A DNA stretch of 34,511 nt from Verrucomicrobiota bacterium. Lineage in GTDB: Bacteria; Verrucomicrobiota; Verrucomicrobiia; JABWAM01; JAHFSZ01. Of this stretch, positions 1-34,511 are shown one piece after another. The notes below the pieces were generated by a model that was not told the origin of the DNA, did not search any database, and worked only from the letters and a program-made list of their open reading frames with translations. How positions within the stretch are numbered: the stretch's first letter is position 1; each line of letters begins with the position of its first letter. Position numbers and translations under genes: made by a program. The DNA is taken from the NCBI GenBank assembly GCA_023265515.1, contig JAHFSZ010000024.1, positions 1 to 34,511 of the forward strand, given 5' to 3'.

Positions 1-477
1 AAGCTGCTCAAGGAAAAGGGAAATACCGAGTTGCTCGGGAAGGCCGCGATCGCCAATGCCAAGCTGGCCTACCAAAGCTACAAGAAAATCTTCGGCAGCG
101 ACACGTGGAAGGCGCTGGTGAAAAATGGGGCGCGCGTCCAGCGTCTGCTCTGGGCGAGCACCGGCACCAAGAACCCCGACTACAGCGATGTGATGTACAT
201 CGAACCGCTGATCGGGCGCGACACGGTCAACACAATGCCGGAGGAGACGATCACGGCGTTCGCCGACCACGGCAAGCTCGTTGCGGATACGATCGAAACC
301 GGCGTCGATGAGGCACGGCGGACGATGGCCGACCTCGAAAAAGCGGGCATCAACTTCCGCGATGCTGCTCTCCAGCTCGAGGAGGAAGGAATCCAGAAGT
401 TCATTGAGCCCTTCGACCAGCTGACGAAGAACCTCAACGAAAAGCGCGGCCGGCTGCTCAAGCCCGAGATGGTTTGA
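1..477 (+). CDS. tal: Transaldolase, C-terminal part (5' end outside window)
   Basis: The reading frame is open from base 1 and stops at 475-477, so this is the last 158 residues of a longer protein. Transaldolase moves a dihydroxyacetone unit between sugar phosphates in the non-oxidative pentose phosphate pathway, in the cytoplasm. The recognisable block runs from ANAKLAYQ through QRLLWASTGTKNPDYSD and ends near DTVNTMPEETI. It matches the long (about 370 aa) transaldolase type found in actinobacteria, cyanobacteria and many other phyla. The Schiff-base lysine should lie upstream of the window and cannot be checked. The ORF-track start at base 31 is an internal codon. The gene converges on the minus-strand synthase-like gene with a 36-base gap. 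The family call is firm; the full architecture (possible fusion with glucose-6-phosphate isomerase) cannot be seen. Confidence 0.93.
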   Translation, partial: KLLKEKGNTELLGKAAIANAKLAYQSYKKIFGSDTWKALVKNGARVQRLLWASTGTKNPDYSDVMYIEPLIGRDTVNTMPEETITAFADHGKLVADTIETGVDEARRTMADLEKAGINFRDAALQLEEEGIQKFIEPFDQLTKNLNEKRGRLLKPEMV

Positions 478-513
478 TCCCGCGCCCAAAGGGCAGCGAA
501 GCCGGGGCGAGGA

Positions 514-3500
514 TCAATGCCGGGCGATCCTGGCCGTTATTTCTTCCCGGGTCAGCCACACTCTTGGGTCCACGGTGTGCGGCGCGAGAAACTCCCGGTA
601 CGCGGCCAGCGCGGCATTCGCATCGCCCGAAGCCAGGCATGCCCGGCATAGATCGATGCCGGTCAGAATCAGGTCATCCCGCTCGCCCTCCCGCTGAAAG
701 CCCTTCGCCGCCTTCGCAAGATTGGAAGCCGCATCGCGGTAAAAGCCCAAGTCGTACTCCAGCCGCCCGCACATCGCGAACAGGCCGGCGTCCTCCCCGC
801 CCCGGCCCTCGCGCAGAAGCTTCCGGATGTCGGCCAGCAGCGGTTCCGCGTCCTGGAGTCGCAGGTAACTCCTGGTCTGGATGTATTCCCGGAATCGCAG
901 TTTGCAACGAATGATTCGTGCCATGGCTTGAACCCCGGGATCCTTGGATTGCTCGTCAGGAAGCTGTTTCCAGACGCTGCGCTCCAGGAAGCCAAGCTCC
1001 CTTCCTTCGGCATTGCGCGCCTCGATGCTTCCGGGCTCCGCAACGGTCCATTCGTGCGCCCAGGCCTGCGGGAGCGAAAGACTGATGCAGCCGTTCCGGT
1101 GAATCGCGCGGTAGCAGGAACCGATTTGCCGGGCCCCGGGTTTGCATTGCGCGAAATAATTCTGAATCCAGAGCCCGGCGTTCGCCGGCGAGCTCGTGCG
1201 CGCGTCGATCCACTTCGCCCCTCCGGCCCGCGACCCGGCGAAAAAACCCCGCGGCGCAACAAAGTCCAGGATCGGAAAGTAATCGGAATGAACCGCGTCC
1301 GACCAGCGGGCCGCGGCGGGTCTTGTCGAAAAACCAGTCATCTGCGCCGACAGCAATGCCGGGATGGACTCGATGCCGAAGGTCTGCAAATCGGCGCGGA
1401 CCTTCGGTCTGCCGAAAACGCCCTCCATGCGTGCGAAGTCCGGGCCATACGGCTCCTTCGAGCCGATCATCACCAGATCCGGCCCGGCCGGATTCCAAAG
1501 CGTGACATGGGAAAAACAACTGCGGAATGTCTCCAGCATCAGGAAGAGAGTGGCGTCTTCAAGCTCGTAGCCCTGAACCCATTGGATGAAGAGCCCCCCG
1601 GGCGCGAGATGATCCCGGCAGGTCTCGTAATACTCCTGCGAAAAAACTCCTGCGATGCCTGCGATCCACGGGTTGGTCGGTTCGCTGACGATGACGTCAT
1701 ACTTGCGGTCCGTCACCTGAAGAAACGTCTTGGCATCCTCCCAGTAAATCCGGACCCGCGGATCCTCCCAATACCGCCCATTGACGCTCTCGAAAAAGCG
1801 GCTCGCGGCGATGACATCACGCGAGATTTCCACGACGTCGACGTGCTTCACATCGTGCGCGAGCACGGCGCCCATGGTCGCGCCGCTTCCGATGCCCACG
1901 ACGAGGACGTTTTCAGGTTTCGGATGGATGAACATCGGCAGATGCCCGATGCACTTTTGGGTGGGCAGGTCTCCGACGGTCGACGCGTCAACCTTTCCGT
2001 TCACCACGAGGGCGCGCTGGGGCATTCGCACGTTTTCAAATTCGTCGCGGACCACGACCGTCGCATCGATGCCGTCGCGGTAGAAGACGGTTTTGTACGT
2101 GGTCTTGGCGCGTTGGACGAGGCTCGCCTGGCTGGGGATTCGCTTGCGCGTGCGGTAGGCCCCAATCGCCAGAACATCCCTGTCCCACGAACCCATGCTC
2201 AGGCTGTAACCGGCTGTCACCAAAACCACGGCGGCCGCGGCCGCGATGGAGGCCCTCCGGAAGGCGGGGCGATCGCGGGCCGTCCAGAGCACCACGGCGC
2301 CGAGGGCGATGTTGAGAAAAACGGCCAATTCCAGCGTGCCTTTGATGCCCAGCCCCGGAAGGCCAAAAAAGCCCGCAAAGACGACGCCCAGCAGCGTCCC
2401 CACCGTGTTGACCGCGAAGATGGAGCCGACGCGCCGGCCGAAATGACCCAGGTCTTCCAGCACCGCCTTGGCGGCGGCCGGCAGAGTGATGCCCTGCAGG
2501 ACCGTCGGAACGATCATCACCAGCGCACAAAGAAAAAATTGGCAGAACTGATACAGCGGGAAGTTCGCCGGCTCCCGGGAAAGCGATGCGGCGATCTGGT
2601 TGAACCAAAACGGCAGTCTCACATAAAGAGGAAGGCAGAGCAGCACGGTCAAACCGACGCCAATGGACGAGAGCGCGAAGATGAAGCGGTACCCGCCGGT
2701 CTTTTCCTTCAACGAAAGTAAATATCCTCCTATGCTGAGGCCGAGAATGAACGTTGCGAGCATCAGCGAGAAGGCGTACGTCGACGAGCCAAGGACCAGC
2801 GCGAGCAGACGGATCCACGCCACCTCGTACATCATCGAAACGGCTCCCGAAACGCCGGCGGCCGCCAGCAGAATGGCGATCAAGGGACGGCTGAGCGGCC
2901 TGGAGGCCGGTTGCGGCGCGGCGGAGCGCGGTGCGGGGCCAGCCGGTGCGCCTTCCCTGGATGAGAATCCAAACGCAACGACGCCGGCGGCGATATTCAT
3001 GGCAGCCCCCACGACCATCGAAAACTGCAGACCATAGGCCCGGATGAGGAAGAACCCTGCCAGGAGACAGCCAAAAACGGCGCCGAAACTGTTCAAAAAG
3101 TAAAGACGGGCGATCCGGGGACCTGCGATGCTCATGTTCCGTATCATGTGCCGGCCGAGCGCAGGCAACGTTCCTCCCATCAAGAACGTCGGTAAGAGGA
3201 TGGTCAGCGCGCATGCCGCGACTTTGCCGGCCGCAAGCCCCGCCGTGCCGGGCCCTGCGGCCCGCACAACCGCGATAAAAACATCGCGCCCGGCAAAATG
3301 CAGCGTCTCATAGAAGAGCGCGTAGACGCCGATGCCCATTTCCAGCCAGGCGTAGAGTTTCAACGGTGATGCGGCGCGATCCGCGAGATTCCCGAAAATC
3401 CAGCTTCCCGCCGCGATGCCGCCCATGAACGTCGCAAGGACAATCACCTGCGCCAGCCCGGTGCCGCCGACGTAAAGCGCAAGGTACCGGGCCCAGAGAA

Positions 3501-3597
3501 CCTCGTAGATCAGCCCGGCCGCGCCGGAAAGAAAGAAGCAGAAATACAAGACGGCCTCAGGCCGTCCGGCCAGCCCGGATTTTGAATCAGCCCGCAT
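514..3597 (-). CDS. Fused MFS-type membrane / spermidine synthase-like protein
   Basis: The protein is 1027 aa. Residues about 15-470 are hydrophobic with roughly a dozen membrane segments, arranged as two similar halves (AAGLIYEVLWARYLAL near 26 and SMMYEVAWIRLLALVLG near 254). Residues about 500-760 resemble the spermidine synthase/methyltransferase fold: VLVVGIGSGATMG at about 564-576 is the nucleotide-binding loop and VSEPTNPW at about 637-644 the motif after strand 4. The last 170 residues look helical and TPR-like. The aminopropyltransferase GGGDGG and DSTDP signatures are replaced, so real spermidine synthesis is doubtful; fused proteins of this type are common and mostly uncharacterised. 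The start overlaps the end of the fcl-like gene by 11 bases, which suggests co-transcription as the last gene of the sugar cluster. Family call firm, function unknown. Confidence 0.85.
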   Translation of the reverse strand: MRADSKSGLAGRPEAVLYFCFFLSGAAGLIYEVLWARYLALYVGGTGLAQVIVLATFMGGIAAGSWIFGNLADRAASPLKLYAWLEMGIGVYALFYETLHFAGRDVFIAVVRAAGPGTAGLAAGKVAACALTILLPTFLMGGTLPALGRHMIRNMSIAGPRIARLYFLNSFGAVFGCLLAGFFLIRAYGLQFSMVVGAAMNIAAGVVAFGFSSREGAPAGPAPRSAAPQPASRPLSRPLIAILLAAAGVSGAVSMMYEVAWIRLLALVLGSSTYAFSLMLATFILGLSIGGYLLSLKEKTGGYRFIFALSSIGVGLTVLLCLPLYVRLPFWFNQIAASLSREPANFPLYQFCQFFLCALVMIVPTVLQGITLPAAAKAVLEDLGHFGRRVGSIFAVNTVGTLLGVVFAGFFGLPGLGIKGTLELAVFLNIALGAVVLWTARDRPAFRRASIAAAAAVVLVTAGYSLSMGSWDRDVLAIGAYRTRKRIPSQASLVQRAKTTYKTVFYRDGIDATVVVRDEFENVRMPQRALVVNGKVDASTVGDLPTQKCIGHLPMFIHPKPENVLVVGIGSGATMGAVLAHDVKHVDVVEISRDVIAASRFFESVNGRYWEDPRVRIYWEDAKTFLQVTDRKYDVIVSEPTNPWIAGIAGVFSQEYYETCRDHLAPGGLFIQWVQGYELEDATLFLMLETFRSCFSHVTLWNPAGPDLVMIGSKEPYGPDFARMEGVFGRPKVRADLQTFGIESIPALLSAQMTGFSTRPAAARWSDAVHSDYFPILDFVAPRGFFAGSRAGGAKWIDARTSSPANAGLWIQNYFAQCKPGARQIGSCYRAIHRNGCISLSLPQAWAHEWTVAEPGSIEARNAEGRELGFLERSVWKQLPDEQSKDPGVQAMARIIRCKLRFREYIQTRSYLRLQDAEPLLADIRKLLREGRGGEDAGLFAMCGRLEYDLGFYRDAASNLAKAAKGFQREGERDDLILTGIDLCRACLASGDANAALAAYREFLAPHTVDPRVWLTREEITARIARH

Positions 3598-4558
3598 GCC
3601 CCGTGTCCCGGTGGTGTGTTCCGAACCAGTCCACCGTTTTGCGGATCCCCTCCTCCAGCGGCATCCTGGCCGTGAACCCGAAGAGTTCGCGGGCGCGCGT
3701 GGTGTCCAGGGAGCGGCGCGGCTGGCCGTCCGGCTTGCTCGCGTTCCATTCGAGTTTTCCCGGGTAACGGGTCGCCGTGCGGATCATTTCCGCGAGTTCA
3801 CGGATCGTGATCTCGCGGCCGGCGCCCAGGTTGACCGGTTCGGGCCCGTTGTATTTTTCGGCCGCCAGCAGCAAACCCTCCGCACAATCCTCCACATAAA
3901 GAAACTCACGTGAGATGCCGCCCGTTCCCCAGACCTCCACGGAAGGGAGGCCGGCGCGGCGCGCTTCGACCATCTTGCGGATCAGGGCCGCGATGACGTG
4001 CGAGTTTTCGAGGTCAAAGTTATCGCCCGGACCATAAAGATTGACCGGGAGCAGATAGATGGAGTTGAGGCCGTACTGCCGGCGGTAGGCCTGCGCCTGG
4101 ACCAACAACATCTTCTTGGCCAGCCCATAGGGCGCGTTCGTTTCCTCGGGGTAGCCGTTCCAGAGCTCTTCCTCGCGAAACGGCACGGGCGTGAACTTCG
4201 GATACGCGCAGATGGTTCCGACAATGACGAGTTTGAAATCCTTGATCTTGAAACGCGCATGGTGCTGCCTTGCGGCCTCCAGCAGGTGGATCCCCATGGC
4301 CGCGTTGTCGTAAAAAAATTTTCCGGGATTCTTCATGTTCGCGTAGATGCCGCCGCATGACGCGGCGAGGTGAAAGACCAACACCGGCTTTTCCTGCTGA
4401 AGGAGCTTTTCGATAGCCGGTTTTTCCCGCAGGTCGAAGTCGCGGCTTCGCGGCACAAACACATCCGCTTTCCGGGTCAGAAGGAGACGTACCAGCGGCG
4501 TTCCCAGAAAACCCGCGCCGCCGGTCACCACCACTTTCCGATCTTTCCAGAAGTTCAT
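3587..4558 (-). CDS. fcl: GDP-L-fucose synthase-type NAD(P)-dependent epimerase/reductase
   Basis: The 323-aa SDR protein has the Rossmann loop TGGAGFLG at 12-19 and the catalytic YxxxK as Y144/K148 (YGLAKK). Aligned from memory with E. coli Fcl/WcaG, the epimerisation residues are present as C118 (GTICAYP) and H187 (ENSHVI); the serine two residues before the cysteine (Ser107 in E. coli) is threonine. LYGPGDNF and SKPDGQPRRSLD are also typical. Fcl epimerises and reduces GDP-4-keto-6-deoxymannose to GDP-L-fucose in the cytoplasm. Its upstream neighbour is gmd, which makes that substrate, so the pair should supply an activated 6-deoxyhexose for surface glycans. The spacer to gmd carries a 16-bp palindrome. 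A related sugar product is possible because of the Ser-to-Thr change. Confidence 0.88.
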   Translation of the reverse strand: MNFWKDRKVVVTGGAGFLGTPLVRLLLTRKADVFVPRSRDFDLREKPAIEKLLQQEKPVLVFHLAASCGGIYANMKNPGKFFYDNAAMGIHLLEAARQHHARFKIKDFKLVIVGTICAYPKFTPVPFREEELWNGYPEETNAPYGLAKKMLLVQAQAYRRQYGLNSIYLLPVNLYGPGDNFDLENSHVIAALIRKMVEARRAGLPSVEVWGTGGISREFLYVEDCAEGLLLAAEKYNGPEPVNLGAGREITIRELAEMIRTATRYPGKLEWNASKPDGQPRRSLDTTRARELFGFTARMPLEEGIRKTVDWFGTHHRDTGHAG

Positions 4559-4560
4559 TC

Positions 4561-4576
4561 TGAATTTCGAAATTCA
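4561..4576. repeat. Perfect 16-bp palindrome between gmd and fcl
   Basis: TGAATTTCGAAATTCA reads identically on both strands and is followed by a partial copy (GGAATTTCGG). It lies in the 41-base spacer between gmd and fcl. It is AT-rich against GC-rich surroundings and shares the TTCGAA theme of the repeats upstream of gmd. It may be a small intergenic repeat element or a protein-binding site; no T-tract follows, so it is not a canonical terminator. Confidence 0.8.
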
Positions 4577-4599
4577 AACCTGGAATTTCGGACGGGTTG

Positions 4600-5610
4600 T
4601 CAGAAGCGCTGCGGAATTTTACCGGCCAGCTCGGCTGCCAGAACCTGCCGATCCGCGTCGACCATCAGCCGGACCAGGTCCTTGAACCGGGTTTTCGGCT
4701 CCCATCCGAGCTTTTTCCTCGCCTTGCCGGCGTCCCCGACCAGGAGATCCACCTCCGCCGGCCTGAGGTAGCGCGGGTCGTGTTTCACATGGTCCTTCCA
4801 GTCGAGATCCGCACAGCGGAATGCCTCCTCCAGGAACTCCCGGACCGAGTGGGTCTCGCCGGTGGCCAGGACGTAGTCATCCGGTTCATCCTGCTGGAGC
4901 ATCCGCCAGATCCCCTCGACGTATTCCTTCGCGTACCCCCAGTCGCGTTTTGCATCAAGATTACCTAAGTATATTTCCTTTTGTAGACCCTTTTCGATCC
5001 GTGCGACGGCGCGCGTGATCTTGCGGGTGACGAATGTCTCGCCGCGCCGGGGACTCTCATGGTTGAAGAGGATGCCGTTGCTCGCATGGATGCCGTAGCT
5101 CTCGCGGTAGTTCACCGTCACCCAGAAGGCGTAGACCTTGGCGCAGCCGTAGGGGCTCCGGGGATAAAAGGGCGTTTTCTCGGTCTGTGGAATTTCCTGC
5201 GCCTTGCCATACATTTCACTGCTCGATGCCTGGTAGAAGCGGGTCTTCACTCCCGTGCTCCGGATCGCTTCGAGGATCCGAATGGTGGCCAGACCGGTCA
5301 CGTCGCCGGTGTATTCGGGGATGTCGAAGCTGACGCGGACGTGGCTTTGGGAGCCGAGATGGTAGACCTCGTCGGGCTTGACGTCATGCAACAGCTGGGA
5401 GAGCTGGCTTGAGTCGGCCAGGTCTCCGTAATGCAGGAAGAGCCGGACACCGTTGACGTGCGGATCCTGGTAGAGGTGGTCGATGCGGCCCGTGTTGAAC
5501 GTGGAGGCGCGGCGGATGATGCCATGGACCTCGTAGCCTTTTCCCAGCAGAAGCTCCGCAAGGTAGGATCCATCCTGGCCGGTGATGCCGGTAATCAGGG
5601 CCTTTTTCAT
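4600..5610 (-). CDS. gmd: GDP-mannose 4,6-dehydratase
   Basis: The protein is 336 aa when started at MKKALITG (5610). The track start at 5667 would add 19 residues translated from repeat-rich spacer and is rejected. It converts GDP-D-mannose to GDP-4-keto-6-deoxy-D-mannose using bound [20 protein letters not shown] at 7-22 is the cofactor loop, followed by the Gmd hallmark [15 protein letters not shown]. The catalytic set is visible as S131/E132 (ASSSEMYG), Y154 and K158 (YGCAK). [16 protein letters not shown] is another family block. It is followed after 41 bases by the fcl-like gene that would use its product. Identification is very secure. Confidence 0.97.
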
Positions 5611-5616
5611 TTTTTC

Positions 5617-5659
5617 AGAATGTCGAAGGTCGAATATCGAACCTTCTAACCGACATTCT
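5617..5659. repeat. Nested inverted repeat upstream of gmd
   Basis: AGAATGTCG at 5617-5625 is exactly complementary to CGACATTCT at 5651-5659. Between them AAGGT and ACCTT form a second, inner 5-bp pair around CGAATATCGA. The structure sits directly upstream of the gmd start and next to a heptamer tandem repeat. It could fold in the gmd leader RNA or belong to a dispersed intergenic repeat family. Confidence 0.75.
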
Positions 5660-5666
5660 ACATTCA

Positions 5667-5694
5667 ATATTCGATATTCGATATTCGATATTCG
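5667..5694. repeat. Tandem heptamer repeat, four exact ATATTCG copies
   Basis: Four perfect head-to-tail copies of ATATTCG fill the spacer between the metallophosphoesterase stop (5698) and gmd. The tract is AT-rich, unlike the flanking coding DNA. Such tracts can change copy number by slippage; whether this affects gmd expression is unknown. Confidence 0.9.
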
Positions 5695-5697
5695 AGT

Positions 5698-6420
5698 TCA
5701 CTTTCCGATCTCGAGGCGCGTCGCGCAGCGCTCGGGAAGGCCCGCTTCGAAGATTTTCTTTTGTACCGCCTTGATGTTGTACTCGAGGCGCCGCAGTGTG
5801 ACGGTGTTGGTCACCAGATCGTAGATGGCATACCCGGCCATCGGGTTGCCGTCCCGGGGCTGGCCGACACTGCCGACGTTGATGAAATATTTTTTGCCGG
5901 GCTCGATGTGGATCATCTCGTAGGTGCCGCCTTTCACAACCGAGTCACGCACAAATGCCAGGGGAACGTGCGTGTGTCCGAAAAAGCAAACCGCCGTGTT
6001 TTGATAGCTGAAGCTGGCCGCCGCCGCGAGCTTGTCCATGACGTATCCCCATTTCTGGGGCATGTCCAAGGTGGCATGAACGATGGTGAAATTTTCGACG
6101 TAACGGACGAATTTGAGGCTCTTCAGGTATTTTTTATCCTCGGCGGCCAGTTGCTCGCGGGTCCACCGGATCGCCTCCGCCGCCATGGGGCGGAAGCCGA
6201 TGCAATCGTCATCGACGGATGCATACTCATCGTGATTGCCTTTGACGCAAGGCATATTCATGTCACGCACAATATCGATGCACTCCTTGGGGTTCGGATT
6301 ATAACCCACCAAGTCGCCCACACAGGCATAATGGGTCACCTTCTCTTTCTTGGCGTCTTCGAGGACGACTTGAAAGGCATCAAGATTGGCATGGATGTCG
6401 CCGAGGAGTGCGTATCTCAT
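5698..6420 (-). CDS. Metallophosphoesterase, calcineurin-like
   Basis: The 240-aa protein shows all the metal-binding blocks of the calcineurin-like phosphoesterase superfamily in order: GDIHANL (D8, H10), GDLVGYNPNP, GNHDE, and GHTHVP near residue 145. These coordinate two metal ions for phosphoester hydrolysis. The arrangement resembles the YfcE/diadenosine-tetraphosphatase-like branch; the substrate cannot be told. It has no signal peptide, so it should be cytoplasmic. The start codon is the ATG of MRYALLGD, leaving little room upstream of the first motif, as is usual. It lies between the TPR gene (60-base spacer) and gmd (spacer with repeats), so co-transcription is possible but a functional link is not evident. 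Confidence 0.92.
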   Translation of the reverse strand: MRYALLGDIHANLDAFQVVLEDAKKEKVTHYACVGDLVGYNPNPKECIDIVRDMNMPCVKGNHDEYASVDDDCIGFRPMAAEAIRWTREQLAAEDKKYLKSLKFVRYVENFTIVHATLDMPQKWGYVMDKLAAAASFSYQNTAVCFFGHTHVPLAFVRDSVVKGGTYEMIHIEPGKKYFINVGSVGQPRDGNPMAGYAIYDLVTNTVTLRRLEYNIKAVQKKIFEAGLPERCATRLEIGK

Positions 6421-6480
6421 TGAATCTCAAATCTTTAGCGGCAAGGACCGGTCTTTACAATCCTACATTCTTGGAAAACC

Positions 6481-7329
6481 CTATTTTTTGTCAGTTTTTT
6501 TGGGTTTGGACTTTGCCGCCGGTTCCGGGACCGGGGACGTCAGGACGTTGGTATAAGTATTTTTAGGAAAGGCACGTTCGGAATAGGGAACCTTCAACTC
6601 GACCTCGAGTTTCCGCATCTCCTGCTCGACCACGTCCCACAGTTCGTGGACGTATTCGCCATCCCTTGGACCATTCCATATCTTCCTCCATTGCGCCAGG
6701 GCCTCTTTATTCATCCGCCCCTTTCTGAGAGCGTGGGGAACCTGACGGCGCACGTAGAGCGGGGCTTCCTTGAACTCGGCGGCCTTTGTGAAATACTCGA
6801 CGGCCTGTTTGTAATCCTGTTTTTTCTCCTCCAGCAGCCAGCCGAGTTTAAAATAGAGCTGCCAGGAGTCGGGATTGTTGGCGATGGCTTCTCTCAGAAA
6901 TTTTTCTCCCTCGTCGATCCAGTAGCGCTGCTCCTTCAGCCGGAACGCCTCACGGGGCTCGGCTGTGTTGACGCTGGCATCGTAGCTGATGTTCCAGGCC
7001 ATGTGCCACGCCCCGATATCCCAATAGTCGAGGAAATGGGGTTGCAGCAGGACAACCGTATCGAGCTTCGGCTTCATGCGGAACCACTCCCGTTTTTCCC
7101 AGTTCGAGTGCGCCGCAAGCCAGATGAAATCGGTCACGATCCCGCGAAACCCTCCCAGCACGGCAACCGCCAGATCCTGCGTGATCTTGCCGCGCATATC
7201 CATGTTGAAACCGGCTGAGAAAAGCCCGGAAGCCCGGGCGAGCTTGTGGATGTCGCCTTCCCAGAGGACTTTAACAGGTGAGAAGATGAGGACGACCAGC
7301 AGGACTTTCCACCAGCAGCGCGACCACAT
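6481..7329 (-). CDS. Membrane-anchored TPR-like protein of ABC transporter operon
   Basis: The track ORF begins at 7575, but the likely start is the ATG at 7329 (MWSRCWWKVLL). It shares one base with the TGA of the upstream permease (TGATG), and the longer N-terminus overlaps the permease gene in another frame. The resulting 282-aa protein starts with an uncleaved signal anchor or signal peptide. It continues with a W/Y-rich region (HFLDYWDIGAWHMAWN) and then TPR-like helices (DSWQLYFKLGWLLEEKKQDYKQAVEYF). The tail is lysine-rich (KSKPKKTDKK). Translational coupling points to a partner role with the ABC-2 transporter, probably on the periplasmic face. I cannot assign a substrate or named family. 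Confidence 0.75.
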   Translation of the reverse strand: MWSRCWWKVLLVVLIFSPVKVLWEGDIHKLARASGLFSAGFNMDMRGKITQDLAVAVLGGFRGIVTDFIWLAAHSNWEKREWFRMKPKLDTVVLLQPHFLDYWDIGAWHMAWNISYDASVNTAEPREAFRLKEQRYWIDEGEKFLREAIANNPDSWQLYFKLGWLLEEKKQDYKQAVEYFTKAAEFKEAPLYVRRQVPHALRKGRMNKEALAQWRKIWNGPRDGEYVHELWDVVEQEMRKLEVELKVPYSERAFPKNTYTNVLTSPVPEPAAKSKPKKTDKK

Positions 7330-8237
7330 CAAAGCTCCTTTTCCTGAAAAATGAACGCGCCCAGCGCAAACACAACGAGCGTGTACAGGGCGGCGTAGCC
7401 GGTGGTGCTCAAGACGTAGGACATCAGGACGTGCTTTCCCGCCACCACGTCGTCCACGAGCGTCATTGAGGAAAGATCGGGGATGCAAAAACTGATAAAC
7501 ATGAGACCCACCCTTCCCAGAATGGATGGCTGAGACTTCCAGACCTCGTTGGCAATCGTGGCAAGCGGTGCGCACATGTAGATCACCAGCATGATGATGA
7601 TGCTGAACAGACTCGAGGTTGCAAACGTCGAAACCATCATGGTCATGGAGACGAGCAACACCGCCTGGGCATAGAGTAGAAAGATCGCCTTGATGAGATT
7701 CGGGTTCCGGGTCTGCGCGTAGATGGCGTTGATGGTCTGTTTCACCGGGTCGGAGGCCTGCAGCAGGCTGGTGCCTTGAAGAGCATGGCTGACCAGCGCC
7801 TTCTCGTCGAGAAGGAGCACCGCCCCGAACAGCACGGACATGACAATCGTGACAAAAAAGAGCAGGAGCGACATCCCCGCGACTTTTCCCAGCAGGAATT
7901 CGATCCGGTAGACCGGTTTGGTGAGGATGGTGTAGATCGTCCGGTTCTCGATCTCGGAGGGCAAAAGCATGGCCGTTCCGACGACGGCGATCAGGGCGGT
8001 GAGGAGCTTGATCGCGGCCAGGCAGGTGTCGATGATCGATTTAAGCTCCTCATTAAACGAAAACTGGGTGAAGAAACTGGACGCGCCGCACAGGGCCAGC
8101 CCAAAGAGGATGAACACATAGAGCACCTTTTGGCGGATCACCTCGGTCATGGTATTGGTGGCGATCACCCAGACGCGCGCGGGCGAAAAGGAAAGCGAAT
8201 CCTGCTCCTGCATCGGCTGAACGGCTTCCAGACTCAT
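7329..8237 (-). CDS. ABC-2 type transporter permease
   Basis: The 302-aa integral membrane protein has about six hydrophobic segments (for example VLYVFILFGLALCGASSFF, SLLLFFVTIVMSVLFGAVLLL, and a C-terminal YTLVVFALGAFIF). The block MLLPSEIENRTIYTILTKPVYRIEFLLGK is the typical ABC-2 first cytoplasmic loop, also found in NosY/gliding-type permeases. Its ATG overlaps the stop of the ATPase gene by four bases (ATGA), so the two subunits are translationally coupled. It probably exports something across the inner membrane; nothing in the sequence shows the substrate. The downstream TPR protein is coupled to it in turn. Confidence 0.88.
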   Translation of the reverse strand: MSLEAVQPMQEQDSLSFSPARVWVIATNTMTEVIRQKVLYVFILFGLALCGASSFFTQFSFNEELKSIIDTCLAAIKLLTALIAVVGTAMLLPSEIENRTIYTILTKPVYRIEFLLGKVAGMSLLLFFVTIVMSVLFGAVLLLDEKALVSHALQGTSLLQASDPVKQTINAIYAQTRNPNLIKAIFLLYAQAVLLVSMTMMVSTFATSSLFSIIIMLVIYMCAPLATIANEVWKSQPSILGRVGLMFISFCIPDLSSMTLVDDVVAGKHVLMSYVLSTTGYAALYTLVVFALGAFIFQEKEL

Positions 8238-9076
8238 ATGATTTTGGTCCCTCCCACCGATTCCATGTAAAGATCTTCGAGCGTGGACGTCGGGTGTGAC
8301 GTGCTCTCGAGCTTGCCGCTCCGGCTGATCAGTTCCTCGACGGCTCGCTTATCCTGCTCGGAGAGGCCGGAGGCGATAAATTGGAACTGGTCCTTTTTCG
8401 AGAGAAGTTCCTTCACATTGCCTTCCAGCACCTTTTTACCGTAGCGCAGGATGGAAATTCGATCGCAAACGTCCTGCACCTGGGACAGCAGGTGCGAGCA
8501 GAGGATCACCGTCTTGCCCATCTTTTTAAGCTTGATGATGAGATTGCGGATGTCGATGGAACCTTCCGGATCGACGCCCGCGGTCGGCTCGTCCAGAAGC
8601 AGGAGCTTTGGATCGTGGATCATTGCCTGTCCAAGCCCGATGCGCTGAAGCATTCCCTTCGAGTATCCGGCGAGCCGGCGGTGGCGACTCTGGCTCAGGC
8701 CGACGAGCTCGAGGATCTCGTCGATTTTCCGTTCAAGCGCCGGTCCGGTCACGCGGCAGAGCTTGCCGTAGAAGCGAAGCGTCTCCTCGCCGTTGAGGTA
8801 ACGGTAAAAATAAGGATTTTCCGGCAACAGGCCCACATGCAGCCGCGAGACGACGGTCTCCGACGAGCGGCCGAAAACGGTCGCTTCGCCTTCCGTCGGT
8901 TGGTGAAGACCCAGGATGAGCTTGAGAGTGGTGCTCTTGCCCGAGCCGTTGGGGCCAAGCAGGCCGTAGACCTCTCCTTCATTGATCTTCAGATTGAGAT
9001 GGTCAAGGGCTATAACCTTGCGCTTCAATCCAATGCGAAAGTGCTTTGTGAGGTCCTTCGTTTCGACGGCGTACAT
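8234..9076 (-). CDS. ABC transporter ATP-binding protein
   Basis: The 280-aa nucleotide-binding subunit has Walker A GPNGSGKST near residue 41, a degenerate signature YSKGMLQRIG in place of LSGGQ (normal for this export subfamily), Walker B LLLLDEPTAGVD and the switch histidine in CSHLL. The N-terminus (DLTKHFRIGLKRKVIALDHLNLKI) is typical of the ABC-2 exporter class with NosF- and CcmA-like members. It pairs with the coupled permease immediately downstream. Upstream, 13 bases separate it from acylphosphatase. Function: ATP-driven export of an unknown substrate. Confidence 0.93.
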   Translation of the reverse strand: MYAVETKDLTKHFRIGLKRKVIALDHLNLKINEGEVYGLLGPNGSGKSTTLKLILGLHQPTEGEATVFGRSSETVVSRLHVGLLPENPYFYRYLNGEETLRFYGKLCRVTGPALERKIDEILELVGLSQSRHRRLAGYSKGMLQRIGLGQAMIHDPKLLLLDEPTAGVDPEGSIDIRNLIIKLKKMGKTVILCSHLLSQVQDVCDRISILRYGKKVLEGNVKELLSKKDQFQFIASGLSEQDKRAVEELISRSGKLESTSHPTSTLEDLYMESVGGTKII

Positions 9077-9089
9077 ACTGGGCAGCAGT

Positions 9090-9362
9090 TTAGTGTGGTA
9101 TGGAAAAACCGGTCAGTCCCTTTTCCGCAGCAGTCCAGTTCACAACGGCTTTGGTAATTAACCCTTTCAAATGGCTTTCGTCAACCGCCTTGAGAAACTC
9201 ACCAACCTCCCCTTCTTCCCCCTGGACCCAGAGCTCGACGCGCCCGTCATCGAGATTCTTGACCCAGCCGGTCACATCGAACCCCATGGCGATCTGGCGG
9301 CAGGAGTACCGGAACCCGACGCCCTGCACCCTCCCCGAATAAAAAATGTGCGCGGCTTTCAT
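9090..9362 (-). CDS. acyP: Acylphosphatase
   Basis: The 90-aa enzyme hydrolyses carboxyl-phosphate bonds such as acetyl phosphate and carbamoyl phosphate. Both family signatures are present: [12 protein letters not shown] with the phosphate-binding arginine, and [17 protein letters not shown] with the catalytic asparagine. The track uses a GTG at 9371; I prefer the ATG at 9362 ([10 protein letters not shown]), which gives the usual N-terminal length, though neither start has a convincing ribosome binding site. It sits between a small membrane protein gene and the ABC ATPase; there is no obvious link to transport. Confidence 0.93.
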
Positions 9363-9389
9363 CTCCAACACTCGAAAGGGATTTTGCGC

Positions 9390-9575
9390 TCACTTTCTCT
9401 TGAAAAGGTTAAAAATGACACCCTGAAAAGCGATGAAAAGAAAGAAAATAACCGCGAGAGGCAGGAACCACCAAAGCCCCAGGATCGCGAGCAGGACCAG
9501 GATGAAAATGACGCTCAGAAGAAAGCATCCGGCGACGATGAAGTTCTCCTTAAACTGGCGGCTCGGGGTCCACAT
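9390..9575 (-). CDS. Small membrane protein, unknown function
   Basis: The 61-aa predicted protein has two strongly hydrophobic stretches (NFIVAGCFLLSVIFILVLLAIL and WWFLPLAVIFFLFIAFQGVIF) and ends NLFKRK, a positive-inside tail. It fills the gap between the glycosyltransferase stop (9597) and acylphosphatase, with 21- and 27-base spacers in the same orientation, which is why I think it is real. I recognise no family. A chance ORF in GC-rich DNA would rarely give two clean membrane helices. Confidence 0.6.
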   Translation of the reverse strand: MWTPSRQFKENFIVAGCFLLSVIFILVLLAILGLWWFLPLAVIFFLFIAFQGVIFNLFKRK

Positions 9576-9596
9576 GGAATCGTCGTTTGCCGCGAA

Positions 9597-10781
9597 TCAG
9601 ATCCCAATTTGTTTCGCCATTGCGCCGCAAACTTTTTTCGCATCGAAATAGTCGCGCGCCAGAGCCTCCGCCGCCTTCGCGTGCCTGGCCGGATCGGAGA
9701 GGATCGCGTCAATGGCCGCCTGGATGTCGGCCACACTCCGAAATGAAAAGAGCCCCTCGCCTACCGGAATGCACGTCGCGAAACCCGTATCCTGGGTGAT
9801 CACCGGCCGGCCGGCCGCCAGATAGCAGGCGCTTCGGTCACTGAACCAGCCGGTGTTGAGCCGGATATACTGGTCCTTGGCCACCGTCCATTCCGCGTCG
9901 CTCGATTGGATGTAGTCCCGGTAACGCGAAAATTCCGCCGACATCTCGTGCGGCTCGCTCAACACCCAGCCCTGCCTGCGGAACAGCTCTTCGCTCGCCG
10001 GGTCAGCCCGCATGTCGGTCGCCATCTCCCAAGACAAGGATTTTTTAGCGCGCACCGCGCGCGGAAGATCCGAAAATTTCAAAAACTCGAACGTCTTCGA
10101 CCAGTAGTAGATCTTGTTTTTCCAGACGATGTCCTTGCCCTTGGTTTCCCAGTTGGCCACGGTCGTGACGCGAAAATCGCCGGAACCCGAAGCCCGGCGC
10201 TCCTGCTTCCAAAGATCGAGAATAATCGGCTGGCGAGTCGGCCGCCATTGAATCCCTTCGAGCACCGGCAGAGGACAGTCCTCCCGGCCGATGTTTTCGC
10301 CGAAGGTAAAGTGGATGTGATGGCTCTTCAGGTAGTGGATCGTGTCGGTGATCCCCTTGGCCAGCTTGATCTGTTCGATGCCCGGATCGCTCTCCACATA
10401 GACGAGACACTTCGCTTTGCGAACATGCTCGGTCATTTCCTGCGCCCCGCAAAGGTTCAGCACGGCGTCGGCCTCAGTCAGCGTCCGGTTAAAGAGGGCG
10501 GCCTCGCACCCGAATGTTTCCGCCGGTCTCCGATAGGCGGCACGGAATCCCCAATGAAACCCATACTGCTCCGCGAGTCGCTTGGTCACCTCAACGGCGT
10601 AGGAACAGTCTTCGGTAATCGTCGTTTGCTTTGCGTCGTAGGGCCAGCTCGTCGTGTCCTCGAAATAATAAACGTCGAAGCCGAGCCGTTGAAATCCGAT
10701 GATGTAGTGCAGGTGCTGCCAGATGACGCCGGCAATCGGACAGCGCGATAAGTAACCCATCAAAACGATTTTCTTTTTCAT
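9597..10781 (-). CDS. Glycosyltransferase-like protein
   Basis: The 394-aa protein starts KKKIVLMGYLSRCPIAGVIW, an N-terminal nucleotide-sugar fold opening like that of GT-B enzymes. Its C-terminal part (NTGWFSDRSACYLAAGRP, then DTGFATCIPVGEGLFSF and a helical end) looks like the donor-binding half of group 1/CgeB-type glycosyltransferases. I see no membrane segment, so it is probably cytoplasmic or peripheral. Its ATG overlaps the stop of the MsbA-like exporter gene by four bases (ATGA), tying it to the polysaccharide or glycolipid cluster. Donor and acceptor are unknown, and the exact GT family is uncertain. Confidence 0.72.
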   Translation of the reverse strand: MKKKIVLMGYLSRCPIAGVIWQHLHYIIGFQRLGFDVYYFEDTTSWPYDAKQTTITEDCSYAVEVTKRLAEQYGFHWGFRAAYRRPAETFGCEAALFNRTLTEADAVLNLCGAQEMTEHVRKAKCLVYVESDPGIEQIKLAKGITDTIHYLKSHHIHFTFGENIGREDCPLPVLEGIQWRPTRQPIILDLWKQERRASGSGDFRVTTVANWETKGKDIVWKNKIYYWSKTFEFLKFSDLPRAVRAKKSLSWEMATDMRADPASEELFRRQGWVLSEPHEMSAEFSRYRDYIQSSDAEWTVAKDQYIRLNTGWFSDRSACYLAAGRPVITQDTGFATCIPVGEGLFSFRSVADIQAAIDAILSDPARHAKAAEALARDYFDAKKVCGAMAKQIGI

Positions 10782-12565
10782 GAACTCCCCTGTTTTTGCG
10801 CGGCGTAGATTCTCGCGTAAACCCCGTTTTTTGCCAGCAATTCCTCGCCGCAGCCCGACTCGACGATCCGGCCATCTTCCAGCACCACGATCCGGTCACA
10901 CGCTTGTGCGACCGCGACACGGTGCGTCGCTACAACCGCCGTTCTGCCCTTCATTAGTTCGTGCAGAGACCCCAACAGCTCGCGCTCCGTTTCCGGGTCG
11001 AGCGAGGAAGTCGGCTCATCCATCAGCAGGATCGGCGCATTCTTCAGAAACGCGCGCGCCAGACCAATGCGCTGGCGCTGGCCGACGCTGAGCTGGATGC
11101 CGCGCTCGCCGACACGCGCGTCGAGCCCCTGTGGAAGCTTTTCGATGAATGCCATCGCCCGCGCCTGATCGGCGGCCCGTTGGATCTCCCCCGCCGCCGC
11201 GCTCAATTTCCCATACGCGATGTTTTCGCGGATGGTGGAGCTTAACAAAACCGTGTCCTGCAGCACCATCCCGATCTGCTTCCTCAGCGATTCTTTCCGG
11301 ACCGCGCGCAGGTCAAGGCCGTCGATCGTCACCACGCCCGTGTCCGGATCGTAGAATCGGGCAATCAGGGAAAGAAGGGTGGATTTGCCGCTGCCGGTCG
11401 GCCCGACGACCGCCACCATCTCCCCGGGCTGGATCTTCAGGTTGATCTCGTGCAACACCCGCTTTTGCTCATCATATCCGAATTCCACCGCCGTCAAGGC
11501 AATGGCTCCCTTGGCCCCCGGCATGCCGACCACCCCCGGCTGGTCTCGAAGGATTTCGGGACTGTCGAGCACCTCGAAGACCCTCTGCGCCCCCGCCGCC
11601 GCGCCCTCGAGCGCCCACGACGTGTAGCTGAGCGACTGCAGCGGTTCGTAGAGCATGTACAGATACGAAAGAAACATCGTCAGGTCGCCGACCGTCAGCT
11701 TCCCCGCCAGCACCTGCCGGGCACCGGCGTAGATCATCGCGGAAATGCCGACCGCCATCAGCGTCCCGATCACCAGCGCGGAAAGGACCTGCGTGAACGT
11801 GAGTTTCAGGTTGGCGTACATGCTGGCCGCCGCCTGCTCCTCGAATCGGTTGACCTCGTAGCCCTCGCGGCCGAAAGCGCGGACGATCCGGATCGCCCCG
11901 AGGCCCTCCTGCGTTTGCGACAAGAGGCTGCTTTCCGTCTCGGAGAGCGACGTCGTCTCCCGACGGATCCGTTCGGCGAAATAATAGATCGAATAGAGCA
12001 GGACCGGCGTGATCCCCAGCGCCAGCGCCGTCAACTGCCACGACTTCCAGAGCATCACCGTCAGAACGCCGGTCAGCGTCACAGCCGCCGTGAAAATCGT
12101 TGATAAACCCCGGTTGAAGATCGTCTGGATCGCGCCCGCGTCGTAGCTGACACGAAAGACCGAGTCGCCCGAATGACGCCGGTCATGGTACTTAAGCGAA
12201 AGCTCCTGCAATTGGGCGTACAAATCACAACGGACGCGGACCAGCGCCTTCAGGCCGGTTCTGACCTGGAGATACGTCGAAAGCATGTTCAACCCGCCGG
12301 CCGCCAGCGCGATGGAAACCAGCGCAAAGCAGAGTTTCGCGATCGCGGCCAGGTCGGCCCGGTGCGGCGTCAGATAATCGTCGATGATCACCTTCAGCGG
12401 CCACGGCCGGAGCAACTCCACGCCGATCTTTGCCAGGACCAGCGCCATTGCTCCTGCGATTGCCCATGAAAACTGCCGATAGTAGCGCGCGGCGCGGGCA
12501 TAAATCTCGAGGCTCGAATATTTACCAATCAGCTGTTTACCAAAAGGCTGTTCGGACAAACTCAT
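10778..12565 (-). CDS. ABC exporter, MsbA-like (fused permease and ATPase)
   Basis: I start at the ATG at 12565 (MSLSEQPFGKQL), which overlaps the upstream stop by four bases; the track start at 12604 adds 13 residues inside the neighbour. The 595-aa protein has an N-terminal six-helix ABC exporter domain (about 30-330) and a C-terminal ATPase with Walker A VGPTGSGKST, signature LSVGQRQR, Walker B ILLMDEPTSSLD and switch histidine ATHR. It is a half-transporter that should act as a homodimer, exporting lipid-linked or hydrophobic substrates (MsbA and type I-like). Coupling to a glycosyl hydrolase/glycosyltransferase fusion upstream and a glycosyltransferase downstream suggests a glycolipid or glycan intermediate as cargo. 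Confidence 0.92.
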   Translation of the reverse strand: MSLSEQPFGKQLIGKYSSLEIYARAARYYRQFSWAIAGAMALVLAKIGVELLRPWPLKVIIDDYLTPHRADLAAIAKLCFALVSIALAAGGLNMLSTYLQVRTGLKALVRVRCDLYAQLQELSLKYHDRRHSGDSVFRVSYDAGAIQTIFNRGLSTIFTAAVTLTGVLTVMLWKSWQLTALALGITPVLLYSIYYFAERIRRETTSLSETESSLLSQTQEGLGAIRIVRAFGREGYEVNRFEEQAAASMYANLKLTFTQVLSALVIGTLMAVGISAMIYAGARQVLAGKLTVGDLTMFLSYLYMLYEPLQSLSYTSWALEGAAAGAQRVFEVLDSPEILRDQPGVVGMPGAKGAIALTAVEFGYDEQKRVLHEINLKIQPGEMVAVVGPTGSGKSTLLSLIARFYDPDTGVVTIDGLDLRAVRKESLRKQIGMVLQDTVLLSSTIRENIAYGKLSAAAGEIQRAADQARAMAFIEKLPQGLDARVGERGIQLSVGQRQRIGLARAFLKNAPILLMDEPTSSLDPETERELLGSLHELMKGRTAVVATHRVAVAQACDRIVVLEDGRIVESGCGEELLAKNGVYARIYAAQKQGSS

Positions 12566-15135
12566 GACTTTTTGGCGGCTGGCGCAAGCAACAACATTCC
12601 ACAACGGCGGGCGGCGACTTTGACAATCTGGGCGATCCGGTTTCGACGCGAGAAACTCGAATAAAGCAGCATCAGCAGGAAAAAAATCACCGCGGCCACA
12701 TAGAAGAGCGATTCGTAGCCAACCTTGATCAGCGTCCAGAGCGTGATGACGGCAGCGACCGTGGCGACGACCTTCGAGAGCACGCTCAGTTCCGGCGCAA
12801 TGTGGACGCGCGTCAGCCGCTTGCCATGCCCATGTTCCTCGGTAACGCTCAACAGGCGCACCTGCGACCAGCGATTTCCATAGATCAGCAAATCCCAGTC
12901 ATCCCAGCCGGTGTCGATGGAAAAACGCCAGCCTTCCTGTTCAAGAAATTCACGGAGTGTCCCCAGCAATTGTTCGCGCCCGGCGCCCAGGTCGCTCCAG
13001 AAAGCGAGCGTCGCGGGCCGGTACCAGTCGATTTCCTCAGCGAGGCCCACCTTGCTGTAAATCACCCTGCGAGGTGTTCGCTTCTCCTTGGTCCGGGTGT
13101 AGTACCGCGCCCAGCCGCGTAAGAGCGGCTGAGTCAGGGCGAGAAAACTCGTCAGCAGACGGCTCCTCAGGCTGGAAAAACGCGCCTCAACCTTCGCCTG
13201 GAAGCCATAACTGAGCGCGACCCCCAGGGTGCAGGCTGCCATCGCGATCGCCACTGCCCAGAGTTCATGGACCTTCAGCGCAAGCAGAACGAATGCCATC
13301 GTTGTGAAGACCCATTCGATGCTGGAGACGACATGGACGAAATCCGATTCGCGCCGCGGGTAGACGCACTGAAAAAGACCGAAACCAAAGATGCCATGGT
13401 AGACGATGGGCCGGGTCAGCCAGCGGGAGAACCGGGGGGTTCCGTAGACCGCCCCCTTCCACTTGGCGGCGCCCGTTGCGCCGAAATACAGCAAGTGCTT
13501 GAACCGCAGCAGCGCCTCCGCTTCGCCGTAGCCGGCCTGCTGGCGGTAGTAGGCGCCGATGGTGAAACGCCGGTGATGCCAGACGATGGCCGAGGGACTG
13601 AAGCCGATCTTGAACCCTCCCTGCAACAGCCGCCAGCAAACGTCGACATCGTCGCCCGCCTTCCGGAAAACCGGATCGAAGCTGTCGATGGTCCCCAGGG
13701 CCCACTTATAAAAAGCCATGTTACAACCCGGAATATGCTCGGCTTCGGTATCAGTGAGCAGAACGTGGCTCGGGCTTCCCGGCGCGGCGGCGACGCACGC
13801 CTGGGTCCGGTCATGCGCCGGCGGCGAAATGTTGGGCCCTCCCACGGCCGCGTAATCGCCCGATTCGAGCGTCTGGACCAGGTAGCTGAGCCAGTCCTTG
13901 TCGGCAATGCAATCCGAATCCGTGAAGGCCACGATCTCGCCCGTCGCGGCCGCGATGCCGTCGTTGCGCGCAACGCTCAGTCCCCGGTTCACGGATTGCC
14001 GGATATAGTTGACCATCGGATAGCCGCGGATGATTTCAAAGGTGCGGTCCGTTGAGCCGTCGTCGACGACGATCACTTCGTAATCGGGATAATCGAGCTC
14101 AACGAGCGACTGAAGGCACGCCTCGAGCGTTCGTGAACCGTTGTAGGTGGCGACCACGACCGAGACTTTCGGAACTTCTTTCAGGCTGAGCTTGAGCGGC
14201 GCACTGAAGAGAGACTGAAGCTCGCGGTAGGCTTTCTTCGGCTTGCGCTTCGAGTCGACGAGGCCGAACTTCCAGTCCTCAACCAGGTGCCCGCCCGTAT
14301 ACCACTCATCGGTCCAGGAAAAGAGGATGGTCCCCGCAAGGCCCATGCGCCAGACCGATTCGACGTGCCATTTGAGCATCCGCGCCTGTTCCTCCTGGCC
14401 GTGACGCTGCGTATCGAGGCCGAATTCACCGAGAATCAGCGGCTTGTCGCCAACCAGGTTCTGGAGCCGTGCAAGATAGCGCTCCAGCTCCGCCTGCCGG
14501 TGGAGATAGACGTTGAAGCAGAAAAAATCGACGTTGGAGGGCAGCAGGTACTCCGTGGAGGGGTAGTTCGCGTAGGTCATCAGGCTCAGGCCATCGACCT
14601 GCTTGGCCGCGTCCACGAGCGATTCGATAAACCGCTCCATCCGGTCGGCCCCATACCATCGGACAATCCCCGATGGCACCTCATTGCCTACGGTGTAGCC
14701 CAAAAGGGCCGGATGGCCATTATTTTTTCCCACCGCCAGGCAGACCGTCTCGCGGATTTTGCGACGGACCTCCTTGGAATCGAGAAAACAGACGTGCTGT
14801 TCCCATGGAATCGTCACCAGCACCCGGAGATCCTCTTTAGCGCAGTCATCGAGGAAGTCGGCCGGCGGCACATGATAGATCCGCAGCAGGTTGAAACCAG
14901 CCTCGCGGATCATCCGAATGTCCTTTGCGCGCACTTCGCCGGAGGGCAGATGGACCCCTCCCTCGGGTGGGAACGGGCCGTAGGTCACCCCGCGCGCAAA
15001 GAACTTCTGGCCGCCCTGGAAGAAAAACTTGGACCGGGCTCGGATCATCTGAAGCCGGTGTTGTTCGACAGGAAGCGTTCTGGTCAGGCGTTCTTCCGAA
15101 CGGGCGGTGATCATAATTGACAAACCAAGCTTCAT
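12562..15135 (-). CDS. Fusion of glycoside hydrolase-like domain and GT2 glycosyltransferase, membrane protein
   Basis: Starting at the ATG at 15135 gives 857 aa (the track uses a TTG at 15147). Residues about 40-310 resemble a GH2/GH5-type TIM barrel: KFFARGVTYGPF opening, acid/base candidate E152 in GYTVGNEVP, and nucleophile candidate E237 in LILGEFGLDT. Residues about 322-570 form a GT2 domain: VSVVVATYNGSRTLEACLQS, VVDDGSTD, FTDSDC (DxD-like), PGCNMAF and AGDDVDVCWRL. Hydrophobic helices near 605-645 and 785-830 anchor the C-terminus in the membrane. It is translationally coupled (ATGA) to the MsbA-like exporter. I infer a role in making or trimming a surface glycan; the substrate is unknown. 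Only 11 bases separate it from divergent purC. Confidence 0.85.
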   Translation of the reverse strand: MKLGLSIMITARSEERLTRTLPVEQHRLQMIRARSKFFFQGGQKFFARGVTYGPFPPEGGVHLPSGEVRAKDIRMIREAGFNLLRIYHVPPADFLDDCAKEDLRVLVTIPWEQHVCFLDSKEVRRKIRETVCLAVGKNNGHPALLGYTVGNEVPSGIVRWYGADRMERFIESLVDAAKQVDGLSLMTYANYPSTEYLLPSNVDFFCFNVYLHRQAELERYLARLQNLVGDKPLILGEFGLDTQRHGQEEQARMLKWHVESVWRMGLAGTILFSWTDEWYTGGHLVEDWKFGLVDSKRKPKKAYRELQSLFSAPLKLSLKEVPKVSVVVATYNGSRTLEACLQSLVELDYPDYEVIVVDDGSTDRTFEIIRGYPMVNYIRQSVNRGLSVARNDGIAAATGEIVAFTDSDCIADKDWLSYLVQTLESGDYAAVGGPNISPPAHDRTQACVAAAPGSPSHVLLTDTEAEHIPGCNMAFYKWALGTIDSFDPVFRKAGDDVDVCWRLLQGGFKIGFSPSAIVWHHRRFTIGAYYRQQAGYGEAEALLRFKHLLYFGATGAAKWKGAVYGTPRFSRWLTRPIVYHGIFGFGLFQCVYPRRESDFVHVVSSIEWVFTTMAFVLLALKVHELWAVAIAMAACTLGVALSYGFQAKVEARFSSLRSRLLTSFLALTQPLLRGWARYYTRTKEKRTPRRVIYSKVGLAEEIDWYRPATLAFWSDLGAGREQLLGTLREFLEQEGWRFSIDTGWDDWDLLIYGNRWSQVRLLSVTEEHGHGKRLTRVHIAPELSVLSKVVATVAAVITLWTLIKVGYESLFYVAAVIFFLLMLLYSSFSRRNRIAQIVKVAARRCGMLLLAPAAKKS

Positions 15136-15146
15136 AACCTTAACCA

Positions 15147-16037
15147 ATGGGGATGATGAATAAAGAAGATTCTGCCCTGCTGGATGTTGACATCCCCGGT
15201 TTGACGAAGTCCAAGACTGGAAAAGTCAGGGAAATTTTCGATTTGGGCAACCGTCTTCTCATCGTCGCCACCGACCGCATTTCCGCATTTGATTGCATCC
15301 TGCCGGTCGGCATCCCGCGCAAGGGCGAGGTCCTCACCGCCATTTCGCGGTTCTGGTTTGAAAAACTCAGCTCGATCTGTCCCAACCACGTCGTCCCGGA
15401 GCCACCTCCGATTCCCGTGCGCGGCGGACCGCTCGAAAAGCGTTCGATGCTCGTCAAAAAAACAAAACCCTTTGCCGTCGAGTGCGTCGTCCGCGGCTAC
15501 CTGGCCGGCTCCGGGTGGAAGGAGTATCAGAAGGACGGCAGGGTCTGCGGCATCCCCCTGCCCAAAGGGCTGAAAGAATCCTCCGAACTGCCCGAACCCA
15601 TTTTCACGCCGAGCACCAAGGCCGAAGCCGGCCACGATGAAAATATCTCCTTCGAAGAGGCCGCGAAGATCGTCGGCGGATCAACTGCCGAAAAACTCCG
15701 CGATGACAGCCTTCGTATTTACAAGCAAGCCCGCGACTACGCGCGTGGGCGCGGCATCATCATCGCGGATACCAAGTTTGAGTTCGGCCTTGCCGACGGC
15801 AAAATCCTCCTCATCGACGAGGTTCTGACGCCCGATTCCTCGCGCTTCTGGCCGGCCGACCAGTACCAGCCGGGCCGGGGCCAGCCCAGCTTCGACAAAC
15901 AATTTGTCCGCGATTACCTCGAAACGCTCGACTGGGACAAGAAGCCACCCGCCCCAACACTTCCCCCCGAAATCGTGGCCAAAACCCGCGACAAATATCT
16001 CGAGGCGTATGAGAGGCTTACGGGGCAGACATTGTAG
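15147..16037 (+). CDS. purC: Phosphoribosylaminoimidazole-succinocarboxamide synthase
   Basis: The protein is 296 aa. SAICAR synthetase joins CAIR and aspartate with ATP, step eight of de novo purine synthesis. Family blocks are clear: [12 protein letters not shown] (nucleotide loop), [29 protein letters not shown], and ADTKFEFGL followed by [14 protein letters not shown]. The length matches the longer yeast Ade1-like bacterial type. ATG codons at 15147, 15153 and 15156 are all possible starts and none has a clear ribosome binding site. It is the only complete plus-strand gene. Its start lies 11 bases from the divergent fusion gene, so its promoter must lie inside that coding region. Confidence 0.97.
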
Positions 16038-16049
16038 CTGGTAGCTAAC

Positions 16050-16298
16050 TCAGTCCTCATCCTGGCCCTTTTCGGCCCAGGGATCGACCTCCGCGGCTTC
16101 GTGACAGACGGCGGCCAAGCCGCAGGTGTCATAGGCATGGACGTATTTTTCCATGACCTGGCGGATCGCCTGGTGGACCGTCTTTATTTTCTCGGGATCA
16201 CCCGGCTTTCCCACAAGGCTCCGTACGGCGGCATCGGCCATTTCCTGGACAACATCGTCGAGTTTTTTATCGGTCAGCTGAATTTGAACGCGTTTCAT
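16050..16298 (-). CDS. Conserved-looking 82-aa protein coupled to resC, unknown
   Basis: The ORF starts MKRVQIQLTDKKLDDVV and overlaps the stop of the cytochrome maturation gene by four bases (ATGA), a strong sign that it is translated. It is helical and highly charged, without a signal peptide or membrane segment, and ends with an acidic tail (KGQDED). H54, C59, C65 and H66 (HAYDTC, then AAVCH) cluster and could bind a metal or form a redox pair. C-x5-CH is not a standard c-heme motif. I do not recognise the family. Its position as last gene of the heme/cytochrome maturation operon suggests an accessory role, but this is inference only. Confidence 0.65.
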   Translation of the reverse strand: MKRVQIQLTDKKLDDVVQEMADAAVRSLVGKPGDPEKIKTVHQAIRQVMEKYVHAYDTCGLAAVCHEAAEVDPWAEKGQDED

Positions 16299-17968
16299 GA
16301 TTTTGCCTCTCCAAGGACCGTGGCTTTGGCCGGCGTATTCGCCAGGTTATGGCGAAGCTGACGCAGACGGGACGCGCCGCAGAATCCGACAAAGATCAGG
16401 TCCAATGCAACCAGGGCTCCGACCCACTGGACTCCTCCGCCGCCGAACCCGTAGCTGTGCAGCCCCTTGCCCAGCACAAAGTTGACGCCGTACCATGCCA
16501 TCAGGACGCCGTTGAAACAAACAGCCGCCGCCACGCTCATCCCGAAATTTCCCCACCAGTTCACGAGGCGGCCATGCATCGCAAAAATGTAGAGAAGAAG
16601 GGCGATCAGGGCCCACGTTTCCTTCGGGTCCCATCCCCAGAACCGCCCCCAGGAATAGTAGGCCCAGACCCCGCCCAGGATGGTGCCCGCCCCGAGCAGG
16701 AGAATGCCGACCTGAAGGACGCGATTGAGCAGATAATGGATGTGCGAGTTTTCATCGATCGAAGCCGGCTTGAAAAGATAGCGTCCGAGAACGTAGTGGG
16801 CCAATCCCCAGGACATGAAGAAAGCCGCATAGCCCAGGGTGATGGTCATCACGTGGATCACCAGCCAGAAATTGTCGCGCAGGACCGGCGGGAGCGGCCC
16901 GATGTTCGGGTTGAGCACCGACGGGAGCGAATCGGCGAGGACCAGGCAAAGCACCGCAATCGGGGCGGCGGCCAGCAGATAGACCTTCGCGCGATAAATC
17001 GCCGAAAAAACAAGGGCGAAAGCCCCCACTCCAAACGCCACCCAGATGACCGATTCATACATGTTGGTCACCGGCGGGCGGCCCGCGATCAGGCAGCGAA
17101 GGGCGATACCGTATGCATGCAGAGCGAGGCCTGCCGCGAAAAAACCGGCGCCCAGGCGGCTGCGCCTTCCCAGCAGAAGCGCGAAAAAAGAGGCGACATA
17201 AAGGACCCACGCCCAGCGGAATGGATGGAGGTGATTGTAGCGGATTTCACGCTCGATCCGGCCGGTTTCGGGATAGCTGGCCGGGGCAAGCTGCTCGAGC
17301 GATGATCGCAGTTCGGCAGTTCCGGCGCTGAACGCCTGGGCATTGCGGGCCACGTAGGCATCGGCCACCTTCTTGAACACGCCCAGGAGAGATTCCGCTT
17401 TCCCGGAACCATAAACTTCCGTGGCGCTCGCAACCGGATACCACGAGCCCTTGGCGCTTTCCGGATTCGGAATGACCGCGATGGCGTCGCCGGCGAGGAT
17501 GCCGCTCAACAACTCCATCCGCGTTAAAACATTTTCGGCGCTCTTTTCCATCGGCGCGAGCTCCTCGTTGCGAGCATGTTTGGCCCGGATCGCCTTGTAC
17601 ATCGCCGCCAGTTCAGAGTTGTCCATCAGCGCGGCGAACGAAAACAATCTCTCAGCAGTCTTCAGGCCGAGCTTCTGCTTCAACGGCGCCTCGGAAACCA
17701 GCACAACGGGAATATTCTTCCAGTCGCGGGTCCCCAGCCACATGGAAAAAAGCGCGTCCATCGGGTCAATCGAGTCACCCGTCTGCGGATCCTTCACCGT
17801 CCGCTTGCCGGCAACCAGCTGGATCGATTCGGCGGCAAAAGTTTCGAGGGGCTTTTTGCGGCCGCCTGACTGAATGACGATCCTCGAAGCCTGCTCAAAG
17901 TTCAGTTCTTCCGCGGGTAGAAGCGCCGCGCCAGCCACCAAAAAGAAAATAACGATCCATCGACTCAT
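16295..17968 (-). CDS. resC: Cytochrome c biogenesis protein ResC/CcsA with periplasmic N-terminal domain
   Basis: I start at 17968 (MSRWIVIFFLVAGAALL), which overlaps the resB stop by four bases; the track start at 18055 lies inside resB. The 557-aa protein has a cleavable-looking signal peptide and a periplasmic domain of about 200 residues beginning with the GGRKKPLETF motif. The membrane part carries the heme-handling WWD motif WGRFWGWDPKETW and conserved histidines (HVMTITLGY, HGRLVNWWGN, GLHSYGFG). With ResB it forms the system II synthetase that moves heme out and attaches it to CxxCH motifs. The many multiheme cytochromes nearby are the obvious clients. Confidence 0.93.
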   Translation of the reverse strand: MSRWIVIFFLVAGAALLPAEELNFEQASRIVIQSGGRKKPLETFAAESIQLVAGKRTVKDPQTGDSIDPMDALFSMWLGTRDWKNIPVVLVSEAPLKQKLGLKTAERLFSFAALMDNSELAAMYKAIRAKHARNEELAPMEKSAENVLTRMELLSGILAGDAIAVIPNPESAKGSWYPVASATEVYGSGKAESLLGVFKKVADAYVARNAQAFSAGTAELRSSLEQLAPASYPETGRIEREIRYNHLHPFRWAWVLYVASFFALLLGRRSRLGAGFFAAGLALHAYGIALRCLIAGRPPVTNMYESVIWVAFGVGAFALVFSAIYRAKVYLLAAAPIAVLCLVLADSLPSVLNPNIGPLPPVLRDNFWLVIHVMTITLGYAAFFMSWGLAHYVLGRYLFKPASIDENSHIHYLLNRVLQVGILLLGAGTILGGVWAYYSWGRFWGWDPKETWALIALLLYIFAMHGRLVNWWGNFGMSVAAAVCFNGVLMAWYGVNFVLGKGLHSYGFGGGGVQWVGALVALDLIFVGFCGASRLRQLRHNLANTPAKATVLGEAKS

Positions 17969-19866
17969 GACTTTTCCCCCTCCCTGGGTGCCATATAAGG
18001 TTTGATGTAAAACATGGTGAAAATCCCTCCGCAAACCATCAGCGAACCGATCCACTTCAGCGACCAGCCGGGATCGCGCAGGACCTGCAGCGTGGTTTGG
18101 TTGAGATCGTTTGGATTCCAGGAAGCCTGGGAAAATTTATAGGAAGTGCCGAGGAGGCCCGCCCCGGGAAAATCCGGGAAATTGGCCGGATGATTCATCC
18201 AGATTTCGCGCTCCACCACGGTCTTGCTTCCGGGATCGACGAAACGCACCCGGCTTTTGAATCCCGCAGGGCTTTGAGTTCCCTCGTCGCGCTCCACCTC
18301 GAAGTCCTCCAGCGCCACCCCGAAACTCAGCGGATGAGACCTCTGCCCAAACGAGACATGCACACTTTCACCGCCCACACGCAGATGAACCGGCGATGCC
18401 ATGCCAATCCATTGCGTCACGCTTTCGCCGCCCTTCTCGACCCGGACTTGGATGCCGGCCATGCCGGCGGGCCGGAAGATCCCCTCCGAAAGCGGCGCCA
18501 GCTCCTCATGAACGACCGCGGCCGCGACCTGCTTGTCGATTTTTACTTTCCAATCAGCCCAGCCCGGCAAAAACTCCTGGCCGGGTTCGATATTGCCGCT
18601 TCTCGGCTCATGCCGTTGGGATGTCGCTTCGAACCGCAGCCGGCCTGCCGGATTCCGGAAAATCATCAGGCTGTTTTTTCCCGGCACGGAAGGCTGCTGT
18701 TGTTGTCCATGCCCATGGATCAGCATGCCGGCGTTTCCGCCAAGCGAGGCCGAAAGGCGTCCCGCCGTTTTGCCGGCAATTTCAAACATCAACGCCGGGT
18801 TGTTCGGCTCCTCGGAAACACTCATGGGCTCCTTGCCGCTCATCCGGAAATCCGCGAAATATTTCAGCACCTTCAGCGTCCACGGGGTTCCTTTCAACGG
18901 CGTGCTCTTGCCGAGAATCGGCGCTACCGGAAACTCAAACCGTTTTCCGTCCACTTCCAGTTCCAGCATTCCGTGGCTCTTCTGATGCGTTTGCGCTGAA
19001 CGGTCGAAGCGGTAGACGGCCTCAATGCCCGTGGGCTGGCCCTCGACGGAACGCGTGATTCCCATCTCAGGCATCTTTGCGAAGGCGAAGCGGAGCTCGC
19101 GGGCGGTTTGGAGGGGACCCGGCAAAGACCCGGGCCGCTCCGGTTTCGGCGACGCCGTCGGGGTGTCGGCCGCCAGCTGAATGACCGCCGGGCCGAGGTC
19201 CGCCCGGTTTCTCTCGGCATCGCCCAGCACCAGCCACTGCTCAATCGGCTTGGGAACCATTGCGCTCTGCATGACGACATGAAGCGCGGGCGATCCGTCC
19301 TCGCCGCCCTCTTCCACCACGGTTTTCGTCCCCAGCTCCTCGGCGGAGCCGAGCACCGAAACCTTGACGCCGTTCACGTCAAATGACAAGGGCTTCTCCG
19401 GCGAGGGAGCATGGACTTCGATGGGGAGCGCCTGGAACGAGCTTTCCTTCATTTCACTGGTGCGGATCTCCAGCAGTTTCTGACGCGTGACGATATAATT
19501 GAGCGGCTCTTCCCCCTTGAAAAGAGTCACATTGCCTTCCACACCCCAGATCCGGCCGATGATGGCGCCGATCAAAACCGTGACGATTCCCGCGTGCGTG
19601 ATGACAAAACCCGTCAGGTGCGGTTTCCAGGGGTAACGGACAAGGGCCGAACAGATCAGATTCATGCAAAGCAGAACCAGCCACGCAATGAACCACGACG
19701 AATCGTAAATGTACGCCTGGGCAACCGCCGCATCGAAACGCGACTCCACGATCGTGCCAACAATGCTGGCGCCTATCAGAATCGCCAGCAGGAGCATCGC
19801 CAGCTTGAGCGAGCCAAAGAATTCCAGAAAATGCTGCGCGACGGATGGCGGTTCAGGTTCAGTCAT
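17965..19866 (-). CDS. resB: Cytochrome c biogenesis protein ResB/Ccs1
   Basis: I start at the ATG at 19866 (MTEPEPPSVAQHFLEFF), preceded by GGGAAG at a suitable distance; the track start at 19896 adds 10 residues. The 633-aa protein begins with the ResB opening FLEFFGSLKLAMLLLAILI. Further membrane segments follow (WFIAWLVLLCMNLICSAL, GFVITHAGIVTVLIGAIIG), then a large periplasmic region of about 450 residues and a final helix near 605-625. ResB pairs with ResC in system II cytochrome c assembly. Its stop overlaps the resC start (ATGA). It follows hemH after 48 bases, so heme b synthesis and heme attachment are likely co-transcribed. Confidence 0.93.
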   Translation of the reverse strand: MTEPEPPSVAQHFLEFFGSLKLAMLLLAILIGASIVGTIVESRFDAAVAQAYIYDSSWFIAWLVLLCMNLICSALVRYPWKPHLTGFVITHAGIVTVLIGAIIGRIWGVEGNVTLFKGEEPLNYIVTRQKLLEIRTSEMKESSFQALPIEVHAPSPEKPLSFDVNGVKVSVLGSAEELGTKTVVEEGGEDGSPALHVVMQSAMVPKPIEQWLVLGDAERNRADLGPAVIQLAADTPTASPKPERPGSLPGPLQTARELRFAFAKMPEMGITRSVEGQPTGIEAVYRFDRSAQTHQKSHGMLELEVDGKRFEFPVAPILGKSTPLKGTPWTLKVLKYFADFRMSGKEPMSVSEEPNNPALMFEIAGKTAGRLSASLGGNAGMLIHGHGQQQQPSVPGKNSLMIFRNPAGRLRFEATSQRHEPRSGNIEPGQEFLPGWADWKVKIDKQVAAAVVHEELAPLSEGIFRPAGMAGIQVRVEKGGESVTQWIGMASPVHLRVGGESVHVSFGQRSHPLSFGVALEDFEVERDEGTQSPAGFKSRVRFVDPGSKTVVEREIWMNHPANFPDFPGAGLLGTSYKFSQASWNPNDLNQTTLQVLRDPGWSLKWIGSLMVCGGIFTMFYIKPYMAPREGEKS

Positions 19867-19914
19867 GGCTTCCCGTACTCTACCGGAACAGTTCATGGGT
19901 TGTCATGACTTGTT

Positions 19915-20970
19915 TCATGCAACGCCGGCGGCCGGATCGCAACGCGGGGCGGAAAACTCAAGACTGCGGGCGATCATCTTTTCCAGGGCGTCAATCCAGA
20001 GCGGGTGGTCATTCAAACAAGGAATGAGCCTGAATGCCTCCCCCCCCGCCTGAAGAAATGTTTCTTTTCCGCGCATTCCGATCTCTTCAAGGGTTTCCAA
20101 ACAGTCGGAAACGAAGGAGGGACAAAGGACGAGGAGTTTCTTGACGCCCTGTGACGGCAGACGCGCCAGCCGCTCCTCCGTGTACGGTGTTAACCACGGG
20201 TCCCTGCCCAGCCTTGACTGAAATGCGATGGAACACTTCCCCTCCGGCACACCGGTCCTTTGGATGAACGCCCTCACGGTCTTGAGGCACTGGGCGCGAT
20301 AACACGTCCGGTGGACCGGGCTTTCACCCGCGCAACAGTTCTCGACAGCGAGGCAATGGCCGCCGGTGGGATCCGATTTGCGCAAATGTCTTTCCGGCAG
20401 ACCATGAAAACTAAACAACAGATGGTCATAATCCTGGCTGAGCCCATCCGCGGCGCTCGCGGCCAGGGCTTCGATGTAATCGGGGTCGTCGTGGTAAGGA
20501 GGAACGATCCTCAACGAAGCCTGCGGCGCAAGAACAGCAAGGACCCGCTTCACATGCTCCACGGCCGTCTCGTAGCTTGACATGGCGTAGTGCGGAAACA
20601 TCGGGATCAGCAGAAGCTCATGAACGCCCTTTTTGAGCAAGCGAAGAACAGCTTCTTTCACGGAAGGACTTTGGTAACGCATCGCCAGCTCGACCGGAAT
20701 CGTCATCCGGCTTTGCAAGCGGCCCTTCACCCGCCTGCCGGTCACCACCAGGGGCGAACCGTCCCGCAGCCAGATCTTGCCGTAGGCTGCAGCGGAGTGC
20801 TTCACACGAAAGGGTAAAATGCAGCCATAAACCACCAGCATCCGGGCCAGGTACGGCATGTCCATGACGCGTTCATCCATCAGAAACTCCCCCAGGTACC
20901 TGGCCACATCGCGCCACGCGGGCGATTGGGGCGAACCCAGGTTGAGCAACAGAACTCCCTGTTTTTTCAT
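19915..20970 (-). CDS. hemH: Ferrochelatase
   Basis: The 351-aa enzyme inserts Fe(II) into protoporphyrin IX to make heme b. It opens GVLLLNLGSP, and the metal-site histidine is H189 (LFSFHGLPERHL). The conserved glutamate is E292 (FVSDCLETLEEI). A cysteine-rich insertion follows the histidine (C206, C212, C213, C223, C228), a pattern seen in ferrochelatases thought or known to carry a [2Fe-2S] cluster; cluster binding here is inference. Its ATG overlaps the hemG stop by four bases, making it the fourth gene of the hem block. No membrane segment is evident. Confidence 0.97.
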   Translation of the reverse strand: MKKQGVLLLNLGSPQSPAWRDVARYLGEFLMDERVMDMPYLARMLVVYGCILPFRVKHSAAAYGKIWLRDGSPLVVTGRRVKGRLQSRMTIPVELAMRYQSPSVKEAVLRLLKKGVHELLLIPMFPHYAMSSYETAVEHVKRVLAVLAPQASLRIVPPYHDDPDYIEALAASAADGLSQDYDHLLFSFHGLPERHLRKSDPTGGHCLAVENCCAGESPVHRTCYRAQCLKTVRAFIQRTGVPEGKCSIAFQSRLGRDPWLTPYTEERLARLPSQGVKKLLVLCPSFVSDCLETLEEIGMRGKETFLQAGGEAFRLIPCLNDHPLWIDALEKMIARSLEFSAPRCDPAAGVA

Positions 20971-22400
20971 CCGGCCGTCTCCACCGCGAATTCGGCGGAT
21001 TCCCGCTCGACTTCATGAAACCAACCGGAAGCCAGGAACTTTTCAATTTTTTCGGCTGCGCCATCGCCCGAAACGATGGAATCCCCCAGGGAAATCCCGT
21101 CGCGGTAATGGCCCGCGAAAAAAAGTCCGGGCACACGGGCCTCCGCTTCATTCATCCATTTTTGGAAACGCCCGTAGCCGACCTCGTATTGCGGAATTGC
21201 CCTGGGAAACCGCTGGTGGTGACCAAAGACCGGCTCGCCGGCCACTCCCAAAATGGAGCGAAGGTCATTGCAAACCAAGGCCTTCAACGTCTCGGCGTCG
21301 AGCAGCGCCAGGTGAGGGGCGCGGACGCCGCCCACATAGCTGGTCAGCGTTACATGGCCGGCCGGAGCGCGGTTCGGGAACAGCGAGGATGAAAAAATCG
21401 TCCCGAGAATCTTATGGCCTTCCCGTTGAGGAATCAGCATGCCGTAACCGCTGAGCGGGTGCGCGACCTGGTCGCGTCGAAAACCCAGGACAACGCTTGC
21501 CACGGGCGGATGATGGATCCGCGCCAGCGGGGCAAGGCTCAGGCTGCCGCAAGCCTGAAGCTGGAGACGCGCGAGCTTGTGGGCGGGCAGGGCGAGCAGG
21601 ACGGCGCTGTGTTGGCGGGTCTCTTCACGGCCTTCCATGCGGAGTGAGACCTCCCAACCGCTGGGCAAACGCCGGAGACAACCCACGGGCGAACAAAGCC
21701 GCACCGCACCCGCCAGACGCGCCTCCAACGCGTCGATGAGCACCTGCAATCCTTCATCAAATGAAAACTTTTTTGCGTCTTTCTTGGAGACTTCTCCGCG
21801 CCGCTTCCGTTGTCGGGCGCCAAAAATCTGGCCCAAAATGAGCGAACCATATTTTTGTTCCGCGGCGTGAAGCTTGGGAAACGCATATTGGACGGAAAGG
21901 CGGGCGGGATCCCCTGCGTAAATTCCGGCCGCCAGTGGGTTGACGGCGTAGTCAAGAAATTCCCGGCCCATGCGGCGTATGACAAACTCCGCCAGGTTTT
22001 CCTCGCAGCCGTCCGCGGCGCGCCGAATAAATGGCTCGGCGAGCAAACGCAGCTTCGCCGAGGCGGAGAAAAGCGGTGTGGTCAGAAACGCCAGGGCGGA
22101 TCCCGGCACCGCGACAGGCTTTCCGCGGCGGACAATGTAACGGTTCCCCGCATCCGGGTTCGAATAGATGCGGCGTTCTCCAAGCCCCAGGTCTTGAATG
22201 AGCGCGGCAATTCTCGGCGAAGTTTCCAGGATGGTGTTGGGGCCGAACTCGGCAAGGTACCCCCCGGACCGGATGGTTTGAATCACCCCGCCTACGCGGG
22301 CGCCCGCCTCGTAAAGCGTCACGGGAATATCCCGTTGGCGAAGGCGAAACGCCGCCGTGAGCCCGGTGATCCCGCCGCCGATGATTGCCACGCTTTTCAT
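20967..22400 (-). CDS. hemG: Protoporphyrinogen oxidase, FAD-dependent (HemY/HemG type)
   Basis: The 477-aa flavoprotein starts with the FAD loop VAIIGGGITGLTAAF and the following GARVGGVIQT. The C-terminal FAD block is FFAGHYRDGISLGDSI. This is the HemY-type oxidase that removes six electrons from protoporphyrinogen IX, normally using O2 (some members make coproporphyrin III instead). PLAAGIYAGDPARLSV is another family block. It overlaps hemN upstream and hemH downstream by four bases each. Because protoporphyrinogen oxidase and ferrochelatase follow HemN, the classical protoporphyrin route is the simplest reading. The gene name varies between species (hemG or hemY); the unrelated E. coli flavodoxin-like HemG is not meant. 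Confidence 0.94.
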   Translation of the reverse strand: MKSVAIIGGGITGLTAAFRLRQRDIPVTLYEAGARVGGVIQTIRSGGYLAEFGPNTILETSPRIAALIQDLGLGERRIYSNPDAGNRYIVRRGKPVAVPGSALAFLTTPLFSASAKLRLLAEPFIRRAADGCEENLAEFVIRRMGREFLDYAVNPLAAGIYAGDPARLSVQYAFPKLHAAEQKYGSLILGQIFGARQRKRRGEVSKKDAKKFSFDEGLQVLIDALEARLAGAVRLCSPVGCLRRLPSGWEVSLRMEGREETRQHSAVLLALPAHKLARLQLQACGSLSLAPLARIHHPPVASVVLGFRRDQVAHPLSGYGMLIPQREGHKILGTIFSSSLFPNRAPAGHVTLTSYVGGVRAPHLALLDAETLKALVCNDLRSILGVAGEPVFGHHQRFPRAIPQYEVGYGRFQKWMNEAEARVPGLFFAGHYRDGISLGDSIVSGDGAAEKIEKFLASGWFHEVERESAEFAVETAG

Positions 22401-23770
22401 ATCGTCTTTGAATACCGTCCTTCCCTTGCCGCAGGCAGGTAAGCGTCGAACCGCATCGCGATGTTCCGGATGAGCAGCCGCCCCAGATCCGTGACTTCAA
22501 GCCCTCCCGAGGTTCGGGTGACCAGGCCGTCGGCCTCAAGATCGGCCAGCGAGGCGAGCTCCGATGCGAAGTGGCTTTTGAAATCCACGTTCAGCGAGCG
22601 CGACATCTCCGCGAAATCCAGGCTCAAGTCGCACATGAGCCTCATGATCGTCTGGCGGCGCAGCTTGTCCTCTTCCGTCAAAAAATACGCTTTCGCGACC
22701 GGTTGACTCCGCTGGTCGAGCATCGAATAGTAGGCGGGCAGCTCCTTATGGTTCTGCCAATAAATGCCGTCTGCCTGCGAAATGGCGGACATGCCGAAGG
22801 CGTGGAGGTCCGCTCCCCCGCACGTGCTGTAGCCCTGGAAATTCCGCTGCAGCGTTTTTTGCCGCTGCGCCAGCGCCATCTCGTCATTTTCGCGGACAAA
22901 ATGATCCATGCCGATATAGACGTAACCCTGCGAAGTGAGTTTCTCGATCGTGAGCTTTAAGAGCTGGAGCTTGATCGCCGGTGCGGGCAGCATTTCCTCG
23001 CGCAATCTTTTCTGCGCCGGTTTGAGCCATGGCACGTGCGCATAATTGAAAACCGCCAGGCGGTCGGGTGAAAGCTTGAGTACCTCTTCGAGAGTCCGCT
23101 CGAAGGACTCCACCGTTTGGAACGGCAAGCCGTACATCAGATCGATGTTGAGCGATTCAAACCCGGCTTCCCGCAGCCAGTGGACGGCCCGCTCGGTGGT
23201 TTGCCGCGACTGAAGCCTGTGCACGGCCCGCTGGACGTCCTCGTCGTAATCCTGGACGCCCACGGAAGCCCGGTTGAAGCCGGCATCCCTCAGGGCCGAT
23301 ACGTGATCGTGGGTCAACCGGCGCGGATCGATCTCGACCGAAGCCTCCACGTCGTCGGCGACCGTGAAATGCGAGCGAATCAATTCTCCCAGCGCGCCAA
23401 TTTCCCCCGGCAACAGAAACGTCGGAGTTCCTCCTCCCAGGTGGATCTGAACGACCTTGCGGCCCGGTTTCAGGAGCGCAGTGGTCAGCTCCAGCTCCCT
23501 TGCCAGATAGTCGAGATAGACCGCGCTCCGGTCCTGCCGGGTCGTGATGACGGTCGTGCAGCCGCAATACCAGCAAAGCGACCGGCAAAACGGCAGATGA
23601 AAATAGAGCGACAGATCGCGATTGGAAGCGCCGCATTCCCGGATTTTCTCGCGCAGCGCCTCCCCCGGGACCTGGTTGGTGAAATGGGTGGCGGGCGGAT
23701 ACGAGGTATATCTCGGTCCCGGGACGTTGTACTTCTCCACCAGCCGAAGGTCGACGTTGAGCCGGCTCAT
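22397..23770 (-). CDS. hemN: Oxygen-independent coproporphyrinogen III oxidase
   Basis: The 457-aa radical SAM enzyme decarboxylates coproporphyrinogen III to protoporphyrinogen IX without oxygen. The cluster-binding motif is C62xxxC66xxC69 followed by C71 (CRSLCWYCGC), as in E. coli HemN. Other HemN blocks include YNVPGPRYTSYP, HLGGGTPTFL, GVQDYDEDVQRAV and MDHFVRENDEMALAQ. The C-terminal IRNIAMRFDAYL supports true HemN rather than the heme chaperone HemW. It is coupled to hemE upstream and hemG downstream by four-base overlaps. An anaerobic enzyme followed by a typically aerobic-type oxidase is notable. Confidence 0.96.
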   Translation of the reverse strand: MSRLNVDLRLVEKYNVPGPRYTSYPPATHFTNQVPGEALREKIRECGASNRDLSLYFHLPFCRSLCWYCGCTTVITTRQDRSAVYLDYLARELELTTALLKPGRKVVQIHLGGGTPTFLLPGEIGALGELIRSHFTVADDVEASVEIDPRRLTHDHVSALRDAGFNRASVGVQDYDEDVQRAVHRLQSRQTTERAVHWLREAGFESLNIDLMYGLPFQTVESFERTLEEVLKLSPDRLAVFNYAHVPWLKPAQKRLREEMLPAPAIKLQLLKLTIEKLTSQGYVYIGMDHFVRENDEMALAQRQKTLQRNFQGYSTCGGADLHAFGMSAISQADGIYWQNHKELPAYYSMLDQRSQPVAKAYFLTEEDKLRRQTIMRLMCDLSLDFAEMSRSLNVDFKSHFASELASLADLEADGLVTRTSGGLEVTDLGRLLIRNIAMRFDAYLPAAREGRYSKTI

Positions 23771-24885
23771 AGAAAACTGCGGACCGTGGCCACCAGGCTC
23801 TGGATGTTCTCGAGTTTGGCGCTTGGCGGTACTCCGTGCCCAAGATTAAAAATATGCCCGTCCTGCCCTCGCATCTCTTCGAGGATGCGGCGCACCTGCG
23901 CTTCGACAACTTCGGGAGTGGTATTCAACAGCGCCGGATCGAGGTTGCCCTGAAGGGCGATCGGCGGGGGCAAGCGCGCCCGTATGTCCGCCAGCCGGAC
24001 CGTCCAGTCAACGCTCAGAACGTGTGCTCCCGTCTTGGCCAGGGCCTCCCAATTTCCATTCGTTCCTTTCGAAAAAACAATGACAGGCACGCGGTCTTTG
24101 GCCGACGAAACGACGCGGGTCATCCAGTGACCGGAAGCCTCATCGAAGACATTATGGGCCAGGTTGCCCCCAAGACTGTCGAAAATCTGGACCGCATCAA
24201 CGCCCGCATCGATCTGCATCCGCAGGAACTCCGTCACTGCCGATGTCAGTTTTTCCATAAGCCGAATAAATAAACGGCGGTCGGAATAAAACAAGGTCTT
24301 GGCCGCCGTGAACTCACGGGCGCTGCCGCCTTCCAACATGAAGTTCGCCAGGGTCCATGGCGAGCCGGCGAAGCCAAGCAGAGCCGTGCGACCCCCAAGA
24401 GCTTTTTGGATCATGGGGATGGTCTGGGCCACATACTGCAGCCGCTCGATCATGCCATCGACATTCAGGCGCTCAATGTCGCGGCCCGATCGCAGGACGA
24501 ACTTCATCTGCACCCCTCCTCCATCTCGAAAAGAAAAGGGTTGTCCCAGCGCTTCGGACACCACCAGGATGTCGCTGAAAACAATGGCGGCATCAAAATC
24601 AAAACGGCGGATTGGCTGCAAAGTCACCTCAGCCGCCAGCTCCGGCGTCTGGATGAGCTTGAGAAAGGAATGCTTCTCCTTCAGCGCGCGGTATTCAGGC
24701 AGACAGCGCCCCGCCTGACGCATCAACCATACGGGAGGATGGTCGATCGGAAGGCAATGGCACGCATTGAGAAAGCGTTGCCGGTTGCTCAACGCCGTTC
24801 CGCGCCATCGGCCAAGTCCGCCGCTGGGTTCGTCCCGGAGACGACACCCCTGGCTTGAATGAAGAGTGGTCGCATTCATATTCAT
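23767..24885 (-). CDS. hemE: Uroporphyrinogen decarboxylase
   Basis: HemE decarboxylates uroporphyrinogen III to coproporphyrinogen III and commits the pathway to heme. The signature VWLMRQAGRCLPEYR is present, with Cys in place of the usual Tyr after RQAGR. Other blocks are FDFDAAIVFSDILV, GFAGSPWTLANFML and LQGNLDPALL. Using the ATG at 24885 gives 372 aa, about 20-30 residues more than usual. A TTG at 24792 (SNRQRFLNAC), with GGA six bases upstream, would give 341 aa and may be the real start; the track start at 24933 looks too long. It is the first gene of the hem-res operon and overlaps hemN by four bases. Confidence 0.95.
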   Translation of the reverse strand: MNMNATTLHSSQGCRLRDEPSGGLGRWRGTALSNRQRFLNACHCLPIDHPPVWLMRQAGRCLPEYRALKEKHSFLKLIQTPELAAEVTLQPIRRFDFDAAIVFSDILVVSEALGQPFSFRDGGGVQMKFVLRSGRDIERLNVDGMIERLQYVAQTIPMIQKALGGRTALLGFAGSPWTLANFMLEGGSAREFTAAKTLFYSDRRLFIRLMEKLTSAVTEFLRMQIDAGVDAVQIFDSLGGNLAHNVFDEASGHWMTRVVSSAKDRVPVIVFSKGTNGNWEALAKTGAHVLSVDWTVRLADIRARLPPPIALQGNLDPALLNTTPEVVEAQVRRILEEMRGQDGHIFNLGHGVPPSAKLENIQSLVATVRSFL

Positions 24886-25096
24886 GGCTTGAATTGGCTT
24901 GAATCGCGTGATCCGTCTGCGGGAGCATCCCATTTCCAGGTTCCGGCAGCTTTGCGTGGATTGACCATTGATCCCCTTTTTTTGGCCTAATAGAAAGCAA
25001 ATCAGCCGGATCCCCGAGGGCCCGTCATGTTGAAAAACGCCGGTGTCAGCCCGTTTTTACAGGATCCACGAGCGCATGACTGTCACCGGCCGGCAA
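24886..25096. other. Intergenic region between hemE and the heptaheme cytochrome gene
   Basis: About 210 bases separate the chosen hemE start from the end of the upstream cytochrome gene. It contains the hairpin described separately (25033-25090) and an A/T-richer stretch around 24970-25005 that may hold a hemE promoter. I could not find a convincing -35/-10 pair. Part of it could be coding if hemE starts at 24933. Confidence 0.5.
25033..25090 (-). terminator. Candidate terminator after the cytochrome cluster
   Basis: On the minus strand GCCGGTGACAG (25090-25080) can pair with CTGACACCGGC (25049-25039), an 11-bp stem with one mismatch, and is followed by GTTTTT. The loop is about 30 bases, longer than usual, so efficiency is uncertain. 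It begins 7 bases beyond the cytochrome stop and lies before hemE, dividing the two blocks. Confidence 0.45.
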
Positions 25097-26578
25097 TCAT
25101 TGATTGGCGCCCGTATGGCAGTCGTTGCATTTCATGTCACCGATCTCGCCACCCGGATGGTGAAAGGGATGGCCTTGTGCACTGAGATTTTCGAGCTCTT
25201 TGCCGTTTCCTTGGGCAAGAATGATATGGCAGGTGTTGCAATCGCTGGCTTTGATCATTCGCTTGCTGTCCGCCGTCTGATGCTCCCCATCATGGCAGCG
25301 AAAACAACCAAGCCAGTCCTTGTGGCCGATGTTGTTGGGATAAACTTTCCAGCTGGATTTCATTTCAGGAAAAAAGTTTTGCACGTAGATGCGCTGAATC
25401 TCATCAACGGCCGCGTCCAGGCCCTGCTGACCCGGATACCTGGATTTCAGTGTTGCGGCAATCGTCTGCCGGGCATCGGTCTCGCTGACATACGGCTTGG
25501 TCAACACGTCCACCGCTTCCTTCTTAATGAAGGGCATCGAGGGATCCAAACGCGCCACCGCGAGCGCTTGATCAATCGCCTCGTTGGGGCTCTGGAAGTG
25601 GTGCGTTGGGCGATTGTGGCAATCCATGCAATCCATGGTGCGAATGGCATGCTTTTTCGGGTCGTATTTGAAACTGCCGGTCGAGTACACAACCTGCTCG
25701 CCGTTGGACTTCGTCATGCGTACCCACGGAATAACCTGGCGGCGCTCATCGGCGGCGATGTATTCGACTTTGTTGGCGATATTCATATGCCAGTGAATTC
25801 CGCCCACAGGACCATGAGTTGGATCACCGCCCCCCACCTTGAGAAGAAGCCGGACCGAGTAGGGTGTGTTGGTCTTGTCGCTCAGAAAATGGGAGTAAGT
25901 GCGATCCAGGTTTCCGACAAATTTTTTTGGCCAGTGGCATTGCTCGCAGGTTTCCTGCGCCGGCCGGAGATTTTTGATCGGCGTCTGGATTGGCCTGGGA
26001 AACTTGTGAAAGATCGTGGCATAGACCTGATACGTGCCGCTGATTTTGGATTTTACGTACCAGGAGGCTCCAGGACCGATGTGGCACTCCGAACAAGCAA
26101 CCCGGGCATGCGGGGAATGCAGGTACGTTGTGAACTCGGGCTGCATGACGGTGTGGCATGATTGTCCGCAAAATGTCGTGGATTCGGTAAAATGATAGCT
26201 TTGGTAACTTCCGACCGCCGTGATCAGGAGAAAGAACCCGCTTGCACCGATAAAAAAGGCCAGGTTGCGGCGGTCTCGCGGATGCGACAAATCCACCATG
26301 AGCCGGGGAATGGCCCACCCTGGCTTATGTTTGGCGAGCTGACGTTGTTCCAGGACCAGACCCAGGAGGATCAAGAACACTCCGATTACCGTGAAAGTCG
26401 GCGCCACCAAATAGGCCAGGATGCCCATGTAGGGATTTCCCGTCGGCCTGAACAGGTCCATGGTGAAGAGGAAAAGAAACGCGAAGAAACTGCCGCCGAC
26501 AACCACCAGCCCGGCGAGACTGAACCAGTTGCGAAAAATCGAAAGCTTCGGCCGGGAAGATTTGTGCTCCTCACTCAC
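25097..26578 (-). CDS. NapC/NirT-like membrane multiheme cytochrome c (seven heme motifs)
   Basis: The 493-aa protein starts at GTG. It has three hydrophobic segments (about 18-42, 50-76, 104-126) and then a periplasmic region with heme motifs at C137 (C-x3-CH, CGQSCH), C162, C211, C317, C425, C447 and C484, the last six being CxxCH. The block PHARVACSECHIGPGASWYV and ETCEQCHWP are typical of NapC/NirT-family proteins found in metal-reducing bacteria. NapC relatives take electrons from membrane quinol and pass them to periplasmic cytochromes. Three membrane helices and seven hemes exceed the classical one-helix tetraheme form. It follows cytochrome b after 135 bases and may have its own promoter. 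Confidence 0.9.
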   Translation of the reverse strand: MSEEHKSSRPKLSIFRNWFSLAGLVVVGGSFFAFLFLFTMDLFRPTGNPYMGILAYLVAPTFTVIGVFLILLGLVLEQRQLAKHKPGWAIPRLMVDLSHPRDRRNLAFFIGASGFFLLITAVGSYQSYHFTESTTFCGQSCHTVMQPEFTTYLHSPHARVACSECHIGPGASWYVKSKISGTYQVYATIFHKFPRPIQTPIKNLRPAQETCEQCHWPKKFVGNLDRTYSHFLSDKTNTPYSVRLLLKVGGGDPTHGPVGGIHWHMNIANKVEYIAADERRQVIPWVRMTKSNGEQVVYSTGSFKYDPKKHAIRTMDCMDCHNRPTHHFQSPNEAIDQALAVARLDPSMPFIKKEAVDVLTKPYVSETDARQTIAATLKSRYPGQQGLDAAVDEIQRIYVQNFFPEMKSSWKVYPNNIGHKDWLGCFRCHDGEHQTADSKRMIKASDCNTCHIILAQGNGKELENLSAQGHPFHHPGGEIGDMKCNDCHTGANQ

Positions 26579-26589
26579 GCAGATGACTA

Positions 26590-26617
26590 TTTATGACGTG
26601 AACGCCAAAAATCTCAA
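26590..26617 (-). promoter_or_regulatory. Candidate promoter upstream of the NapC-like gene
   Basis: On the minus strand TTGAGA (26617-26612) and CATAAA (26595-26590) are 16 bases apart, five of six and four of six matches to sigma70-type elements. Transcription would begin about five bases before the GTG start, implying a leaderless or nearly leaderless message; no ribosome binding site is visible. Weak evidence. Confidence 0.25.
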
Positions 26618-26713
26618 CATCCCTTGTCATCTTTTTAACATTTTCGGAGTGATTCGCGCGCTGGCGCTGCCGCCGAAACCACCGTCGTCGCAACCTCACT
26701 GTTAGGACAGCCA

Positions 26714-27856
26714 CTACTTCTTGCCCGGTTCGATCCGATGCGGCACGGCGTAGGCGTCGAAGTCATAGGTGCGCCCCGAGAAGGTGATTTCCCGCTCCGA
26801 GAAGTAGCCCAACGCGCCAAAGATCAGCGCCAGCGCCAGGGCGAACACACCAATGGCGACCGCGATGGGCCGTTTTCTCGGATTCCTTTCAGGACTGCGG
26901 TCCAGAAAAGGCCATAGCACAAGCAGAAGCCCGGGAATCAGCGACACGAAAAGACCCAATGTTTTTGGGAAAAACTTCAAAAGCTGGTACGTCGACAAAA
27001 AATACCACTCCGGCTTGATGCCTTTCGGGGTTTTGAGCGGATCAGCCTTCTCCCCCAACTCAACGGGCCAAAGCACGATCAGGGTGACAAGCATTGCCAG
27101 CATGAGGCAGAAAATGACCCCCTCCTTGACGATGTGGTTCGGGAAAAAGGGAATTCCGCGCGACTTATCGATGGGTTTTTCCTCACCCACGCGCTCCATC
27201 GTGGCCAGCCCCTGCACTCGCATGAGGAACAAATGCACCGCGATCAGCCCGGTCAACACCCAGGGCAGGACCACGACATGCATGACGTAAAACCGGGAAA
27301 GCGTTTCACCAGTCACCCCATCACCGCCGCGAAGCAAGGTCATGAAGTACTGGCCCACCCAGGGGATCACGCCCGTAATCTCCGTCCCCACGGTTGTGGC
27401 CCAGTAGGAAAGCTGGTTCCAGGGGAGCAGATAACCGGTGAATCCAAAGGTCACGGTACAGCCGAGACTCAGCACCCCCAACACCCACGTGAGCTCGCGC
27501 GGTTTCTTGTAGGCGCCCATGAAGTAGGTGCGGCACATGTGCACGAGCACGCAAAGGATCATCATGGTGGAGCCCCAGGCATGCAGGCCGCGGATCAGCC
27601 ATCCGAAATGCGCCTTGGTGATGATGAATCGGATGCTCTCAAAGGCCGTGTCGGTGGTCGGCCGGTAATAGATCATCAGGAGGATGCCGGTGACCACCTG
27701 GTTGACGAACAGATAGGCCGACAGGGTGCCGAACGTATGCCAAAACCCGACGTGGGGAGGCAGGGGCTTGTGAGCCTGCTCATCGACGAATTCTTCGACC
27801 AGGCCGATGTCGTAACGCCTCGCCAGCCACGACCTGATGGTGTGAACAATCTTCAC
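26714..27856 (-). CDS. Cytochrome b of a Rieske/cytochrome b complex
   Basis: The 380-aa protein has about eight membrane helices. Heme-b ligand pairs are H92/H106 (13 residues between) and H193/H208 (14 between, the cytochrome b6-like spacing). KPEWYFLSTYQLLKFFP at about 281-297 carries the quinol-site PEWY motif of subunit IV / the cytochrome b C-terminal half, so the two halves are fused as in bc1. A short soluble tail follows the last helix. It oxidises quinol and passes electrons to the Rieske protein and to low-potential hemes. It overlaps the Rieske gene by four bases. No cytochrome c1 or f gene is adjacent; the nine-heme protein upstream probably takes that place. Confidence 0.95.
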   Translation of the reverse strand: MKIVHTIRSWLARRYDIGLVEEFVDEQAHKPLPPHVGFWHTFGTLSAYLFVNQVVTGILLMIYYRPTTDTAFESIRFIITKAHFGWLIRGLHAWGSTMMILCVLVHMCRTYFMGAYKKPRELTWVLGVLSLGCTVTFGFTGYLLPWNQLSYWATTVGTEITGVIPWVGQYFMTLLRGGDGVTGETLSRFYVMHVVVLPWVLTGLIAVHLFLMRVQGLATMERVGEEKPIDKSRGIPFFPNHIVKEGVIFCLMLAMLVTLIVLWPVELGEKADPLKTPKGIKPEWYFLSTYQLLKFFPKTLGLFVSLIPGLLLVLWPFLDRSPERNPRKRPIAVAIGVFALALALIFGALGYFSEREITFSGRTYDFDAYAVPHRIEPGKK

Positions 27857-28338
27857 GCCGACCTCACCATCACCTCGCCTCCGACAACCGTGACTCCCAT
27901 TTCAGCGAGTGGCCGCGGCGGCGGCCCCGATACCACGCGGCCCTGCGCGTCAAAAACCCCCGCATGGCACGGGCAGGCGATTTGCCGCTGTTGCGGATCC
28001 CAGCGCACGATGCATCCGAGGTGGGTGCAGATGGCCGAGAAGGCGCGGAAACCCTGCGGAGTTTTGAAAACCAGGACCGGCTGGGCATTGACTGCAACAA
28101 CTTTTCCCTCCCATTCTGAATAGTCATCCGCCTTGCCGGCGGACACGGTCTGCGAGCCGGGCCCCCGGCGCCGGGCGGGCCACGCGTAGCTGAGCACGGG
28201 AGCAATGAATCCGATGACGCACGCCGCCAGCCCTCCAGTCAGCAGCCAATCGAGGAATGTCCGGCGGGTGACACCATTATTTTTGCACGGCGTCGGTTCG
28301 CCGGCCGGATTTGGGATGATGGGTGATTGGTCGCTCAC
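27853..28338 (-). CDS. Rieske [2Fe-2S] protein
   Basis: The best start is the GTG at 28338, whose GTGA overlaps the stop of the nine-heme gene; the track start at 28437 lies within that gene. The 161-aa protein has a Tat-like signal (TRRTFLDW, R25/R26) and one membrane anchor. The cluster ligands are C104/H106 (CTHLGC) and C122/H125 (CPCHAG), with C109 and C124 placed for the usual disulfide. It accepts an electron from quinol at cytochrome b on the periplasmic side. Its stop overlaps the cytochrome b start by four bases, so all three genes are translationally coupled. Confidence 0.95.
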   Translation of the reverse strand: MSDQSPIIPNPAGEPTPCKNNGVTRRTFLDWLLTGGLAACVIGFIAPVLSYAWPARRRGPGSQTVSAGKADDYSEWEGKVVAVNAQPVLVFKTPQGFRAFSAICTHLGCIVRWDPQQRQIACPCHAGVFDAQGRVVSGPPPRPLAEMGVTVVGGEVMVRSA

Positions 28339-29579
28339 GGCCGCCTTCTCCTCGCAAGTTGCCGCCATTTGAGCCAGAACAGGCCCGCCATGACGATGAA
28401 AAAGAGCCAGATGGGAATGAGCGCGAGGCGCTTCCACCGCTCAACGCGTTCCAGTGTCGCGACACCTGACACCGTCTGGCCGATGATTTCAGCCGAGTGA
28501 GCGGCCACGGGTTGCAGGAACTCCGGCGAGAGCGTGTGCTGGAGCACCTCGAGCTGGGTGACCTGGGTCCTGGCCTCGCCCAGCAGGAGCTGTTCCTCTT
28601 CCGTGGCCAAACCCCTTAATTCCGCCTGACGCACGCGTGCGTCAGCCTGTTCGAAGTCTCTGTTTGCATCGCCCACAATTTTTGCCACCGCGTCGCGAAC
28701 GGCAATCGGCTTGGTTCCGTCCGTATGGCAGCGTGTGCAGCTCTGATCAAACAGGTTGATGGAAGCCTTTTGAATGGCGTGATTGCCGTGGCAACTGATG
28801 CACTCATGGAATCTCGGCGTGGCGCCGGCCCGCTTGAGATCCTCATTCAAGAGGCCTGCATGCGGGCTCTTTTCAAAAAGTTCCGCCTGCCGTCCATGGC
28901 ATTTGCCGCAGACCTGGCCGACCTCCCTGGTACCCGGCGGCGTTGCGCCATGATTGCCATGACATGTGACGCAGGTCGGCGCGCTCAGATCGCCCTTCTC
29001 AAGAAGAAGGTGGGCATGGTAGCTCGATTTATATTTTTCCAAAACGTCCGAGGGAAGGTTGTAACCAGCCATCAGCTTGGCATCGGCGTGGCAGCGACCG
29101 CAGGTTTGCGGGACATTGCCCGGAAATGTGCGGGCCTGCGGCGACTTGGCTTTGAGGATGTCGTGCGAGCCATGGCAGTCGGCGCAGGCGGCCACCTTCT
29201 GGTCGCCATGCTGCAACAACTGCTCACCATGCTTGCTGGTTTTATAGCGCTCCAGCTGATCGGCCTGAAGCCCGTAGGGGTTCATCATCCGCACGTCGCT
29301 GTGGCAGCTGGCACACTTCGCGACAATGTCGCGCTTGTCTGAGAGGGGCTTGAAGTCCTTGGCGGCATGCGCCGTCTCGTAGTCGTCGCTTGCCGGATTT
29401 CCGCCATGGCACTGCGTGCAAGTGAGTCCCGTGTGGACACTGCCCGCCAGCGCCTTCTTCTGATCCTCATGGCACTCCAGGCATAAATTTTCTTCCGCCC
29501 GGGCCGCCGCTCGAAACACCAGCAAGCTCAATAGAATCGCAGCCCACCCGAGCTTTTGCGGTAATCGCAACTGGCGCAT
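28335..29579 (-). CDS. Nine-heme tail-anchored c-type cytochrome
   Basis: The 414-aa protein has a signal peptide (GWAAILLSLLVFRAAARA) and nine CxxCH motifs at C33, C54, C89, C132, C160, C203, C224, C260 and C281. A helical heme-free stretch follows (about 290-375), then a C-terminal membrane helix near 388-405 and an RRRR tail. It should hang on the periplasmic side of the inner membrane. Its stop overlaps the Rieske GTG (GTGA), and cytochrome b follows, so it probably acts as the electron outlet of that complex in place of cytochrome c1. Motif spacing is irregular and resembles the broad cytochrome c3/c7-like multiheme class; I cannot name a precise family. Confidence 0.9.
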   Translation of the reverse strand: MRQLRLPQKLGWAAILLSLLVFRAAARAEENLCLECHEDQKKALAGSVHTGLTCTQCHGGNPASDDYETAHAAKDFKPLSDKRDIVAKCASCHSDVRMMNPYGLQADQLERYKTSKHGEQLLQHGDQKVAACADCHGSHDILKAKSPQARTFPGNVPQTCGRCHADAKLMAGYNLPSDVLEKYKSSYHAHLLLEKGDLSAPTCVTCHGNHGATPPGTREVGQVCGKCHGRQAELFEKSPHAGLLNEDLKRAGATPRFHECISCHGNHAIQKASINLFDQSCTRCHTDGTKPIAVRDAVAKIVGDANRDFEQADARVRQAELRGLATEEEQLLLGEARTQVTQLEVLQHTLSPEFLQPVAAHSAEIIGQTVSGVATLERVERWKRLALIPIWLFFIVMAGLFWLKWRQLARRRRP

Positions 29580-29603
29580 GGTGCCACGGGGTCCGCTTCC
29601 GGG

Positions 29604-29939
29604 CTATTTCTTGAACGAACGAATGTAGGCGATCAACTGCTTGATTTCCTCGTCGGTCAGCTTGTCGCCAAAGCCCTTCATCTTCGTTTTGTCGCCGTCC
29701 TTGACGCCTTCTTTGATGGCCTTGATCATTTGTTCATCCTTCATTTCGGCCTGGCCCTTGGCGTCGGTAAAATCCTTGGCTTTCAACTTTTTTCCGGCGG
29801 GAGTTTCACCCTTTCCATCCTTGCCATGGCACGAGGCACAAGACTTTTCAAAGAGTTCCTTGGCATCCGCGGCAAAGAGCAACGGAGCTCCGGCAACAAG
29901 TGTCGCAATCAAAGCCACCCACGCGATTTTTTTATTCAT
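29604..29939 (-). CDS. Monoheme c-type cytochrome, copy 1
   Basis: The 111-aa protein has a signal peptide (WVALIATLVAGAPLLFA) and a single heme site, SCASCHGKDGKG. The probable axial methionine is in KMKGFGDKL, and the end is the usual class I fold helix (LTDEEIKQLIAYIRSF). AAAGGA lies eight bases before the ATG. It is a soluble periplasmic electron carrier. The C-terminal third is identical in protein and nearly identical in DNA to the neighbouring paralogue, while the signal peptides differ. It lies between the second copy and the nine-heme gene and may shuttle electrons between the Rieske/b complex and the outer-membrane conduit. Confidence 0.93.
   Translation of the reverse strand: MNKKIAWVALIATLVAGAPLLFAADAKELFEKSCASCHGKDGKGETPAGKKLKAKDFTDAKGQAEMKDEQMIKAIKEGVKDGDKTKMKGFGDKLTDEEIKQLIAYIRSFKK
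29623..29729. repeat. 107-bp duplicated tract, copy A
   Basis: This tract matches 30040-30146 at 106 of 107 positions (the difference is C at 29682 against T at 30099). It covers the C-terminal part of the first monoheme cytochrome gene. DNA immediately upstream in the genes is clearly more diverged, so the identity boundary is sharp. Confidence 0.9.
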
Positions 29940-30020
29940 GGAGCATTCCTTTGATAGTTAGGTTTCGATTCGTTCATCGCACCCACCCGATGCGCGCCGA
30001 TGCACGCAATAGCCCGCATA

Positions 30021-30353
30021 TTATTTTTTAAAACTGCGGATGTAGGCGATCAACTGCTTGATTTCCTCGTCGGTCAGCTTGTCGCCAAAGCCCTTCATTT
30101 TCGTTTTGTCGCCGTCCTTGACGCCTTCTTTGATGGCCTTGATCATATCGGCGTCCTTCAGGTCCGCCTGTACCTTGGCGTCCGTGTAATCCTTGACCTT
30201 GAGCTTCTTTCCGGCCGGAGTGTCGCCCTTGCCATCCTTGCCGTGGCACGCGGCGCAGGTCTTGTCATAGACCGCCTTGGCATCTTCAGCCTTCACGGAC
30301 GCCGCCGTCAGCGCCACGGTAGCGGCAATGATGATCGTGATGATCGTTTTCAT
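30021..30353 (-). CDS. Monoheme c-type cytochrome, copy 2
   Basis: I start at the ATG at 30353 (MKTIITIIIAATVAL), preceded by a strong GGAGGAAG ribosome binding site; the track start at 30401 adds 16 residues. The 110-aa protein has a signal peptide ending near SVKAED, one heme motif (CAACHGKDGKG) and the probable methionine ligand in KMKGFGDKL. It is a paralogue of the next gene downstream. It follows the outer-membrane beta-barrel gene after 44 bases and should be a soluble periplasmic carrier. Two such carriers side by side suggest dosage or slightly different partners. Confidence 0.94.
   Translation of the reverse strand: MKTIITIIIAATVALTAASVKAEDAKAVYDKTCAACHGKDGKGDTPAGKKLKVKDYTDAKVQADLKDADMIKAIKEGVKDGDKTKMKGFGDKLTDEEIKQLIAYIRSFKK
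30040..30146. repeat. 107-bp duplicated tract, copy B
   Basis: Partner of 29623-29729 in direct orientation, 417 bases apart, with one mismatch. It encodes the same C-terminal residues in the second cytochrome gene. Such a repeat could recombine and delete one cytochrome copy. Confidence 0.9.
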
Positions 30354-30397
30354 CGAACTTCCTCCTTGAATGGGATGGTTGCAGGTTAGACCCTGTC

Positions 30398-32806
30398 TCA
30401 AAACGCGACCTCGATGCTGGAATAAGCCAGGTGCGCGTCAAAATTATTGTTGCCTCCCGATGTGGAATCGATGCTTTTGAGGAAGCTGTATTTGACATTC
30501 CACCGGATGTTCTCCGCCATGCGCCACAACAAGCCCACGCCAACAGAGTGCTCCTCCGCGCCTGCGCCATAGGGCATGGTGGTGCTGGACTGGTCCAGGT
30601 AATCGTAAGCGCGATAAAACGAATATTGGGCCGTGACATCCGTCTTCTCGGTCAGCGCGTACCCGGTCAGAAAGCTTGCGTACCAATAGCTGTTCTGTGA
30701 ATCCCAGACCTGGTTGATGGCCGCGCCCGTGCGCTCATCGGCCTGCGTGTCTGTTTCGCTATAGACCCAATTCACGTTGCCCTGCATGTAAAGGCGCGCC
30801 ATCGGGGTCACGGTGATGTTCTGGCTCAAAACGTGCGTCCGCGTGTCGCCGCTTTGCACCGTCTCCAGACTGCCCACGCCGTTCTCCCGCTGGTTGAGCT
30901 GGAAATCGTACCGGCTCACCAGGGTGACTTTCGAGCAGGGATGCGAGGTCACCCGGAAATTCACGTCATGCGTCAACTGCCCCTGGGAGGTGATATACAT
31001 GGGATAACGGTTCCCGCTCGTGGAGGAGTTGATCGTTGAATCCCTCGAAAAACTGTAATCCGTCTCGCGCAACCTGAAGTAGTACTGGACGGCCGTGTTC
31101 ACCTCCTTCATCGGATACCAGTTCGAACCGAGCGTGTATTTCTGCATGAACCGTTCGATATCCGTATCCCAAAAGATCGTCTGAACACCGGTGTCCACAG
31201 TGGTTTGGGTTCCAATCCAATCCCCTTTGCCTTCCTCCCAGTCCGCCCGGGCATAAAACAGCCAGTCGTTCACCCCATTGTAGCGAACCTCCATCTTCTG
31301 AGCCACGTTCAACCTCTCTTCGTCATCAAGTATATTGGTTCGTGCGAGCGTGGGAACCGGCCCCGCCGCGATGTTCGATGCCTGGAAGGTGGAAATACCA
31401 TCGATTTGTCGGTCGTCGATCCGAAGCGCCAGCACCAGGCTGACATCTTCCCAAGGCATGGTGATATAGTTCAAGTTTGCCACATGCTGGTTGATCTTTG
31501 AACCCCCCGCCAGGTTAATGAAGCCGGTGTCGCCTGCCTGTGCGTTGGGATAGAGAACGAAGGGGGCATCAAATCCCGCGCCGTAAATGCGGCTGCCCCC
31601 GATGTCGCTGTCCATGGTCGTGAAGGCGTAGGCCGTGGTGAACATCGTACCCTCGCCGAAGTCCGTCTCCTGAAACCCATGCACGCTGAAATTGTCCGTG
31701 TTGACGACCTCGCGATGGGTAATATCGCGATCCAGCCCCGGTTCGTCCGGCCGTTGTCGCATGTAGAGCCCGTTATCCTGGTCGGTTAATTCATAACGCA
31801 CCCCCACTCCAAAGGCGGTGTCCTCCACCTTGTGTTTCATGTCCAGGCTGAAAATATCCCGCTTTTCGTCGATCCGCCAGAAAGAGGGCACAATGCGTTT
31901 CGCGCCAAACCCTCCTGTCAGGTTGGAATCGCCCCAGCCGGTGGAATCTTTTCTGCCGTCCCTGGAATTCCTCTCGTACCTGAAGATAAACTCGGGAAGA
32001 TCCGGCAGGGTAAGTCCCGATTCAAACCAGATGTTCGCGCGGTCGATGGCGAAGACCTGGTCATTATAAAGATCGATCCACTGGCCGTTTTTCGGAAAGA
32101 AGCCGCCCGTGTTGTCGTACCAGATGCGGTACTCCCGATAGCCGGCGTTGACGTAGCCAACATCGTCCCGGCGCACATCGAGCTTCAACAGGTAGTCATG
32201 GTTGTCGAACAGCCCCCGCCCATCGATTTTCAGGGTTGTGTCTTTGGCAATCGAGCCTTCCGTATGGAAATCCTGGACTCCGCCGGAAAGATCGGTGCTG
32301 ACCTCTTTGCGCGCCCTGAACGCGGACTTGTCGCCGGAGACAAAAGCCCCGGTGCCAGACAACGTGATCCAATTGTTCTTTTCGGAAGATTCTCCGGAAG
32401 ATTCTTTCGGCTTTTCCTCAGCCTTCTCCGGGAGTTTGGCGGCAGTTTGCTCCTGCCCAACCACCTGCGGTGACGCCGCCTTTTCCTTTTTGGGCTCGTC
32501 TTTTTTCGCGGGCGCCGCGTCTTTCTTTTCAGCGCCGGACTGGGCCGGCAGAGGCGCGGGTTCCAGATCCCCCTTTTTGGCGGGGGCTTTCTTTTTTGTC
32601 TTCGCAGCGTCGTATTTTGCGGCCAGAGGCTTCGTTGTCTCGTCGCTTTTTCCGGCAGCAGCCGGATCAGGCCCCCGGCTTGACTTGACCTCGTTGGCGG
32701 GAGCGTTTTTGTAGGTCTGGGTCTTGGAGGTCATGGCAGACGCATGAAGCGGTGTCCCGGCCATCAGCGAGAAAAGAAGCGACCAGCAGGCAACCCGAAA
32801 ACTCAT
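30398..32806 (-). CDS. Outer-membrane beta-barrel protein, MtrB/PioB-like
   Basis: I prefer the ATG at 32806 (MSFRVACWSLLFSLM), with AGGA six bases upstream, over the track start at 32842. The 802-aa protein has a signal peptide (about 1-24) and then a K/A/P/E-rich linker of about 120 residues (KKKAPAKKGDLEP, KKDEPKKEKAAS). A long barrel follows of alternating aromatic strands (DYLLKLDVRRDDVGYVNAGYREYRIWYDN and similar), ending in phenylalanine (SSIEVAF), the outer-membrane signature. The barrel resembles the decaheme-associated MtrB/PioB class, which sheathes a multiheme cytochrome to carry electrons through the outer membrane. The octaheme gene directly upstream supports this. MtrB-like identity is inferred from fold pattern and context; a different porin is possible. 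Confidence 0.82.
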   Translation of the reverse strand: MSFRVACWSLLFSLMAGTPLHASAMTSKTQTYKNAPANEVKSSRGPDPAAAGKSDETTKPLAAKYDAAKTKKKAPAKKGDLEPAPLPAQSGAEKKDAAPAKKDEPKKEKAASPQVVGQEQTAAKLPEKAEEKPKESSGESSEKNNWITLSGTGAFVSGDKSAFRARKEVSTDLSGGVQDFHTEGSIAKDTTLKIDGRGLFDNHDYLLKLDVRRDDVGYVNAGYREYRIWYDNTGGFFPKNGQWIDLYNDQVFAIDRANIWFESGLTLPDLPEFIFRYERNSRDGRKDSTGWGDSNLTGGFGAKRIVPSFWRIDEKRDIFSLDMKHKVEDTAFGVGVRYELTDQDNGLYMRQRPDEPGLDRDITHREVVNTDNFSVHGFQETDFGEGTMFTTAYAFTTMDSDIGGSRIYGAGFDAPFVLYPNAQAGDTGFINLAGGSKINQHVANLNYITMPWEDVSLVLALRIDDRQIDGISTFQASNIAAGPVPTLARTNILDDEERLNVAQKMEVRYNGVNDWLFYARADWEEGKGDWIGTQTTVDTGVQTIFWDTDIERFMQKYTLGSNWYPMKEVNTAVQYYFRLRETDYSFSRDSTINSSTSGNRYPMYITSQGQLTHDVNFRVTSHPCSKVTLVSRYDFQLNQRENGVGSLETVQSGDTRTHVLSQNITVTPMARLYMQGNVNWVYSETDTQADERTGAAINQVWDSQNSYWYASFLTGYALTEKTDVTAQYSFYRAYDYLDQSSTTMPYGAGAEEHSVGVGLLWRMAENIRWNVKYSFLKSIDSTSGGNNNFDAHLAYSSIEVAF

Positions 32807-32865
32807 CGACGATCCTGCACCCTGCCTGGTCATGGTCTTCATGGTTGTTGGCCCGCTTTGTTGTT

Positions 32866-33675
32866 CTAAAATCTCAACGAGGTGTTGACCTGCGACCCAT
32901 GGACTGCTTCATGGCATCCCGCGCCCCAGCAGGTGCCGGCGTTCAAGCGTCCGGAGTGGTTCGATCCCCCGATCAGAATCTGCCCATAAGCGGTTTGCTG
33001 CTGGAAGTGGCACTTCAAGCAGAGATTCGCGTTGCGTTCTATCAGCATCTTCTGGTTCACCGAACCATGAGGCGCATGGCACGAAGTGCACCCTTCGCGG
33101 ATCGCCTCATGCGGGAAAACAAAGGGCCCTTTCTGCATGGTGTGGCATTGAAAACAGGTTTCCTCGGATGCAGTCGTCGAAGTCCCCCCGCCCTTGATGA
33201 TGTCGCCCTTGTGAGGGTTATGGCAGTCGCCGCAACTCACCTTACCGCTCAGAACTGGATGGGTGTGCGGCAAATTGAATTCGCCTCGCTTGTCGAGGTG
33301 GCATTGAAAGCATGTTTCAGGCGACTTGCGCGGATTGATGATGGTTCCTCGTTTGCCACCGGACTCGACATGCAAACTCCCTGGACCATGGCACGACTCG
33401 CAACCCGCGTTTGCGGCATTCTCCCCCTTCGCCATGAGGCGGGCATGCGAAGCTGTTTTGAAATCCTTCGCGATCTCATCATGACACGTGGCGCAGGATT
33501 CAGCACCCACGAAGGTTGCGCCGGGAATCTGCGGCGGCGCCATTACCGTGCGGTCAACCGTGACGCACGAGATGGCGATGACTACGATCGTTAGAAAGGA
33601 TAGTAGAACGGACAAACGCCTGCGCCGCCGGCCCAGCGATTCGCGCGATGGATGATTCGGTGGAGAAACATTCAT
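32866..33675 (-). CDS. Octaheme c-type cytochrome, MtrA/OmaB/DmsE-like
   Basis: The 269-aa protein has an arginine-rich N-terminus, a hydrophobic signal region (LSVLLSFLTIVVIAIS) and C37, which could be a lipobox cysteine, though the -3 residue is atypical. Seven CxxCH motifs lie at C61, C92, C122, C148, C174, C196 and C219; an eighth site, C249-x4-C254H255 (CWGAGCHEAVHG), is the longer spacing known from cytochrome c3. The heme count equals that of Geobacter OmaB-type conduit cytochromes, and the order cytochrome then barrel (23-base spacer) fits porin-cytochrome clusters. It should sit inside the beta-barrel and wire periplasm to cell surface. It is the first gene of the cluster. Confidence 0.88.
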   Translation of the reverse strand: MNVSPPNHPSRESLGRRRRRLSVLLSFLTIVVIAISCVTVDRTVMAPPQIPGATFVGAESCATCHDEIAKDFKTASHARLMAKGENAANAGCESCHGPGSLHVESGGKRGTIINPRKSPETCFQCHLDKRGEFNLPHTHPVLSGKVSCGDCHNPHKGDIIKGGGTSTTASEETCFQCHTMQKGPFVFPHEAIREGCTSCHAPHGSVNQKMLIERNANLCLKCHFQQQTAYGQILIGGSNHSGRLNAGTCWGAGCHEAVHGSQVNTSLRF

Positions 33676-33876
33676 TCCCCGACACCCCGCTGTCTGAAAG
33701 ACAATAACATTTTTTCCTTCTGGAGGATGGACGGCCCCCTGTCCGCTTCCATCATTCGATGCGCAGACTGTCAGAAGTTCGTATGCCTGCGCTCTCCGTT
33801 CCTTGGTCAGCTCTTATCCATTTTTGCCCTTTTTGGGAAGCGGATTTTACGGCTCACCAAGATGCGCTTTTCAGTC
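33676..33876. other. Intergenic region upstream of the cytochrome cluster
   Basis: These 201 bases separate the DUF3147 gene from the first cytochrome gene, both on the minus strand, and should hold the promoter of the electron-transfer cluster. I see an A-rich patch (around 33824-33838), a GTAAAAT stretch near 33847-33853 that resembles a -10 element without a matching -35, and a short inverted repeat at 33691-33703. No element is convincing by eye. Confidence 0.45.
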
Positions 33877-34224
33877 TCAGCCGATTCCCAGTTTGCCCAG
33901 GATCCAGGCGTAACCGGCATATCCGGCCGACATGACCGCACAAGAAATGAGCAGCGACCAGATGAATGGGACGCCGCGCGACAGCAGCACGGGAAAGACC
34001 ACGAAAAAGAGCAACGACGGGATGACGAGCCAGAAAATGTCGCGCGACATCGTGACGAGCTTCGGAACGTCCTTCGTGTCGATGTAGATCCAGATGAAGG
34101 TCATGATCGAAATCATCGGCAAAGAGACAATCATCGCGCCGAGGAGCGGAAATCGCTTGGAAAGTTCCGAAACCGCCGCCACCACCACGGCCGTTGTCAC
34201 GACTTTGACCAGAAAGAAACCCAT
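33877..34224 (-). CDS. DUF3147 family membrane protein
   Basis: I start at the ATG at 34224 (MGFFLVKVVTTAVV), giving 115 aa; the track start at 34269 adds 15 residues unlike the family. It has about four membrane helices, and the pattern SELSKRFPLLGAMIVSLPM, then FIWIYIDTKDV and SRDIFWLVIPSLLFF is that of DUF3147 proteins, which have no known function. It lies between the partial TPR gene (66-base gap) and the cytochrome cluster (about 200 bases), so it is probably not part of the electron-transfer operon. Confidence 0.85.
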   Translation of the reverse strand: MGFFLVKVVTTAVVVAAVSELSKRFPLLGAMIVSLPMISIMTFIWIYIDTKDVPKLVTMSRDIFWLVIPSLLFFVVFPVLLSRGVPFIWSLLISCAVMSAGYAGYAWILGKLGIG

Positions 34225-34232
34225 CGGTGCGG

Positions 34233-34261
34233 AGTGTAAGGTGTCGGGCAGAGAGCGTAAA
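34233..34261 (-). promoter_or_regulatory. Candidate promoter of the DUF3147 gene
   Basis: On the minus strand TTTACG (34261-34256) and TACACT (34238-34233) are 17 bases apart, each matching four of six sigma70-type positions. The start of transcription would fall almost at the ATG (34224), and no ribosome binding site is visible, so the transcript could be leaderless. Weak evidence. Confidence 0.25.
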
Positions 34262-34290
34262 GCGCACAATCCGCCGCGGAACCGGGAGTT

Positions 34291-34511
34291 CTATTCCATG
34301 GCGGAGGGTCCCTTGATGGGCCCCAGAATCCTCTGATTGATGTCAAAGCTCAATTTTCCGCCCGGGTATTTGGCGGCTCTGCCAAACAGTGCCTGCGCCT
34401 GGGCCTTCATGCCCCGGCGCTCGTAATGGAGCCCGAATCGGCGCAAGTCATAGGCATTGGTCGGGTCGAAAGCGACGGCATCCTGATATTCCTTCTCTGC
34501 TGCCTGGAAAT
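34291..34511 (-). CDS. TPR-repeat protein, C-terminal part (5' end outside window)
   Basis: The frame is open on the minus strand from the window edge to a TAG at 34293-34291, encoding the last 72 residues; the ORF track misses it because no start lies inside. The sequence begins QAAEKEYQDAVAFDPTNAYDL and continues RRFGLHYERRGMKAQAQALFGRAA, the helix pairs of tetratricopeptide repeats with the usual P/N-A turn. The end is ILGPIKGPSAME. TPR repeats bind other proteins; the role of the missing N-terminal part cannot be told. Confidence 0.8.
   Translation of the reverse strand, partial: FQAAEKEYQDAVAFDPTNAYDLRRFGLHYERRGMKAQAQALFGRAAKYPGGKLSFDINQRILGPIKGPSAME

Follow-up and report, generated by a model that had tools for sequence, protein, structure and literature searches.

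Gene clusters in which a porin lies beside a periplasmic cytochrome with eight heme sites were described in Verrucomicrobia by He et al. in 2017, an extracellular multiheme cytochrome (MHC) being found in only some of them (PMC5615132). He et al. reported no homology to the Shewanella or Geobacter systems; their text leaves the inner-membrane partners unnamed, and the taxa include Opitutus sp. GAS368 and Opitutus terrae PB90-1. The OmbB-OmaB-OmcB conduit of Geobacter also joins an octaheme periplasmic cytochrome to a barrel, has the surface cytochrome OmcB and is reported to lack sequence similarity to MtrCAB (PMC6148476). The Geobacter extHIJKL cluster is without an outer-membrane cytochrome, and a strain left with extHIJKL only could still grow, reaching ~52% of the wild-type level with Fe(III) oxide and 76% with Mn(IV) oxide (PMC6148476). 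The Mto cluster of Sideroxydans is thought to work inward (PMC13390432). On the quinone side, ImcH takes electrons from menaquinol when the acceptor lies above about -0.1 V, and quinol oxidation is the only role in which it has been implicated so far (PMC6295460, PMC12307469).

The stretch of DNA analysed here (the window) spans an entire contig of 34,511 nucleotides from a Verrucomicrobiota metagenome-assembled genome (the bin), which is 88.5% complete. It contains an octaheme cytochrome beside a porin of at least 20 strands, and this verrucomicrobial pair fits the porin-multiheme family of He et al., the two being matched by description through their features and taxa; one of the loci recovered here (L075) is from a record bearing the same species name, Opitutus sp. 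GAS368. In contrast to that report, the window octaheme is clearly related to MtrA, its barrel has a predicted MtrB fold and candidate inner-membrane partners can be named. Verrucomicrobial conduits appear in this comparison as relatives of MtrAB and not as unrelated structures, and the locus provides testable inner-membrane partners for the porin-cytochrome clusters of this phylum. The preferred reading, to which we give a probability of about 0.6, is a trans-outer-membrane conduit encoded with its own quinone-side machinery and with net electron flow outward. This figure and the likelihoods given below in words to the inward, reversible and missing-partner readings need not add up to one, the missing-partner reading being compatible with any direction. 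Verrucomicrobia are frequent in humic lakes, peat and soil, and extracellular electron transfer in such places would shift carbon from methane to CO2.

The octaheme cytochrome and the outer-membrane barrel

The pair occupies positions 30398-33675, and these limits, already given in the original prediction, are exact ORF boundaries. The octaheme c-type cytochrome (32866..33675, minus strand) comprises 269 aa with 7 CXXCH motifs and a terminal CX4CH, in the order CATCH, CESCH, CFQCH, CGDCH, CFQCH, CTSCH, CLKCH and CWGAGCH, and its N terminus carries a lipobox-like IAISC. It matched chain A of PDB 6r2q with E=1.5e-29, and homology to MtrA across the heme domain places it in the MtrA/DmsE superfamily. 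The entry 6r2q is the Mtr complex, and we take its chain A to be MtrA; the molecule name of this chain in the PDB, 'Cystathionine beta-synthase', is apparently an annotation error. Hemes 1-2 align with MtrA 1-2 and hemes 3-8 align best with MtrA 5-10, so by this alignment the protein is one heme pair shorter than MtrA and the missing pair lies around MtrA 3-4. Likewise, the TIGR03508 profile covers residues 1-58 and 113-257 and leaves the intervening stretch unmatched. The best NCBIfam model was decahem_GSU2203 (4e-50, below its curated cut-off), and the protein falls outside the DmsE decaheme family TIGR03508 (3.6e-46), with 157.7 bits against a cut-off of 192.2 and eight hemes where ten are required. 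MtoA is a decaheme, unlike the window cytochrome, and so is the GSU2203 (OmcK) model of the Geobacter GSU2203/GSU2204 pair.

The eight heme motifs and eight further histidines are invariant in an alignment of 21 octaheme homologs, which would be enough for bis-histidine ligation of each heme. The last motif is of the CX4CH type in 65 of the 66 family members. The lipobox-like motif ahead of heme 1 was identified in 61 of the 66 family members versus 11 of 36 distant relatives, mostly decahemes. The AF2 model of the octaheme was of poor quality.

The barrel (30398..32842, minus strand) comprises 814 aa. Its AlphaFold model, built on a 29-sequence alignment, has 26 long strands from residue 158, mostly of high confidence (mean pLDDT 77.7), preceded by a disordered lysine/alanine-rich stretch (residues 1-152). 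With this model as query, the top Foldseek match in the PDB was MtrB (6r2q_B, E=7.1e-16, TM 0.66 by target), TonB receptors ranking behind it with TM <=0.48 among the matches listed; an outer-membrane barrel of MtrB-like fold is thus predicted. The sequence is not recognisably that of MtrB: no match to Pfam or NCBIfam was obtained at E<=0.001, and membership of MtrB or PioB families is not supported at that level. Against GSU2204, weak matches were found for 5 of the 29 family barrels (best 1.7e-4) and none for the window barrel. The pair thus resembles Shewanella MtrAB(C) (6r2q) in combining an MtrA-homologous multiheme protein with a 26-strand barrel, and differs in its eight hemes instead of ten, its lipobox, its terminal CX4CH and the absence of MtrC. 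It resembles OmbB-OmaB-OmcB in its octaheme and barrel and shares neither the surface cytochrome nor the lack of similarity to MtrCAB reported for that system.

The octaheme and barrel ORFs are 23 bp apart on the same strand. A barrel lies directly downstream of the octaheme in 60 of the 62 testable loci, so the pairing is not due to chance, and the porin-cytochrome module first proposed for these genes is borne out by the MtrA homology and the MtrB fold. A single-sequence search with the barrel gave no match in the named genomes, where the loci were recovered with the octaheme alignment; barrel relatives were identified in 27 of the 93 genomes searched, a count that includes the genome of the window. 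The named loci belong mostly to Verrucomicrobiota (Opitutae, Pedosphaera, Limisphaera and Didemnitutus), the remainder being a few Omnitrophota and one record labelled Scalindua. Tandem duplications of the pair were observed in three loci (L068, L061 and L084). The barrels of a sister clade (L089, L090, L094, L096, L099, L102 and L103) contain an N-terminal monohaem domain (CXRCHG...MPP) that resembles planctomycete-type cytochrome c, as if a periplasmic monohaem carrier had been fused to the barrel.

The surface cytochrome in the family and in the bin

No surface multiheme cytochrome was identified in the window, as originally noted, and the window is the complete contig. Upstream of the octaheme only 836 bp remain before the contig end, and the DNA just outside the window therefore cannot be read directly; the upstream interval contains a small membrane-type ORF and a TPR-like fragment. 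The original prediction had also proposed a search elsewhere in the genome. Screening of the bin (88.5% complete) with a profile of the capping nonaheme, with paired-CXXCH domains and with close CXXCH pairs gave no match off this contig; these screens pass over multihemes with wide spacing, such as an eight-heme protein of 1139 aa on contig C87. A three-part conduit of the Mtr or Omb kind is therefore not supported by the window or by the bin as screened.

Among relatives, a large nonaheme lies directly upstream of the octaheme in 14 of the 53 testable loci (those with at least 2.5 kb of upstream DNA) and is missing in the other 39, which makes the two-part form the usual one in this family. 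In a quick tree of 66 octahemes, with moderate support, the capped forms make up two groups with nonahemes of different size, only two changes separate the two-part and three-part states, and the window octaheme is grouped with two-part relatives. With so few changes, absence of the cap is a trait of the lineage and a poor guide to the direction of electrons.

The pair might instead serve a surface cytochrome or enzyme encoded in the absent part of the genome, a reading that fits either direction and that the incomplete bin, the nearby contig end and the adjacent nonaheme of the 14 capped loci would allow. It is considered unlikely, as the nonaheme of relatives lies immediately upstream of the octaheme, a place taken in the window by unrelated ORFs, the closest relatives with enough upstream DNA are without it, and none was found elsewhere in the bin.

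Quinone-side genes

The genes overlooked by the original prediction follow the conduit on the same (minus) strand, from 30401 to 25097. The first two encode monohaem cytochromes c: a periplasmic one (30021..30401; PF00034 2e-15, CAACH, signal-peptide-like N terminus), whose true start is probably the ATG near 30353, and a second one (29604..29939; PF00034 4e-15, CASCH). They are followed by a nonaheme cytochrome (28335..29579) with nine CXXCH motifs, a signal peptide and a C-terminal TM helix (385-403) ending in RRRRP, which is predicted to be periplasmic and anchored in the inner membrane. This protein was considered as the missing surface cytochrome and rejected, since a C-terminal TM helix followed by arginines points to the inner membrane. 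Its homologs include CbcL/MtoC-like proteins that have 11-13 hemes and several TM helices, and in other loci such proteins replace the nonaheme/Rieske/b part.

The next gene encodes a Rieske iron-sulfur protein (27853..28437; PF00355 1e-13) with intact ligand boxes CTHLGC and CPCH; as the first 100 nt of the ORF overlap the nonaheme ORF, its true start is probably internal. Its likely partner is a cytochrome b in which b6 and subunit IV are fused (26714..27856; PF00033 2e-55, PF00032 1e-15), with candidate heme histidine pairs 92/106 and 193/208. Alternative complex III was considered as a competing quinol oxidase and rejected, no NrfD match having been found.

The last gene of this part encodes an ImcH-type inner-membrane quinol dehydrogenase (25097..26578) of 493 aa. 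It contains three N-terminal TM helices, a CX3CH adjoining the third one and six CX2CH motifs, which is the architecture described for ImcH, a protein of about 500 aa (PMC6295460). A single homolog from a Geobacter MAG shares this architecture and 40.5% identity over the full length (E=2e-134). An ImcH-type protein was identified within the octaheme locus in about 20 loci, the window included, the loci being cut at 10-20 kb. One of them, from an Omnitrophota groundwater MAG (L100), comprises, in this order, the octaheme, the barrel, ResB/CcsA-like ORFs, the nonaheme, the Rieske protein, the cytochrome b and ImcH. This repeated presence of an ImcH-type gene in the locus of an MtrAB-type pair contrasts with a 2018 survey, in which no mtrAB or mtoAB adjoined imcH (PMC6295460). 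Such an arrangement appears to be unreported in the open-access literature searched, that survey included, and is offered as a lead.

Direction of electron flow, heme supply and oxidase genes

From the gene order, the homology, the barrel fold and the heme and TM architecture of this locus, we infer the complex, the placement of its cofactors, its direction and its acceptor as follows. The barrel would lie in the outer membrane and sheathe the octaheme, for which an N-terminal lipid is the probable membrane anchor; by analogy with the position of the last heme in MtrA, the heme of the C-terminal CX4CH would face outward. The monohaem cytochromes would carry electrons across the periplasm, fed by two inner-membrane entries, ImcH and a Rieske-cytochrome b complex in which the anchored nonaheme would replace the usual cytochrome c1. 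Electrons would most likely run from menaquinol to an external acceptor of fairly high potential that can be reached without a surface cytochrome. Candidate acceptors are humic or other soluble quinones, chelated Fe(III) and Mn oxides, used alongside aerobic respiration. Against this reading, delivery by a Rieske complex at high potential leaves fewer possible acceptors, and the complex could run in reverse. A self-contained, energy-conserving route of this kind, coupled to a Q cycle and recurring in Verrucomicrobiota and Omnitrophota, with an MtrAB-type conduit genetically coupled to ImcH and to a Rieske/b complex whose c1 is replaced by the nonaheme, is possible but doubtful.

Outward flow is favoured, at the probability of about 0.6 given above, because the adjacent ImcH-type protein points to quinol oxidation and because neither RuBisCO (the sole carbon-fixation route searched) nor a PF00124-type photosynthetic reaction centre was identified in the bin. 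The inner-membrane parts suggest this direction and do not prove it. The carbon-fixation and photosynthesis genes had been proposed earlier as a check on a donor role, and the result is negative; support for an MtoAB or PioAB function from host autotrophy or phototrophy is absent as far as these two markers go. The original prediction had further taken the two-part architecture as a hint of inward flow and had left the direction open. The hint is weakened by extHIJKL, a precedent for reduction through a conduit without a surface cytochrome, and by the lineage-wide absence of the cap. The openness stands formally, since the Mto cluster likewise combines two monohemes with a protein of the NapC family. 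Cytochrome b-Rieske complexes, which can work in both directions, are neutral in this respect. The tally of ImcH-type genes in two-part and three-part loci, with its small numbers and its loci cut at 10-20 kb, was set aside as evidence for direction. Direction is not readable from sequence, and MtrCAB has been made to work oxidatively in laboratory experiments (PMC8805035); both points weigh against the outward reading.

An uptake of the Mto/Pio kind, where an external donor such as Fe(II) would reduce the octaheme, the monohemes would lead to cytochrome oxidase and ImcH or the Rieske/b complex would reduce quinone in reverse, is rather unlikely. It agrees with the two-part architecture and with the same kinds of parts in the Mto cluster (mtoA, mtoB, mtoD, imoA and a second monohaem gene; PMC13390432), which like the window groups a conduit with two monohemes and a NapC-family protein and has no surface cytochrome; Fe(II) oxidation with O2 is also feasible, as COX1/2/3 are present in the bin. 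In the Mto cluster ImoA is a tetraheme and not ImcH, and no Rieske protein or cytochrome b is listed. Against the inward reading, ImcH is implicated so far only in quinol oxidation, the bin is without RuBisCO or a PF00124 reaction centre, and the octaheme family has three-part relatives. A reversible hub, whose direction would be set by redox conditions (humics taking electrons in anoxia, reduced humics giving them back with O2), is quite unlikely. Consistent with it are the presence of both conduit and oxidase in the bin, the two quinone-side entries and the either-way use discussed for related systems (PMC8805035, PMC6295460).

Genes for heme supply continue the strand of the conduit genes (16295-24933). 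Heme biosynthesis is represented at 19915..24933 (minus strand) by hemE, an oxygen-independent hemN, an amine-oxidase-family FAD oxidoreductase (HemY-like) and the ferrochelatase hemH, and cytochrome c maturation at 16295..19896 (minus strand) by ResB-like and CcsA-like proteins (PF05140, PF01578). hemE/hemN also lie near the barrel in L047, and the ResB/CcsA-like ORFs of L100 are inside its cluster.

A second cytochrome b was identified on bin contig C87 beside the COX1/2/3 genes of a cytochrome oxidase, so the Rieske/b pair of the window need not be the aerobic one. Between this cytochrome b and the COX genes lies the 1139-aa protein (L149:14561-17980), which contains 8 CXXCH motifs, an N-terminal TM helix and LysM and cytochrome c domains. 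Its helix and location point to a cytochrome of the inner membrane, which is probably an unusual c subunit of an oxidase supercomplex.
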